Shown here: piece by piece, positions 1 to 64,000 of the stretch
How the letters are laid out: every line of letters starts with the position of its first letter
How positions within the stretch are numbered: position 1 is the first letter of the stretch
Source of the DNA: Candidatus Nitronauta litoralis
GTDB lineage: Bacteria > Nitrospinota > Nitrospinia > Nitrospinales > Nitrospinaceae
Length of the DNA: 64,000 bases
Assembly: GCA_015698285.1 (NCBI GenBank)
Contig: CP048685.1
Location: 186,001 to 250,000, forward strand
Direction of reading: 5' to 3'
The notes under the pieces: generated by a model
What the model was told of the DNA's origin: nothing
The model's input: only the letters and a program-made list of their open reading frames with translations
Database searches by the model: none
Program-made: the position numbers and the translations under genes

Positions 1-639
1 AGAGACGCTGTTAAAATCATTCCAATCAACAAGTCCTACTAACACCAACGCCGCAGTACCATAAACCAAAAGATTGAGTTCTTGTGATGAATAGCGGTCC
101 TGCAATTTTTTCTGCAAGGCCATGTAAACTGCCCAGGTTAACGCAGCCAGCGTGATAACCATATTCGCTTTAAAATAAAATTCGTTTCCACTGAGGCTTC
201 CCGCCTGTTCATTGAAAAAAAAACTGAACCCGATCCCCGCCAGTATCAATCCTGTCACCTGAAGTCGATTGATAGTTTCATTAAAATAATAGACTCCAAT
301 TAAAACCAGCATCACCGGCGCACTCTGAATCACAACGGCTGAATTGGATGGACTGCTCAGTCGAATCCCTTCCATAAACAAAAAATAGTTTGCTGCCAGA
401 CATACCGCAGACAGCAATCCGATAACCGGAGGTTTCCTTAAAATAATCCAGGGCTTTACACTTCGCGCCCATAAAATCGCAAACAAGACAAGGAACGCAA
501 AAGTGAATCGGAACCAGACGACCGTCCCCGATTTAAATTCATGAAGGGCGGCATCCATGAGTATCGGCAACATTCCCCACAAGGACGCAGTGACGCTGGC
601 AAACCCTACTCCCTTGACAAATCGGGATCGGGGTGACAT
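1..639 (-). CDS. EamA/DMT-family permease (3' end outside window)
   Basis: The 213 codons visible encode a hydrophobic protein with the EamA (drug/metabolite transporter) pattern: short helices in tandem, an early TASLWGM motif in the first helix, and the SSPSNSAVVIQSAPV segment typical of helices 3-4, followed by a YYFNETINRLQ connection. A full member has about 290-300 residues and ten helices, so roughly 80 C-terminal residues lie beyond base 1. The ATG at 637-639 lies 27 bases after hisH, so it is probably the last visible gene of the ispA-dxs-hisB-hisH transcript. Substrate cannot be deduced. Family assignment is firm; a role linked to histidine synthesis would be speculation. Confidence 0.85.
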   Translation of the reverse strand, partial: MSPRSRFVKGVGFASVTASLWGMLPILMDAALHEFKSGTVVWFRFTFAFLVLFAILWARSVKPWIILRKPPVIGLLSAVCLAANYFLFMEGIRLSSPSNSAVVIQSAPVMLVLIGVYYFNETINRLQVTGLILAGIGFSFFFNEQAGSLSGNEFYFKANMVITLAALTWAVYMALQKKLQDRYSSQELNLLVYGTAALVLVGLVDWNDFNSVS

Positions 640-666
640 TTCACTCGTGCCTGACACTTGTGTATT

Positions 667-1293
667 CTAAATTAACTTAGAAAAGTTTTTAAGAATGGCC
701 AGACCCAGCGTTTGACTTTTTTCAGGATGAAACTGAAAAGCAAAAAGGTTTTCGGTATGAATTCCCGAGACAAAATCAATCCCATATTGCGTTGTGGAAG
801 CTATGATGTCTTTATTGTCCGGAACGACATGAAAAGAATGCACAAAATAGAAATAAGACTCAGGGGGGATTCCTTCAAGAAGCGGGCATGAGTTTTGAAA
901 CCTTAACGTATTCCACCCCATATGAGGAACTTTCAGTGAAACTCCATTCTCTGATTTCTGCCCCTCATCAAACCGCACCACACGGCCAGGCAACATACCA
1001 AGGCCAGGAACATTGCCAAATTCTGAGCTTTGTTCAAATAAAAGCTGCAACCCCAGGCAGATCCCCAGAAAAGGCTTTCCGGATTCTATGAATTTGCGAA
1101 TTTGAGGGATAAGATCGAGTTCTTCAAGATTGTGCATACAATCCTTGAAGGCCCCGACTCCGGGCAAAACCATGGCATCGGCATTGAGAATTGTATCCGG
1201 GTTGCGCGTCACCTGGGCAGGGACGTCTACTGCTTCGAACGCCTTTTGAACTGACCGCAGATTGCCCATGCCATAATCAATAATGGCAATCAT
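667..1293 (-). CDS. hisH: Imidazole glycerol phosphate synthase, glutaminase subunit HisH
   Basis: Class I glutamine amidotransferase subunit that releases ammonia from glutamine for HisF in the fifth step of histidine synthesis. The N-terminus IAIIDYGMGNLRSV is the HisH signature. The nucleophile Cys lies in GICLGLQLLF and the His/Glu pair in FQFHPEKSQ near the C-terminus, so the triad is complete. Length (208 aa) is normal. It abuts hisB with no spacer, which suggests translational coupling. Its partner hisF and hisA are not in the window, so the his genes are split in this genome. Confidence 0.97.
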   Translation of the reverse strand: MIAIIDYGMGNLRSVQKAFEAVDVPAQVTRNPDTILNADAMVLPGVGAFKDCMHNLEELDLIPQIRKFIESGKPFLGICLGLQLLFEQSSEFGNVPGLGMLPGRVVRFDEGQKSENGVSLKVPHMGWNTLRFQNSCPLLEGIPPESYFYFVHSFHVVPDNKDIIASTTQYGIDFVSGIHTENLFAFQFHPEKSQTLGLAILKNFSKLI

Positions 1294-1881
1294 TCAGAGC
1301 TTCCCTTTAGTGGACGGAATATCCTGGGAACGTGGGTCGAGGGAACAGGCCTGGTCGAGCGCACGGGCAAATGCCTTGAATGACGCCTCGACAATGTGAT
1401 GGAGATTGCTCCAGTAGGGGGAATTGATGTGGAGTGTCACACCACTGTTGGCTGAGAACGCCTGGAAAAATTCGGGGACCAGTTCAACATCAAATTGTCC
1501 GAGCTTTGACTTTGGCAGGTCAAGATTAAAGACAAAAAAGGCTCTTCCACTGATATCGACAATCACCTCGGCCAATGCTTCATTGAGCGGGATTTTAGCC
1601 TGGGAAAACCGGCGAATACCGCGTTTGTCACCCAACGCTTTCAGAAAAGCTTCTCCAAGCGTGATCCCGATATCTTCAACAGTGTGGTGGAAGTCAATAT
1701 GCGTGTCACCTTTGGCCCTCACAACCAGATCAAAATGGCCGTGCTTGGCGATTTGCGACAACATGTGATCTAAAAAGGGAATGGGAGTTTCAATATCCTG
1801 TTGACCCGTGCCGTCCAGGTTGATGGAAACTTCGATATCCGTTTCAGAAGTAGTGCGTTTTACTTGTGCCTGGCGTTCCAT
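1294..1881 (-). CDS. hisB: Imidazoleglycerol-phosphate dehydratase HisB
   Basis: Catalyses dehydration of imidazole glycerol phosphate to imidazole acetol phosphate in histidine synthesis. The Mn-binding His-rich motifs are present: [28 protein letters not shown] and [15 protein letters not shown]. At 195 aa it is the monofunctional dehydratase; there is no N-terminal histidinol-phosphatase domain as in enterobacterial HisB. It starts 11 bases after the dxs stop and runs directly into hisH, so it is part of one minus-strand operon. Confidence 0.97.
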
Positions 1882-1892
1882 CAGATGATGAC

Positions 1893-3899
1893 TTATATTC
1901 CAATATTAGTTGGCTTTTTGACAGGGGCCGTTCCCGATTCGCTTTTGGCGTCGACCGAGATTCCATTTCCATTCCCTTGCCCATTCGAATCCTGAGTAGC
2001 AGTTGTCGCTTCAGGGTTCACTACATTCTGGTAAAAACTCCGTATCGCTACAGTGAGCGTTTCTTCGTCCAGGCCCAGATCCTTACGGATAATTTTTGGC
2101 GCACCGTGTTCGACCACGATATCGGCGACTCCAAATGTTTTTACATTGAGGGGTTGATCAACAATATGATCATGCAGGGATTCGAGAACAGCAGAGCCAA
2201 ACCCGCCGGGCCGCGAATGTTCCTCGACGGTTACCATACATTTCGTTTTGAGCGCATACTCGATCATCAGTTTTTCATCAATCGGTTTTGCAAACCTAGC
2301 GTTGATAAACGCGACACTGTGTCCCTCGGCTTCAAGGTTTTTCACAACCTCACGACACCGGGGAACGACATGACCAAATGCCACTACGGCGATATCCGTT
2401 CCATCCTGCAACACCTCACCCTTCCCGATTTCCATTATTTTCATTTCAGGGTTGAGGTCCAGTCCTTCACACGCATCTCTCGGAAACCGGATCGCTGCAG
2501 GCCCTTCATGATAAATGGAGGTCTTCAGCATATCGCGCAATTCGTTTTCGTCTTTCGGGCCCATAATGATCATGTTGGGCAAGGTTCGCAAATAGGCAAT
2601 ATCGTAGAGCCCCTGATGCGTAGCCCCATCTTCCCCAACGATGCCAGCCCGATCCATAGCAAAGGTCATGGGAATATCCATTAAACAGACATCGTGCACA
2701 ACCTGATCGTAGGCTCGCTGGAGAAAAGTCGAGTAGATCGCTGTCACAGGGCGCAAACCTTCCAGCGCCAAAGCACTGGCAAAGTCGACCGCGTGCTGCT
2801 CGGCCATCCCGACATCAAAAGTACGCTCCGGAAACACTTTTCCAAATTTCGAAATCCCGGTGCCATCCGGCATGGCCGCAGTAATGGCAACGATATCCTC
2901 ATCCTCACGCGCAAGTTCAATGAGCGCTTCGGCAAAAATTGCGGTATACGCAGGGTTCGCTTTCTTCTTATGAAACTCTCCGGTTTCGATATTAAAAGGT
3001 TTGGCGCCGTGCCAGATATCCGCCTTTTCCTCAGCGACCTTGTATCCCTTACCTTTTCGAGTGATCACATGCATCACGGTGGGACCCTCAAGATCCTTAA
3101 TATTTTCGAAAGTTTCAATCAGTCCCTGCGTGTCATGGCCGTCTATGGGTCCTATATATCGGAGCCCGAGGTCTTCAAACAATCTGCCTGGAATAAAAAT
3201 CCCCTTGATGGTTTCGTCCAGTTTGTGGGCATACTTGGAAATTTCTTCTCCGATTCCCGGTATAGCCAGAAGAACTTCATCCACTTCTTTTTTGATCCGG
3301 GTCATCCACTGTCCGGTCATGATCTGACTGAGATGTGCTGAAAGCCCGCCAACATTGGGAGCGATCGACATTTCATTATCGTTGAGGACAACAATCATAT
3401 TGGATTTGATATGTCCGGCATGATTAAGTGCTTCAAATGCCATACCTGAAGTAAGGGAACCGTCACCGATGACAGCAACCACCTTGTTATCCTGTTTTTT
3501 TATTTCATTGGCTTTTGCAAATCCCAGCGCAGCCGAAATTGAAGTGCCGCCATGCCCGGTATTCCAGCAGTCATGTTGGCATTCCTCACGTTTAGTAAAG
3601 CCGGACAAACCTTGGTATTGCCGCAAGGTATCAAACCTTTTATTTCTACCCGTCAGGAGTTTATGGACATAAGATTGATGTCCAACATCCCAGACAAACT
3701 TGTCAGCAGGAGTGTTGAAAACGTAATGCATGGCAAGGGTTAATTCCACAACACCCATATTGGATCCCAGATGGCCACCGGTCTTGGAGATCGTTGAAAG
3801 CAGCCGGTCACGGATTTCACCAGCCAGAACTTTCAACTCTTTCTCACCAAATTTCTTGATGTCGGCTGGGCTCTCGATTTTATCGAGGTATTGGGTCAT
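1893..3899 (-). CDS. dxs: 1-deoxy-D-xylulose-5-phosphate synthase
   Basis: Thiamine-diphosphate enzyme that condenses pyruvate with glyceraldehyde-3-phosphate, the entry step of the MEP isoprenoid pathway. The TPP motif begins at [15 protein letters not shown] and continues to [13 protein letters not shown]. The central catalytic region is seen in [17 protein letters not shown] and [15 protein letters not shown]. At 668 aa it is longer than usual because the last ~45 residues after the transketolase C-domain are a low-complexity tail rich in Gly, Asn, Thr and Lys, absent from typical Dxs. It lies 13 bases downstream of ispA, the common pairing for MEP genes. Confidence 0.97.
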
Positions 3900-3912
3900 G
3901 CAATCACCCTGG

Positions 3913-4803
3913 TTAAAATGTGCGTTCTACAAAAAATTGTCCGATTCCCCTTAATGGGTCGGCTCGATGGTCAAAGGTGTCGAGACAAGCTATTCCCTCT
4001 TCAACTAACTGCTCGGCCTTTGCCTTTGAAGCTTCCAGGCCAAACATGGCCGGGTAAGTCGCTTTATCTTTGTCTTGATCACTCCCCACATCCTTACCTA
4101 ATTTTTCCTGATCACCCGTGATATCCAGGATATCGTCAATGATCTGGAAGGCCAGTCCAATGTGAGCTCCAAATCGGGACAAAGCCCCCAACTCAACCTC
4201 TGAAGCCTGGCTCAGTATCGCACCGGCCCTTATACAGGCTTTAAAAAAGAACCCTGTTTTGTAGATGTGGATGTACTCAAGTGTGTCTGCATCAATGGCC
4301 TCCCCCTCGGATTCCAGATCCACCACCTGACCGCCGATGACACCGGTTGAGCCAAGAGCCCGGGCCAGTTCATTGGCCGCCCGCAGGATGTTTTTGTGCG
4401 GGATGTTCTCCATCATGACCGCCTGGGTCATGAGTATGAAGGATTGAGTCAACAACCCATCGCCGGACAATATTGCGATGGCTTCGCCAAAAACCTTATG
4501 ATTGGTGGGTTTCCCGCGCCGAAGGTTATCATTATCCAGTGCGGGCAGATCGTCATGAATCAGGGTGTAAGTGTGCAGGAACTCCACCGCCACCGCAAAG
4601 GGCAAGACCTCATTACGGTCACCCCCAACCGCCTCTGCTGCAGCAATCAACAACGCAGGGCGCAACCGCTTCCCACCAGCGAATACGCTGTAGTGCATTG
4701 ACTCATGAATGCTTTCCGGGAAAGTCTTCTGGCCGGGCAGAAATTGACCAATAGACTGGTCAATAAACTCTTTACATTCGGATAGGTATTGCTTGGCGGG
4801 CAA
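3913..4803 (-). CDS. ispA: Farnesyl/geranyl diphosphate synthase (IspA type)
   Basis: Short-chain trans-prenyltransferase that joins DMAPP and IPP into geranyl/farnesyl diphosphate. The first Asp-rich motif is in HDDLPALDNDNLRRGKPTNH and the second in FQIIDDILDITGD; both hold Mg-diphosphate. The 296-aa length fits bacterial FPP synthase. The start is TTG (4801-4803); a GGGAG Shine-Dalgarno sits 6 bases upstream and no better ATG exists before the first conserved block. Product chain length is inferred from family and length. No xseB gene precedes it, unlike the arrangement in many proteobacteria. Confidence 0.94.
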   Translation of the reverse strand: MPAKQYLSECKEFIDQSIGQFLPGQKTFPESIHESMHYSVFAGGKRLRPALLIAAAEAVGGDRNEVLPFAVAVEFLHTYTLIHDDLPALDNDNLRRGKPTNHKVFGEAIAILSGDGLLTQSFILMTQAVMMENIPHKNILRAANELARALGSTGVIGGQVVDLESEGEAIDADTLEYIHIYKTGFFFKACIRAGAILSQASEVELGALSRFGAHIGLAFQIIDDILDITGDQEKLGKDVGSDQDKDKATYPAMFGLEASKAKAEQLVEEGIACLDTFDHRADPLRGIGQFFVERTF

Positions 4804-5265
4804 ATTGACTCCCTTTGCCTAATGGAAATCCGAGAAAACCACGGTCAAAACCGTCAGCATCCTAACGAAAAAATAGTAGCACAAAATCCTTGGCAGTCAA
4901 CCTTATTCGGGGTCCCCAAATACCCCAAAGCTATTATTTTTTCAATGGTTGGACTGCCTTTGCCCCTGAGCCCCCTACCCTGAAACCCCGTTAAACGCCC
5001 CTAATTATGTGCGAAAAAACATTTCTCATTTTTACCCCTAAAACCAGTACCTTATGCAAGATTGACCTGTCTATATCTTTTAAAATCCAGTTTTAATTCT
5101 TCATTCTGGCTTAATTTAAGGCAACTTTTCATAGACAAACCCCGCGTTTTGCTTTCAAATTGAGTGTGAATGCCGAAATTTCGGTTTTTTCAGATTTTCA
5201 TTACCTTTATAATCGGGATTATTCAGAGCTATTTAATTGTTTTGAAATGAGATAAGGAGTTTAGA
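4804..5265. other. Divergent intergenic region ispA / nhaD
   Basis: The stretch separates two divergent transcripts and has no convincing gene. Its left third holds the candidate ispA promoter. On the plus strand the perfect 12-base palindrome CCGAAATTTCGG (5173-5184) is followed by six T residues, and TATAAT occurs at 5208-5213 without a good -35 box at the correct distance. The nhaD start is preceded by AAGGAG. The rest is AT-rich and featureless to my reading. Confidence 0.5.
4873..4900 (-). promoter_or_regulatory. Candidate sigma70 promoter of the ispA-dxs-his operon
   Basis: On the minus strand TTGACT (4895-4900) is followed after 16 bases by TACTAT (4873-4878). The -35 box matches consensus at five of six positions and the -10 box at four of six. 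It lies about 70 bases upstream of the TTG start of ispA. Confidence 0.45.
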
Positions 5266-6591
5266 ATGACCACAGCCTGGGTCGGATTCCTCTGTTTGGC
5301 TATTTTCATTTTCAGTTACTCACTGGTTATTGCAGAGGAGCATATTCATTTACGGAAGTCTAAACCTGTCATTGTTGCAGGCTGCCTCATGTGGATGTTC
5401 ATCGGGATTTATGAACACGGCCACAGTGGAGGACATGCCCATGAGTATATCGTTGAATTGATAGCAGAAATTGGAGAGTTATTTTTCTTTCTTCTTGCTG
5501 CCATGACTTATATCAACACACTTGCAGAACGCAATGTGTTCAATACTCTCCGTACCTGGCTGTTGTCACGGGGGATGGGATTCAAAAAACTGTTCTGGGC
5601 AACCGGAACAATCGCCTTCTTCCTTTCTCCGCTAGCCGACAACTTGACCACAGCACTTTTACTTGCAACCGTTGCCTTGGCGGTAAGTGGAGGTAATGGC
5701 AGATTCATTTCCATGTCTTTCACAAATATCGTGGTAGCAGCCAATGCCGGCGGAGCCTGGAGCCCCTTTGGCGACATCACAACCCTGATGGTCTGGACGG
5801 CCGAAAAGGTCCCGACAATGCAATTCGCATATTTAATGATCCCTTCAATTGTCAACTGGCTGGTGCCGGCATCCATAATGTATATGTTTCTACCGGACGA
5901 ACACCCGGAAGTGACTAAAGAAAAAGTCACCATGAAACCGGGAGCCAAGGTAGTGATTGTGCTCGGTATCTCGACGATTGCGACAGCTGTCAGTTTTCAT
6001 CAGTTTCTGCATCTACCACCCTTTATGGGGATGATGCTGGGACTCGGTGTTCTCATGCTCTTCGGTTACTACCTTAAACGCTGGGGTGACAGATCACATC
6101 TTGATTCCCTGGGAATTCCTAAAGACCATCAGGAAGAGGTCAGTCACACCTTTGATATTTTTAAAAGCATTGAAACAGTCGAATTTGATACGTTGCTGTT
6201 TTTCTTCGGTGTCCTTAGCGCAGTAGGTGCCTTGCAATACCTGGGTTACCTGGCCCTGGTCAGTGAAACACTTTATGTCGATCTGGGTCCAACGACTGCC
6301 AACATCATCGTTGGTGTGTTGTCTGCCATAGTGGATAACATTCCTGTCATGTACGCAGTCCTCAAGATGGACCCCACCATGGGGCTCGACCAATGGCTGC
6401 TCATAACACTGACCTGTGGTGTCGGGGGTAGTTTATTGTCGGTAGGTTCTGCAGCCGGAGTTGCCGTAATGGGTGTGGATAAGAAAAACTACACTTTTAT
6501 GTCGCATTTTAAATGGGCCTGGGCGATTGCTTTGGGTTATGCCGCCAGTATTTTCGCCTGGTGGATGGTGACCGGGTCCATAAGAACTTAA
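5266..6591 (+). CDS. nhaD: Na+/H+ antiporter, NhaD family
   Basis: Ion-transporter superfamily membrane protein that exchanges Na+ (or Li+) for protons across the inner membrane. There are about a dozen hydrophobic segments over 441 aa. The conserved SPLADNLTTALLLATVAL, SMSFTNIVVAANAGGAWSPFGD and GVLSAIVDNIPVMYAVL blocks are the paired ion-binding regions of NhaD. A short His-rich loop, HGHSGGHAHEY, follows the second helix. An AAGGAG box 7 bases before the ATG supports the start. It is a single-gene transcript that converges on comF. NhaD is frequent in marine and alkaliphilic bacteria. Confidence 0.93.
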   Translation: MTTAWVGFLCLAIFIFSYSLVIAEEHIHLRKSKPVIVAGCLMWMFIGIYEHGHSGGHAHEYIVELIAEIGELFFFLLAAMTYINTLAERNVFNTLRTWLLSRGMGFKKLFWATGTIAFFLSPLADNLTTALLLATVALAVSGGNGRFISMSFTNIVVAANAGGAWSPFGDITTLMVWTAEKVPTMQFAYLMIPSIVNWLVPASIMYMFLPDEHPEVTKEKVTMKPGAKVVIVLGISTIATAVSFHQFLHLPPFMGMMLGLGVLMLFGYYLKRWGDRSHLDSLGIPKDHQEEVSHTFDIFKSIETVEFDTLLFFFGVLSAVGALQYLGYLALVSETLYVDLGPTTANIIVGVLSAIVDNIPVMYAVLKMDPTMGLDQWLLITLTCGVGGSLLSVGSAAGVAVMGVDKKNYTFMSHFKWAWAIALGYAASIFAWWMVTGSIRT

Positions 6592-6609
6592 AAAATAATA
6601 TGATCTGCA

Positions 6610-7377
6610 TCATGGGGCCCGGCCAAGGGTGAGTACCTCCACCCACCGGGCTCCCCCTTTTTTGAGTATCCGGGACACCTCGCTTACAGTTGCCCCAGTT
6701 GTCATCACGTCGTCGACTAATAATACTCTGCGGTCCTCGATCGAATTGGCATCCTGTATTTCAAACGCACCGCGCATGTTTTCTATTCTCTTGTTCCGGC
6801 TCATTCTGGTTTGTGACTCCGTGTCACGATTTCGTGTTACGACACCTGCGTCTAACGGTAAATTGAAAACAGCAGCCACTTCCCGGGCCAACATTACCGC
6901 CTGGTCAAATCCCCGGGACCGGCATTTGTTTTGATGAAGTGGCACGGGAACAACGATTAAGTCATTGTAGATTTCAGAATGATCAGAATAAAAGGTCGTT
7001 AACAGATTGCGTATTTCATCCAGGGCTCCAGGCTGCTTTTGATATTTATAGAAAGCCATCAGCCCTTTAAAAGCGGATTCATACATAACCACGGAACGAG
7101 CCCTGTCAAAAGGCGGCTGTTCCAATCGACATCGGGCACATATAAAGTTGTCTTCAGGAACCGAGTAATCAATTTCTGCAGGGAAGCCGCAAACACCGCA
7201 CCAGGGCTGCCGGATTAAATGAAGGGCTTCCTGGCAGGGACCGCAAAGGCAGGCCCCAGCACCCTGTCGGTCCAATCCGCAAAACACACAAGGACGAGGA
7301 AACAACAGGTTTAAAAAGCCTTCTTTTAAAGAAGCCAAACTTTTTAGGTTTTCAAATCGGGTTATAATGGATCCCAC
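6610..7377 (-). CDS. comF: ComF family phosphoribosyltransferase-like protein
   Basis: Homologue of ComF/GntX, a PRPP-binding-fold protein linked to DNA uptake or DNA processing. The N-terminal half has several Cys pairs forming a zinc finger (CVFCG, CLCGPC, CGVCG, CARCR). The C-terminal half has the PRTase motif VLLVDDVMTTGATVSE. Length 255 aa is normal. The start is GTG at 7375-7377 with GGGAG 7 bases upstream. It is divergent from argD across 70 bases. No other competence gene is nearby, so function in transformation is unproven. Confidence 0.88.
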   Translation of the reverse strand: MGSIITRFENLKSLASLKEGFLNLLFPRPCVFCGLDRQGAGACLCGPCQEALHLIRQPWCGVCGFPAEIDYSVPEDNFICARCRLEQPPFDRARSVVMYESAFKGLMAFYKYQKQPGALDEIRNLLTTFYSDHSEIYNDLIVVPVPLHQNKCRSRGFDQAVMLAREVAAVFNLPLDAGVVTRNRDTESQTRMSRNKRIENMRGAFEIQDANSIEDRRVLLVDDVMTTGATVSEVSRILKKGGARWVEVLTLGRAP

Positions 7378-7447
7378 TCGATTCTCCCGAGCAAAATATT
7401 CCGGTGCAGTATATCGAATTTAATAACATCTGTTTTTAAAGACCAAC

Positions 7448-8662
7448 ATGGCCACGAATTTTTCAGTAAAAAAATTATCCGACCAACACCTGCTGGGAAA
7501 CTATAAGCGGTTTCCCATTGCCATTTCCAAAGGGAAAGGCATGTACGTCTGGGATGAGTCCGGCAACAAATACCTCGACTTTGTGGCAGGCATCGCGGTA
7601 GACAGCCTGGGCCATTGCCACCCCGAAGTTGTCAAGGCAATCAAAAAACAAGTCGGGACACTCATGCATGTGTCCAACCTGTATCATATCCCGCCCCAGG
7701 CTGAACTGGCGCGGGAGCTCACTCGTTCATGTTTTGCCGACAAAGCTTTTTTCTGTAACAGCGGCACAGAAGCGAACGAAGCGGCTATCAAACTCGCCCG
7801 CAAAGTGATGTTCGATCGGGGCCAGAAAAAACGAATAGAAATCGTCACCACTCTCGCTTCTTTTCATGGAAGAACTCTCGGGGCTCTCAGTGCTACCGGG
7901 CAGGAAAAAATGAAAGTTGGCTTCGGCCCCATGCTCCCCGGCTTCAAGCATGTTCCTTTTGCTGACATAAAGGCAATGGAAAAAGCCATCACCTCGAAAA
8001 CCTGCGCCGTGATGATCGAACCGTTACAAGGCGAAACTGGAGTCAACACCGCCAGCAAAAGTTATTTCCAGAACCTGAGAAAACTTTGCAACAAAAAAAA
8101 GGTGCTGCTTATCCTGGATGAGGTGCAAACTGGAATGGGGAGAACAGGCCAACTGTTTGCTCACCAGGGAATGAAAATAAAACCCGACATCATGACATTA
8201 GCCAAGGGGCTTGGTGGCGGTATGCCGATTGGAGCCATGCTCACGACAGATGAACTGGGGGCCTCTCTTGGACCCGGAACCCATGGAACCACTTTTGGAG
8301 GCAACCCTTTGGCCTGTGCCGCCGCTTTAGCCGTCACGAAAATTGTTTCCTCCAAAACATTTCTCAAACAGGTTAGCAGCAAAGGCGACTTTTTTCAGGA
8401 CGAACTAAAGAAACTGGGGAAACGCTATCCTGTCATCAAACAAATCAGGGGGGAGGGATTAATGATCGGCGTGGATCTCACACTGCCCTCACCTGCAATA
8501 GCCGGGGAATGCCTTAAACACAAAGCACTTGTCAATGCGATCGCACCAAACACCTTACGGTTTATTCCCCCCTTGATTGTTACACGTCAGGATATTTCAA
8601 AACTAATCACTATCCTTGAAAAAAGTATTTCAAAAGTAATGAAAGAGACCGGCTCCAGTTAA
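7448..8662 (+). CDS. argD: Acetylornithine aminotransferase (class III)
   Basis: PLP enzyme that transfers an amino group to N-acetylglutamate semialdehyde in arginine synthesis, and often also to the lysine-pathway succinyl intermediate. Motifs: the substrate/PLP region NSGTEANEAAIKLAR, LDEVQTGMGRTG with the Asp that contacts the pyridine N, and LAKGLGGGMPIGA with the Schiff-base Lys. TTFGGNPLACAAALA closes the fold. The 404-aa length is typical. It is followed after 14 bases by the channel gene and then tgt, suggesting one transcript. Ornithine or GABA transaminase activity is less likely on sequence style. Confidence 0.92.
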   Translation: MATNFSVKKLSDQHLLGNYKRFPIAISKGKGMYVWDESGNKYLDFVAGIAVDSLGHCHPEVVKAIKKQVGTLMHVSNLYHIPPQAELARELTRSCFADKAFFCNSGTEANEAAIKLARKVMFDRGQKKRIEIVTTLASFHGRTLGALSATGQEKMKVGFGPMLPGFKHVPFADIKAMEKAITSKTCAVMIEPLQGETGVNTASKSYFQNLRKLCNKKKVLLILDEVQTGMGRTGQLFAHQGMKIKPDIMTLAKGLGGGMPIGAMLTTDELGASLGPGTHGTTFGGNPLACAAALAVTKIVSSKTFLKQVSSKGDFFQDELKKLGKRYPVIKQIRGEGLMIGVDLTLPSPAIAGECLKHKALVNAIAPNTLRFIPPLIVTRQDISKLITILEKSISKVMKETGSS

Positions 8663-8676
8663 CGATTGGTAACAGT

Positions 8677-11563
<2,887 letters not shown>

Positions 11564-11584
11564 GAAAAAAGAATAGGAAATTCA

Positions 11585-11860
11585 ATGAAGCAGAAATTTT
11601 CAAAAATTAACCTGTCCTTTGCCTTAATGGCAATTGTCGTAATTGGAAGCCTTCTCCTGCCCGGTGTTTCTACCGCGATGGCTTCAATGGACTTCTCTGA
11701 TTGCCAACAACAGGTTTCGTGCAAAATCTGTGTCGCCGCTGTTATTCCAGAAATACAGGGGACAGAAAAAATCTTTCCTGAACTGATTCCCCTGAAAATT
11801 GTCGTACAGGAAATGGAAGTACTCCCCATCCAACCCGCCTCCCCGCCTCCCAAAGCCTGA
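11585..11860 (+). CDS. Small exported protein upstream of multicopper oxidase
   Basis: 91 aa. AGGAAA lies 6 bases before the ATG. The first ~33 residues form a signal peptide (Lys-rich start, hydrophobic FALMAIVVIGSLLLPGV core, possible cleavage after TAMA). The short mature part has three Cys in CQQQVSCKIC and a proline-rich end, IQPASPPPKA. I recognise no family. The three closely spaced cysteines and the position just before a CopA-type oxidase make a role in periplasmic copper handling conceivable, but that is inference only. Confidence 0.55.
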   Translation: MKQKFSKINLSFALMAIVVIGSLLLPGVSTAMASMDFSDCQQQVSCKICVAAVIPEIQGTEKIFPELIPLKIVVQEMEVLPIQPASPPPKA

Positions 11861-12074
11861 CCTCTTTCCTGTTTTTCATCACCCACAGGTAAAAATTCAA
11901 GTGCACTATTGGCATGCTCTTCTAAGCGATTGGTTTTTGCATAAGAAGTAACAGCCAAGCTGTTTGATGTGGAATCTTTTTGCCTGCAAAATCCAAAAAA
12001 AACGGAGCAGCCGTTATGAAAGGTCTGTGACGTCGTGCGCATTGTTGTCAATGTGCCCTTTAATGAGGTCAGTT

Positions 12075-14111
12075 ATGAATTTCTTTATACGATCATCTGT
12101 TTTGAGCCTGGTTTGCTACCTTTTACTGATTTCCCCAACACAGGCCCGAACTGTCTCTTACCACCTCACAATTGATTACAAGAAAATAAATATCTCAGGA
12201 CAACCGGTTCAAGCCATGTCCATCAATCAGAAAATTCCCGGTCCCACTCTACGGTTTAAGGAAGGTGATTTTGCCATTATCAGCATCCAAAATAATATGA
12301 AAGTATCCACTTCTATTCACTGGCATGGTGTTCTGCTTCCCAACCGTCAGGACGGAGTCCCGTTTGTGAACAATCCACCGATTGAGCCGGGGCAAAGGGT
12401 AAATTTTAAATTTCCGATCAAACAATCGGGCACTTACTGGTTTCACTCCCATTCCAGTTTGCAGGAACAGCAAGGAATCTATGGCTCTATTGTGATCACA
12501 CCTAAAGAAGGTGAAACATTGAAAACGGATCACGATCAGGTCATCGTATTGTCTGACTGGACAAATGAAAACCCGGAAGAAGTAATGCGTACCCTGAAAA
12601 GCGGCAACGAATACTACAGCTTTAAAAAAAACACACTTCAGTCTGTTTGGGGTGCCATGCAAAAGGGAGCTGTGAGCAACTTCCTCAAACGAAGCTGGAG
12701 TCGAATGCCTGCCATGGACCTTTCTGATGTGGCCTACGAACGGTTTCTGGCGAATGGCAAACCTGAGTATACGATTCCGGCGCAACCCGGTGAGACCATC
12801 CGGTTGCGACTGGTAAATGCGGCGGCGGCTTCCTATTTCTACCTGCAGTATGCGGGAGGTCCCATGCAAGTGGTTGCCGCTGATGGTATTGAAGTCAAAC
12901 CCGTTCAGCTCAACCGCTTCCTGATGGCCATTGCCGAAACCTACGATGTAATCCTGACCGTTCCCGAAAACGGTGCCTACGAGTTTCGGGCTACAGCACA
13001 GGATGGAAGCGGGTTCGCCTCCGTATTCATTGGAAATGGAAAGCGTAAACAGACAACGGATGTCCCCAAACCGGACTTCTACCGGGTGCTGATGTCGGGA
13101 GGAAACATGAACCATTCAAAAATGGTCACTCCAATGAACAAGTCACATGCTTTAATGGACAAGCGTCCAATGGCACCTTATGACCAACTTCAGTCAAAAA
13201 CGTCAACAACCCCTTCCCGCAAAAGGCCTCTGAGAAAAGTGGTTCTCAATCTGACCGGGGACATGGACCGATTCGTCTGGTCCATGAACGGAGAGATCCT
13301 TTCTGCTGACAACGACATCCGCATCCGACATGGAGAAAATATCCGCTTTATTATCCACAACAAAACCATGATGCACCATCCCATGCACTTGCACGGTCAT
13401 TTCTTCCGCGTCATCAACGGAAAAGGTGACAGGGCACCTCTGAAACACACCATCGACGTACCACCCGGTGGAACGCGAATCATCGAGTTTGAAGGGGATG
13501 AATACGAGGACTGGTTTTTCCACTGCCACGTGCTTTACCACGCCAAGGCAGGCATGGCACGGGTGGTTCGTTATCAAGACAAACCTCTTGATGCCGACAT
13601 CGAAGCGATTCGTCACCAGCTTTTCAAAGACCCGTGGTTTTTCTGGATCAATGCCACGGCGCAATCGCACATGACAGACGGAATAGCCGTCGCCAGCAAT
13701 ACCTACAATATATTCAGTGTGACCTGGGAAACCGGTTGGCAGAACACCCTTGGGACCGATTTCGATATTGAACTAACTTACGATCGATACTTCAACCGGT
13801 TTTTCACTATATTCAGCGGGGTCAATCTGACCGATGACAATGTAATGGGATTTCTTGGTTTACGCTATCTTCTACCTTTTAATTTCTGGAGTGCATTGCG
13901 TATAGACCACAAAGGTGATTTTCGAATCACACTGGAGCAATCGGTTCAATTGACCCCCAGAGTCGAGTTGTTCGGAGATTTCGAATACGACACAGAAACA
14001 GAGGAGGAATGGGTCGCTGGGACAAATGTTCGCCTGGGAAAAAACCTGTTTCTGGTCGGGCAATACCACTCAGACTTTGGCGGAGGTGGGGGATTACGTT
14101 TTCGGTTTTGA
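12075..14111 (+). CDS. CopA-type multicopper oxidase with C-terminal beta-barrel-like domain
   Basis: Exported three-domain multicopper oxidase. All four copper motifs are present: HWH (82-84), HSH (124-126), HPMHLHGH (435-442) and HCHVLYHAKAGM (483-494), giving type 1 and trinuclear sites. The start is placed at ATG 12075, with GAGGT upstream and a Sec signal peptide ending near TQA; a longer in-frame extension to 11964 has no signal peptide. No twin-Arg motif is seen, unlike classical CopA. After about residue 515, ~160 residues show alternating polar/aromatic strands ending in GGGLRFRF, resembling a CopB-like outer-membrane barrel. This makes a 678-aa fusion. Role: probably Cu(I) or other metal/phenol oxidation; substrate unknown. 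Confidence 0.88.
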   Translation: MNFFIRSSVLSLVCYLLLISPTQARTVSYHLTIDYKKINISGQPVQAMSINQKIPGPTLRFKEGDFAIISIQNNMKVSTSIHWHGVLLPNRQDGVPFVNNPPIEPGQRVNFKFPIKQSGTYWFHSHSSLQEQQGIYGSIVITPKEGETLKTDHDQVIVLSDWTNENPEEVMRTLKSGNEYYSFKKNTLQSVWGAMQKGAVSNFLKRSWSRMPAMDLSDVAYERFLANGKPEYTIPAQPGETIRLRLVNAAAASYFYLQYAGGPMQVVAADGIEVKPVQLNRFLMAIAETYDVILTVPENGAYEFRATAQDGSGFASVFIGNGKRKQTTDVPKPDFYRVLMSGGNMNHSKMVTPMNKSHALMDKRPMAPYDQLQSKTSTTPSRKRPLRKVVLNLTGDMDRFVWSMNGEILSADNDIRIRHGENIRFIIHNKTMMHHPMHLHGHFFRVINGKGDRAPLKHTIDVPPGGTRIIEFEGDEYEDWFFHCHVLYHAKAGMARVVRYQDKPLDADIEAIRHQLFKDPWFFWINATAQSHMTDGIAVASNTYNIFSVTWETGWQNTLGTDFDIELTYDRYFNRFFTIFSGVNLTDDNVMGFLGLRYLLPFNFWSALRIDHKGDFRITLEQSVQLTPRVELFGDFEYDTETEEEWVAGTNVRLGKNLFLVGQYHSDFGGGGGLRFRF

Positions 14112-14179
14112 GTCTCAAACACAATGTGTCACCATCAATCAAGGCCCATTGTTAACCAGATATCATCAATATGCGCATA

Positions 14180-15442
14180 TCACAGACTTTTTATTCTTTC
14201 ACATTCTTGTTTCGCATATTCAATAGTTTTATCGATTCCAGAAAGGCCATCTAATGCTTCCTTTGCCTTTTCATTTTTTGGGTTCAGCCGTAAAGCCTCC
14301 CTCAATGCTGAAACTGCATCTTCAAATCTCTCTTCATTTCGAAACATCAAACCCACACTCAAGTATTTCATATCTGGGTTTACCCAACTACCTTCGCAAT
14401 CGATAGACTGTTCAAAACATTCTCTGGCTTTTATATATTTACCCATTTTAGCAAGGCATTCTCCCCGTCTAAAAAAAACCCAATCTTCAACAAAACCCTG
14501 ACATAAAATTGTTTTCTCAAACCATTTATCCGCTTCAGAGAGACTGCCAAAATCCATACATAGCTCAGCCATGGTTGAATATATCGTTTTTTGTTCTGCG
14601 CCATCGGAATATTCCAATGCCATATTCAGAGCCTTTCTCCCTTCTCTTCCCATGCCGACATTAATCATACAAACTCCCATTCGCTCCCATATTTTAGGGT
14701 TTTTTGGAATTTGTTTTTGATATTCCCTAAGGGTTTCCAGTGCACAAAAATACCATTCCTTCTTTATATACTCGTCGGCCAAATCAAATTTGGATTTAAC
14801 TGCATCCTTTGTTTTAAACTTCTGATTCTTTAACTCAAAATTAATCAGACTTTCAACATCGTTTAATAACCTATTGGTTCTTTTGACCTCTGGATCTATA
14901 GAGTAGGATCTTTTAATAAATTCCAGCCCCCTTTCATAATCTCCTTTAATGCAGCAAATATTTGCCAAATTAAACAATGCTTCATCTTTATCACATTCTC
15001 CGGAAATATCCTTTAATGAGTTCTCATAACACTCTTTGGCTCGTTCAAAATCCCCCAACATTGACAAATTGGAGCCTTTTAAAATCCAACAAGTACCAGC
15101 AACAGGGGAATTCTCTTTTATCGTTAAATCATACCAATGATCTGCTTCCAACCTTTGGTTGGTTTCAGAGTATAACTTTCCTAGTATTGCATAAGCAGGC
15201 CAGTGAATTCCTGCAAAATTGAATTCTAAGGATTTAATAAAAGCATTGATCGCCTCTTGAACTAGACCAACATTATTTAAATAAAAACCGTAATTAAACC
15301 AATAACCATCTATATCAGAAACGTAGGGTTGAATTTCTCGCATCATAATAATGGCATGATATTCTCTGCCAGGGATTTCTCCGGTCTTTGTTGCCTTAGA
15401 ATAAAACTGGGAGACCTCTTCTTTTATTTTGGAAAATGGCAT
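14180..15442 (-). CDS. TPR-repeat protein in an AT-rich patch
   Basis: 420 aa built of degenerate tetratricopeptide repeats from about residue 35 to the end (for example FERAKECYENSLKDI, YERGLEFIKRSYSIDPE, YIKARECFEQSIDCE, FEDAVSALREALRLNPKNEKA). No signal peptide or enzyme domain is visible, so it is probably a cytoplasmic scaffold or interaction protein. Base composition differs sharply from the flanks: 14701-14820 has 39 G/C in 120 bases. Lys, Asn and Ile codons are enriched. This suggests recent acquisition. It converges on the multicopper oxidase gene. Confidence 0.8.
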   Translation of the reverse strand: MPFSKIKEEVSQFYSKATKTGEIPGREYHAIIMMREIQPYVSDIDGYWFNYGFYLNNVGLVQEAINAFIKSLEFNFAGIHWPAYAILGKLYSETNQRLEADHWYDLTIKENSPVAGTCWILKGSNLSMLGDFERAKECYENSLKDISGECDKDEALFNLANICCIKGDYERGLEFIKRSYSIDPEVKRTNRLLNDVESLINFELKNQKFKTKDAVKSKFDLADEYIKKEWYFCALETLREYQKQIPKNPKIWERMGVCMINVGMGREGRKALNMALEYSDGAEQKTIYSTMAELCMDFGSLSEADKWFEKTILCQGFVEDWVFFRRGECLAKMGKYIKARECFEQSIDCEGSWVNPDMKYLSVGLMFRNEERFEDAVSALREALRLNPKNEKAKEALDGLSGIDKTIEYAKQECERIKSL

Positions 15443-15502
15443 TATAGGATCTTAGCGTTTATATTCTAAAAATATCTGCCTATATCTATATATTGTAAGC
15501 CC

Positions 15503-15901
15503 CTACTCCTCCCGAGCAGAAGAATTTTCTTCCAGCCCCGGGTCTTCGAGAATTCCGCGGATTTTGAAATCGGCAATTACATAACCTGATCGTTCAGGAA
15601 GCGCCTTCTGGAATGCTGACTTCAATTGAGGAACACGCTCTTTATCCAAAATATCCAAAAGACGATTGAACGCTTCTTCAGGAAAATACAATGTGAGATT
15701 CAGCCCCGCTTTTTGGTATTGAAAATTGTAACCGGATTTCAACGGAGCCACCCGCTGCGGCTTGTACTCCACATGGCCCTGGGGCATCAGGTCGCCAACC
15801 TCCTGCCAACCGGCACCTCCCTCTGCCAACAATCGTTTCACGGTAAACAACAGGGCCTGGCCATCCATTAATTCATAGGTGTAGCTGCGTTTTTGGTTCA
15901 T
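15503..15901 (-). CDS. Hypothetical protein, 132 aa
   Basis: No family recognised. A soluble acidic protein without signal peptide or membrane segment. It begins MNQKRSYTYELMDGQALLF and contains an amphipathic segment, FNRLLDILDKERVPQLKSAF. The last ~15 residues are acidic and Ser-rich. It starts 22 bases after the stop of the methyltransferase gene on the same strand, so the two are probably co-transcribed. Its GC content matches the rest of the window, unlike the TPR gene that follows. Confidence 0.6.
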   Translation of the reverse strand: MNQKRSYTYELMDGQALLFTVKRLLAEGGAGWQEVGDLMPQGHVEYKPQRVAPLKSGYNFQYQKAGLNLTLYFPEEAFNRLLDILDKERVPQLKSAFQKALPERSGYVIADFKIRGILEDPGLEENSSAREE

Positions 15902-15923
15902 TAATTTCTCTATTTTTAAATTT

Positions 15924-16778
15924 TCAATCCTGTTCCTGGTTTACTGGAATTGCACGTAAAGCAAGAAACAAAGGAATTTCCTGCCTCGCCCTGTTTTCCG
16001 CTTTGGCACGTTTGCCCGGTTCACTGGTTTTGCCCGAGGTCCATTCTTCCAGCCTGTCGACTGCAAAGCCCGCACTTGCCAGGGACTCAAAATAAGATTG
16101 CAGAGGTCGGTGATAGGTCGTTGTGTGACCCCGAGCACCATTCTTCGGAGGCGTCACTATTGGAATTTCTGTCTCCGAGGAATAAAGGTCTACACGCCGG
16201 TACTGTGTTTTTTTTATTTCATCAAACTCCCAATGGGATTGCCGGGGTATACGAAAACATGGGTGCGTGGCAACCATGACAAAACGTCCCGAGGGTTTGA
16301 GCCAACGCTTGATGTTTTTCAATACCGGGTCCAGATGCTCAATATTCTGCATCGCCAGGAGGCAGGACACCGCATCGAAAGAATCACCTTTCAGGGCTTT
16401 CGGGTCCCCTGCATCAGCATGATGGAACGAAATCGATTTTGGGGAACGTCTCCGGGCAGCGTCGATCAAGGCTGATGATACATCCAGACCTTCCACCTTG
16501 TGTCCTCGATCATTGAGATACCGGCAGAAAACCCCTTGTCCACAAGCCACATCCAGGACCTTTTCATTTTTCTTGAGATCCAGAAGTTTCAGGGCTCCCG
16601 GAAGAACAAGCGACTGCTGATACTCGCTTCCCTGCATGCCGACCAGCGCATCGTACCAGCGCGCAGCCTGATCCCAGGCCGCATTACCCTCCCGCGCCTT
16701 GTTTGCAGAGGGCACTGTTTTTTTCGGGCCAGATTTACGGTGTTCTTTTCGTTTGGATGTTTTCTTTAAATTGGGCAA
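15924..16778 (-). CDS. Class I SAM-dependent methyltransferase
   Basis: Rossmann-fold methyltransferase of the UbiE/Methyltransf_11 type. The SAM-binding motif I is VLDVACGQGVFCRYL, motif II contains VEGLDVSSALIDAA, and SFDAVSCLLAMQNIEH is motif IV. The N-terminal ~40 residues are Lys/Arg-rich (KRKEHRKSGPKK) and unusual. The start is a TTG at 16776-16778 without a clear Shine-Dalgarno, so the true N-terminus is uncertain and may be shorter. Substrate unknown; a role in small-molecule or quinone methylation is possible but not shown. Confidence 0.85.
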   Translation of the reverse strand: MPNLKKTSKRKEHRKSGPKKTVPSANKAREGNAAWDQAARWYDALVGMQGSEYQQSLVLPGALKLLDLKKNEKVLDVACGQGVFCRYLNDRGHKVEGLDVSSALIDAARRRSPKSISFHHADAGDPKALKGDSFDAVSCLLAMQNIEHLDPVLKNIKRWLKPSGRFVMVATHPCFRIPRQSHWEFDEIKKTQYRRVDLYSSETEIPIVTPPKNGARGHTTTYHRPLQSYFESLASAGFAVDRLEEWTSGKTSEPGKRAKAENRARQEIPLFLALRAIPVNQEQD

Positions 16779-16806
16779 GTTTTTTTAGTGAGCTCTGGTC
16801 TCGGCC

Positions 16807-16835
16807 TTGAGGCGGATTCACAAATTGCTTATAAT
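16807..16835 (+). promoter_or_regulatory. Sigma70-type promoter for the 16989 lipoprotein gene
   Basis: TTGAGG (16807-16812), a 17-base spacer and a perfect TATAAT (16830-16835) on the plus strand. Transcription would begin near 16842, about 145 bases before the ATG. Confidence 0.5.
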
Positions 16836-16988
16836 TCCAATATCATAGCTGGCCGCTATGTTGCGGCTTCCTGAAAGTCGTCAAGACCCAGCATTCCTCA
16901 AAATTCAGAGGCCAGCAAGCCACCCGAAACTCTGTTCCTTTCAACCCTCAATAACGGGAGGCTTCATCTTACCACACGAGGTCAGACC

Positions 16989-17471
16989 ATGAAATGTTCC
17001 CGCCCCTTTGCATGGAAGTTCCGACAAACGACTTTTGCTTTGCTTTTTATCCTGCTTTTCGCAGGTTGCAGTATGCTCCCGAAAGACCACGAAAAGGATT
17101 TTGAAAGTCTGGACCGTATCATGAAACTCTACAACAACGAGTTTGAATCCCGGTCTGACAGGGCTGGAGCCATGTGGGTGGAACACAACATGAAAGCGGA
17201 ATACCTCACTCAGGTAAAAGAAATTTTCAACCGGATTAGTTTTGTGGACAGCCAGGTGCTCAATGTTGTATTCAAAAAAAGCGGAGCCCTTGTCCAGAAC
17301 ACCGGTGGAAATCCTGCAGGTGATTTTGACGAGGCGATTGTTGCCATCCGCTACGAATACGTCATGTCTCCCAGCGTTTCAGTGAAAACAAAAGTGGTCA
17401 AACAGCGCTGGGTTATGAAATCGGATGGAGTATGGAACCTGATTCCCAACCTGAGTGTGTTCAGCGAATAA
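16989..17471 (+). CDS. Small lipoprotein, unknown function
   Basis: 160 aa with a type II signal peptide: basic start, hydrophobic FALLFILLFAGC with lipobox LFAGC at about residue 27, then SML. After processing it would be a lipid-anchored periplasmic or outer-membrane protein of ~130 residues. The mature part is alpha/beta-like with an EYVMSPSVSVKTKVVKQRWV strand-rich end, a pattern seen in NTF2/SnoaL-like lipoproteins, but I cannot confirm that fold. It is preceded by a good promoter and converges on sfsA with a 7-base gap. Confidence 0.75.
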   Translation: MKCSRPFAWKFRQTTFALLFILLFAGCSMLPKDHEKDFESLDRIMKLYNNEFESRSDRAGAMWVEHNMKAEYLTQVKEIFNRISFVDSQVLNVVFKKSGALVQNTGGNPAGDFDEAIVAIRYEYVMSPSVSVKTKVVKQRWVMKSDGVWNLIPNLSVFSE

Positions 17472-17478
17472 CCCATTT

Positions 17479-18168
17479 TTAAATTTCTAACGGAATATTC
17501 TGGTCCAGTGAGATGGAAGAGGCGGTCACTTTACAATTGATCCCGAATAGTTTTACACCCGCTTTTTGTGCACGTCTCAATGCCTCACCGAATTTTGGGT
17601 CTATCGGGTCATTTGAGGTAATCGACCGGGTATCGCTGCGCTGAGACACAAACAACACCACCGCTCCAAATCCCTTTTGTTTCAGCTGAATCAATTCCTC
17701 AACGTGTTTACGGCCGCGTTCGGTCGGGGCATCGGGGAACTTTCCAACAGTCTCCTCGACAAGGCTCACCGACTTAACTTCAACGTAAGTTTCCTTCCCT
17801 CCCTGTTCCAGGCAAAAGTCGAACCGGCTTCCTCCGTGCTTGACTTCGGACGCAAAGGAATCGAATTCACCAAAACAGCCTATTTTATTTCGTGTCAATC
17901 CATCCTTAACCAGAGTGTTTGCGAATACAGGATACACACTGACCCAGATACGACCATGCCGCACCAGTGCCAGGGTGTATTGTGTTTTTCGGGTTTCGCT
18001 TGGTTTGTGGATCAAACGGACTTTGCGTTGGGGAATCATCAGTCCCGGCAGGCGCCCCGGATCCGGGACATGCGCGAGGGTTTCCTCGCCATCGATTTCA
18101 ACCCGCGCCAGGTATCGATTGGGACGCTCTAGAAACACACCGTCCACAATGGTGTCGCCGAATTTCAT
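17479..18168 (-). CDS. sfsA: DNA/RNA-binding nuclease SfsA
   Basis: Homologue of SfsA (sugar fermentation stimulation protein), an OB-fold plus PD-(D/E)XK nuclease-fold protein. Characteristic blocks are FLERPNRYLARV at the N-terminus, HVPDPGRLPGLM, the nuclease core SRFDFCLEQGGKETYVEVKSV, and FPDAPTERGRKHVEEL. Length 229 aa is normal. It lies 42 bases downstream of nuoM on the same strand and may be read through from the nuo operon. Its cellular role is poorly known in general. Confidence 0.93.
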   Translation of the reverse strand: MKFGDTIVDGVFLERPNRYLARVEIDGEETLAHVPDPGRLPGLMIPQRKVRLIHKPSETRKTQYTLALVRHGRIWVSVYPVFANTLVKDGLTRNKIGCFGEFDSFASEVKHGGSRFDFCLEQGGKETYVEVKSVSLVEETVGKFPDAPTERGRKHVEELIQLKQKGFGAVVLFVSQRSDTRSITSNDPIDPKFGEALRRAQKAGVKLFGINCKVTASSISLDQNIPLEI

Positions 18169-18210
18169 TGGGAAATTATGCGGAAGGTAGAAGAAACAAA
18201 AGAAAGGGAG

Positions 18211-19731
18211 TCAGTGCCCGCCGTGTCCATCGGAATGGGTCGGCAGGTTTTCAGTTTTTTCGATATGAAGGACGTGCTTGGCAACCGGTTCGACACGGTC
18301 CACCACCACACTGGGAAATAATCCAAGAAACACCACCAGGATACAGGCAGGAATCAGCAAACCCTGCTCACGACGGTCGATGTCCTTCATGTCTTTTGGC
18401 AGCTTGATAGTGGACTCCTGCATGGCTCCCTGAAACATATAAAGCATATAAACAGAAGCAAAGACAATGGCGAGCCCAGCACCAAGAACGAACAGGACAG
18501 CCATATCGCTTAAGGCATGCGAAGTCCAGACTCCCATCAGGATTAAAAACTCCCCAACAAAACCGTTCAACCCGGGCAGACCAAGAGCTGCAAGCGTGAT
18601 CAACATAAACATGGCGTAAAGCATGGGCATATGTTTCTTGAGACCGCAAAACTGGTCGAGGTTGCGTGTTCCAACCCGCTCTTCCAGCATTCCGACAATC
18701 AGAAACAGGGCTGATGCGATAATTCCGTGGTTGACCATTTGCAGGACACTTCCACTCATCCCCTGATCGTTGCCGGAAAAAATACCCAGCACAATGAAAC
18801 CCAGATGACTGATACTTGAATAGGCTACCAGCGCCTTGATATCACGCTGCGCTACTGCAATCCAGGCTCCGTAAATAATACCTCCAGCCGCCATGGCCCC
18901 GATCCACAATGAGAAATCATGTACGGCTTCTGGAAACAGTGGAAGACAGAAACGGATCAGGCCATAGGCCCCCGTCTTCGACATCGCACCGGTCAATAAA
19001 ACCAGTACCGGGATGGGGCACGCCACGTATGTGTGAGGCAGCCAGCTATGGAACGGGAAGATAGGAACCTTGATAGCAAACGCCAGGAAGAAAAATCCGA
19101 ACAGGTACCATTGAATATCAGTCGGTATATGGGTGTGCACCAGAGTCTGGATGTCAAAGGTCACCACATGGGTTGCTTCATAATGGATTACTGTGATCCA
19201 GACAATTGCAACCAGCATGAGAAGACTACCTACCAGGGTGTAGATCACAAATTTGGTGGTAGCGTACACCCGGTTTTCTTCTCCCCACAACCCGATCAGG
19301 AAGTAGGTAGGCACCAGCATCAATTCCCAGAAAACGTAGAACAGGATTGTGTCCAGAGCGACGAATACACCCAGAGTCCCGGCAAGCAGCATGAGGATCA
19401 ATGCCAGAAACTGCTGGGGATTCTGCTTCTGATTACGGGCACTGTTGATGGCCAGGATTCCCAGGAACGCCGTCAGTACAACCAGCCACAGACTGATACC
19501 ATCAGCACCAACCGTGTAGGTGATGCCGAGCATGGGCACCCAGACAATGGACGCTACATACTGCATGTCGCCGTGATGAAAGTCGTATCCCACTAACGCT
19601 ATCAACGAGAGCACAAAAGCGGTGCCCGCAGAACCGTAAGCTATACGGACGACCTTATCGTGCTCCAAACCGCGCATAAAAATAAGCACAAGACCTGCGA
19701 TCAATGGAATGAATACTATCAGAGACAACAT
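18211..19731 (-). CDS. nuoM: NADH-quinone oxidoreductase subunit M
   Basis: Mrp-antiporter-like proton-pumping subunit in the membrane arm of complex I. 506 aa with about 14 hydrophobic helices. The helix-5 Glu region (LMLVPTYFLIGLWG) and the Lys-bearing blocks (AFAIKVPIFPFHSWLPHTYV, KALVAYSSISHLGFIVLG) carry the conserved proton-path residues. The C-terminus is His-rich. It is the last nuo gene of the operon; nuoN, which normally follows, is absent here. Confidence 0.97.
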   Translation of the reverse strand: MLSLIVFIPLIAGLVLIFMRGLEHDKVVRIAYGSAGTAFVLSLIALVGYDFHHGDMQYVASIVWVPMLGITYTVGADGISLWLVVLTAFLGILAINSARNQKQNPQQFLALILMLLAGTLGVFVALDTILFYVFWELMLVPTYFLIGLWGEENRVYATTKFVIYTLVGSLLMLVAIVWITVIHYEATHVVTFDIQTLVHTHIPTDIQWYLFGFFFLAFAIKVPIFPFHSWLPHTYVACPIPVLVLLTGAMSKTGAYGLIRFCLPLFPEAVHDFSLWIGAMAAGGIIYGAWIAVAQRDIKALVAYSSISHLGFIVLGIFSGNDQGMSGSVLQMVNHGIIASALFLIVGMLEERVGTRNLDQFCGLKKHMPMLYAMFMLITLAALGLPGLNGFVGEFLILMGVWTSHALSDMAVLFVLGAGLAIVFASVYMLYMFQGAMQESTIKLPKDMKDIDRREQGLLIPACILVVFLGLFPSVVVDRVEPVAKHVLHIEKTENLPTHSDGHGGH

Positions 19732-19750
19732 GAAACTGTTTGAGCTCCTG

Positions 19751-21622
19751 TTATAGGAAAATCACAAAAATCAGCACCAGAATGAGCCCGGCAACTGTAT
19801 TGAAGGCATACCAGCGAACCTTACCCGACTGCAGAAAACTGATTTGCTGACTACCTTCGCGGACCTGATCCCCAACCATATCCACTGCCATGTCGATGCC
19901 TTCGCGTTCAGCACGCTGTTCCAGAAATTTTCCGATCACACGCATCGGCTTGGCCAGGAGCAGGTCATACAACTCGTCCACATAAAATTTGTTGTACATC
20001 AGATCGTAAAGGGGTGCTCCCATCGTCTTGGCGAATTCGAGATTATTTTTGCCCGTCTGGTAAAGACCAACAGCCGAAACAATCCCAAGCAAGGAAATTG
20101 TTATGGCAGCCGCTTCCATCAAGCCATCATGAGGTGCGTGTGGCACATCCCCACCGAACACCGGTGCCAGAAACCCGTCCACCCAGCCTGCCATGGGTCC
20201 CGCAACAAGTGAAAGACCGGCTAGGATAATCAGAGGCCCCACCATCACCATTGGGGATTCATGTGGATGTGCATCGGGCGTGCGTGATTTGCCAAGGAAC
20301 GTATAAAAGAAAAGTCGAAACGTGTAAAAGCCCGTCATCCCTGCACCCAGGATGGCAAGTCCCCAGAAAACAAAATTGCCATAGTCGGAAAAGTAGGAAT
20401 GCATGATGATGGCATCTTTACTATAGAAACCTGCCGTCAGCGGAAAAGCCGAGAGCGCCAGCGAGGCAATCAGGAATGTCGCAAATGTCATCGGCATGGG
20501 TTGTGCCAGGCCGCCCATTTTGCGGATGTCCTGCTCTTCGTGCATGGAATGGATCACGCTTCCCGCTCCAAGAAACAGGCACGCTTTGAAAAATGCATGC
20601 GTCATGAGGTGGAACATGCCAACGGAAAATACGCCGACACCCACTGCGAGAAACATATAACCCAGCTGACTCATCGTGGAATAGGCGATGACCCGTTTAA
20701 TGTCGTATTGCACCATCCCCATGGCCCCGGCAAACAGGGCGGTGATAACACCAACCGACGCAATCAGAAACAGGGTATAAGGTGCCAGCATGTAAAGGAC
20801 ATTACAGCGGGCAACGAGGTAAACTCCCGCGGTAACCATGGTAGCCGCATGAATCAGTGCACTGACAGGGGTCGGACCTTCCATCGCGTCCGGCAGCCAG
20901 GTATGCAGAGGAATCTGAGCCGACTTGGCAAAAGCTCCGACCAGCAGGAAAAATGTGATCAAAAGAATGGTCACATCGTTTTCCATGAATTTTGATGGAG
21001 CTGCGGCAAAAACTTCCAGGTACGAAATGCTGCCAAAATTCTCGAAAATTATGAAGGCAGCGATCACCATACCCACATCACCGATCACGTTCATGACGAA
21101 CGCCTTACGGGCTGCAAGGACAGCGCTTGTTTTATGAGTCCAGAAACCGATCAACAGGTAGGAAGCCAGTCCCACCATTGCCCAGCCAACAATCAGGAAA
21201 AAGAAATCCGCCGCCAGTACCAACAGGGCCATCGAAAAAATAAAAAGATTCAGGTATGAGAAGAACCGCGCATACTCCGGGTCATCCTTCATATAGCCCA
21301 TGGAATACACATGGATCAGAAACCCGACACCCGTAATGATAATCAACATGAACACGGAAAGGGGGTCCACCAGAATGGCCAGATCCAGCTTGAACGATTC
21401 CATATGAAGCCAGTTATAGGCCACCTGCAGGTTGCCAACTCGTTCTGCCGGGTTCTTAACCAGTAATCCCGCCAGCATTAAAAGCGTTACCAGGAAGGAC
21501 GCCCCAACCGTGGCGCAACCGATAAGACCTGCCAGGGTTTTGGGCAAGCGATCCCCGTACCAGGACAGGAAAATAAACCCGAGCATGGGAAGGATTAGAA
21601 TGAGCCAGGCGAGGGAGAACAA
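19751..21622 (-). CDS. nuoL: NADH-quinone oxidoreductase subunit L
   Basis: The distal antiporter-like pump subunit of complex I. 623 aa. Conserved features are FFLIVGWAMVGLASYLLIGFW, AKSAQIPLHTWLPDAMEGPT and KRVIAYSTMSQLGYMFLA, followed by the amphipathic region and a final helix (YAFNTVAGLILVLIFVIFL) that fits the lateral helix anchor. The order K-L-M is conserved with 3- and 19-base spacers. Confidence 0.97.
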   Translation of the reverse strand: MFSLAWLILILPMLGFIFLSWYGDRLPKTLAGLIGCATVGASFLVTLLMLAGLLVKNPAERVGNLQVAYNWLHMESFKLDLAILVDPLSVFMLIIITGVGFLIHVYSMGYMKDDPEYARFFSYLNLFIFSMALLVLAADFFFLIVGWAMVGLASYLLIGFWTHKTSAVLAARKAFVMNVIGDVGMVIAAFIIFENFGSISYLEVFAAAPSKFMENDVTILLITFFLLVGAFAKSAQIPLHTWLPDAMEGPTPVSALIHAATMVTAGVYLVARCNVLYMLAPYTLFLIASVGVITALFAGAMGMVQYDIKRVIAYSTMSQLGYMFLAVGVGVFSVGMFHLMTHAFFKACLFLGAGSVIHSMHEEQDIRKMGGLAQPMPMTFATFLIASLALSAFPLTAGFYSKDAIIMHSYFSDYGNFVFWGLAILGAGMTGFYTFRLFFYTFLGKSRTPDAHPHESPMVMVGPLIILAGLSLVAGPMAGWVDGFLAPVFGGDVPHAPHDGLMEAAAITISLLGIVSAVGLYQTGKNNLEFAKTMGAPLYDLMYNKFYVDELYDLLLAKPMRVIGKFLEQRAEREGIDMAVDMVGDQVREGSQQISFLQSGKVRWYAFNTVAGLILVLIFVIFL

Positions 21623-21625
21623 AGA

Positions 21626-21925
21626 TTATCCTTTCAACACGTCGATCTGATCGACGTTGAGTTCGTGCCGGGTCCGGAATATGGTCAGGATGATCGCAAG
21701 CCCTACCACCACTTCGGCCGCAGCGACCGTCATGATAATGAGTGCAAAAACCTGGCCGTCCATGGCTTGTAAAAATTTCGAATACGCCACCAAAACCAGA
21801 TTGACAGCATTCAACATCAACTCAACACACATGAACATCACGAGCGGGTTCTTTCGGATAAGAAAGCCCACCGCCCCGATGGAGAATATGGAAGCGCTCA
21901 CGAACAGGATAAACGTTGTGCCCAT
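21626..21925 (-). CDS. nuoK: NADH-quinone oxidoreductase subunit K
   Basis: 99-aa three-helix membrane subunit of complex I. The conserved membrane Glu residues are in MFMCVELMLNAVNLV and AAAEVVVGLAI. Size is standard. It starts 1 base after the nuoJ stop, indicating coupling. Confidence 0.97.
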   Translation of the reverse strand: MGTTFILFVSASIFSIGAVGFLIRKNPLVMFMCVELMLNAVNLVLVAYSKFLQAMDGQVFALIIMTVAAAEVVVGLAIILTIFRTRHELNVDQIDVLKG

Positions 21926-21926
21926 G

Positions 21927-22523
21927 TTACCTCGTGTTCCGACGAATCGGTTTTACTTGAAATTTGGCAAGGCAGATAACCCCCACCGTCGCGACCAACA
22001 GAAGAATCGACGCCAGCTCGAAGGGAATCAAATGCTTTGAAAACAGGGTCAGGCCGATAGCCTTGGCACTGCCAATCTGTTCCAGTTTTTCAGGGGTCAT
22101 TTCACCCAGAACCGGCCTGGTCTCTCCAACCGCCAGGGTCATCAACAATTCACAAAACAAGGTTCCAACAAAAGACCCTGCAAGAAATTTTTCAAAGGTG
22201 ATATCGGTCAGTTTCAAGTCTTCTTTTTTTGCGCCAAGCAAAGCGATGATAAAGAGGAACAGGATCATCACGGCTCCGGCATAAACCACCACTTGCACTG
22301 CAGCGATGAACTCTGCGTTATAAAGCAGAAAAAGAAGCGCAAGACATACCATGTGTCCGATCAGATAAAGGGCACTGTATATTGGTGAAGAACACATCAC
22401 CACTCCAAGTGCAGCCAGGATCGCCGTCATGCCCACACCGAGGGTCAATCCCTGGTTGAACAGATCAAAAACCATCCCAGGTTCCCACTCAGCGTTCCAG
22501 TATTTTTCAAATAAATCGAACAT
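21927..22523 (-). CDS. nuoJ: NADH-quinone oxidoreductase subunit J
   Basis: Membrane subunit of complex I with five hydrophobic segments in 198 aa. The family motif AVQVVVYAGAVMILFLF, where helix 3 carries the pi-bulge, is intact. Slightly longer than E. coli NuoJ, with an N-terminal extension before the first helix (about 20 residues). A 55-base gap separates it from nuoI. Confidence 0.95.
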   Translation of the reverse strand: MFDLFEKYWNAEWEPGMVFDLFNQGLTLGVGMTAILAALGVVMCSSPIYSALYLIGHMVCLALLFLLYNAEFIAAVQVVVYAGAVMILFLFIIALLGAKKEDLKLTDITFEKFLAGSFVGTLFCELLMTLAVGETRPVLGEMTPEKLEQIGSAKAIGLTLFSKHLIPFELASILLLVATVGVICLAKFQVKPIRRNTR

Positions 22524-22578
22524 TAATTGCCCAACACTCCAAAAAGTTTTTTAACAGCACACCGTTGTTTTCATTTAG

Positions 22579-23073
22579 TCAGGACTTCATCACTTCCGTG
22601 TTGCCGAGAAAGTTTACACGGAACCGGTTCGGTTCCGGATACACCAGAAGATCATCCTTCTCTGCTATGTAATTTCCTCGATCGTAGTCGGCCAGTTCAT
22701 AATGCTCGCGCAGAACCACCGCATCTACCGGGCAGGCTTCCTCGCAATATCCGCAATAGATGCAACGCAGCAGATTGATCTCGTAAGTCTCTGCATAACG
22801 CTCTCCGGCGGAGGTCGGGTTTTTCGGATCGTTTTCAGCAGCCACAACGTGAATGCAGCCAACCGGACAATTCACCGAACACAGGCTGCACCCAATACAG
22901 CGTTCCAACCCGTTTTCGTCGCGGTTTAAAAAATGCCGACCCCGATAACGCGTAGGCATTTCCCGTTTCACTTCCGGATAACAAATGGTGACCGGCTTGG
23001 ACACCATATTCCGGAAAGTAACGCCCAGTCCCTTTAACAGATTCTTGGCACCACTCATCACGGCGTTAATCAT
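22579..23073 (-). CDS. nuoI: NADH-quinone oxidoreductase subunit I
   Basis: TYKY subunit carrying clusters N6a and N6b. Two 4Fe-4S motifs are complete: CIGCSLCSVNCP and CIYCGYCEEACP. The N-terminal amphipathic segment (LLKGLGVTFRNMVSKPVT) and KREMPTRYRGRH are typical. 164 aa. Confidence 0.97.
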   Translation of the reverse strand: MINAVMSGAKNLLKGLGVTFRNMVSKPVTICYPEVKREMPTRYRGRHFLNRDENGLERCIGCSLCSVNCPVGCIHVVAAENDPKNPTSAGERYAETYEINLLRCIYCGYCEEACPVDAVVLREHYELADYDRGNYIAEKDDLLVYPEPNRFRVNFLGNTEVMKS

Positions 23074-23082
23074 ATTGTCACC

Positions 23083-24102
23083 TCAAATAAGGCCCATGGC
23101 CTTGAGAGTTCCATAAACAAGCATGTTCGCCAGCGCCAACGGCAGCATGAATTTCCAGCCGAAGGTCATCAGGCGATCGTACCGAATGCGCGGAAAAGTC
23201 GCCCTGATCCAGATGAATACACAAAGCAGGATAAAAACCTTGCCGACAAACCAGATAATCGGTACATCCAGAAACGCCACCGGAGCGTGCCAGCCGCCGA
23301 GAAACAACACAGCGATCAATCCGCTCATGGTGATCATGTTGATGTATTCGCCCATGAAAAACATGGAAAACTTCATGCCGGAATATTCAGTAAAAAACCC
23401 GGCGACCAGTTCCTGCTCCGCTTCGGGTAAATCAAAGGGAGCCCGATTGGTTTCCGCCAGTCCGGCAACAAAAAACAACAGAAACGTCAAAGGCTGATAC
23501 CAGATGTTCCAGCCTTCAATATTGCCCTGCTGGCTGACAATTTCAGCCAGGTTAAGCGACCCGGTCATGATCACAACGCTGAGCGCTGCCAGACCAAGAG
23601 TCAATTCGTAACTGATCATCTGCGCGGATGACCGCAGCCCACCTATCAACGAATATTTATTGTTGGAGGAAAGCCCCGCCATCACGATGCCGTATGTGCC
23701 CATCGACGACATGGCGAGAAACAGTAAAATTCCAATGTTCGTGTTCGATCCCCACAACCCGATTTGCTGGTCCCCAATCGTAATAGCCTCCCCAAAAGGA
23801 ATTACGGAAAAGGTCACAATCGAGGTGAACACCACAATCGATGGAGCAAGATGAAACAAAAACTTATCGGCTGAACTTTGAATGATTGATTCCTTGAACA
23901 ACAGTTTCAGAGAATCCGCGATCAACTGACCAAGACCCAGTGGCCCAACGCGGTTGGGACCCAGCCTGACCTGAAACCGACCAAGCAAACGTCTTTCCAA
24001 CCAGACAAGCAGAGGCACACAAGACATCACGGCCACCGCGACAACCGCTGCCTTGACCACTCCAATAATCAGGAACCAGTAAGGATCCAACCAATCAAAC
24101 AT
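23083..24102 (-). CDS. nuoH: NADH-quinone oxidoreductase subunit H
   Basis: Membrane subunit that forms part of the quinone-binding pocket. 339 aa, eight helices. Diagnostic blocks are ERRLLGRFQVRLGPNRVGP, AETNRAPFDLPEAEQELVAG and FIWIRATFPRIRYDRLM. Normal length. An 85-base gap separates it from nuoG; that gap holds a perfect hairpin. Confidence 0.97.
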   Translation of the reverse strand: MFDWLDPYWFLIIGVVKAAVVAVAVMSCVPLLVWLERRLLGRFQVRLGPNRVGPLGLGQLIADSLKLLFKESIIQSSADKFLFHLAPSIVVFTSIVTFSVIPFGEAITIGDQQIGLWGSNTNIGILLFLAMSSMGTYGIVMAGLSSNNKYSLIGGLRSSAQMISYELTLGLAALSVVIMTGSLNLAEIVSQQGNIEGWNIWYQPLTFLLFFVAGLAETNRAPFDLPEAEQELVAGFFTEYSGMKFSMFFMGEYINMITMSGLIAVLFLGGWHAPVAFLDVPIIWFVGKVFILLCVFIWIRATFPRIRYDRLMTFGWKFMLPLALANMLVYGTLKAMGLI

Positions 24103-24145
24103 TCAACAAAGCTTTCGTAATACAACGGTTTTTAGCAAGACAACT

Positions 24146-24167
24146 CGCCATCCTGACTAGGATGGCG
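24146..24167 (-). other. Perfect 8-bp hairpin between nuoG and nuoH
   Basis: CGCCATCC (24146-24153), six-base loop, GGATGGCG (24160-24167). There is no U-tract after it on the transcribed strand, so it is not a canonical terminator. It could stabilise or define an mRNA end inside the nuo transcript. Confidence 0.6.
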
Positions 24168-24187
24168 CATGCCATTAAATATTCTTT

Positions 24188-26656
24188 CTACCTGCTTACA
24201 GTCACCAGGGTCGGCCCCTCGGGATTGACCAGGCTTTGAAGGTTTTGCTCATCAGAAACCCAGGGCATGACCACAGCCCCCGGATTACATTTGCCAGACA
24301 CTGCGACCCGCACCTCAACCGCAACCCCATTGGAAGAGACATTGGCGTGGTCGCCTTCTTTAAAACCCAGCTTTCCTGCATCATCCGGATGCATGTGGAC
24401 AGTAGAAGCAAGAAAATGATGGGCCAGGGATGACTCTGCATCGAGAATCTTGTCATGGCGGAACAAATAGTTCGCTACACGCAGCACCAGATTGTCTTCA
24501 GTTGCACCCATTGTTGCCGGTTCCGTTGCTTGCCCCCCACTATCGGCAATACCCTCCCGCACCTTACCTGTTTTGCGCAAAGTCTTGCGGGCAAGTCCGG
24601 CATAGGCGGGTACCTTTTCAGAAATTTCTTTCAGAACGGCAGCCGCATCTTTGTAATCTGTCTCCTGGCCCAATGCCCTTAACATGCGGTTGAGGATGCG
24701 CACATCCTGCGGAGTTTCACGAGGCAGACTTTTCGCACGCAATTGAACCCGGCCCCCGATGTTGGTCGTTGTCCCTTCATCAGAACCCGGCCCATTGGAT
24801 GGCAGTACATAATCCGCCAGCTCAGTGGTTTCCGTATTCATCATGTCGTGAACCACGAGCAGATCGAGTTTCTTTAATGCCGCTTTCACCCTGGCACCAC
24901 CTGGAAAATTGATCACCGGATTACAACGGTGAATCACAAGCGCTTTGAGCTGCCCCGATTCCGCGCGATCCAGCATCTCCTGCGCCGAGAGTCCCGGTTC
25001 CAGAGGAGTCTCTTCACCGAACCGCTCTTTAATAGTGGCCGCATCACTTAAGGGGAGTCCACCCGGATAAAAACCAGGCAACACACCCATATCCATGGCA
25101 CCCAGAGCGTTGGTAGCGGGTGATGCCGGCATAGCAAGACAATCGACTCCATCCTGCGCATCGAGTGTCGCAAGCAAACCCTTCATCACAGCAGCACCAT
25201 TGCTACTCAATGCAGCAGGGTTGTAGACCACTACTACTTTGCCAGCTCCTTTTATTTTTTCAGCAAGACCGGAAAGCTGATCCGAACTGACTCCGGTTGA
25301 GCCTTCGACATCACTCCCACCCTGCCCCTGAACTGCCTGGCCCAGTGCATGAAGCACTTGTGGATCGGAACCCACGTTGTATTGAACTCGCGTCGTTGCG
25401 AATCGATCCAGTACCGTTTTCTGATCGTTGACAATTGCCAACGGAACATCGAGTCGCGTCACTGCTTTTTTGATCCGAAGTTCAAGGATTGGAAGCTCTT
25501 CCGTTGGATCACTGGCCACCAGCAAAACCAGACCAGCGGTTTCAATGTCGAGCAGATCTGCATGCTTCACCGGCAGTCCGGGTGTATCGGCATGGGTTTT
25601 GTGGTCGATATTATTGGTACCGAGCCCCTGTCGGAACAATTTTTGGTACAGGTACAGCTCTTCGTTGAGCGCATAAGGCGAACCTATGTAGCCCACCGAC
25701 TGAGGTCCGTGCTCCTCTACAATCTTTTTTAGAGACTCCGCAATTTCATCCGCCGCCTCAAACACTTTGGGAGCATCCGACTGGCCACTTTTCCTGGCTT
25801 CTGCAATCCGGTTCTTGCTACGGGTGAACTCATAACCCCAGCGACCCTTGTCACAAATCCAGCCGTCATCAACGGCATTATTGGCATCCTGCTGACTGGT
25901 CACACGCCGCATTTCGTTGACCCGCGTGCCTATGATCATATTGCAGTTACACGCGCAATGACCGCAGGTGGTTTCGGAATTTTTAAGATCCCAGGACCGT
26001 GCAGAGAAACGAAAGTCAGTATTGGTTAAAGCGCCCACCGGACAGATGTCGATCACGTTGCCGGAAAAACGCGTATCGTATGGTCGGTCATTAAAAGTGG
26101 AAACTGTGTTACGGAATCCGCGGTTGAGCATCACCAGCGCCTGGTCTTTTTCGATAATGTCGCTGTAGCGGGTACAGCGTTGACAGGCGATACAGCGTTC
26201 GCGGTCGATAGTGATGACCGGACTGAGCGGCGTCGCCTTATCCCGGTTGAACCGGTCGTACTCCATGCGTGTTTCCGGCGGACCAAACTTGAACGTGTTG
26301 TCCTGCAGGGGACATTCGCCACCCTTGTCACACACGGGACAATCGAGTGGATGGTTGAGCAAAGTGAATTCCAGCACACCCTTCTGTGCTTTATCAACCT
26401 TCTCCGTTGTGGTTTTGACCACCATGCCCTCGCCCACTTCCAGAGTGCAGGCCGTCATCATCTTGGGCATTTTCTCTACTTCGACAAGACACATGCGGCA
26501 GCAACCGAATGGACCGAGCTTTTCGTGGTAACAAAAAACCGGTATTTCAATGTCGACCTTTTTTGCCGCATCCACCACCACTGTTCCCTTGGGAACTGTA
26601 ACGGACTGGCCGTCAATGGTCAGCGTGACAGTTTTCACTTCAGTTTCAGTACTCAT
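24188..26656 (-). CDS. nuoG: NADH-quinone oxidoreductase subunit G
   Basis: Peripheral-arm subunit carrying several FeS clusters. In order: 2Fe-2S (CYHEKLGPFGCCRMC), the His-ligated 4Fe-4S site HPLDCPVCDKGGEC, the N4-type motif CIACQRC with CPVGAL, then CGHCACNC plus a Cys about 29 residues later (WICDKG), matching the optional N7 cluster. The rest is a molybdopterin-oxidoreductase-like domain without cofactor. 822 aa, within the long NuoG class. It is 5 bases from nuoF. Confidence 0.95.
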   Translation of the reverse strand: MSTETEVKTVTLTIDGQSVTVPKGTVVVDAAKKVDIEIPVFCYHEKLGPFGCCRMCLVEVEKMPKMMTACTLEVGEGMVVKTTTEKVDKAQKGVLEFTLLNHPLDCPVCDKGGECPLQDNTFKFGPPETRMEYDRFNRDKATPLSPVITIDRERCIACQRCTRYSDIIEKDQALVMLNRGFRNTVSTFNDRPYDTRFSGNVIDICPVGALTNTDFRFSARSWDLKNSETTCGHCACNCNMIIGTRVNEMRRVTSQQDANNAVDDGWICDKGRWGYEFTRSKNRIAEARKSGQSDAPKVFEAADEIAESLKKIVEEHGPQSVGYIGSPYALNEELYLYQKLFRQGLGTNNIDHKTHADTPGLPVKHADLLDIETAGLVLLVASDPTEELPILELRIKKAVTRLDVPLAIVNDQKTVLDRFATTRVQYNVGSDPQVLHALGQAVQGQGGSDVEGSTGVSSDQLSGLAEKIKGAGKVVVVYNPAALSSNGAAVMKGLLATLDAQDGVDCLAMPASPATNALGAMDMGVLPGFYPGGLPLSDAATIKERFGEETPLEPGLSAQEMLDRAESGQLKALVIHRCNPVINFPGGARVKAALKKLDLLVVHDMMNTETTELADYVLPSNGPGSDEGTTTNIGGRVQLRAKSLPRETPQDVRILNRMLRALGQETDYKDAAAVLKEISEKVPAYAGLARKTLRKTGKVREGIADSGGQATEPATMGATEDNLVLRVANYLFRHDKILDAESSLAHHFLASTVHMHPDDAGKLGFKEGDHANVSSNGVAVEVRVAVSGKCNPGAVVMPWVSDEQNLQSLVNPEGPTLVTVSR

Positions 26657-26661
26657 ATTTT

Positions 26662-27915
26662 TTAAACTCCCGCCTTGGCATCGGCAATGAGTTCTTCGTA
26701 GTCTTCACGGAAATATTTGATGCTGCTGGCCACAGGACCCACTGCGGCATCGCCCAGCGGACAGAAACATTTGAAACTCATGTTGTCACAAATGTCATCC
26801 AGCAACTCAACCTGATCCGGCTTTCCATTCCCCTGCTCGATCTGGCTTAGCAGTTGGTACATCCACCGCGTTCCTTCTCGACAGGGCGTGCACTTGCCAC
26901 AAGACTCGTGCATGTAAAAATAAGCCAATCGCAATGTCTCGGCGACCACGTTGGTGGTATCGTCCATTACGATGAGTGCTCCGGAACCGAGCATGGAGCC
27001 CGCTTCCGCAATTGATTCGTAATCGTAGGGCACATCGACCTTGTCTGCAGGCAACATGGGCACAGAAGATCCACCTGGAATAAATGCTTTCAATTTATTT
27101 CCATTTCGGATGCCACCGGCGTGTTCGTTGATGATGACCGAGGTCGGCGTTCCCATGGGAACTTCATAGTTTCCCGGCTTGTTTACATGACCGGACACAC
27201 TGATCAGTTTCGTGCCTTTACTTTTTTCGGTTCCAATTGCGGCATAAGCTTCTGCGCCTTCATTGACTATAAAGGGAACAACACAAAGAGTTTCGACGTT
27301 ATTGACAATAGTCGGCTTACTGTACAAACCTTCAACTGCCGGGAACGGAGGCTTTAGCCGCGGCTCTCCACGACAGCCTTCAAGTGAAGACAATAGAGCC
27401 GATTCCTCACCACATATATAGGCTCCTGCACCGAGATGCGAATACATCTCCAGATCGAACCCTGAACCTAAAATATTTTTACCCAGATACCCTTTGGCGT
27501 AAGCCTCTTCGATGGCTTTGTCAAAAACCCGTTGAATGTGCCGAAACTCTCCCCGCAGATAGCAGTAAGCTGTGTTAATGCGACAGGCATAGGAACAGAG
27601 AATCATGCCTTCGATAAGAAGGTGTGGGTTTTTCTCCATCAATTCGCGGTCTTTACAGGTGCCCGGTTCACTTTCATCCGCATTGCAGGCCAGATATCGG
27701 GGGAACACATCCTTCGCCAGAAAACTCCACTTGAGTCCGGTAGGAAATCCTGCCCCACCACGACCCCGCAGCCCTGACGCTTTGACCATTTCCACAATCT
27801 CTTCCGGCTTTTTTTCAAATGCTTTTTTTAGAGACTGGTATCCGTCCAGAGTTTTTTCGTAAACCTCTATACCGGTCAGGCCCGGGGTGTCGATTTCTTT
27901 AGTCAGTATTTTCAT
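26662..27915 (-). CDS. nuoF: NADH-quinone oxidoreductase subunit F
   Basis: NADH- and FMN-binding subunit that accepts the hydride. The NADH site is GRGGAGFPTGLKW, the FMN region GAGAYICGEESALLSSLEG, and the N3 4Fe-4S ligands are in ESCGKCTPCREG plus a later Cys in FKCFCPLGDAA. 417 aa. Preceded by nuoE with a 7-base gap. Confidence 0.97.
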   Translation of the reverse strand: MKILTKEIDTPGLTGIEVYEKTLDGYQSLKKAFEKKPEEIVEMVKASGLRGRGGAGFPTGLKWSFLAKDVFPRYLACNADESEPGTCKDRELMEKNPHLLIEGMILCSYACRINTAYCYLRGEFRHIQRVFDKAIEEAYAKGYLGKNILGSGFDLEMYSHLGAGAYICGEESALLSSLEGCRGEPRLKPPFPAVEGLYSKPTIVNNVETLCVVPFIVNEGAEAYAAIGTEKSKGTKLISVSGHVNKPGNYEVPMGTPTSVIINEHAGGIRNGNKLKAFIPGGSSVPMLPADKVDVPYDYESIAEAGSMLGSGALIVMDDTTNVVAETLRLAYFYMHESCGKCTPCREGTRWMYQLLSQIEQGNGKPDQVELLDDICDNMSFKCFCPLGDAAVGPVASSIKYFREDYEELIADAKAGV

Positions 27916-27922
27916 ATTTGTC

Positions 27923-28393
27923 TCACGGCAGCGATGCCAGGATTTTATCGATTTTATCTTTGGTCAAAAACTCGTGAAAATCTTCATTGACCCGCATCAT
28001 GGGTCCGCCGCAACAGGCAGCCAGACACTCTTCCCTGAGCAGGGTGAATTTTTTATCCGTTGTTGTACCTCCAACCTCAATACCCAGCTTCTTAGCCGTG
28101 TAATCCAGAAGGTCGTCAGCTCCCAACAACTTGCAGCTTATGTTGTGGCAAAACAGAATGACGTACTTCCCCACTGGCCGGGTGTGGAACATGGTGTAAA
28201 AAGTAGCAACCGATTCAACGTAGGCAGGAGAAACATCGAGCCGTTTCCCAATTTCCTCCATAGCCTCAGGGGTAACATAACCCTCCTGATCCTGCGCCAC
28301 ATGCAACAAAGGCAATAACGCGGATTTCTTGAAGGGGTATTTGGCCAGGTTTCTCTCGATTTCCTTTTCTGATTCCTCGGAGAAAACAAACAT
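27923..28393 (-). CDS. nuoE: NADH-quinone oxidoreductase subunit E
   Basis: Thioredoxin-fold subunit with the N1a 2Fe-2S cluster; ligands are in CHNISC and CLAACCGGP. The ATG at 28391-28393 shares one base with the nuoD stop (TGATG), giving 156 aa. A longer frame to 28480 would only copy nuoD codons in another phase and is rejected. Confidence 0.95.
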   Translation of the reverse strand: MFVFSEESEKEIERNLAKYPFKKSALLPLLHVAQDQEGYVTPEAMEEIGKRLDVSPAYVESVATFYTMFHTRPVGKYVILFCHNISCKLLGADDLLDYTAKKLGIEVGGTTTDKKFTLLREECLAACCGGPMMRVNEDFHEFLTKDKIDKILASLP

Positions 28394-29595
28394 CAGCGGT
28401 CCACCTCTCCCATAACGATGTCGATACTTCCGATGATGGCAACCACATCGGCAATATAGGCCCCTTCCATCATTTTGCACATACCGGGTATCCCCATAAA
28501 AGACGGTGCCCTGAGTTTCATCCGGAGCGGCATGTTGGATCCGTCGGAAACGATGTAAAACCCGACTTCTCCACGGGCACCTTCAGTCGGCACATACGTC
28601 TCACCCGCCGGCACCTTGATTCCATCTGAAACCAGTTTGAAATGGTGAATCAGTGCTTCCATACTGGAATGCAGTTTTTTGCGGTCTGGCAGGGACACCT
28701 TGTTGTCAGGAAGTTTGTAGTGCCCAGTCGGCAGGTTGTCGAGTGCCTGCACAACAATCTCGCGACTCTGACGCATTTCCTCGACGCGAACCTTGTACCG
28801 ATCGTAGACGTCGCCATTGTCGCCGGTTGGCACCTTGAAATCGAATTCGTCATAGCGGCTGTAAGGGCGATTTTTACGCCAATCGAAATTCACTCCCGAA
28901 GCACGCAGAACAGGACCACTCATCGACCAGTTCATCGCTTCCTCAGCTGTCATCACCCCGACGCCTTTTGTTCGATCGAGCCAGATCGGGTTATTGGTCA
29001 GGAGGCTTTCGTATTCATCAACCTTTTCCGGAAATTCGTTAACGAACTTTCGGACCTTGGCAAGCCACTCGGGAAAACTATCGAACGCCACTCCACCTGG
29101 CCGGATATAACTCGTCATCATCCGGACACCGGAGATCATCTCATTAAGATCAAGAATTTCTTCGCGTTCGCGCCAGCAGTACAGGAATACCGTCATCGCT
29201 CCAATATCCAGCGCATGGGTACCAAGCCAGACAAGGTGCGAGCCAATTCGCCCAAGCTCACACATAATGACCCGCAGGTAATCAGCGCGGGGAGGCAACT
29301 CATCCAACTCCAACAGCTTTTCAACCGTGAGCGAAAATGCAAGATTGTTTTGAGGTGGATTCAGATAATCGAGCCGGTCTGTCATCGGGATACAGTGCAC
29401 GTAGCGCTTGTTCTCGCCAGTCTTCTCGATTCCCGTGTGAAGAAAACCGATATCGGGTTCAGCCGACCTTACGATTTCCCCATCCATCTCCAGCACAACG
29501 CGGAACACCCCGTGCGTACTGGGGTGTTGCGGACCCATGTTCAGGGTCATCGTATCTTTATCGCGTTCCAGGAGGCCCTGTTCAGTGATCGACAT
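28393..29595 (-). CDS. nuoD: NADH-quinone oxidoreductase subunit D
   Basis: 49-kDa subunit that forms the quinone site. Blocks NMGPQHPSTHGVFRVVLEMDGE, GFLHTGIEKTGENKRY and the C-terminal DIVMGEVDR are diagnostic. 400 aa, not fused to nuoC. Its start overlaps the nuoC stop by one base (TAATG). Confidence 0.97.
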   Translation of the reverse strand: MSITEQGLLERDKDTMTLNMGPQHPSTHGVFRVVLEMDGEIVRSAEPDIGFLHTGIEKTGENKRYVHCIPMTDRLDYLNPPQNNLAFSLTVEKLLELDELPPRADYLRVIMCELGRIGSHLVWLGTHALDIGAMTVFLYCWREREEILDLNEMISGVRMMTSYIRPGGVAFDSFPEWLAKVRKFVNEFPEKVDEYESLLTNNPIWLDRTKGVGVMTAEEAMNWSMSGPVLRASGVNFDWRKNRPYSRYDEFDFKVPTGDNGDVYDRYKVRVEEMRQSREIVVQALDNLPTGHYKLPDNKVSLPDRKKLHSSMEALIHHFKLVSDGIKVPAGETYVPTEGARGEVGFYIVSDGSNMPLRMKLRAPSFMGIPGMCKMMEGAYIADVVAIIGSIDIVMGEVDR

Positions 29596-30134
29596 TAATC
29601 CTCCGTCTCGTATTCCGCTTTGGTCTGAACCAACTCGGACTTGTGATCGGCATTATGAGAAAACGCAATGTCTTCCCAGACAAGAGGATAATCTTTAAGC
29701 ATGGGATTCCCTTCCCAGTCGTCCGGCATGATCAGACGCTTTAGATTGGGGTGGCCCGGCACATCAAAGCCATACATATCGAACATTTCACGCTCGGCAA
29801 AATCCGCCCCACTCCAAAGATCCGTCACACTGGGAACAGATGGCTCGTCTTCATCCAGACCGACACGCACTCTAACCGTATGGTTTTTGGTGAGGGAATG
29901 AATTTCGTAGACCGCTTCAAAACGGGGTTCCCGATCCTGCTCAAGGTAATCCACACCGGTAATGTGGGATACGTTATTGCAGTCCATGGCAGGATCATTT
30001 TTCAGGTATTCTGCAACGCGACGAAACTGCTCCGGACTCGTATGGAGCACGGCATCGCCGAGAACGACTTCCGCAGAAGTCAGAGCATCCCCAAGGTCTG
30101 CTTTGGCTTTTTCAATTAATTCCTGATGCGTCAT
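29595..30134 (-). CDS. nuoC: NADH-quinone oxidoreductase subunit C
   Basis: 30-kDa subunit of the peripheral arm. The family signature is in SGADFAEREMFDMYGFDVPGHPNLKRLIMPDDWEG (positions about 110-142). 179 aa. The last ~25 residues are charged. Spacing of 12 bases to nuoB. Confidence 0.95.
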   Translation of the reverse strand: MTHQELIEKAKADLGDALTSAEVVLGDAVLHTSPEQFRRVAEYLKNDPAMDCNNVSHITGVDYLEQDREPRFEAVYEIHSLTKNHTVRVRVGLDEDEPSVPSVTDLWSGADFAEREMFDMYGFDVPGHPNLKRLIMPDDWEGNPMLKDYPLVWEDIAFSHNADHKSELVQTKAEYETED

Positions 30135-30146
30135 TCGTGTCTAAGC

Positions 30147-30731
30147 TCAAGCCACTTTTTTTCGGGCGCGAGGTGTTCCGGCCTCGTTCATTATTTTTTC
30201 CTGGAGCTTGATGATCCCGTAGATCAACGCCTCCGGACCTGGAGGGCACCCGGGCACGTAAACATCTACCGGCACCACGCGGTCAACTCCCTGGACAATG
30301 GCGTAGTTATTGAATATGCCACCGCACGAGGAACAGGCCCCCATTGCCATGACCCATTTAGGCTCAGGCATCTGGTCGTAGATCAATTTCAGAACCGGTG
30401 CCATCTTCTGTGACACACGTCCCGAGACAATCATCAAATCCGCCTGCCTCGGAGAAGCGCGAAAAACCTCCGCTCCAAAGCGTGCCGCATCCCAGCGACT
30501 GTTTGCCATGGCCATCATTTCGATAGCACAGCAGGCCAGACCAAATGTGGCAGGCCAAAGGGCATTTTTCTGAGCCCATCCAACGACCTTGCCGAGCTTG
30601 GTGGTTAAAATCGAATCGTACATCGCCCCTGCATACTGGGCGTTTAAGGCAGATAATTCGTCCTGCACATTCATTTTCAAATCATCGATTTTTTCATCGA
30701 AAACCTGTGCGGCATGTTCTATCAATCCCAT
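30147..30731 (-). CDS. nuoB: NADH-quinone oxidoreductase subunit B
   Basis: PSST subunit carrying cluster N2, the last carrier before quinone. Ligands: the paired Cys in [19 protein letters not shown], and [13 protein letters not shown] 30729-30731 is chosen because GGGGAGGA lies 5 bases upstream; it overlaps the nuoA end by 10 bases. This gives 194 aa. A start seven codons earlier has no ribosome site. Confidence 0.95.
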
Positions 30732-31075
30732 TCCAATCCTCCCCGTCCCCAAACGTAGACGTAAGCGATGGCCAGAATGATAATAAAAAGCAGCATTTCA
30801 ACCAGGCCGAACAATTGCAACTGGTCGAGAGCAACCGCCCAGGGATACATGAACACCACTTCAATATCGAAGATGATGAACAGCATCGCGATGGTGGCAA
30901 AACGAACCGGAAACCGGCCTTTCGCCTCCTCGGAGGGCAGCATGCCGCATTCGTATGGAATCATTTTCTGGGCGGTGGGTTTGCGCGGCCCCAGGATGGT
31001 GGATAACACCAACATCCCGCCGATAACACCGAGGGCAACAAGCGCAAAAACGCCTATGAATAAGTATTCACTCAA
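30722..31075 (-). CDS. nuoA: NADH-quinone oxidoreductase subunit A
   Basis: Three-helix membrane subunit at the junction of the two complex I arms. The loop [19 protein letters not shown] with its conserved Cys and the acidic helix [15 protein letters not shown] are diagnostic. 117 aa. The start is TTG (31073-31075), with a weak AGGGA upstream. First gene of the operon, about 160 bases from the promoter. Confidence 0.95.
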
Positions 31076-31218
31076 GAGCCGGTCCCTACTAATGAGAAGG
31101 AAAACGTTTAAACGCCTTCCGGGTTGCCGGATGGATCGCCAACTCCCTGCCCTTGATGCCTGAAAAACAACAAGTCACAGGAAATCAATTCATTTTACCA
31201 TTAAAGGCAAATTGACCA

Positions 31219-31232
31219 CGATCCAGTGATCG
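31219..31232. promoter_or_regulatory. Palindrome at the nuo transcription start
   Basis: CGATC-CAGT-GATCG, a 5-bp inverted repeat with a 4-base centre, sits just downstream of the -10 box, at about +2 to +15. The position would suit an operator or a 5' hairpin. No regulator is identified. Confidence 0.3.
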
Positions 31233-31240
31233 AATTGGCG

Positions 31241-31269
31241 ATTATATGCGGCCCCTCAACCCCTGTCAA
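31241..31269 (-). promoter_or_regulatory. Consensus sigma70 promoter of the nuo operon
   Basis: On the minus strand TTGACA (31264-31269), exactly 17 bases, then TATAAT (31241-31246): both hexamers are perfect. Transcription would start near 31234, leaving an untranslated leader of ~160 bases before nuoA. Confidence 0.8.
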
Positions 31270-31439
31270 TTCCTGATTTTAGCTTGGTTTAGACCAAAAA
31301 TTTTGAGGCGGGGGGTGGGATTTCCCTTTGGAATTAACGGGTATGAGGGAATCGTGATACAGGGTCTAAAGGACCAACAATTTCAAGTCTCTGTACTGAA
31401 ATTACAGGGGAAGGAGCCACTATTCAGGGAAAGAAATGT

Positions 31440-32786
31440 CTATCCAGGATATTCCAGGTGCATGCGATAGATCAAACCCAGCGGATTATCTTCAGGAACC
31501 TGGGCATTGGGTCGGGCATAGTTAATGACTTCAAACTCGATTGAGTTTTCCCCTTCTTTAAGATGCGGTCCAAGATGCAAAAGGAAGGGGTCGGCAAAAT
31601 CTGCCCCACCAAACTCTTGAGGAAGGGATTTTCCATTGATCGAAATATGGCAGGTGTCGTCTGCTCTTACAAACAGGTCTGCACGATTGACCTCTGTAGC
31701 TTTCCCGTTTGGCAGGTTAAAGTTGAACCGAAAACGATAGCGGCCACCGGTTTTCGCTTCTTCCAAGGTGACCTTATCGCGGAACGCAACCCACTGGGCA
31801 CCCTTGATTCCACGCCATTTTGAATTGAGCTGACAAAGAACCGCAGGAATCCATTCGCTGGCCTGATTATCAAAAACCTCCGTTCCAATGCCACTGGCAA
31901 ACACAGAGGCTTTAGTTTTCTTGGTCGTTCCAATGGTGAGCTGTGTAATCACCGGATGACTTTCCTCCCACATGGCATTGGCCAGGTTCTCGTACTGGTC
32001 AAACAGGGCTCCCCGTTTTCGCACCAGCATCATACTGGGACGCTGATGGCTTTTGCCCAGATAGGGCCCAATGTCAGCTATGATGATTCCCCCGGGGTCG
32101 TGGGCATCCACAGAAATAAACGAATGGGACGGAATGGTTTTATAAGTATGTACTTCCAACGTCCCTTTACCGGGAGCTTTTATTTCATCCAGTTCCTCCT
32201 CAAGTTTCTGAAAAAGAAGCAACGACGTTTTGATTTCATTCAGGAATGTGGCCTTACCCCCAATCTGCCGAGTAATGATCTCCACCACTTCTGAATCCGG
32301 GTCCATAACCAGCAAACGGACCCTGATACCGGCCAGAACCTTTTCCCGTATAAGGTCACGGCTACCAGTAGAGATGGAAAGCAGTGAAGACCCACCAATA
32401 AAAATTTCCTTTTTCACATGACGAAACAAATCTTCAAAATTGTGAGCGTGTGCCAACTCCGATCGATTCTTGTAAATACCACGAATTCCCAGACGCACCG
32501 CATCCGGGTTAACGATCTCCTGCAGAGCCTCCTTATATTCATTAAAAGTCAGCTCACGCAAAAACAATTCGTAACCAAGAGACACCACACCGATCATGGA
32601 AATCAGCAGGGAAAATTCCTTTACCGGGTGTAGCCAGATACTTTCTTTTTCCAGCAACAAGTCTGCGCTAATGTATCCCGCCATCCCCACGCCGAAGATA
32701 ATGAGCGCAAGAAATACCACACGGTCGCGAATCCAGGTCCTAAGGGCCGGGCCTTTTTTGGGCTGCACACCAACAGGTTGAGTCAT
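31440..32786 (-). CDS. Membrane protein with PLD-like domain and C-terminal jelly-roll-like domain
   Basis: 448 aa. Two hydrophobic helices near residues 22-42 and 55-75 anchor it in the membrane. The middle (about 115-270) has the pattern of a phospholipase-D-like fold without HKD motifs: KEIFIGGSSLLSIS followed by IRVRLLVMDPDSEVVE. The C-terminal ~130 residues look like a galactose-binding-type beta sandwich (ADLFVRADDTCHISINGKSL, then LHLGPHLKEGENSIEFEV). No catalytic residues can be assigned, so a sensor or ligand-binding role is more likely than phosphodiesterase activity. Same strand as the vWA genes upstream but 133 AT-rich bases away. Confidence 0.65.
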   Translation of the reverse strand: MTQPVGVQPKKGPALRTWIRDRVVFLALIIFGVGMAGYISADLLLEKESIWLHPVKEFSLLISMIGVVSLGYELFLRELTFNEYKEALQEIVNPDAVRLGIRGIYKNRSELAHAHNFEDLFRHVKKEIFIGGSSLLSISTGSRDLIREKVLAGIRVRLLVMDPDSEVVEIITRQIGGKATFLNEIKTSLLLFQKLEEELDEIKAPGKGTLEVHTYKTIPSHSFISVDAHDPGGIIIADIGPYLGKSHQRPSMMLVRKRGALFDQYENLANAMWEESHPVITQLTIGTTKKTKASVFASGIGTEVFDNQASEWIPAVLCQLNSKWRGIKGAQWVAFRDKVTLEEAKTGGRYRFRFNFNLPNGKATEVNRADLFVRADDTCHISINGKSLPQEFGGADFADPFLLHLGPHLKEGENSIEFEVINYARPNAQVPEDNPLGLIYRMHLEYPG

Positions 32787-32919
32787 ATTTTCAATACTTT
32801 AATGTTAATTCAATTTGGTCCTGTAGGGTACCGGAAACAATCAAAACAAACAAGACGATACTATGAGATACCTATAAGAAAATCATCACTTTATGATGTT
32901 TTTATCTATTTTGAAAAAA

Positions 32920-35217
32920 TCAACTCAAGCCAGATTTCCTTCGAACCCACCATTCGGTCACCAGCAGAGTCAGCAACAACCCGTACGACCACCAGCTATC
33001 CCAAAGGGAAAACATGCGGCTACTGGTTTTAACTTCATAATCCGGGTTGGGAAAAGTGAGCCCCTCAATAAAGCTGCCCGGCTTCAGTTCACGATGCTTT
33101 CCCCCGGAAACCTCTGCCAATGTTTTGAGCAAAACCGGATTGACCTGCGGCCTTTCAAACTCAGTTGTGGGACTGAAAACAGTAAACCGGGCTTCTTCCC
33201 GGGTTACTTCCTCACCATTTTTCAGAGCAACCTCGGCCACATAAAATCCCTCTTCGGGAGGTTCGAACTCAAATCGGCCCTCGCCTAACTCGTCGGTCTT
33301 CAATTCGCGTTTAATCAGTTCTTTATTTTCCGAAATAGACCTTATGGAAATGGTTGCTTTTTTTTCATCAAGTGGGTTGTAGTCCTGGCCCAACGCCTGG
33401 AAATGCACCAGAACTTTTTCTTCTTCCCAATAATGCTCTTTACTTGTTTCAAGTTGTAACGGGTTGGTTTGCGGGTCCCGCGTCATCCAGGCGATCACAT
33501 TTTCCCAGAACTTCTGATAGTAACGGCCGCTGCCCCCCTGCCCGACCCGCAGAAAATTCCAGTTCCACAAGGTGTCGGTCGCAATCACCATACTGCGACC
33601 TTCCCCAAAGCGTCGTGTTGCCAGAACAGGTGAGGGGGTGTCAGATTTTAAAGACTGCGCAGCAAGCACTTGAGCGCCTTCAACCGGAACCAGGCCTGCA
33701 TTGCGCCCGCCGATGGCTGGCATGGACTCCCAGATTTCCCTGTTGCGTGTTTCATCCTTTTCCAGGCTGAGAATGGGATGACGTAAAAGCTCCGGAACAA
33801 TTTTCGCTTTGAAATCGTCGTCGGAAAACCACTTTGCGTTGCGATCCATTTTGATCGGCAAGATCTCCTCAACCGGAGTTCTCATGTACTCACCCGATTG
33901 AAATGAAAGGTCACCGCCTATCATCAGGAAAGCCCCCCCGTGCTCCACAAACTTTTTAATATTACCCAGGTATTTTCGATCGATAAACGGTTTAAAGCGG
34001 AAATTATGAAAGATCACAAGATCAAATGAATCGAGATAGTCAGTGAACAACAGATTGGAAGGAAATGGAATCAGACTGAGTTCCTGGGTTGTCGCCATCA
34101 CATCATCTGTCAACGTTCTTAAAATGAAAAACGACAGCAAGTCCACTTTCGGATTGTTAGCGAGCACCTCCCTTAAAAACCGGGAGTCCCAAGAAGGCCG
34201 ACCATTTAAATGCAATACACGAATCCGGTCCCGCACGACATTGACTTGAAAATGGGTCTGGTTGTTAACCTCTACGGCCTCCCCCGCAAACACCGGCATG
34301 GACAAGGTATAAAAGCGTTTGCCGGTATTTCCCGGTGTAAACTCAAGCTCAACCTGATACCGTTCCTGTTCGGGCTTAATGTTGAGAATACGCGAAGCAT
34401 GGATTTTGTCGCCTTCTTTCAACACCACCGGAACACTGCGAGTGCCCATGTTGCTGGCTGTAATGGTGGCGGTCAGTCTCAAAGGCTGGTGAACGAAACC
34501 AAAATCGCTGGCTTCCAGCTTTGGAATTCCAAGGTCCTTCAACCCCTCTTCACTCCCTGCCATAAAAGTAAAAACAGGCCCATCCAGCCTGCCCGCGAGC
34601 TCAGTCAACCCGGATGAAATTTCGCCCTCTATCTGAGACAGGTCTGCGCCATCAGATAATAGGATGACACCTTGAAGAGATTTGCCATTGTATTTTTTAT
34701 GCAGCTCATTGAGAACGTTTGTGAAATCCGTGTTCAGTCCACGCGCTTTATAACGGGAAAACGATTCATCTAAAGAAACCGGACTGAGCCTGTCCGAGAA
34801 AAAATAAAAATCAACCTGATGCGTTTCTTTCAGTTCTTCAAAGAAACCCGCGCTTCCCTTGAGCGCTTCCTTGACCAGTTCCAGCCGAGGCTCCCCTTGA
34901 GGAAAAGTTTTCACTCCCAGGCTTTTACTGTCATCAATTAATACCGCAACCGTATTGCGCATTGGCAAAACGTGCTTTAACTCCAGTTGAGGCTGCAGGG
35001 TCACGATGAGTAATAGAAGCAATGCGGCAATGCGCAGGCCAAACAAAAAATATTTTTTGGGTCGGGATGGAATATTGGTCAGGCTGAACCAGAAAAACCA
35101 GAGAGTCAGAGGTATCAGAGCTGCGAGAATAAGGATAGCCCAAAGTGCACCATCGCCACCCCAGTGCAATTCCCAGGCATTGTATTCTCCTGTACCCAGC
35201 CAGGAAGGGAGGTTCAC
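32920..35217 (-). CDS. vWA / GATase1-like membrane protein (BatA-type)
   Basis: 765 aa. Two N-terminal helices (ALWAILILAALIPLTLW and YFLFGLRIAALLLLLIV), then a von Willebrand A domain with a DDSKS MIDAS-type motif at LIDDSKSLG, an immunoglobulin-like section, a glutamine-amidotransferase-like fold (about 330-570: VEHGGAFLMIGGDLSFQSG, FGEGRSMVIATDTLWNWN), a beta-rich part and a last helix near the C-terminus. This layout is known next to DUF4159, DUF58 and MoxR genes. Its start overlaps the DUF4159 stop by four bases (ATGA). Likely an envelope protein of unknown function. Confidence 0.8.
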   Translation of the reverse strand: MNLPSWLGTGEYNAWELHWGGDGALWAILILAALIPLTLWFFWFSLTNIPSRPKKYFLFGLRIAALLLLLIVTLQPQLELKHVLPMRNTVAVLIDDSKSLGVKTFPQGEPRLELVKEALKGSAGFFEELKETHQVDFYFFSDRLSPVSLDESFSRYKARGLNTDFTNVLNELHKKYNGKSLQGVILLSDGADLSQIEGEISSGLTELAGRLDGPVFTFMAGSEEGLKDLGIPKLEASDFGFVHQPLRLTATITASNMGTRSVPVVLKEGDKIHASRILNIKPEQERYQVELEFTPGNTGKRFYTLSMPVFAGEAVEVNNQTHFQVNVVRDRIRVLHLNGRPSWDSRFLREVLANNPKVDLLSFFILRTLTDDVMATTQELSLIPFPSNLLFTDYLDSFDLVIFHNFRFKPFIDRKYLGNIKKFVEHGGAFLMIGGDLSFQSGEYMRTPVEEILPIKMDRNAKWFSDDDFKAKIVPELLRHPILSLEKDETRNREIWESMPAIGGRNAGLVPVEGAQVLAAQSLKSDTPSPVLATRRFGEGRSMVIATDTLWNWNFLRVGQGGSGRYYQKFWENVIAWMTRDPQTNPLQLETSKEHYWEEEKVLVHFQALGQDYNPLDEKKATISIRSISENKELIKRELKTDELGEGRFEFEPPEEGFYVAEVALKNGEEVTREEARFTVFSPTTEFERPQVNPVLLKTLAEVSGGKHRELKPGSFIEGLTFPNPDYEVKTSSRMFSLWDSWWSYGLLLTLLVTEWWVRRKSGLS

Positions 35218-36032
35218 CGGGAATTATACCTCCTCAACCTTTCCAGAATTGTTGGAAGGTGCACGAGGTCTTTTTTATAATCCAGGGTAAGGGAATACAT
35301 GATGATATTGACCCCGAGGCGAATACTCTGTGTCCTTTGCTTAGGCCCACTGCCGATCATGTCAAAATTATAATGGCCCAGTTTATTCTTGGACCAGGCT
35401 CCGGCAAGATCATTTCGCGAATAGACGATTACTGTTTTGCCTTTTACTGTAATGCCTTCAAGATAAGGATTAACCTGAACCCGACCTGCCACCTCATTGA
35501 TCAAATAAAAGGACCGGAAAATGGAATGGTCCTGCCCAATTTTCTGAAACGGCGTGTGAGGAAACAGGTCGTTAATCATTTTCCTTACCGAACCGTCAAA
35601 ACCTGAATTTGGGGTCGTAGAATTATCGTCGATCAGTAGAAATCCACCGTAGTTGAGATAATCCCGCAGGGCTTTGATTTCACCTTTTTTAAATGGTTCG
35701 AACCCACCTGTCCCCCCCATATATAGGAAAGGATGATGAAACAGTCGAGGATCGTCGAGCTTAAACTCCAGGGAGTCACGCCGAACTTCTACGGACGTAC
35801 GCTTTGCCACCTGCGCCAGAAGACTTTCGAGGGCCTTGGGCCGGGGTTTAAAATCGCCCCCGCGATACTGGATTTGCGGGATTGCCAGTTTCGAGGAATC
35901 ACCGATCGCAAACACCGGAATTGATGTCAGCAGAACTGCTATAAAAGCTAGCAGAAGGCAACAGGCTATCGCCGGTTGGTGACCTGGCCGGTATAGGAAT
36001 AGATTTCTATTTTCTGTTGTTTTCTGTATCAC
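35214..36032 (-). CDS. DUF4159-domain exported protein
   Basis: About 272 aa when started at GTG 36030-36032, where GGGGAG lies 7 bases upstream; a longer frame to 36077 lacks a site. A signal-anchor (AIACCLLLAFIAVLLTSIPVFA) is followed by the DUF4159 domain: FKLDDPRLFHHPFLYMGG, LRDYLNYGGFLLIDDNS and HSIFRSFYLINE. The fold is class-I-glutaminase-like without the catalytic Cys. It is translationally coupled to the vWA gene. The usual MoxR and DUF58 partners are not adjacent. Confidence 0.85.
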   Translation of the reverse strand: MIQKTTENRNLFLYRPGHQPAIACCLLLAFIAVLLTSIPVFAIGDSSKLAIPQIQYRGGDFKPRPKALESLLAQVAKRTSVEVRRDSLEFKLDDPRLFHHPFLYMGGTGGFEPFKKGEIKALRDYLNYGGFLLIDDNSTTPNSGFDGSVRKMINDLFPHTPFQKIGQDHSIFRSFYLINEVAGRVQVNPYLEGITVKGKTVIVYSRNDLAGAWSKNKLGHYNFDMIGSGPKQRTQSIRLGVNIIMYSLTLDYKKDLVHLPTILERLRRYNSR

Positions 36033-36169
36033 AGTGTTCACTCCCCTTACTACATGATAACAAATCTTGCCTGTCACCGCCTGCCTGCTAAAAAGTTTTG
36101 CTCCGTTCCCAAGCCTGGGTTAGACTGACCCGCAACATCAATGTCTTAACTGCTTTGTTTTTATTACAT

Positions 36170-37264
36170 ATGAACCGAATCGTACTTCTCAATCCTGGCC
36201 CCGTCAATGTCACGGACACCGTTCGAGACTCCCTGCATCGCGGGGATATGTGCCACCGGGAACAGGAGATCGCCGACCTCATCCAGGATATTCGTCGCAA
36301 ACTCCTCATCGCTTTCGATATCGAGGGACAATACCGTGCTGCGCTGATCTCAGGGTCGGGAACAGCCGCGCTCGAAATGGGAGTGTCGTCCTGTCTCAGT
36401 GAAGGCAAAACCCTACTGGTGATTGAGAACGGTGTTTACGGCGAACGCATCAGCAAAATGGCCGATGCGTACGGCCACAACACGATTGCACTCAATACAC
36501 CCTGGGGAACACCGCCCGACCTGGATGAAATTGAAAAAAAGCTGGCCGCCCATCCTGACATTGAGGTAGTCGGCATGGTGCATCATGAAACGACCACCGG
36601 ATTGATGAATCCGCTGGACGCGGTATACGGGCTGTGCCAGAAATACGATAAACGGTTATTGATCGATGCCATCAGCAGCATTGGCGGTGAAACTTTTAAT
36701 TTTTCCAATACCCCCGCAGATATCGTGATTGGCACCGCAAACAAATGCATTCAGGGTTATCCCGGCGTCTCTTTTGTGCTCTCAAAAATTTCAGACTGGG
36801 ACCGACTGGAACGGGTGCCAGCTCGCTCTCTTTATTGCAATCTGTTTCAAAACCTCAAGGCGCAGGACAAAGGCGACACCCTGTTCACTCCGGCAATCCA
36901 GGTCCACTATGCCCTCGACCAGGCACTGGATGAATTAATCGAAGAAACCGTCGAGGGACGGATTACGCGCTACAACAAAGCCGCGAATTTTTTAAGGCAG
37001 GGTTATCAGGAAATAGGACTTGATCTACTTTTGCCTGTAGAGCTGCTATCTAACACGATCACAGCTCTCAAACTTCCCGATGGGATGACTTACGAACCTT
37101 TGCACGACTATCTAAGAGAAAAGGGGTTTGTTATTTACGCCGGGCAAGGCAATTTAAGCGACACCATTTTTCGTATCGCCAACATGGGCGATATCCGACA
37201 GGAAGAGTTCGAGCGACTGCTGGTGGTATTACGGGAATGTGTTCACACCATAGGAAAGGCCTAA
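36170..37264 (+). CDS. phnW: Class V aminotransferase, 2-aminoethylphosphonate--pyruvate transaminase-like
   Basis: PLP enzyme of fold type I. MNRIVLLNPGPVNVT opens the protein, HRGDMCHREQE binds substrate, SGSGTAALEMG binds PLP phosphate, LIDAISSIGGE carries the PLP Asp, and the Schiff-base Lys is in GTANKCIQGYPG. This combination matches PhnW (AEP to phosphonoacetaldehyde) better than serine-glyoxylate or alanine-glyoxylate enzymes, but those remain possible. ATG 36170 is preferred over 36098, which only adds a non-conserved N-terminus. No phnX, phnA or pepM is nearby. A 4-base gap links it to the next gene. Confidence 0.75.
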   Translation: MNRIVLLNPGPVNVTDTVRDSLHRGDMCHREQEIADLIQDIRRKLLIAFDIEGQYRAALISGSGTAALEMGVSSCLSEGKTLLVIENGVYGERISKMADAYGHNTIALNTPWGTPPDLDEIEKKLAAHPDIEVVGMVHHETTTGLMNPLDAVYGLCQKYDKRLLIDAISSIGGETFNFSNTPADIVIGTANKCIQGYPGVSFVLSKISDWDRLERVPARSLYCNLFQNLKAQDKGDTLFTPAIQVHYALDQALDELIEETVEGRITRYNKAANFLRQGYQEIGLDLLLPVELLSNTITALKLPDGMTYEPLHDYLREKGFVIYAGQGNLSDTIFRIANMGDIRQEEFERLLVVLRECVHTIGKA

Positions 37265-37268
37265 AAAG

Positions 37269-37940
37269 ATGAAGGAATTATTCGACCTGATGCGCGAATA
37301 CGCGGCCGAGGTTCATCCGGCACCGGCAGAAGAATTACCGCACCCGGAACTTGGCAAAAGCCTTGGGTTGTTCCACGTCTGCCTGCTAGAAACCGATCTT
37401 GCCCGTGATGAAATTCCGGGAATGCCCAGTGTCAACGCCTCTCCGGACAAGCTGGAACCCAACCACCTGTCACGTTTTGTAGTTGGCTTTCTCCCGTTTA
37501 ATTCTGTTTCCACTCCTGAAGAAACCAACCAGGTCTTATTTGATGTCTATTCGTTTATCAATTGGCTGGACAAAAAAAATATTCCACACGGATGGGCTGA
37601 ACTCGATTTCTCGCTTAAAGTCAGGGAACTCCTTGAAGCACAAAAACGCTGTCTTGAACTGAGCCATTATCTGGATGAAGAAAGCGGACGCATCCTCGAA
37701 GACCCTCCAGCCATCACCCACACCATGGCCGATGTATTTCAGGTGGTCAATATAGACGAAAAATTCGTTACTTTAAAAGGCCTCCATCACGAAGACACCG
37801 TTCGCATCGGACTGCCGGGCGAAATCGTCAAATGGGTCCGACCGCACGATCACATGGATCTGGTTCTGGGCGACACATCGGAAAGATGGGTGTTACTGGA
37901 AGCAGGGCAGGTTTTCCCCGAATTCGAGAGCGACAAATAG
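37269..37940 (+). CDS. Hypothetical protein coupled to the PhnW-like gene
   Basis: 223 aa, soluble and acidic, no signal peptide. The N-terminal ~150 residues are mostly helical with aromatic and Pro-rich stretches (SRFVVGFLPFNSVSTPEE). The last ~65 residues are strand-rich (ADVFQVVNIDEKFVTLKGL, WVRPHDHMDLVLGD) and look like a small barrel. No family recognised. The 4-base spacing after the aminotransferase implies co-expression. Confidence 0.65.
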   Translation: MKELFDLMREYAAEVHPAPAEELPHPELGKSLGLFHVCLLETDLARDEIPGMPSVNASPDKLEPNHLSRFVVGFLPFNSVSTPEETNQVLFDVYSFINWLDKKNIPHGWAELDFSLKVRELLEAQKRCLELSHYLDEESGRILEDPPAITHTMADVFQVVNIDEKFVTLKGLHHEDTVRIGLPGEIVKWVRPHDHMDLVLGDTSERWVLLEAGQVFPEFESDK

Positions 37941-38037
37941 GTGTTGGCGCCTGGCTAACAAAAGCCTTCAGCGATGCGCTTTGGAAACTTATTCCTTCAT
38001 GTCAATAGTGCAGTCAACTACCACTATCGGGAGGTGG

Positions 38038-38559
38038 TCAGTCGATCACTTCGACTTTGACCCAGGCGAGACCATTCCTGTAGAACCCCAGCTTTTTTGC
38101 AGCGGCGGCGCTGAGGTCGATCAGCCGTTTACCCGATGACGGGTTTCTGTCGCTCGGGAATGGGCCGCGGTCATTCACTCTGACGTTCAAGGAACGACCG
38201 TTTTCAAGGTTTGTGACACGAACGTTGGTGGGTAACGGCAGGGTTCTATGTGCTGCGGACAACCGGCTCGGGTGAAACGATTCGCCCATGGCTGTGGTGT
38301 TTCCGCCCGGTCTACGATACGTTTCTTCTCCATACCAACTGGCCCAGCCTTCCGCGCTGTAGCCTTCTGCGTTTTCAACCTGCATGGGTGAATACCGGAC
38401 CCCTTTGACCTTGTAGTTCCCGTTCCAGGGACCAGGCTTGGGTCTGGCATCACGCAAGGGTTCTAATTCCGGAGAAGGGCTCAACCAGAAAATAAACAGT
38501 AAGCCACCAAACACGAGCCAGAGCCCAACCCCAATCGAATTGATGATCCGTTCATTCAT
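38038..38559 (-). CDS. rlpA: RlpA-like double-psi beta-barrel protein
   Basis: 173 aa. An N-terminal hydrophobic helix (GLWLVFGGLLFIFWL) anchors it; there is no lipobox. The DPBB domain is complete: ASWYGEETYRRPGGNTTAMGE, AAHRTLPLPTNVRVTNLENG, VRVNDRGPFPSDRNPSSGKRL and DLSAAAAKKLGF. RlpA proteins bind or cleave denuded peptidoglycan glycans. The SPOR domain of classical RlpA is lacking. It starts 24 bases after the stop of the giant CHAT gene on the same strand, so it is probably co-transcribed with it. Confidence 0.88.
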   Translation of the reverse strand: MNERIINSIGVGLWLVFGGLLFIFWLSPSPELEPLRDARPKPGPWNGNYKVKGVRYSPMQVENAEGYSAEGWASWYGEETYRRPGGNTTAMGESFHPSRLSAAHRTLPLPTNVRVTNLENGRSLNVRVNDRGPFPSDRNPSSGKRLIDLSAAAAKKLGFYRNGLAWVKVEVID

Positions 38560-38583
38560 GATCCGGTCGCCTGATAAAAAAAA

Positions 38584-41500
38584 TTAGCGGTAATCTCCGG
38601 TCAAAATAAATCCGGCCCAGTAAGAGGGGTGCGGATACAACCGTTTCACCTGCAATTGCGCCTTCCTTAAACTTTCCCCTTTGTTCTCTTTAATATAATT
38701 CCTGTAAAAATGTTTGATGAGAACAGCGGTCGAAATATCACTGACTCGCCAGAGTGACGACACAATAGCATGAGTTCCGGCATAGATAAAAGCCCGGTTG
38801 AGCCCGACCAGTTCATCACCGCCGGTGATTTCTCCAAGACCGGTCTGGCAGGCACTGAGAGTAACGAGGTCCGCCTTGATATCCAATGAGAATACCTCGT
38901 TGACTTCAAAGTTTCCATCAGCCTCATCATCCCGCGCCAGCTTGAGCGAAGAAAACAAAGGATTGACCGGATCAAACTCTCCGTGGGAAGCGATGTGGAT
39001 GATCTGGTAATCCGAGATATTTTTTTGCAACCAGCTTTCACTGGCTTTTTCACGGGTAAGGATGGTCACCTCAGGAAAGTCCCAACGAATTGCATTGGCT
39101 TCCAGCTCTGCCAGTGGCAGATCGTAGTTAAGCGTACCGAGATCAGGATTGCCCATAGCCAATACTTTGATTGGACCTTCATGTTTCTGTTTGCGCTTGA
39201 ACGTGTATTCCAAAACGGACGCACTGGGCGAAAAGAACAATGGATGTTTTTCGATTAAATACGACTCCCCATCATACAAGGACGAGAAAGAAAGATAGTG
39301 GAGGTGGGAATGCGGAACGATTCCTACCACCCTGGTTCCAGCAAGATAGGGCAGCACCGGGGTAACAACAAGCTTGTATAAACTTTTGGACTGTTCTTCC
39401 AGCGGAGCCACATTTTGCATACGATTGCGGTAATCCGTGATGGCTTCAACCAGTTCTATTTCTTTGATTGGAGTACGCACCACCTTGATGCCTTTGGTAG
39501 TGATCACCCATGCGACCAATTCACGTTCGGTGACCAGGTACTCGACCAGGGACACATCTGGAGCCAACATGGAAGTCAATTTCTCCAGTGTGATCGACTC
39601 CACAGTAACGAAGTTTGAAATTTGCGGACTCTTCTCTTTCACCTCAATTAAAAGGTCCTGATACCGTGTCCGGGCAGCCACAAGTTTAGTCTGTGCTTTT
39701 TTGACTTCTTCCTCCCCTTCGGTATTGGCCAATTCCTCTTCTGCCTGACGGATCACCTGTTTCTGCCCAGTAAGGGAATCGTACATCTTCTGCCCGACAT
39801 CATCCTTGAGACTCATCTTCTGGTTTCCAAGGAGATCAATAAAACTGCGCGCTTTGGCTCTTTCCGCATATTCAAATGAAGCCTGGGTTTGCCCGGCATC
39901 CAGCAGCAGCAGGATGAGTTCCTTATAGATATCCTGTTTGTCTGTGAGGAAGCCGTTCTGAAATTCTTCAACCTTGATGGAGGCGCGCATGCTGTCGACC
40001 ACATCCACGCCCTGTTTGTAAGCAGCAATGGCCTCAGCTTGCTTTCCAGCTTCCTTCAGGCAAGCCCCCTGCCCTCTCAACGCCCGCCATAAAACTTCCT
40101 TGATATTGTAGCGTTTGGCAAGCTGTGCGGTTTCCTTATAAGTACCAATGGCGTTCTGACACTGTTTGCGCTCGCGGGCCAGATTGCCAAGCTCCAGTTT
40201 GGCTTTTATCAGGTTGGTGTTATTTCCGATCTCGCTACTCAAGGCGATGGCCTTCTGGATGTGGCCTTCTGCTTCATCCAGTTTTTTAAGACGCAGATAA
40301 CTGATGCCAAGGTTTCGATGCGTATAACCCTGACCCCACTTCGATTTTAATTTCTCGTCACGTTTCAACGCCTCGTTAAACAACTCAATCGACTTTTCAT
40401 ATTTTTTATCCTTGCGGTAGACCAGCCCCATATTGTTATAGGCCGATGCGACGTCAAGATAAGCTTTCAGGTCTTCCGCCATTTCCCGGCTCTTGTCGAG
40501 ATTCGACAGGGCGCGTGTCGAATCGTTGAGGGTCCAGTAGATCAGGCCCAACGTGTTGTAAACCCAGATCTGCTGATGGCGGTTGTTTATTTTTTCGGCA
40601 ACCTCCAAAGCCTGTTTTTGTAAACGGAAGGCGTTTTGGTAATTCCCCTGAAACCACTGCGTATTGCCCTGGTAAAGGTAGGATTTGGAAAGTTGGAGAG
40701 GCAGGTCTTTTTCCTGGGCCAATGTTTGTGCTTTAACATATAGCGCCGTGGCATCATCGAACCGGCTCTGCTTCTCCGCGACCTGTCCCATTTCCAACCA
40801 GGACTCCGCTGTCTGCTCGGGCACGTCCAGTTCCTGAAACAGGGTATTGGCGGCTGTAAAAAATTCTTCTGCTTTCGGGTAATTATTCAAACGTAACAGG
40901 TAGATGCGGCCTATGCGACGCAATTCCCGGCCACGATTGAGGTCTTCCCCCATCTCTTCATTCAGGCGGATGGATGCGCTGAACGCCTTCAGGGCATCGT
41001 CATAATCCAAGGCATTCTCTTCTACGATCCCAAGCGTGCTGTAACTTTCCGCCAGCTTGTCGAGAATTTCATACTCCTCATAAAACTTGAGGGCTTTGGT
41101 CAGGTTTTCAACAGAAGGCGCAAAATCTTCATCACGGGAATACAGGATTCCCAGAAAAAAGTGGGCTTCGGCTACCTGTTCCGGATCTTCCGCTTTTTCA
41201 GCAAGCGCGAGAACCTGTTTCTGGTAGTGGACACCTTTTTTATAGTCTCCCAGGTTATAAGCCGCCTGCGCCAGCAATTTATTGAGTTGTCCGGCCTGGC
41301 TCTGGTCTTCCAGAAAGTCGATCAACACCAGGGCTTTTTCAAACCGGCTGATTGCTGCCAGCCAGTTTTTATCCTTGAATGCGCCTACACCGGCATCCAC
41401 GTTTTGTTTATACCGCCCTTCGGCAAACTCATTCTTTTCCTTTTCACTCATTCCCGGAAACCCGTAATAACGGTAGGTCGCCCAGTCCGCGGAACCTGGA

Positions 41501-44500
41501 GAGGATTTGGCCAAAGCAAGTTGTGCCTGACGCAGGGATTCTGCTGGATTACCTTTCCTGAACGTTTCAAAAAACGCTGCAAGAAAAGCCGCGTGACGTT
41601 TTGGGTCCACAACCCCCTGGTGCAGCAATACCCCGGGATAACCAGCGTAGGTCAGCGAATGAATCAGAGGAGCGGTTGGGGAAACTGAAGTTTCAGGTGA
41701 AAAACGGAAATCAATTTCATTCAATGCTATAAAATTCGATTCCACCGATTGACTTAACAATTGTTCAAACTGCAAACGTTCAAAATGGCGAACGCGCCGC
41801 GTCAGGCTGATATAGGACTGATCCAGATCCAGTCCTGCAAGATATGCAGGGCTGTCGATTGCCACCACGCCAAAATGGCGAAATCGTTTGGAATATTGCT
41901 CAACGCTGCCATCGTCTTTCAGCAGGTTTTCAGCAGAAACAAAACGTTCACGAATGCCATCAAAGCCATCCATCTCCACAGCAAGCAGACGCGAGTTATA
42001 AAGGTTCTTCGTGGTTTCCGAAAGCGCAAACTGCCCCAAAGATGTTTGATAAGATAGTTTAACCTTTTGGATGAGAGGCTCTCCCTCCAGAGGAAGGGCC
42101 GCCCAGGGGAGGAACTCAAGAGGTCCACCAGCCACCAGGACAAGTGAATTCGCATCTTTCAATGCTGAGGCAACAGGAGTGAGGAGCACTTTGGACAATA
42201 GTAAAATATCCTTTTTTCCAGGAACCTCTTTTTTTCTCCCGATCCTTTCAAGTGCAGACTTTAAGTTTGCATCAACCTTAATCTTGCTGCCCTTCACCAT
42301 TTTGCCATCAAGCCACCACAATAATATTCCATCACCTACCCAGTCGTACTTGACCAATACAGTGCCCGGCCGAAGCATCCCCTGAATGGAGTCGACCTCC
42401 GGTACTTCGGATAACACCAGAGCCCGCAATCCGGGATCTTCTTCAGCAATCACCCCTTCAACGAAATCGATGTACCCGGAGAGAAGGCCTTCCGTCTCGG
42501 CCTGCAAGGCCTCAGCATCCAGGTTTGTATCCTCACGCAGCTTTTTATAGTCGTGGGCAAACCCCTGAACCTCTTCGAACAACGCCTGTCGGGTCTCTCC
42601 TTTAAAATTCAGAGGAAGTTCTCCCAGGCGCGCCTGCATGGTTTTTTGCACAAGCGACTCTGAAGCATTCAACGCTTCATTGTATTCACGCCGATCAAAG
42701 TGAGATGCCGCCAGTTGATGGTATAAATCCTCAATCATGGAAAGGTGAGCAGGTCCACGGGACACACCAAACGGAAGCTGGGACAACGCTGCATCGGCCT
42801 CTTTTAAAAGAGCGAACCGGGCATCTCCCGAGGATTCCAGCGATTCCATAAACCGGAGCTGCCATTCAGAAAACACCAGTGCTCCTGAATCTTCGGGGGT
42901 CCCGGTTTCTTTTTCAGCCTTATCTTTTCCGGAAATGTACTGCGCCAGTTCCAGGTTCTTATTTAGCGCTGCCAGCAGATTCGATTTTTTTGAATCAGGC
43001 AAAGCCCCGGCCGCATCAATGGCTTTTTTAAAATACATTGCCGATTTTGAATTACTGCTCGCTACTGCATCCAGACTCTGCAAAGAAGCCTTGACTGCCT
43101 GCAATGGATCCTTGGCCTTGCCTGCCGGTATGTCGGACTGATGAAAAGCCTGGTAATGATACAAAATACCGAGGTCGTTTTTGATATATACGCGGTACTC
43201 CGGATTTGCCAGTGATTCAACCTCTTTATCCAGAGCACGCTCGGCGCTTTCCAGAATCCCGGTGATCTCCCCGATTTCATTATTTATTTTGGCGAAGGGT
43301 TCGGTACGGGTTTGCAAAATCAAGGATCGACCCAGGTTAGATGCGTTGACTCCAATTCCCTGACGGTTGTTGATCAAACGGCTGATGTCAAAGGATTCCT
43401 TGAAAAAGGGTTTACTGGCTTCAATATGACCCGCTTTGAAATGATAGTGGCCAATCTGATTGAGCAGCAGGGCTTTTTCCAAAAGAAGCGGAATATGTTT
43501 TTTTGGATCGAGTTCTTTCGGGATTAGCGACAGTTTCTTTTCAAAATAGTCGATTGCCTTCTGATAGTCGCCAAAATCCCCGAAAATTTTTCCTACATAA
43601 TGGAAAATAAGTTTCTGTTCCCCCTTCTTGTCAAATCCCAACGCTGCCTGTGAAGCACTTTCGTCAATACCTGCTTCAAAACTGACATCCACGAGGCCAC
43701 CACCGGAACTTTTTTTAACTTTGCCCCGCTGAACAACTCCGTTCTCTTCCAGTTGATCGATTGCCTTGAAGTAATGACCCAAAGCCTTGTTCAAAGAATT
43801 CGAATCGCGTCCCGGGTTTGTCGCATTGAGGGCATAGAGATTGTTGGCGATGTTGCGCAGGGTACGCGACATAGAAACCGTGTTGCCGGTTTTTTGATTC
43901 AGGGCCAAGGCACGCGAAAAATGTTCCACCGCCTCGGCATGTGAGCCCAGTACCTGATACGCCAGCGCAATCCTGTCATTGAGCTCCGCCATGCGTTTGG
44001 GTTTATCGAGTTTGGTGACCAATTCCAGAGCTTTTTTGTACAACTTTACTGAATGCTCGGTGTGTTCCGATTTGAAAGCACTCTCCGCGAATCTCTGGTA
44101 GTAGATCGCTTCACGCTCGGCGTTGAGGAAATCATGACCGCTGTTTAAACGCTGGTCATACACCAGGTAGGCTGAAAAATAGTTGGAGAGCAGATAGTTC
44201 CCGTGGCCGAGGTTCAGGAGCAGATTAGCTTCGTTTCGAGGTTGACTGATCGGGTCATTCAACACCAGCGCATCCTGATACTCCTGGACCGTTCGTTCCA
44301 GATATCCGGAGTCTGGTTTGGCGCGCTCCTTCTGTTCGAATACCCAACCAAGGGTCTGATGATAATAAACATTATTGGAATTCAACCGCATTGCTTTACG
44401 AATCCACTGTTCAGCGGTATCCAAATCAGGTGGAGAAAGATAAGTGTGAGCTAATCCCAAAGCGTACTGATCTTCAGCCGCAGGATTCTCCACCGCAATA

Positions 44501-46653
44501 CGTTTATTATAAAAATCGATTGCGTGCTGGATTCGTTTCAAAGAAGCTTCGGCCTGGACATAACCGCGATGCGCCTCCACCGTTGTGGGCTCAAAATCTA
44601 TCAGCTTGAGAAAAGACTTGCGTGCCAGTTTCATTTCGCCAACACGCAATTCCCATTCACCTTTTTCGACCGACTTATGGATGAACCCCCTCCGGGCTTT
44701 TTCCAGGGCATCGTCCAGGTTGCCCGGGTCACTTTCCACCGCCTGGTACTGCACAAGGCTCATTTCAAAATTTTCTTCTTCCGCATAAATTCCAGCCAAC
44801 TGAAACCGCGCCGCGTTTCTGGCTTCCGGTGCCTTATCGAATTTTTCGATTGTTCTTTTGTAAGATTCCTTGGCCAGCATGTTTTCTCCGGCCTCGTAAT
44901 ACAATTCACCCACACGGTTTTGCACCGCACCGGCCAGTCTTGGCAAGTCTTCGTATTTTTCAATGAGGGCCGTGAGGCTGGCTATCTTTTTTGAAAGGGT
45001 TGGATGTTGCTCGTGAATTTCCAGAATTTCAGCGATTGCTTTCCCCGTCCAGCTTTCCACATCGTAATAATCACGCACCACATTGACGAAGGTCAGCACC
45101 AGATTTTTCTGGTCGCCAACGGTTTTGTAAACCTTGCTCTGGGAAAAAGCCGCCTCGGCTGAAAGATGACGGTAAGGAGGATAAGTTTTGATGACATGCT
45201 GGTAATGGTTGAGCGCTTCAGAAAATTCCTCGAGTTCATAATGAAGGTGCCCTTTTTCCACCCAGGCCCGGGCGGCAACTGCCGGCAATGCTTCATTATT
45301 TTGTATGATCGCCTTTAACTCTTCCAGCCCTTTCCTAAGACGGTTTCGAAAACTGGCTTGTCCCCCTTCACGGGATTTCTTCACATCGACCAGTAGAAGT
45401 TCTATTTCCGCAAGGTTCCTGTATCGTGGATTTTCAGCATAATCAGTAATGATCTGCCTGAATATATCTGCCGAGTGGTCCAGCTGCCCCAGAGTTTGAT
45501 AACCCTTTGCCTGTCGATAAAGGATGCGCGCGAGAGACTGGTCTCCAGCAAAATCATTGATCAAAGCGTTATCTGCCAAAAGACATTTATAAACGTTATC
45601 TCCATAATCTTCACAAAGGTCTTCGACGGTTTGCAGTTCGTTCCCATATTTTTCACTCTTGGGAAGCAAACCATCCGGAGCCAGTCCCCAGATATCAGTT
45701 CCCTTTTCATTGGTTGAAGTGAAGTAAACTTGTGTTCCTACCGCAACCGGCTGCAGGTCGTAGGTTGTGCTGTCTGTGAGTTGGCGCAACTTACCGGGCT
45801 GCCCGTTTAAGAACTCGACACTCCACAGGTTTGGCTGATCGTCGATAGTGATGCGGTTATCGCCATTGGTATCATCCTGATACCGGGAAAAGTAAACCCG
45901 TTTGCCATCAGGCGAGACCCGGGGAGAAACATCCATAAATTCACCGGAGGTCAACTGAGCCAGCTTTCCAGTTTTCAAATTCTGTGCCCAAAGCCCCGAT
46001 TCTTTGCCACGCGCTACCAGGACCATAAACAACCCGTCACCAGAAAGCGCAGGGGAAACCCCTTCAATTTTGGAAACGCGCTGGCGATTCTTACCGCCAA
46101 TGTCCATGGAATAAATATACGGTCGGCGGGTTTCAGGATCCTGGGAGGTAAAAAACAACTGCTTTTGATCTGCAGACCAGGCGGGATCTGCTTCAGGATG
46201 AGCTGCATCGGTTATCAGCTTTTCTTTTTCTTCCGGCTTTTTATCAGGATCGTCCTCTTCCGGATCAGGCTTCAAACCCTCCAGAGACAGGAGATAAATG
46301 TCACCTTTGGGGTCGGTTCGGTTGGAGACGAACGCCAGCATTTTTCCATCAGGACTGATCGCGGGAGAGTTTTCTTCACCCGAATGCCAGGTGAGACGCT
46401 GATCCGGATCCTGCACTCCCGGTCCCAGATGCTTGAGCCACAGGTCCAGGTTTCCGGAACGATCGGAGACGTAAACAAGGGTATCGCCATTTGCGGAAAC
46501 CGTCGGGGCAAAATCCTCACCTGGGTTGGATGTCACCTGACGCGGCTTGTTGAACTGAGAATCAGCCCACGCAGGCACAACGGCTGCTCCTACTTGCGAA
46601 AACAAAATCGTGGCTCCAAATAAAGCCGACATCCATCGCCCGCTACAGGCCAT
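38584..46653 (-). CDS. Giant exported TolB-propeller / TPR / tandem CHAT protein
   Basis: 2689 aa in one uninterrupted frame. Start ATG 46651-46653 follows GGGAG; an earlier TTG is rejected. Order: signal peptide (cleavage likely after AWA, about residue 30); six PD40/TolB-like propeller repeats (35-340, for example APTVSANGDTLVYVSDRSG, SPAISPDGKMLAFVSNRTD); TPR array (355-1330); a degenerate CHAT domain (1420-1735) lacking the His and Cys; second TPR array (1748-2273); a coiled coil (2288-2338); and a C-terminal CHAT (caspase-HetF-associated) peptidase domain (2350-2689) with His2557 in IASHGEF and Cys2602 in LSACQTGLG. By family, a cysteine peptidase; export to the periplasm is inferred from the signal peptide. 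Substrate unknown. Confidence 0.88.
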   Translation of the reverse strand: MACSGRWMSALFGATILFSQVGAAVVPAWADSQFNKPRQVTSNPGEDFAPTVSANGDTLVYVSDRSGNLDLWLKHLGPGVQDPDQRLTWHSGEENSPAISPDGKMLAFVSNRTDPKGDIYLLSLEGLKPDPEEDDPDKKPEEKEKLITDAAHPEADPAWSADQKQLFFTSQDPETRRPYIYSMDIGGKNRQRVSKIEGVSPALSGDGLFMVLVARGKESGLWAQNLKTGKLAQLTSGEFMDVSPRVSPDGKRVYFSRYQDDTNGDNRITIDDQPNLWSVEFLNGQPGKLRQLTDSTTYDLQPVAVGTQVYFTSTNEKGTDIWGLAPDGLLPKSEKYGNELQTVEDLCEDYGDNVYKCLLADNALINDFAGDQSLARILYRQAKGYQTLGQLDHSADIFRQIITDYAENPRYRNLAEIELLLVDVKKSREGGQASFRNRLRKGLEELKAIIQNNEALPAVAARAWVEKGHLHYELEEFSEALNHYQHVIKTYPPYRHLSAEAAFSQSKVYKTVGDQKNLVLTFVNVVRDYYDVESWTGKAIAEILEIHEQHPTLSKKIASLTALIEKYEDLPRLAGAVQNRVGELYYEAGENMLAKESYKRTIEKFDKAPEARNAARFQLAGIYAEEENFEMSLVQYQAVESDPGNLDDALEKARRGFIHKSVEKGEWELRVGEMKLARKSFLKLIDFEPTTVEAHRGYVQAEASLKRIQHAIDFYNKRIAVENPAAEDQYALGLAHTYLSPPDLDTAEQWIRKAMRLNSNNVYYHQTLGWVFEQKERAKPDSGYLERTVQEYQDALVLNDPISQPRNEANLLLNLGHGNYLLSNYFSAYLVYDQRLNSGHDFLNAEREAIYYQRFAESAFKSEHTEHSVKLYKKALELVTKLDKPKRMAELNDRIALAYQVLGSHAEAVEHFSRALALNQKTGNTVSMSRTLRNIANNLYALNATNPGRDSNSLNKALGHYFKAIDQLEENGVVQRGKVKKSSGGGLVDVSFEAGIDESASQAALGFDKKGEQKLIFHYVGKIFGDFGDYQKAIDYFEKKLSLIPKELDPKKHIPLLLEKALLLNQIGHYHFKAGHIEASKPFFKESFDISRLINNRQGIGVNASNLGRSLILQTRTEPFAKINNEIGEITGILESAERALDKEVESLANPEYRVYIKNDLGILYHYQAFHQSDIPAGKAKDPLQAVKASLQSLDAVASSNSKSAMYFKKAIDAAGALPDSKKSNLLAALNKNLELAQYISGKDKAEKETGTPEDSGALVFSEWQLRFMESLESSGDARFALLKEADAALSQLPFGVSRGPAHLSMIEDLYHQLAASHFDRREYNEALNASESLVQKTMQARLGELPLNFKGETRQALFEEVQGFAHDYKKLREDTNLDAEALQAETEGLLSGYIDFVEGVIAEEDPGLRALVLSEVPEVDSIQGMLRPGTVLVKYDWVGDGILLWWLDGKMVKGSKIKVDANLKSALERIGRKKEVPGKKDILLLSKVLLTPVASALKDANSLVLVAGGPLEFLPWAALPLEGEPLIQKVKLSYQTSLGQFALSETTKNLYNSRLLAVEMDGFDGIRERFVSAENLLKDDGSVEQYSKRFRHFGVVAIDSPAYLAGLDLDQSYISLTRRVRHFERLQFEQLLSQSVESNFIALNEIDFRFSPETSVSPTAPLIHSLTYAGYPGVLLHQGVVDPKRHAAFLAAFFETFRKGNPAESLRQAQLALAKSSPGSADWATYRYYGFPGMSEKEKNEFAEGRYKQNVDAGVGAFKDKNWLAAISRFEKALVLIDFLEDQSQAGQLNKLLAQAAYNLGDYKKGVHYQKQVLALAEKAEDPEQVAEAHFFLGILYSRDEDFAPSVENLTKALKFYEEYEILDKLAESYSTLGIVEENALDYDDALKAFSASIRLNEEMGEDLNRGRELRRIGRIYLLRLNNYPKAEEFFTAANTLFQELDVPEQTAESWLEMGQVAEKQSRFDDATALYVKAQTLAQEKDLPLQLSKSYLYQGNTQWFQGNYQNAFRLQKQALEVAEKINNRHQQIWVYNTLGLIYWTLNDSTRALSNLDKSREMAEDLKAYLDVASAYNNMGLVYRKDKKYEKSIELFNEALKRDEKLKSKWGQGYTHRNLGISYLRLKKLDEAEGHIQKAIALSSEIGNNTNLIKAKLELGNLARERKQCQNAIGTYKETAQLAKRYNIKEVLWRALRGQGACLKEAGKQAEAIAAYKQGVDVVDSMRASIKVEEFQNGFLTDKQDIYKELILLLLDAGQTQASFEYAERAKARSFIDLLGNQKMSLKDDVGQKMYDSLTGQKQVIRQAEEELANTEGEEEVKKAQTKLVAARTRYQDLLIEVKEKSPQISNFVTVESITLEKLTSMLAPDVSLVEYLVTERELVAWVITTKGIKVVRTPIKEIELVEAITDYRNRMQNVAPLEEQSKSLYKLVVTPVLPYLAGTRVVGIVPHSHLHYLSFSSLYDGESYLIEKHPLFFSPSASVLEYTFKRKQKHEGPIKVLAMGNPDLGTLNYDLPLAELEANAIRWDFPEVTILTREKASESWLQKNISDYQIIHIASHGEFDPVNPLFSSLKLARDDEADGNFEVNEVFSLDIKADLVTLSACQTGLGEITGGDELVGLNRAFIYAGTHAIVSSLWRVSDISTAVLIKHFYRNYIKENKGESLRKAQLQVKRLYPHPSYWAGFILTGDYR

Positions 46654-46927
46654 ATTGTTATCTCCCAAAAATTTAATTCGCTGCCGAATGGAAATTGCAG
46701 TTAGAAAGTGAGAACCGAACCAGAAATAACGTTTTAAAAAGAAACTTTGATCCAGGCTTCTGGCCGTGAGATTTCAGAATATTGAGTAAAGCTTTCAGAA
46801 GTCATCTACTGAGTATAACGCTCATTAAAGGACCAAGGAAAGAGGCAGGGCGAAATATTAGGAGCACCAGTACCGGATCAATTTCCGATGAATTGTGACT
46901 CTATTTAAACTTGCTGTTTTCAGCCAA

Positions 46928-47860
46928 TCAGCGTTGAGCCGCCCTGATGTTTTCGCGAAACGTTTTAAAAATATTTTTTACAGGAGGGATGAGTTTTTCT
47001 TTTAGCTCCTCAGGCACCCAGTTGATTTTTTCCGTTGGCCATTTTTCGAACTTGAAAATATCTAGTCCATGCTCTAGATAGGGTGCCCGCAATCCCTCCT
47101 CAAAACCATATATCAGGGCATTATTCAAAACTGTGCTGTAAACCTTCCGAATTTCTTCCGCTTCATTCAAACCCGACATAAAGCGCTTCATTGCGTCATC
47201 AATGATGGGTTCAGCGTGTTCCAGAAATTCCTCGGAAAAAATTTCCTTAAGCGTCAGGTAGGTGATGATCACATCCTGCAGCATGTACTTGATTTCCTGA
47301 GGATCTTCAAGAGTCAGCCCTTTATCGTAATCCAGGTTCTGCTTGAGCTCGCGGACGAGACGGATAGCGTCGTAAATAATCGACTGTTCCCACGACACAG
47401 CGTTCCAGGAAATGATCGGCCGGAGCCAGCGGATAGTTCCGGTCGAGTCTTCCAGATGGATTGTGATGTTAGGCATTTCCCGGTTTGAAAACGGAAGCTC
47501 CCCTCCCCACATTTTAAGATCGAGGTTCAGTCCATGTGGCTGGAATGCTCTGGCCATAGTGCTGGTATAAATACCAACAAATTTTTCCATGTTGCGCCGG
47601 TAGCTCATTGTGGGATTGATAGGCAGGTTGACCATACAATAGTATCGCCAGATACGACGCCTGGATTTCCCGTTTGGCTCTGCAATGAGATACGTCCCAC
47701 CCCATATTCCGGAAGTTATGGGGATATCCTTACCGAATCCTTCAGACAGGTTGCGAGATACCTCCGCCGCCACGTTCTGGTAAAGTTCATTCAGATGGAA
47801 AAGGTTGGTAGCTTTATCTTCATAAAACACTGGACCAGTGGTGTAGGGACCGTAATTCAT
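46928..47860 (-). CDS. Hypothetical protein, 310 aa
   Basis: No family recognised. No signal peptide; no membrane segment. The N-terminal part is beta-rich with many aromatic residues (GIWGGTYLIAEPNGKSRRR, WRYYCMVNLPINPTMSYRRN), and the C-terminal half is helical and acidic. It reads toward the giant CHAT gene, 274 bases upstream of it; a small GCTG/CAGC hairpin follows the stop codon. It is divergent from nuoN. The 274-base gap between the two genes holds nothing else I can name. Confidence 0.65.
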   Translation of the reverse strand: MNYGPYTTGPVFYEDKATNLFHLNELYQNVAAEVSRNLSEGFGKDIPITSGIWGGTYLIAEPNGKSRRRIWRYYCMVNLPINPTMSYRRNMEKFVGIYTSTMARAFQPHGLNLDLKMWGGELPFSNREMPNITIHLEDSTGTIRWLRPIISWNAVSWEQSIIYDAIRLVRELKQNLDYDKGLTLEDPQEIKYMLQDVIITYLTLKEIFSEEFLEHAEPIIDDAMKRFMSGLNEAEEIRKVYSTVLNNALIYGFEEGLRAPYLEHGLDIFKFEKWPTEKINWVPEELKEKLIPPVKNIFKTFRENIRAAQR

Positions 47861-47991
47861 CCTCGAAATCTCCCAAAATTACCCGAACAGGATTGGCTTT
47901 TGCTGAACCGGAGAATTTTGACAAGTTTCCCTATCAAAGTAAAGGGGCTCCAGACTGTCAAATGCGGAAATCCGGGTTCGTCAACATTTGC

Positions 47992-48020
47992 TTGAAAAAT
48001 CGGGGTAAATAGTTTAAAAC
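47992..48020 (+). promoter_or_regulatory. Candidate promoter of nuoN
   Basis: TTGAAA (47992-47997), 17 bases, TAAAAC (48015-48020). The -35 matches five of six positions, the -10 four of six. About 70 bases precede the nuoN ATG. Confidence 0.35.
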
Positions 48021-48087
48021 TCACGGAGCAAAGCGGCCTAAATCAATTAAGTAATCCCTTAAAACAAGGCAATCAACGGCTCTATCG

Positions 48088-49614
48088 ATGGAATTCGAGA
48101 TAAATTACGCCGACATGAACTGGGTTGCTCTCCTCCCGGAGATCACCATTCTCACCACGGCCTTGTATTTACTGCTCATGGGGTTACGTAAGTCTTTTGA
48201 TAACAATAGGTTTTTGGCTCGGGCCTCAGCCGCAGGTATCAGCTTCGCCCTGCTTCTGACCCTCATGCTCTGGGGAAATGCCCCTTCAGCATCGGACGAA
48301 TCCTCCCCTGGAATCTTCAGTAATGCGCTAATCTATGACCGGTTTGCCCTAAGCTTTAATGTGATTTTCCTGATCATGTCGCTGTTCGCCCTTTTGGCAT
48401 CCTATAAATACCCAAAGGATGACCACGGGAATAAAGCAGAATATTTCTCACTTTTGCTATTGACCGTGGCGGGCATGATGTTCCTTGCCAAGGCGGGCAA
48501 CCTCATCACAGCCTTTGTTGCCCTTGAAGTCTTTTCGATTTCCCTTTATATCCTTTGCGGTTTCTCAGCGAAACACGGAACGGGATCGGAAACTCCCACC
48601 TCTGTGGAGGAACTTCCCTGGGAAACACTCGGATCACAGGAATCGACTGTCAAATATCTACTGAGTGGAGCATTTGCCTCCGCCATCCTGGTTTATGGAA
48701 TGGCACTCACTTATGCCGGGACCGGAACCACCGAAATCCGCACCATTGCGCAATTGCTTCAGGAAAACCCTTACACAGAAAATAAATTGTTGTACATCGG
48801 CATGGCGCTGATGTTTGCAGGGCTGGGCTTCAAGGTCTCCCTGGTCCCATTTCACGCCTGGACCCCAGACGTTTACCAGGGAGCCCCGACACCTGTGACG
48901 GGCTTTATGTCGGTTGCGACCAAGGCCGCGGCCTTTGCATTGATTGCACGGATTTTTTACGTCGCCCTGCCATCGCTCGAAGAAATCTGGATGCCCTTCT
49001 TTTTTGGTATTTCAGCTCTGACTATGCTGGTTGGCAACACCGCTGCAATTTTTCAGGACAACATCAAACGCATGCTGGCGTATTCGGGCATCGCCCACGC
49101 CGGTTACCTGTTGATGGGAATTATCGCCAACAGTCAGGACGGAATGGCGAGCCTCATCTTTTACCTGGCCGTTTACCTGTTCATGAATATCGGTGCCTTT
49201 GCAGTGGTGTTTCTTCTCGAGGGTGAAGGTGAAGGAGGCAGTTCCATTTACCGTTTCCAGGGACTGGCCAAGCGTAAACCCAAACTGGCCGCCGCGATGG
49301 CTCTGTTCATGCTGTCTCTGGCCGGGTTTCCTCCGACGGCCGGATTCTTTGGGAAACTATATCTGTTCTGGGCCGCTATCAATTCCGGATATGTATTGCT
49401 TGCAGTGCTTGCTGTAGGAGCCAGCATGATCGCTGTATATTTTTATCTGCGCATCATTGTCATGATGTACTTCCGCGATGAAGAGGAAGAAATCAACATC
49501 GACATGAATCGCGGCATGGCCACTATCGTGACCGTCAGCACCGTCGTCATCGTCGTCGTTGGACTCTATCCCTCAGGCCTGATGCAGCTTGCTCTCGCTT
49601 CAATTCCCTTCTAG
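48088..49614 (+). CDS. nuoN: NADH-quinone oxidoreductase subunit N, detached from nuo operon
   Basis: 508 aa, about 14 helices. Antiporter-like subunit of complex I. Diagnostic regions are AFVALEVFSISLYILCGF (Glu in helix 5), GLGFKVSLVPFHAWTPDVYQGAPTP, NIKRMLAYSGIAHAGYLLMG and LFMLSLAGFPPTAGFFGKLYL. It lies about 17 kb from nuoA and on the opposite strand, between an unknown gene and dtd. No second nuoN is seen near nuoM, so this is presumably the working copy. Confidence 0.96.
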   Translation: MEFEINYADMNWVALLPEITILTTALYLLLMGLRKSFDNNRFLARASAAGISFALLLTLMLWGNAPSASDESSPGIFSNALIYDRFALSFNVIFLIMSLFALLASYKYPKDDHGNKAEYFSLLLLTVAGMMFLAKAGNLITAFVALEVFSISLYILCGFSAKHGTGSETPTSVEELPWETLGSQESTVKYLLSGAFASAILVYGMALTYAGTGTTEIRTIAQLLQENPYTENKLLYIGMALMFAGLGFKVSLVPFHAWTPDVYQGAPTPVTGFMSVATKAAAFALIARIFYVALPSLEEIWMPFFFGISALTMLVGNTAAIFQDNIKRMLAYSGIAHAGYLLMGIIANSQDGMASLIFYLAVYLFMNIGAFAVVFLLEGEGEGGSSIYRFQGLAKRKPKLAAAMALFMLSLAGFPPTAGFFGKLYLFWAAINSGYVLLAVLAVGASMIAVYFYLRIIVMMYFRDEEEEINIDMNRGMATIVTVSTVVIVVVGLYPSGLMQLALASIPF

Positions 49615-49628
49615 CTTTTCCAGCCCGA

Positions 49629-50066
49629 TCATTTTTCCAGAATAAAAGTAACAGGTCCATCGTTCAGTAATTCCACCTGCATATCTGCCCCAAACCGGCC
49701 TTCGCCAACCTTGAGGCCTGACGCAACAACAGCCTCAACAAACAGCTTGTAAAGCCGCTCAGCTTCTTCAGGAAGTGCGGCGCGGTCAAATCCCGGACGA
49801 CGTCCCTTGGAGCAATCTCCTGCCAATGTGAACTGGGATACTACCAGAATTTCTCCGCCGATATCCTGCACGGACAGGTTCATTTTTCCATCGTCATCGG
49901 GGAAAATTCTGAGGTTGAGAGACTTTTCGGCCAGCCATTTGATCGACTCTTCCCGGTCATTTTTTTCTGCACCGAATAGAATCATCAGTCCCCTCCCGAT
50001 TCGGGCAATCTCCTTGCCATCAACGGTGACGGAGGAATGAGCGACACGCTGAAGAACCAGTTTCAA
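49629..50066 (-). CDS. dtd: D-aminoacyl-tRNA deacylase
   Basis: Hydrolyses D-amino acids (and glycine from tRNA-Ala) off mischarged tRNAs. 145 aa, standard length. Motifs: MKLVLQRVAHSSVTVDG start, SQFTLAGDCSKGRRPGFDRA (Thr and the SQxT pocket) and the C-terminal NDGPVTFIL with the cross-subunit Gly-Pro. Convergent with nuoN, 14 bases apart. The small zinc-ribbon gene lies directly upstream. Confidence 0.96.
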   Translation of the reverse strand: MKLVLQRVAHSSVTVDGKEIARIGRGLMILFGAEKNDREESIKWLAEKSLNLRIFPDDDGKMNLSVQDIGGEILVVSQFTLAGDCSKGRRPGFDRAALPEEAERLYKLFVEAVVASGLKVGEGRFGADMQVELLNDGPVTFILEK

Positions 50067-50090
50067 CAGGGCCTCTGGAGTAACTATAGA

Positions 50091-50288
50091 TTATCGTGCG
50101 TTGAAGAATCGACTGGAGGTGCCATCAGGACCAATGAGCACTTTAACCGGACGGTAACATTTCGGGCAACGACCTTCGTAAGCATTGCCTTCTTTATTGA
50201 CATAAATTCGACGATACACATTACAACAGTCGAATTGAATACCCAGGAACTTGCGTCCCGTTGCCGATTTTTCTTTGGAATCCGACAT
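50091..50288 (-). CDS. Small zinc-ribbon-like protein
   Basis: 65 aa. Two Cys groups, FDCCNVYRRIYV and GRCPKCYRPVKVLIG, could bind one zinc ion. No signal peptide. It begins 15 bases after the TerB-like gene and ends 24 bases before dtd, all on one strand, so the three are probably one unit. Function unknown; the sequence looks conserved-protein-like rather than random, with a compact Cys/aromatic core. An overlapping frame at 50084-50293 is a shadow. Confidence 0.6.
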   Translation of the reverse strand: MSDSKEKSATGRKFLGIQFDCCNVYRRIYVNKEGNAYEGRCPKCYRPVKVLIGPDGTSSRFFNAR

Positions 50289-50303
50289 GGCAAAAAGTTT
50301 TAA

Positions 50304-51209
50304 TCAGGTTTCACGTAATGCATTCAGCGCAACCATTTTTCGTTCGATAAAAAACTTGTGGGGGATACGCATGGCTTTGGTGATGCGCCGTATTTCCTCA
50401 ACTTCCTCATGCGACAAGTCGCCATCCGCAGCCCCAATAGCAAAAAAACAGTCAACAAAATGCAGTCGATCATTGTAAGTCGTCAATCGATTGAACTCAC
50501 GGATCACTTCGTCAAAATCAAACCCTTCTTTGGCCTGGGCTTCCAGGACCTCGAACAGAATTTTCCATTCCCTGGTGCTGAAATCAAAACGCTCAGACAA
50601 GGCTTTCTTGAGCGCTTTTTTCTCGGACGGATCGAAATGCTCATCCACCTCTGCAACCGATGCCAGCAGAGTGCCGAGCAGACAAAGAAAATACAGCTGC
50701 CCGTCGTCCATGGAAATGTCCGCACCCTCTTTTTTCGATTTTAATGCGATGCGGCGAAACATCATGCTCTGGAAATACTGAACCATTTCCGGGTTTTTCT
50801 CTCGTGCCGGTTTATATAAAGTCTTTTTGAAAAATGATTTCACCTTGCCAAACGACCGACGTGTGATGGAACTGCTGTTTAAAAGTTCCCGACAATGATC
50901 TATTAACTCCCGTTCTTCCGGCTTGAGCTTACTGTCCGCATGGGCCATTTCCTCGAGAGCCTTCATCGCATCCTTACGTTTTGCTTTCGATCCCATTTCT
51001 GCAGCAAGATCCTTGAACAGGGCGTCTTGTTCCTTTTTTGAAATAGGTGCACGCAGGTAAGGCTGGATCTGTTTTATTTCATCCGGACCAAGACCGAATT
51101 TACGGTAAAGGGATTTAACGACATTCAACTCGGAGTTGGTGATTTCGCCATCCGCCCAGGCGATCACCGCCAACGCCTTGAGCAAATTCAGACTTTTATT
51201 CTTGAACAT
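50304..51209 (-). CDS. Tandem TerB-like domain protein
   Basis: 301 aa, soluble, all-helical. The N-terminal domain begins NLLKALAVIAWADGEITNSEL and the C-terminal domain has DCFFAIGAADGDLSHEEVEEI: both are the TerB/DjlA-type motif with an acidic metal-binding loop (ADGE and ADGD). A middle copy, EEMAHADSKLKPEERELI, may be a third. TerB proteins occur in stress and metal-response complexes, but no other ter gene is nearby, so tellurite resistance should not be assumed. Confidence 0.75.
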   Translation of the reverse strand: MFKNKSLNLLKALAVIAWADGEITNSELNVVKSLYRKFGLGPDEIKQIQPYLRAPISKKEQDALFKDLAAEMGSKAKRKDAMKALEEMAHADSKLKPEERELIDHCRELLNSSSITRRSFGKVKSFFKKTLYKPAREKNPEMVQYFQSMMFRRIALKSKKEGADISMDDGQLYFLCLLGTLLASVAEVDEHFDPSEKKALKKALSERFDFSTREWKILFEVLEAQAKEGFDFDEVIREFNRLTTYNDRLHFVDCFFAIGAADGDLSHEEVEEIRRITKAMRIPHKFFIERKMVALNALRET

Positions 51210-51309
51210 GAAGACTCCGTAAATGAGGAAATGGAGATACCCGTACTGACGGGATATTGTACCTAATCAATGGACAAGGTGAAAGCCGGAGGGGTTAAGA
51301 TCGAAAAAA

Positions 51310-52569
51310 TTAAAACTCGGTGACCCAGAGCACACCGCGGCCTTTCGGGGTGACACCAAAGATATCAAGGTAACCGTCGTCGTTGACATCACCGAAGGTC
51401 ATCTCCTTGAAGGGTTGCCCATTGGGTAGGCGTTTTTTTGTCTCGATAGAAAATTTCCAAGGTCCCCGTCCGCGAAGGTAATAAGTCCCACGTGTTGAAA
51501 CCAGAATCATATCGGGCCATTCATCCCCGTCCCCGTCGAGCAGATAAATCCTGTGCACCGGGAACGGTGGCATAACTTTCATGGTCCTCTTTGTAAAATA
51601 TCCCTGTCCGTTATTTTCAAGCCCATAATGCAGTTCCCGGCTGTGTTCTTTTCCGCTTTTCGAGATTTTGCGGGTGAGCACGATCAAATCCTGATCTCCA
51701 TCCTGGTCAAAGTCAGCCCAGTCGGAATGAACCGCCTGGTTTTTTATTGGAGGCAGATTGCTGCCGCTATGATCGGTCAACTGCCCCAGCCCGTTGTTGA
51801 GTAAAACCGCATTCTTCCCGCTGGTGTAATACAGGAAAACATCCAGCGTCCGGTCATTATCATAATCTGCGTAGACCCCACCCGCGATCCCGTGATCAAT
51901 CAACGGCCACAGCAGTTTCGTCTTGTCCTGAAAATAGGCGTCACCAATGTTCAGCAGAAACTGAACGGGATAGGAGACCGACGCCTCTGGCTCTGTCGCT
52001 TGCCTGGAATTAAACAACAGGATGTCAGGATTATGATCCTTGTCGAGGTCCACCACATCGAAACGGTCCATTTCTTCCTTAACAATTGGCAATACTTTTT
52101 CACGGTCTTCAAATAAATAACCCCGGCCATTGTTGGTCAGAATTTTCACTTTACTGTCATCGGCAAACTTTCCAAGCAGGGCCACTTCGTGGGTTCCGTC
52201 GCGATTAAAATCGCCAATTTCAATGTCGTGAATTTTTTCCCCGGAAGCCCCTTTCCAGAACCTGTCCAACGGTTCCAACTGTTCCTCATCCCGATTGATC
52301 CAGGTTTCCACCACGGGAGGCCGACCCGATGGTTCGCGCACAACCACCAGATCAATCACACCATCCCTGTTAGCATGGAAAAACCGTGCAAAACGGATTG
52401 CCCCCCTGCCTTTGGGTAACCAGGGCCCCGTCTGATCAACAAATTGCTGCAAACGCGGATTTTTTTTAAGCAGGCTGGAGCGACCGCACCCGTTTAGAAA
52501 GAGGGAGAAAATCAGTAACAGAGTCGCAATGGCTATAAGAGGTTTACTGCGAGGATAGATCAAATTCAT
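51310..52569 (-). CDS. FG-GAP/VCBS-repeat lipoprotein
   Basis: 419 aa with a type II signal peptide; lipobox LNGC near residue 28. The mature protein has repeated Ca-binding-type loops of the VCBS/FG-GAP propeller: FHANRDGVIDLVVVREPS, GDFNRDGTHEVALLG, VDLDKDHNPDILLF, ADYDNDRTLDVFLY, ADFDQDGDQDLIVL, GDGDEWPDMILV and GDVNDDGYLDIFGV. This gives about seven blades. Likely a surface or periplasmic binding propeller. 12 bases from the lipoate-ligase-like gene upstream on the same strand. Confidence 0.85.
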   Translation of the reverse strand: MNLIYPRSKPLIAIATLLLIFSLFLNGCGRSSLLKKNPRLQQFVDQTGPWLPKGRGAIRFARFFHANRDGVIDLVVVREPSGRPPVVETWINRDEEQLEPLDRFWKGASGEKIHDIEIGDFNRDGTHEVALLGKFADDSKVKILTNNGRGYLFEDREKVLPIVKEEMDRFDVVDLDKDHNPDILLFNSRQATEPEASVSYPVQFLLNIGDAYFQDKTKLLWPLIDHGIAGGVYADYDNDRTLDVFLYYTSGKNAVLLNNGLGQLTDHSGSNLPPIKNQAVHSDWADFDQDGDQDLIVLTRKISKSGKEHSRELHYGLENNGQGYFTKRTMKVMPPFPVHRIYLLDGDGDEWPDMILVSTRGTYYLRGRGPWKFSIETKKRLPNGQPFKEMTFGDVNDDGYLDIFGVTPKGRGVLWVTEF

Positions 52570-52581
52570 GGTGCCATGGTA

Positions 52582-53385
52582 TCAACTTCCCCGAAGGATT
52601 GCATCCCTTAGCGCGCATTCCTTTGAAGTCAATTTTTCCGGTTGCAACTGGATGTTGGCTTCATCGCGAAAACCCTCCAGCAAAGAAGGGACAACCGCCT
52701 CGAAATTAACCGGAGCCTGCAAAACCTGTTGCAAATTTGTTGAGGTCTTTCGCAACCGCTGGCAAGCCTGCCGCCTTTTTTCTTTATTTTCGTATCGACA
52801 TACGCGGGTAAACCGGTCAAAATCTTCGCCGATCAAAATAGATCCGTGTTGCAAAAATGCGTGCTGGGTTCGCCTCTGCGCTGAACCAATCAACTTTTTC
52901 CCACCCGCAGTGATTTCCCCAAAATGGAGCTCAGCAAAACAGGCCGAAGAACGTTCTGGCCCTCTACTTCTATTACCACCCGTCTGAAACTCAAGAATTG
53001 TTTCCGGAACGCCCAACCGAACCAACCCCGAAATAAGGTAGCGAGAGATGGATTCAAATATATCTTTTAAGTGATGGCCAAGACCCGGAGTGCCCAGGGG
53101 CGCTACAACCGAATAGGTCACCTCACTGCCGTGCCACAATGCCCGTCCACCTGTTGGCCGACGCACAATCTCCACGCCCATTTTCTGTGCACGCCCAAGG
53201 TCGATATCGTGTTCAATATTCTGGGAATGTCCCACGGTAATAGTTGGTTGATTCCAGCCATACAAACGCAGGGTGGGTTGGGTAGAAAGTTCATCACAGG
53301 CGATGAGCAGGGCATGGTCCACTGCCATATTGCACTTTCCATTCAATTGTCCATCCTTTATCAACCGCCAGTCGACCATAATCAT
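52582..53385 (-). CDS. Lipoyl/octanoyl transferase or lipoate-protein ligase (LipM/LplA type)
   Basis: BPL/LplA fold, 267 aa. RRPTGGRALWHGSEVTYSV is the lipoyl-binding loop and SACFAELHFGEITAGGKKLIGSAQRR carries the conserved Lys and a Cys in the place of the LipM acyl-thioester Cys; AFLQHGSILIG follows. The Cys and the length favour an octanoyltransferase of the LipM class over a ligase, which usually has an extra C-terminal domain. Two in-frame ATGs (53385 and 53379) cannot be separated. Needed for lipoylation of 2-oxo acid dehydrogenases or glycine cleavage. Confidence 0.8.
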   Translation of the reverse strand: MIMVDWRLIKDGQLNGKCNMAVDHALLIACDELSTQPTLRLYGWNQPTITVGHSQNIEHDIDLGRAQKMGVEIVRRPTGGRALWHGSEVTYSVVAPLGTPGLGHHLKDIFESISRYLISGLVRLGVPETILEFQTGGNRSRGPERSSACFAELHFGEITAGGKKLIGSAQRRTQHAFLQHGSILIGEDFDRFTRVCRYENKEKRRQACQRLRKTSTNLQQVLQAPVNFEAVVPSLLEGFRDEANIQLQPEKLTSKECALRDAILRGS

Positions 53386-53420
53386 TAACCCATTTTAATG
53401 CGATATTAATCGTGCAGGTT

Positions 53421-53449
53421 TTGTTTCATTCCGGAAAGTTTCATATAAT
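53421..53449 (+). promoter_or_regulatory. Sigma70-type promoter of the heme-FGE gene
   Basis: TTGTTT (53421-53426), 17 bases, perfect TATAAT (53444-53449). Transcription would start near 53456, which rules out any translation start before that base and favours the ATGs at 53481-53493. Confidence 0.55.
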
Positions 53450-53489
53450 GTTGTTATGTAGAATCGTACCATTACACGAAATGACTGAC

Positions 53490-54563
53490 ATGATGCGTTA
53501 TCACTTTTCAATAGCCAAGAAACTCTTAAAAGGAATCAGCGCGACGCTGCTGTTGATTTCCTGGACCACTCCTGCCCTGTCCTTCGAAGGGTTCGAACAT
53601 CCGACAAACAGCAAGCTCAAATGTCGAACCGCCTGCCATCAGCCTGAAAACCTGAAGCAATCCCGTCAGGATAAATTCAATAAACCCGAATGTCGCGAAT
53701 GCCACAGCGGTGTCGAAAACAAGGTTAAGCTATTCAGCACTCCGCGCCCCCGAATTCAACTAGAGGACACAAAGCCTAACCGCAGGCAGCTTTCGTTTCG
53801 TCCTCCTGTTCGGGCATCACAACCGGCTGCCGGAATGCAAAAAACCGTTCCTGCCTCCACCCCGAAAGGCATGGCTTATGTTGAGGCCGGGGAGTTCATC
53901 ATGGGATCTAACGAGCGCTGGGATGACGAGTCCCCTGAGCATATCAATGAAACCGGTGCATTCTACATCGACATTAACGAGGTGACCAATGCAGACTACA
54001 AAAAATTTGTTGATGCCACCAAACGTGAAGCACCGCACCATTGGCCGGAGGGAAAGCTGGCACCAGGCAAGGAAAATCATCCTGTAATATATGTCAACTG
54101 GTTCGATGCCAACGATTACTGTAAGTGGAATGGGAAACGGCTTCCAACAGAACCCGAATGGGAAAAGGCGGCGCGGGGTGAAGATGGAAGAATCTATCCC
54201 TGGGGTAATGTCTGGTCGCTCGATAAATCAAACAACCCGTACAAAGGCTCAACAGGTACAGAGCCGGTTGCTTCCTATAAAAATGGAGTGAGCCCTTACG
54301 GCTTGTTCGATATGAGTGGTAACGTGTGGGAATGGGTCGATGCTTTTTACCTGCCTCATCCAGGCAACAACATCCCCAAGCCGGAATACGGACGCGATAA
54401 ACGCGTATTAAAAGGTGGATCGTGGTTCGATTGCCTGTCTTATGGATGCGGGTTGAGCGCACCCACTTTCAATCGTTCTTTTTTCAATCCTGAAGTAAAA
54501 AATAACAGTTTCGGGTTTCGTTGTGCGCTATCGGCGGCACCCGTAAAAAAAGCAGAAAAATAA
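53490..54563 (+). CDS. Exported dihaem-like / formylglycine-generating-enzyme-family fusion protein
   Basis: About 357 aa. Start taken at ATG 53490, the first of two adjacent ATGs; 53481 is also possible. Signal peptide to about residue 34 (LLLISWTTPALS). Two haem-type motifs follow: CRTACH (45-50, spacing CX3CH) and CRECH (68-72, CX2CH). After a Pro-rich linker comes the SUMF1/FGE fold (about 130-350): MAYVEAGEFIMGSNERW, INEVTNADYKKFVDA, WFDANDYCKWNGKRLPTEPE, GNVWEWVDAFYL. Cys315 and Cys320 in SWFDCLSYGCG have the CX4C spacing of the copper-binding pair of true FGEs. Role unknown. Confidence 0.8.
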   Translation: MMRYHFSIAKKLLKGISATLLLISWTTPALSFEGFEHPTNSKLKCRTACHQPENLKQSRQDKFNKPECRECHSGVENKVKLFSTPRPRIQLEDTKPNRRQLSFRPPVRASQPAAGMQKTVPASTPKGMAYVEAGEFIMGSNERWDDESPEHINETGAFYIDINEVTNADYKKFVDATKREAPHHWPEGKLAPGKENHPVIYVNWFDANDYCKWNGKRLPTEPEWEKAARGEDGRIYPWGNVWSLDKSNNPYKGSTGTEPVASYKNGVSPYGLFDMSGNVWEWVDAFYLPHPGNNIPKPEYGRDKRVLKGGSWFDCLSYGCGLSAPTFNRSFFNPEVKNNSFGFRCALSAAPVKKAEK

Positions 54564-54587
54564 TTTGTGTGCGGGCACCTCTCCCGT

Positions 54588-54691
54588 GTAAGGGGGATGG
54601 AGGGATTTTCCTTCATCTTTTTGCCACAACATACAAGATCTTCAAGCGAACAATGCGTTACAATCCCCCTGGCTTCGCCTTCCCCCTTTAC
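54588..54691. repeat. Imperfect inverted GGGGGA-rich intergenic repeat
   Basis: A GTAAGGGGGATGG-type arm at 54588-54609 and a CCCCCTTTAC-type arm at 54662-54691 are related in inverted orientation. The motif style (G-rich, ending in GGGATT) is typical of dispersed short intergenic repeats in bacterial genomes. Only these two copies are seen in the window. Confidence 0.4.
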
Positions 54692-54703
54692 AAGGGGTTT
54701 TTT
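54683..54703 (+). terminator. Rho-independent terminator after the heme-FGE gene
   Basis: CCCCTT (54683-54688), loop TAC, AAGGGG (54692-54697), then six T. It is on the correct strand, about 120 bases beyond the stop codon. Confidence 0.55.
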
Positions 54704-54729
54704 GAATTCACCAAAAGTTAAATAACCCT

Positions 54730-54882
54730 ATGCTTCCAAAATTCCTGTTTGGGTCAGTTAAAAAAGCATCGAATGATATGCACCCACCCGGTGTGAGCCG
54801 GACGCGCAAAATTCTTATCTGGGTTCTGATTATCGGGTTCTGGGTCGCGTTTTACTGGGTGCGGGATCCCGCTTCGCCCTAG
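54730..54882 (+). CDS. Possible 50-aa single-pass membrane protein
   Basis: ATG at 54730, stop at 54880-54882. A basic N-terminal half (SVKKASND, SRTRK) is followed by one hydrophobic helix, ILIWVLIIGFWVAFYW, and a short tail. Coding looks plausible because of the helix, but there is no clear Shine-Dalgarno and the last ~50 bases overlap the end of the opposite-strand gene at 54830. It follows the terminator, so it would need its own promoter, which I cannot see. Confidence 0.35.
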   Translation: MLPKFLFGSVKKASNDMHPPGVSRTRKILIWVLIIGFWVAFYWVRDPASP

Positions 54883-55618
54883 ACAAGGACTGCCGACTGG
54901 CTTCTACAAAATCAAGGCGGGCGCGATAAGGATCGTCGTGCAATAAGTCCCAACTCTTCTTTCCCGGTGTGAGAGTCAACCGGGTCTCACGCTCACTCCA
55001 TAAAAGCATCCTGCTCTCGTCAACCTCGACGGGAGTTTCCACTTTGTACTCGACGGGCTTGGGGTCTTCCTCCACAGGAGGTAGTTCCACATTGTGAAAA
55101 CCGGAAACACGTGGATGGAATATCAGTTCCTTTTGATGAACCGCTCCTGCAAACTTCGCGTCCAGTCGATCCCGTCTTTTATATAAGGGGGGTTGAGGTG
55201 CGTCGATGTCGATGTGTCGATAAGGATTGATCTCGATACCAGGGTCTGGCTTGAAACGTTGCAGGTCTGGAATCTGGAAACCTTTTCCGGTCAACACCAT
55301 GGCCTTATCCTGATTGCGAATTGTGGGATCCAGATCGTCGCTGTCATCCGGCCGGATTTCTTTTTCCTGCCTTAACCAGTAGGGGAGGTAATCGTACTCC
55401 AGAATTTTCTGGTACTCCTTGTCGACCCTGTATTCGCTGTGCTCGGGAACCGGAGTCTTTTTTAATCCATTGACGATTTTGGCAGCAGGTGCAACGGTAT
55501 TGTCCGATGGCGAGCGCACCGGTGCCTCCTGAGCCCAAACAGACCCACCGCCCCCTAACAACAGGGCCATAATCAGAATTTGTAAGCGCAGCTCCCACTG
55601 CAGCCTGACAAACGTCAT
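54830..55618 (-). CDS. Exported hypothetical protein
   Basis: 262 aa. Signal peptide with hydrophobic LQILIMALLLGGGGSVWAQ core. The mature part is Pro/Asp/Arg-rich with many charged residues and no obvious domain, ending in a very basic tail (SRAKRDPAPSKTRPRTR). No family recognised; low predicted order. 274 bases from the kelch gene upstream, a gap that holds a hairpin on the same strand. Confidence 0.6.
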   Translation of the reverse strand: MTFVRLQWELRLQILIMALLLGGGGSVWAQEAPVRSPSDNTVAPAAKIVNGLKKTPVPEHSEYRVDKEYQKILEYDYLPYWLRQEKEIRPDDSDDLDPTIRNQDKAMVLTGKGFQIPDLQRFKPDPGIEINPYRHIDIDAPQPPLYKRRDRLDAKFAGAVHQKELIFHPRVSGFHNVELPPVEEDPKPVEYKVETPVEVDESRMLLWSERETRLTLTPGKKSWDLLHDDPYRARLDFVEASRQSLSRAKRDPAPSKTRPRTR

Positions 55619-55826
55619 GGCGAAGATTCTCCCTAACGTAGGTTACGGCAAACATCTGCAGGACTTAACCCCTGTCGCAAAATAGAGGGAAACTTCTGCA
55701 CAAAAAGGAAAAATGTTCATGGATGGGAACAGGCAGGCAAAACAAGAAACCCTTGTTTTATATAGAGTTATTATTTTCAGGCTGTGTGGCACGGGGATTG
55801 CTATTAAAACGATGAAGATTCGAACT

Positions 55827-55877
55827 GGCACGTCCAACTCCTCGGATAGGGTCCTCCCACCTTATCCGGGGCGTGCC
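55827..55877 (-). terminator. Long hairpin after the kelch gene
   Basis: GGCACG (55827-55832) pairs with CGTGCC (55872-55877), and inside it CTCGGATA (55841-55848) pairs with TATCCGGG (55863-55870) with one G-U. It sits 16 bases after the kelch stop on its transcribed strand. No strong U-tract follows at once; could be a terminator or an mRNA-end structure. Confidence 0.35.
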
Positions 55878-55892
55878 TAACTTCTTCCCTTT

Positions 55893-56843
55893 CTACTCCG
55901 AATACACCTGATGATAGCGACTGCCTCCACCGCCGGGGCTGGGTCCGCCGGTGAGCAAATGAATCTTGTTTCCAACAACAGCAGACCCTAACCCGTGACA
56001 GGGTTTCGGCATATCCGGTCTTTTCTCCCACTTGTCCGTTTTTGGAATATAGGCTTCGTTGTCATCAAAAGTTCCTTCACCCGACTCCCCACCGAATACA
56101 TAAATTTTTCCATTCAGTAACTGTGAGGTGACCCCGCTTCGCGGAGTTGGCAATGCCGCCAGTTTTGACCAGGTGTCCGTGATCGGATCGTATACTTCAT
56201 TCGCTCCGAGGTTCTGATTGTAGTCGACATTGATCCGTCCGCCGATTGCATACAACTTGTCCTGCCAGACAGTCGCGGTGAAATGATCACGTGGTGTGGG
56301 TATGGGTTTATGAGAAGTCCATTGGTCGGTGTGGGGGTCGTAACTTTCATTCGCAGCGGTGTTAGCCAGACTGAAGATATGGCGCTGTGCTCCACCGACT
56401 GCGTAGATCCTGCCGTGGATCACACCTGCAGCCAAAGCACCGCGCTCTGTTGGCATTGATTTTTTTTTAGTCCAGCGGTTGGCTTTGGGATCAAACTCAT
56501 AGAGGGTATTGGTGGGGGTCCACATGCCGGACTTGAAACCGCCTATGATATAAATTTTTCCTTCCAGAGTAACTGCAACTGTGTGGTGCAGAGCTTCCGG
56601 CATGGGGAATCCGGCTGTCCAGGTACTCGTAGCGGTATCGAATATATCAACTTTGTTGCTGATCCCTTTTTCTCCGAAACCGCCAAACAGATAAACTTTT
56701 CCATCAAGCGCTGTAACCGCAACCTCAGTTCGTTTTGAAGGAGTCGGACCCATTTCCTGCCACGAACCGATGGCCCACACTTGCAGGGGAATAAATGAAA
56801 CCAGAAAAAACAGAAGAGAGGATTTTAAATATTGCGAGAACAT
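55893..56843 (-). CDS. Exported Kelch-repeat protein
   Basis: 316 aa. Signal peptide (SSLLFFLVSFIPLQVWA). Six kelch blades of the pattern R..  ..V....G-iYvfGG, e.g. VAVTALDGKVYLFGGFGE, VAVTLEGKIYIIGGFKS, AAGVIHGRIYAVGGAQR, ATVWQDKLYAIGGRI, TSQLLNGKIYVFGGES and SAVVGNKIHLLTGGP. A periplasmic or secreted beta-propeller; ligand unknown. Located 27 bases after kdsA on the same strand. Confidence 0.88.
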   Translation of the reverse strand: MFSQYLKSSLLFFLVSFIPLQVWAIGSWQEMGPTPSKRTEVAVTALDGKVYLFGGFGEKGISNKVDIFDTATSTWTAGFPMPEALHHTVAVTLEGKIYIIGGFKSGMWTPTNTLYEFDPKANRWTKKKSMPTERGALAAGVIHGRIYAVGGAQRHIFSLANTAANESYDPHTDQWTSHKPIPTPRDHFTATVWQDKLYAIGGRINVDYNQNLGANEVYDPITDTWSKLAALPTPRSGVTSQLLNGKIYVFGGESGEGTFDDNEAYIPKTDKWEKRPDMPKPCHGLGSAVVGNKIHLLTGGPSPGGGGSRYHQVYSE

Positions 56844-56870
56844 CGCGACCTCCTTTTGAAAGAGACGAGT

Positions 56871-57695
56871 TCAGCGACCCGGCCGCAGCAGGTCGAGTTC
56901 TTTTATTTGTTCAAGTAAATCAGGGAGTGTTTCCATCTTGATCATGTTGGGTCCATCAGATGGAGCGTTGTCCGGGTCCGGGTGCACTTCCATGAACAGC
57001 GCATCCACCCCCACTGCAACCGCAGCACGTGTCAAGGGAGCCACCAGTTCGCGTTGTCCGCCAGACGTTGTGCCCTGCCCACCCGGCAATTGCAGGCTGT
57101 GGGTGCAGTCGAACACTACCGGGCAACCGAATTCATGCATGACCACGAGGGACCGCATATCGACCACCAGGTTATTGTAGCCGAACATGAATCCACGTTC
57201 AGTGAGGCTCACATTCTCATTCCCGGTCGTTTTAAACTTATCGACAACATGTTTCATGTCCCAGGGAGCAAGAAATTGTCCTTTTTTAATATTGACCGGT
57301 TTACCGGTTTCAGCAGCCTTGATGACCAGATCCGTTTGACGGCACAGGAATGCCGGGATCTGCAAAATATCCAGCACCTGGGAGGCAGGGTCAACTTCTT
57401 CCACAGCGTGTACATCGGATAAAACCGGAACATCGATTTCTTTTTTGACTTCGGCAAGAATTCCCAGCCCCGCCTCAATTCCCGGGCCTCGAAAGGATTC
57501 GATAGAAGTCCTGTTAGCCTTGTCGTAACTGGCTTTGAAAATAAAGGGAATGCCGGCTTCATCAAAAATAGTTTTCAGTCTTCCCGCGCAATCTATCGCG
57601 TGTTGGCGGGATTCGATCACACAGGGTCCAGCGATTACGGCCAACGGCTTTTCGGCCCCCATGGAAACGTTTCCAACTTTTATCTCACGCGTCAT
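56871..57695 (-). CDS. kdsA: 3-deoxy-D-manno-octulosonate 8-phosphate synthase
   Basis: Condenses phosphoenolpyruvate and arabinose-5-phosphate into KDO-8-phosphate for the LPS core, evidence of a Gram-negative envelope. Motifs: [46 protein letters not shown], and [18 protein letters not shown]. 274 aa, normal. The first four bases overlap the end of the pseudo-receiver gene (ATGA), so translation is coupled. Confidence 0.97.
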
Positions 57696-58138
57696 GATTT
57701 TTCTTCCATATCCGGGATACTCACCCCAATAAACGGAATCGGAATCGGGTGTGGTTGTTCCGTGCGAGGCATCAATCCATCGGGGGCCAAAAGACTGTAG
57801 GTAATTTCGCGAACCTTTTCGTGGTTACCCGCTTTATAAACCGATTTAAAACCTTTGTTGCGCAAGTCTTCAAGGTTGACATCCGGAGCATCCGGTGTGA
57901 TCAGGATTATGTAGGGGACTTTTTTGTCACGGGCATTTTTTATCAGGTGATGAAGCTCATTCTTTCCCTTGCGCATTACAAAAACCACAAGGCTGCTTTT
58001 GAGCAATCCGGAGCGTTTGACACAATCCTGAAAGTTGGCAAACACAACAACAGTGAAATTTTCCTGCTTCACAAATTTGGCCAACTGCAACCGTTCGTTT
58101 TTTACCGGGTCCACAATGAAAAGTGTTTTGTAATCCAT
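57692..58138 (-). CDS. CheY-like pseudo-receiver protein
   Basis: Started at ATG 58136-58138 (148 aa): [20 protein letters not shown], the pattern of a receiver strand 1/helix 1. The following strands ([44 protein letters not shown]) keep the fold. The phospho-acceptor Asp expected at the end of strand 3 is missing: the segment reads VVFVMRKG. So it is not a normal phosphorylated receiver. Overlaps kdsA by four bases and probably shares its transcript. Confidence 0.65.
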
Positions 58139-58338
58139 ATATCCTGAATTCAGCAGAGTTAATATAAAAAATCTAATTTCTAAAGCGTAGTCTAGCACCA
58201 AAGACCGAGTGCTTGTATCTAAAAGAGCCCTTCGGATTGCTACCTGAAAAACATGTTAGGATATATTCTTGTATATTTTGCCAACCTGCTTATGTTTCAA
58301 CCTCCTGCCCTTCAAAGGGCTTCAACAAGGCTCTCCAT

Positions 58339-59484
58339 ATGCGTTGGTTACTGAACTCCATGGTTTGCATATTAATATTGCTCACACCCGATATTGGTTT
58401 TGCAGAAGGCCCACCGAAAGACAAATCCCTATTAGTTCCAATCGAAGGCGAACTCAATCCTATCATTGCCTCTTTTGTAAAAGAGGAAATTGGCCGGGCA
58501 CAAAAGGAAAAGTTTGCGTTCGTTATTTTAAAATTGAGTTTAACTGGAGATTTTAGTCCCGCACTCCTCCATACCCTTAAGACCATTCAAAACTCAAAAC
58601 TACCGATTGTTGCGTTCGTGCCCCGGCAGGATTCTCCTCCCTCCCTGGCCCGAACATTTTTGCTGGAAGCTTCACATCTTGCTGCAATGGCACCTGAAAC
58701 CAAATTCGGCCGTGCCCCCCCGGAAGACGATCTTGATATCCCCCTGCCTCCCGAAGAAGCGGCTGAAAAAAATAAAACCATGATCCAGCAAACGGCCTTA
58801 TTGAAAACTCTGGCTTCCAGCCAGGGGCGGAAAACCACCTGGGTCGAAGAGGTGGTCCGGGAGGGGAAGTCGTTTTCTGCGGAAGAAGCAATTAATCTGG
58901 GAGCCATTGATCTGGCAGCAGAAAACCTGGATACACTTCTTGAAAAAGCTAACGGTCGTTCGGTTCATGTGCTTTCGCAAACAATCATACTCAACACACA
59001 AAAGCTTGAGTTGTCAGAATCCGAGGTTCCCGAGATTCTCGAGGCCATGCAAACTTTGGCCAATCCGGAAATTACCCAGTGGGTGGTGATTGCCGGTATC
59101 GTCCTCCTATTGCTTGATTTTCTGGTTTTCGGTGCCGTCGTACCGGGGGCCATAGGACTAATTTGTCTGGTCCTGATGCTTTTTGCCAGTGGGCTCATCT
59201 CCCCTCCAACTGCCGGGTGGACTTTCATCGTCATGGGACTGTTATTACTTTTCCTGGAAGGCGTCGTAGCGGCAATGGGCCTGATCGCGATTTGCGGTGC
59301 CGTGTCTCTCATATTTGGAATCCTGATTCTACTTGGACATCATTTCCCGGATTTACTGATTTCAGACACTACTGTAATTTTCGCCGTCTCGTTGGGAACC
59401 CTGTTTTCCATTGGTTTGCTTTCACTCATAAAAAAAATATATAAAAAATTCAACAAGGGGAAAGAAGAGGAATCTCCAGCTTAA
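58339..59484 (+). CDS. NfeD/ClpP-class membrane protein, catalytic Ser missing
   Basis: 381 aa from ATG 58339 (a longer frame adds an improbable N-terminus). Signal peptide, then a ClpP-like serine protease fold, then four helices (about 258-365) of the NfeD type. In active family members a GxASAG segment carries the nucleophile; here the aligned stretch is SLARTF, so Leu103 replaces Ser. HLAAMAPETKFGRA and the Lys region NKTMIQQTALL remain. Probably an inactive or altered member. The usual SPFH/stomatin partner is not adjacent. Confidence 0.85.
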   Translation: MRWLLNSMVCILILLTPDIGFAEGPPKDKSLLVPIEGELNPIIASFVKEEIGRAQKEKFAFVILKLSLTGDFSPALLHTLKTIQNSKLPIVAFVPRQDSPPSLARTFLLEASHLAAMAPETKFGRAPPEDDLDIPLPPEEAAEKNKTMIQQTALLKTLASSQGRKTTWVEEVVREGKSFSAEEAINLGAIDLAAENLDTLLEKANGRSVHVLSQTIILNTQKLELSESEVPEILEAMQTLANPEITQWVVIAGIVLLLLDFLVFGAVVPGAIGLICLVLMLFASGLISPPTAGWTFIVMGLLLLFLEGVVAAMGLIAICGAVSLIFGILILLGHHFPDLLISDTTVIFAVSLGTLFSIGLLSLIKKIYKKFNKGKEEESPA

Positions 59485-59540
59485 ATCTTTCCAATTATTG
59501 AGAAAATTTAGAATTTTGGATGTTTTTTCCACAAGCAAAA

Positions 59541-59684
59541 ATGAAAAAATTGCGAAATTTATTGATAACAGGGGTAGTAATCGAAGCCTTTGCCCCCTAT
59601 TATGTTTTCAAGGGGCGATTCATTGGGTCCGCAATAATAATTCTCCAAGGACATACCCAGACTGAAAATGTTTTAACTAAATAA
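59541..59684 (+). CDS. Possible 47-aa small protein
   Basis: ATG 59541, TAA 59682-59684. The frame reads MKKLRNLLITGVVIEAF, then FKGRFIGSAIIIL, with a basic start and two short hydrophobic runs. No Shine-Dalgarno is seen, and composition is AT-rich like the surrounding intergenic DNA. Weakly supported; could be chance. Confidence 0.25.
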   Translation: MKKLRNLLITGVVIEAFAPYYVFKGRFIGSAIIILQGHTQTENVLTK

Positions 59685-59748
59685 CAATGATCCTTCCACT
59701 GGATTAATTGCCTTGGTTTTTAGGCTTCACCTCCCTCCTAACCAATCT

Positions 59749-60597
59749 ATGCACCTTCCATATCAAAAGAAAAGGAAATTTCTTTTGGACATGTTCATGT
59801 CTCTGGTTCTGGTGGTTAGCCTGGTTATCGTTCTGATCCCATTTTTTGAAAATCGCGTTATCTACCATCCCATCTGTTACCCCAATGGATTATGGAATCC
59901 AGAGTCTGAAGGACTGAACGTTGAAAACGTCTGGTTCAAATCGCCAGACGGTACCCAGTTGCATGGCTGGTTTGTCCCTACTTCTAAAGCCAAAACTACC
60001 CTGCTCTGGTTTCACGGTAATGCCGGTAACCTTTCCCATCGCTCGGAAAATATACAAAAGCTTCAATCTCTCGGAACCAATATTTTTATTTTTGACTACC
60101 GGGGTTATGGCAGAAGCGAGGGCAAACCGGGTGCTCGCGGACTCTCCAAAGATTCTCAGGCGGCGTACGACTGGCTCGTTAAAGGAAAAAACATTTCGCC
60201 TGAGAATATTATTTTGTTTGGAAGATCCCTGGGCGGGGTTTTTGCTGCTGAAGTAGCGGCCAACAATCGGGCCGCAGGACTGATTCTGGAGTCTACCTTC
60301 ACCAACATCCGGGATATGTCACGGGAAGTCATTCCCCTGGTACCCGTACATCCATTCCTCCGGGCATCGTTTGATCCTGAAGCGATATTAAAAACACTGA
60401 CGATTCCAAAACTGATCCTCCACGGAACAGACGACAAAATCATTCCCTACCGTTTAGGTCGAGCTTTATTTAATTCTGCAGCCGAACCCAAAAAGTTTTA
60501 TGATATAAAAGGCTCCGGTCATAACGACACTTACGTCACCGGTGGCGAGGATTATTTCAATACCATCCTGGACTTTATCAAGCTGGCCGTTTCTTAA
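59749..60597 (+). CDS. Membrane-anchored alpha/beta hydrolase (BEM46/ABHD-type)
   Basis: 282 aa if started at ATG 59749; ATG 59791 also fits. An N-terminal basic segment and signal-anchor (LVLVVSLVIVLIPFF) precede the hydrolase fold. Oxyanion region FHGNAGNLSHRSENI, nucleophile Ser in FGRSLGGVFAAEV, Asp in LHGTDDKIIPYRLG and His in GSGHNDTYV complete the triad. Substrate unknown. It is 14 bases before the ankyrin gene. Confidence 0.85.
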   Translation: MHLPYQKKRKFLLDMFMSLVLVVSLVIVLIPFFENRVIYHPICYPNGLWNPESEGLNVENVWFKSPDGTQLHGWFVPTSKAKTTLLWFHGNAGNLSHRSENIQKLQSLGTNIFIFDYRGYGRSEGKPGARGLSKDSQAAYDWLVKGKNISPENIILFGRSLGGVFAAEVAANNRAAGLILESTFTNIRDMSREVIPLVPVHPFLRASFDPEAILKTLTIPKLILHGTDDKIIPYRLGRALFNSAAEPKKFYDIKGSGHNDTYVTGGEDYFNTILDFIKLAVS

Positions 60598-60611
60598 TTT
60601 CATAGAACTCC

Positions 60612-61274
60612 ATGACCCCATTTGCAAAAGCCAGAAGGCTTGCTGTTTTCTTATTATTGATTCTGTTTGTTGCCGGATGCTCCAAACAGACTGACCTCCA
60701 CCATGCGGCAAACCTGGGCGATTTTGAAGCCGTAAAATCCCTGGTAGCCGAAGGTGTGCCCCTCGACTTAAAAGACGGACTTGGCAGCACCCCTCTCCAC
60801 CTTGCAGCTCGTAGCGGCAATCTGGAAATCGCACGCTTTCTAATCGAAAAAGGGGCTGACGTTGAAATCCGGGACCAGATGGGAAATTCCATTCTCCATA
60901 CCGCTGTTCAAATGGACCATCCTGAAATTGCGGAACTGTTGATTGAAAAAGGATCAACGGTCGATGAACCTGAACCCATCTGGAACCGTACACCCCTCCA
61001 TTTCGTAGCTCAACTCGGTCCTCCAGAAGTGGCGGCGGCCCTGATTGAAAAAGGAGCCAATGTAAACGCCAGAGACAATCTGGGTGATACCCCCTTACAT
61101 TACGCGGCTCTCAGCAACCAATTGGAAATTGCCCATATGCTGCTAAAAAAGGGCGCAGACCCGCATATCCCGGCACAGGATCCATTCACGCGCACTCCCG
61201 GGGTCACCCCCGCCATGCTGGCTAAGGAAAAAGGCATGCAGGATCTGCTCAAACAATACGGCGCTACCCGTTAA
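60612..61274 (+). CDS. Ankyrin-repeat lipoprotein
   Basis: 220 aa. Type II signal peptide with lipobox VAGC near residue 23. Five ankyrin repeats follow, e.g. GSTPLHLAARSGNLEIARFLIEKGADVEIRD, GNSILHTAVQMDHPEIAELLIEKGS, RTPLHFVAQLGPPEVAAALIEKGANVN and GDTPLHYAALSNQLEIAHMLLKKGAD (20-31-residue units). A periplasmic or outer-membrane protein-binding scaffold; partner unknown. Confidence 0.88.
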   Translation: MTPFAKARRLAVFLLLILFVAGCSKQTDLHHAANLGDFEAVKSLVAEGVPLDLKDGLGSTPLHLAARSGNLEIARFLIEKGADVEIRDQMGNSILHTAVQMDHPEIAELLIEKGSTVDEPEPIWNRTPLHFVAQLGPPEVAAALIEKGANVNARDNLGDTPLHYAALSNQLEIAHMLLKKGADPHIPAQDPFTRTPGVTPAMLAKEKGMQDLLKQYGATR

Positions 61275-61328
61275 TTCTTTCTTTAAAACCACAAACTTTT
61301 ACAGCAAAACCCAGTGTGACAGGCAGAC

Positions 61329-61357
61329 TTGTGACCTTTCACCCTTTGGTTTAAGAT
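61329..61357 (+). promoter_or_regulatory. Candidate promoter of proB
   Basis: TTGTGA (61329-61334), 17 bases, TAAGAT (61352-61357). Both boxes match consensus at four of six positions. About 30 bases of leader before the ATG at 61394. Confidence 0.4.
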
Positions 61358-61393
61358 ACCTACCCTGATAGTTTTCCACCCCTTTTTGGCCCC

Positions 61394-62578
61394 ATGAAAC
61401 CAGATATAAGACAAGACATCCTGCGCCAGTTGAAACGCATCGTCATCAAAATTGGCAGTGGTGTGATCTCTGACCACGAGTCCGGCAAACCTCCTCTGGA
61501 ACGGGGACTGAGTCGTAAGCGAATCCAGGGTTATGCAAAGCGCATCGCAAAAATTCACAAAAGCGGAATAGAAGTCATGATCGTTTCTTCAGGCGCTGTC
61601 ATGGCGGGTCGTGAACGCCTCAACCTCAACCGTGTCAAACTCGATATCCCGGAAAAACAGGCCTCGGCTGCGATCGGACAGAGCTTCCTGATGCGCACCT
61701 ACGAACATTATTTCGAAAAACAGGGACTAAAAGTCGCGCAGATGCTGCTTGGACATCACGACCTGGAACACAGGCAACGCTTTCTGAATGCCAAGCACAC
61801 CCTGGAAGCTTTGCTCGCACACGATGTTATTCCAATCATCAATGAAAACGACACGGTCACTGTCGATGAAATCAAAATCGGTGACAACGATACCCTCTCT
61901 GCTACCATGGCCTGCCTCGCTGGCGCACAACTGTTAATCATTTTGTCGGATGTCGATGGGCTCTACACGGAAGACCCACAAAAAGCCCGGCGCAAAAATG
62001 AGCCCGCTCCGGAATTGATTCCTCTGGTCCAGAAAATCACACCGGATGTAGAAGCACGGGCCGGGAAAAGCACCAACCCTCTTTCACGCGGCGGCATGTA
62101 CACTAAAGTGGTGGCGGCCAAAAAAACCATGAGCTACGGCGTACCCACTCTGGTAGTGAACGGACTGGACCACCGTGTCCTCGACCGGATTTTCAAGGGG
62201 GAAACGGTTGGTACCCTGTTCTGGGGCGGACCCAAGAAAATCAATCACCGCAAACACTGGATCGCCCACACCCTGAAACCCTCCGGCTCTGTCACCGTGG
62301 ACGCCGGGGCACGAAAGGCCCTGGTTGAGCGTGGCAAAAGTCTGTTGCCGGCGGGAATCACCAAGGTGGAAGGAAAATTTGAATTTGGTTCGGCGGTTCG
62401 TATCTATGATGAAGACAAGGTCGAAATCGCACGCGGACTCGTCAACTACAATTCAATCGACATGAAATCCATCATGGGAATGAAATCCGTGAAAATAAAA
62501 TCGATTATGGAAACCGGGTTTTATCAGGAGGCCATTCACCGCGACGATCTGGTAGTCCTGACCGAACCCGATATTTAA
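61394..62578 (+). CDS. proB: Glutamate 5-kinase with PUA domain
   Basis: Phosphorylates glutamate in the first step of proline synthesis. The amino-acid-kinase domain has IKIGSGVISDHESG, VSSGAVMAGRERL, INENDTVTVDEIKIGDND and LSDVDGLYTEDP. A C-terminal PUA domain (about 290-375) is present: SGSVTVDAGARKALVERGKS, then VRIYDEDKVEIARGLVNYNS. 394 aa, normal for the PUA class. proA is not adjacent here. Confidence 0.95.
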   Translation: MKPDIRQDILRQLKRIVIKIGSGVISDHESGKPPLERGLSRKRIQGYAKRIAKIHKSGIEVMIVSSGAVMAGRERLNLNRVKLDIPEKQASAAIGQSFLMRTYEHYFEKQGLKVAQMLLGHHDLEHRQRFLNAKHTLEALLAHDVIPIINENDTVTVDEIKIGDNDTLSATMACLAGAQLLIILSDVDGLYTEDPQKARRKNEPAPELIPLVQKITPDVEARAGKSTNPLSRGGMYTKVVAAKKTMSYGVPTLVVNGLDHRVLDRIFKGETVGTLFWGGPKKINHRKHWIAHTLKPSGSVTVDAGARKALVERGKSLLPAGITKVEGKFEFGSAVRIYDEDKVEIARGLVNYNSIDMKSIMGMKSVKIKSIMETGFYQEAIHRDDLVVLTEPDI

Positions 62579-62654
62579 TATTCTCCTCAAAAAGCTCAGC
62601 AGGCGAAATTTGCGACTTCCTTTTCTAAACACTTCTATTATTACGGAGCTTTTC

Positions 62655-62756
62655 ATGACCCCTTGGTGGGCGGCTGACAGCCGCAGGAAACCGTTTCCCC
62701 CTCGATCAGGAAATGAATTTCGGGGTCTGTATTCTGAAGGAGTGAGTGCAGAATGA
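62655..62756 (+). CDS. Possible 33-aa leader ORF coupled to the cysteine-cluster gene
   Basis: ATG 62655-62657 with GGAG 7 bases upstream; the TGA at 62754-62756 overlaps the next start (ATGA). The peptide begins MTPWWAADSRRK and resembles the start of the next protein, MTHWWEVE, at both protein and DNA level. This might be a duplication of the 5' end used as a leader, or chance. Contains the palindrome at 62670-62684. Confidence 0.35.
   Translation: MTPWWAADSRRKPFPPRSGNEFRGLYSEGVSAE
62670..62684. promoter_or_regulatory. 15-base perfect inverted repeat inside the leader ORF
   Basis: GCGGCTG-A-CAGCCGC. Might be an operator or an mRNA hairpin upstream of the cysteine-cluster gene. The very short centre makes a protein-binding palindrome more likely than a stable hairpin. 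Confidence 0.3.
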
Positions 62757-63166
62757 CCCATTGGTGGGAGGTCGAACCGGTGCGTTTCGAATGCCAGAAA
62801 GGTTGCATCAAATGTTGCGCCAAACCTGGATGGGTTTATTTTGATAAAGAGGACATAGAGAACGCGGCATCTTTTTTAAACCTGCGGCCGGGAAAGTTTA
62901 AGAAAAAATTCCGGTTAACTCCGATAGACCCCGTCCATTGGGAAATGGGGGTCACAGAAAACGATCCCTGCCCCTTCCTGGGTCAGGAAGGATGCAAGAT
63001 TCATCCGGTAAAACCGAAACAATGCCGCGCCTTTCCCTTCTGGGAGGAAAACCTGCGCACCCGGGATTCCTGGAATAAGGTCGGTGAGGATTGTCCGGGA
63101 ATTGGGGAAGGTCCGGGCGTGGCGGCTGAACTGGTAAGGCAAAATAAAGACAGTATCTGGCCTTAG
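62753..63166 (+). CDS. YkgJ-family cysteine-cluster protein
   Basis: 137 aa. The CX3CX2CC motif at FECQKGCIKCCAKPG and later Cys in DPCPFLGQEGCKIHPVKPKQCRAFPFW match the UPF0153/YkgJ zinc-or-iron-chelating family. The start with WW is near the usual beginning. Some family members are Fe-S or metal-binding; activity is unknown. 22 bases from the next gene, on the same strand. Confidence 0.85.
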   Translation: MTHWWEVEPVRFECQKGCIKCCAKPGWVYFDKEDIENAASFLNLRPGKFKKKFRLTPIDPVHWEMGVTENDPCPFLGQEGCKIHPVKPKQCRAFPFWEENLRTRDSWNKVGEDCPGIGEGPGVAAELVRQNKDSIWP

Positions 63167-63188
63167 GCCCCATAGGAGGTTTATCAAA

Positions 63189-63554
63189 ATGAAACCTCAA
63201 TTCAGCACCCTTCTGGGTTACACCCTGCTGGGATCACTCACCTTTGGTTACACCTGCACAATCCGCTTGGGGTTGGGCATTTTCGATATCTTGCACGACC
63301 CCAAATCAGGTGAATTGTCTGCATTTACCCAATTCACAGCTGGTTTTGCCATGATCGATGTCTGGCAATATTTTGCCTGGGGATCCCTCATAGTCTGCGC
63401 TGGTTGGGGAAACATCCGCTCCCGGCACGGTCAGTTCCCCGAACCCCATTTAACGCCCTGGGTGGTTCATTTAGCCGTTATCCTGTCCCTTTTCTTCCTG
63501 AACGTCACGGGTGCCCTGTCCCACTTCGTAATGCCTGCTTACGTAATTGAGTGA
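63189..63554 (+). CDS. Small membrane protein, unknown
   Basis: 121 aa, three to four hydrophobic helices (LLGYTLLGSLTFGYTCTI, FTAGFAMIDVWQYFAWGSLIV, VVHLAVILSLFFLNVTGAL). GGAGG sits near the ATG. No domain recognised. Probably co-transcribed with the cysteine-cluster gene. Confidence 0.65.
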   Translation: MKPQFSTLLGYTLLGSLTFGYTCTIRLGLGIFDILHDPKSGELSAFTQFTAGFAMIDVWQYFAWGSLIVCAGWGNIRSRHGQFPEPHLTPWVVHLAVILSLFFLNVTGALSHFVMPAYVIE

Positions 63555-63620
63555 TTTAAGGCCCAAATTTCGCTGTTTTTGCCTTCTTGCCTTTTACTAC
63601 CGTTTCAAAGATAATAACTC

Positions 63621-64000
<380 letters not shown>

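Follow-up and report, generated by a model that had tools for sequence, protein, structure and literature searches.

The window analysed here (a 64,000-nucleotide stretch of Candidatus Nitronauta litoralis DNA) encodes a giant protein of 2,689 residues that we read, with a probability of roughly 0.5 for the reading as a whole, as a periplasmic scaffold that ends in a regulated CHAT protease and serves an AsmA-type lipid bridge. The sequence-level evidence comprises the architecture of the protein, its export signals, an intact catalytic dyad, operon linkage in other lineages and co-inheritance with the same partner genes. In some lineages the giant appears to be lipid-anchored, probably in the outer membrane.

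The gene is a single frame of 2,689 codons on the minus strand, running from an ATG at 46653 to a stop at 38584 with no internal stops, and a GGGAGA ribosome-binding-like site lies 5' of the ATG; the plus strand across 38584..46653 is full of stops. A chance frame is excluded because orthologues are 44-75% identical from end to end. An earlier sequence-only reading had described one unbroken frame of about 8 kb, leaving out the strand, with a PD40 propeller, two TPR arrays and a C-terminal CHAT domain, and Pfam matches were recovered for all of these. That reading counted a single CHAT domain, but the match to PF12770 (CHAT; 246.7 bits against a cut-off of 24) falls in two stretches, and the second CHAT region is central and degenerate. 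The features of the gene, all on the minus strand, are as follows.

38584..46653, minus strand: gene for the giant PD40-TPR-CHAT-TPR-CHAT protein, 2,689 aa (frame, Pfam, orthologues).
46564..46653, minus strand: signal peptide, residues 1-30, cleavage likely after A-W-A (hydropathy; equivalent N-termini in 27/27 orthologues).
45679..46545, minus strand: PD40 / TolB-like beta-propeller, residues ~37-325 (Pfam PD40 E 1.5e-34; TolB equivalog 97.8 bits, under the 343 cut-off).
42934..45561, minus strand: first TPR array, residues ~365-1240 (Pfam TPR families).
41434..42381, minus strand: central pseudo-CHAT without the catalytic His and Cys, residues ~1425-1740 (Pfam CHAT pieces, AlphaFold2 model, dyad absent in 27/27).
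39949..41421, minus strand: second TPR array, residues ~1745-2235 (Pfam TPR_12, TPR_MalT and others).
38593..39393, minus strand: C-terminal CHAT domain, residues 2421-2687 (Pfam E 4.5e-73; model pLDDT 78, Craspase and separase matches).
38983..38985, minus strand: codon of predicted catalytic His2557, in IASHGEF (invariant; aligned with the Craspase CHAT active-site motif).
38848..38850, minus strand: codon of predicted catalytic Cys2602, in SACQTG (invariant; aligned with the same motif).

Hydropathy places Arg6, a hydrophobic stretch at residues 8-27 and A-W-A followed by D at 28-31 at the N-terminus, and the sequence, MACSGRWMSALFGATILFSQVGAAVVPAWA and then DSQ, looks by eye like a normal signal peptide. 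The signal peptide claimed by the sequence-only reading looks real when judged by eye, hydropathy and conservation, as all 27 full-length Nitrospinota orthologues have one. An export signal is recognisable in nearly every member of the family with a visible N-terminus, that of L088 being short, and two distant members, L149 and L150, carry lipoboxes (LSAC, LVSC). These signals, and the envelope-type operon found in other lineages, make the predicted envelope location of the giant, which had also been proposed from the letters, well supported. The accompanying idea that an exported CHAT protein departs from a cytoplasmic norm did not hold up: about 18 of 20 ordinary TPR-CHAT proteins (790-1,200 aa), taken from the same Nitrospinota and related-phyla searches, had a signal peptide or lipoprotein-type N-terminus by a crude, uncalibrated hydropathy test, one having no visible N-terminus and one a questionable signal. 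These proteins share the export-type N-terminus and TPR-CHAT body of the giant, but they are less than half its length and align only with its C-terminal part, so they lack the propeller and the central CHAT. Export by itself is ordinary for TPR-CHAT proteins of these phyla, and the new result is the set of partner genes.

The predicted catalytic residues of the C-terminal CHAT domain, which the sequence-only reading had noted as being in place, are strongly conserved. His2557 and Cys2602 are invariant in 27/27 full-length Nitrospinota orthologues, and a wider set of 25 shows no variation in the dyad among the 24 members with a complete region (L090 ends before it); homologues that had lost the pair were to have counted against a protease, and the pair is kept throughout. 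Sequence alignment places both residues on the active-site motif of the Craspase CHAT, and in a Csx29, mutating both counterparts (H615A/C658A) abolishes cleavage (PMC10028731). The sequence thus favours the C-terminal CHAT being a protease, a conclusion we hold with a moderate degree of confidence.

A genome scan with the CHAT model found additional pieces at 41467-41880 and 42031-42198, covering residues ~1486-1729, where the catalytic-pair positions are never His and Cys in any of the 27 orthologues and the dyad is also absent in the wider set. The central CHAT sequence gave no match to the PDB and was placed by structure comparison alone: an AlphaFold2 model of residues 1255-1760 has a pLDDT of 92, and its best PDB matches are the Craspase TPR-CHAT protein (Csx29; E 8e-13) and separases. 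From the model we are confident in assigning this region a CHAT/separase fold that lacks the catalytic residues. The C-terminal model is of moderate confidence (pLDDT 78) and matches the same families, Craspase and separase, so that the structural comparison suggested by the sequence-only reading came out positively for both CHAT regions. Outside Nitrospinota the central copy has decayed further: Pfam detects a second CHAT stretch in L148 and none in L150 or L155.

The CHAT domains of the same envelope module might instead serve as scaffolds that bind proteins, with no proteolytic role. Loss of the central dyad in every member indicates that the CHAT fold can persist without catalysis, and DdvA, a transmembrane anti-sigma factor, is a structural neighbour of both CHAT models. 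We consider this explanation unlikely, though it has real weight, as His2557, Cys2602 and their surrounding motif are invariant across lineages whose proteins have only 25-33% overall identity to that of the window, a pattern that is hard to explain without catalysis.

The search for homologues that the sequence-only reading had recommended found the giant in 38 of 77 Nitrospinota genomes (some as contig-edge fragments) at 44-75%, mostly 44-55%, identity, and in at least three lineages outside Nitrospinota. Among named relatives in the genome collection are MAGs carrying the labels Nitrospina sp., Nitrospinaceae or Nitrospinota, and five members whose best segments reach 31-39% identity, namely those of a Deltaproteobacteria bacterium (L087), Nitrospirae (L088, L089), nNGHbin12 (L090) and RI_26 (L092); over their whole length, other-lineage members are only 25-33% identical to the window protein. 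A profile search revealed further frames of 2,700-3,000 residues in at least 8 genomes of the phylum of L087 (297 genomes) and one more frame, split, in the phylum of L088. One entire genus (g2) within the family to which the window belongs lacks the giant, as do several small genomes.

In the other lineages the giant is encoded within a recurrent operon. Neighbour clustering and tblastn showed that the gene immediately before the giant, in the same orientation, encodes a DUF1318 lipoprotein in 12 of the 13 loci whose upstream DNA is visible; L148 departs from this, and L152 lies at the start of a contig. The lipoprotein is about 195 aa long, and its C-terminal half is DUF1318 (PF07027, the YdbL family, above cut-off). 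Upstream of the DUF1318 gene, seven loci encode an AsmA/DUF748-like protein of 1,175-1,473 aa, recognised by N-terminal Pfam matches in L087, L092 (DUF748 only), L149 and L150 and by alignment in L153, L154 and L155. Genes for an SH3 protein and an M48 peptidase are found in six loci, and the fuller loci have the order AsmA-like, DUF1318, giant, SH3 and M48 peptidase on one strand; in L150 and L155 gene ends meet or share a few bases. The L148 locus (5707-13776) holds a full-length giant with two Pfam CHAT stretches and no adjacent DUF1318 or AsmA gene. In the sequence-only reading, the same neighbours in many genomes were to count for a conserved system; the DUF1318/AsmA operon of other lineages shows such neighbours, and in Nitrospinota the module genes are unlinked.

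In Nitrospinota the AsmA-like, DUF1318 and SH3 genes are present but dispersed, although SH3 and M48 are still neighbours in 3/3 loci checked. The genome from which the window was taken encodes them at the following positions on contig C1.

C1:1092662-1093243: DUF1318 lipoprotein (PF07027 above cut-off).
~C1:1946524-1950606: AsmA-like protein (AsmA and DUF748 matches).
C1:1729638-1730087 and C1:3136380-3136871: SH3 copies.

Despite this dispersal, the giant and its partners are inherited together. Across the 77 genomes, with presence thresholds set by hand at strong E-values (AsmA <1e-15, SH3 <1e-28) and counts affected by MAG incompleteness, the numbers with both, giant only, partner only and neither were 36/2/1/38 for AsmA (within-genus p 1e-6), 33/5/2/37 for SH3 (p 3e-4) and 32/6/5/34 for DUF1318 (p 2e-3). 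Testing within genera removes shared ancestry above the genus level, and the same test found no association of the giant with TamB (p 0.67) or with a multicopper oxidase from the window (p 0.64). The sole AsmA-positive, giant-negative genome (G002) is cut off by a contig end 161 bases away from the adjacent gene, at the point expected for the start of the giant. G023, which is 94% complete, retains the giant's locus intact on both sides with the giant missing, an empty site, and it also has no AsmA-like or DUF1318 gene and only a weak generic SH3 hit (1.9e-4). We conclude that the giant is probably linked in function with the AsmA-like and DUF1318 genes.

Joint loss in streamlined lineages could produce such a pattern as a by-product of genome reduction, with no shared function. 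Many giant-negative genomes are small, and TamB is likewise confined overall to giant-positive genomes (11/38 versus 0/39), a between-genus restriction which implies that general envelope or genome reduction explains part of the raw co-occurrence. As an account of the whole module it is improbable, because gene order is conserved in other lineages, with genes abutting, and because within-genus co-loss is significant for the three partners and not for TamB or the multicopper oxidase.

The Nitrospinota neighbourhood of the giant is conserved in its own way. Flanking genes for NuoN, Dtd, TerB, FG-GAP, an aminotransferase, DUF4159 and a GATase1-like protein keep their order, and at 31440-36077 (minus strand) the genes for a DUF4159 protein, a 765-aa GATase1-like membrane protein and a 448-aa protein are syntenic with the giant across the order. 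These immediate neighbours were considered and rejected as partners: they have no obvious relation to it, and most stay in G023 without the giant. A gene for a ~411-aa protein with no Pfam match immediately precedes the giant, in the same orientation, in L062 (7614-8849), L063 (7606-8841) and nine more Nitrospinota loci, and it is retained in G023, where the giant is gone. A protoglobin-PsiE fusion gene adjoins the giant on the opposite strand in L017, L018, L019, L059, L075 and L077. In the window itself, an RlpA-like DPBB protein gene (38038-38559, minus strand) follows the giant after 24 bases in the same orientation, an adjacency found only there and in L054, of the same genus (two loci), and this gene too was rejected as a partner; upstream of the giant, a 310-aa protein (46928-47860, minus strand) has no Pfam or NCBIfam matches and has relatives only in L054, L078 and G002. 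Elsewhere in the window, a gene for a NuoN-type proton-channel subunit (48088-49614, plus strand) is about 20 kb from the complex I cluster (18211-27915, minus strand), with a second homologue at 40-42% identity in 5/6 genomes probed, and an FGE-sulfatase-type protein (53412-54563, plus strand) has Cys-rich, heme-motif-like segments (CRTACHQ, CRECHSG) near its N-terminus.

Among characterised proteins, one of the closest to the giant is Csx29 of the type III-E CRISPR effector Craspase, which also has TPR repeats ahead of CHAT, has an active-site His and Cys that align with those of the giant, and is among the best structural matches for both CHAT regions. The Csx29 dyad sits in the CHAT2 subdomain and is allosterically controlled by the TPR region (PMC10028731). 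The giant differs in being about four times larger, exported, equipped with an N-terminal propeller and two separate TPR-CHAT halves, and without a Cas7-11 partner; no Cas7-11 or CRISPR genes were found among the window's adjacent genes or conserved in orthologous loci. Separases likewise have a CHAT/caspase-like fold behind a long helical array, as the structural matches indicate. They also have a dead protease-like domain. The giant, unlike separase, is bacterial and exported, and about 800 residues, including a further TPR array, separate its dead CHAT from the intact one.

Because CHAT domains are common in defence systems, the giant might be an immune or conflict effector (Craspase-like, gasdermin-type or part of a ternary conflict system) that is incidentally exported. 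PADLOC yielded weak matches only, to a generic TPR model and to BovA (23 bits), and the Csx29 family model scored 47.9 bits against a cut-off of 300, so a CRISPR or defence assignment was rejected. Synteny conserved across the order, adjacent genes that (as far as examined) include no defence, CRISPR or toxin genes, and export away from intracellular targets make an immune role quite improbable. A TolB-like accessory of the Tol-Pal system, with the CHAT domains secondary, is more improbable still, since TolB models give 28-98 bits on the propeller, under the TolB cut-off of 343, and the conserved neighbourhoods hold no Tol or Pal gene; the PD40 propeller from which the sequence-only reading had argued for an envelope complex is therefore real, but the TolB argument built on it is weak.

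The closest known parallel to the gene content of the module is the E. coli YdbH-YnbE-YdbL system, where consecutive genes (ydbH-ynbE-ydbL) specify an AsmA-like protein, then a small lipoprotein, then a DUF1318 protein, and YdbL is homologous to the L088 DUF1318 lipoprotein (E 2e-10). YdbH, YhdP and TamB are redundant, together essential, proposed phospholipid transporters (PMC8593681), and YnbE works with YdbH (PMC11784454; PMC12977461). The giant's AsmA-like partner belongs to another subfamily, however, and was rejected as a YdbH (no PF11739 match; no hhalign match, probability 0.1). The DUF1318 of the giant's module is part of a longer lipoprotein, and the module lacks YnbE, with no gene for a YnbE-type small lipoprotein between the AsmA-like and DUF1318 genes in L150 and L155, where these genes abut and the giant comes next. 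It adds the giant CHAT protein and, in the fuller loci, SH3 and M48. By analogy of gene content, the giant's module may work like YdbH-YnbE-YdbL, and it does not match that system in every feature tested: a DUF1318 protein and an AsmA-superfamily partner are there, a YdbH-family protein and YnbE are not.

In the reading we prefer, the giant would work in an envelope module together with an AsmA/DUF748-like protein, a lipoprotein of the DUF1318 (YdbL) family and an M48 metallopeptidase with its paired SH3 protein. We infer lipid transport, physical contacts, and proteolysis with its substrate and trigger along the following lines. The AsmA-like protein would form a lipid bridge between the two membranes, and the DUF1318 lipoprotein, with the TPR arrays and propeller of the giant, would dock or gate the end of the bridge at the outer membrane, in the role that YnbE has in the E. 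coli system. The C-terminal CHAT, possibly restrained by the pseudo-CHAT and TPR arrays as in Csx29, would cleave an envelope protein upon disturbance of the bridge or membrane, and the M48 peptidase would clear misassembled outer-membrane protein. Points against this reading are the unlinked module genes of Nitrospinota, the L148 giant without an adjacent DUF1318 gene, an AsmA-like protein that is not detectably YdbH, and a C-terminal model of moderate confidence.

We found no papers joining CHAT proteins with AsmA or DUF1318 in the open literature searched, an absence that is not proof. Tentatively, the module may be an undescribed envelope machine of several lineages, in which a giant separase-like protease, with dead and live CHAT halves in the periplasm, would control or police an AsmA-type bridge alongside an M48 peptidase. 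Recent papers describe the passage of phospholipids across the periplasm, and the partners required by AsmA-type bridges, as an open question (PMC8593681; PMC12977461). A giant that is co-inherited with an AsmA-type bridge and has an intact caspase/separase-type active site is a testable candidate for such a partner and, if the reading is true, would place this class of protease in outer-membrane maintenance.
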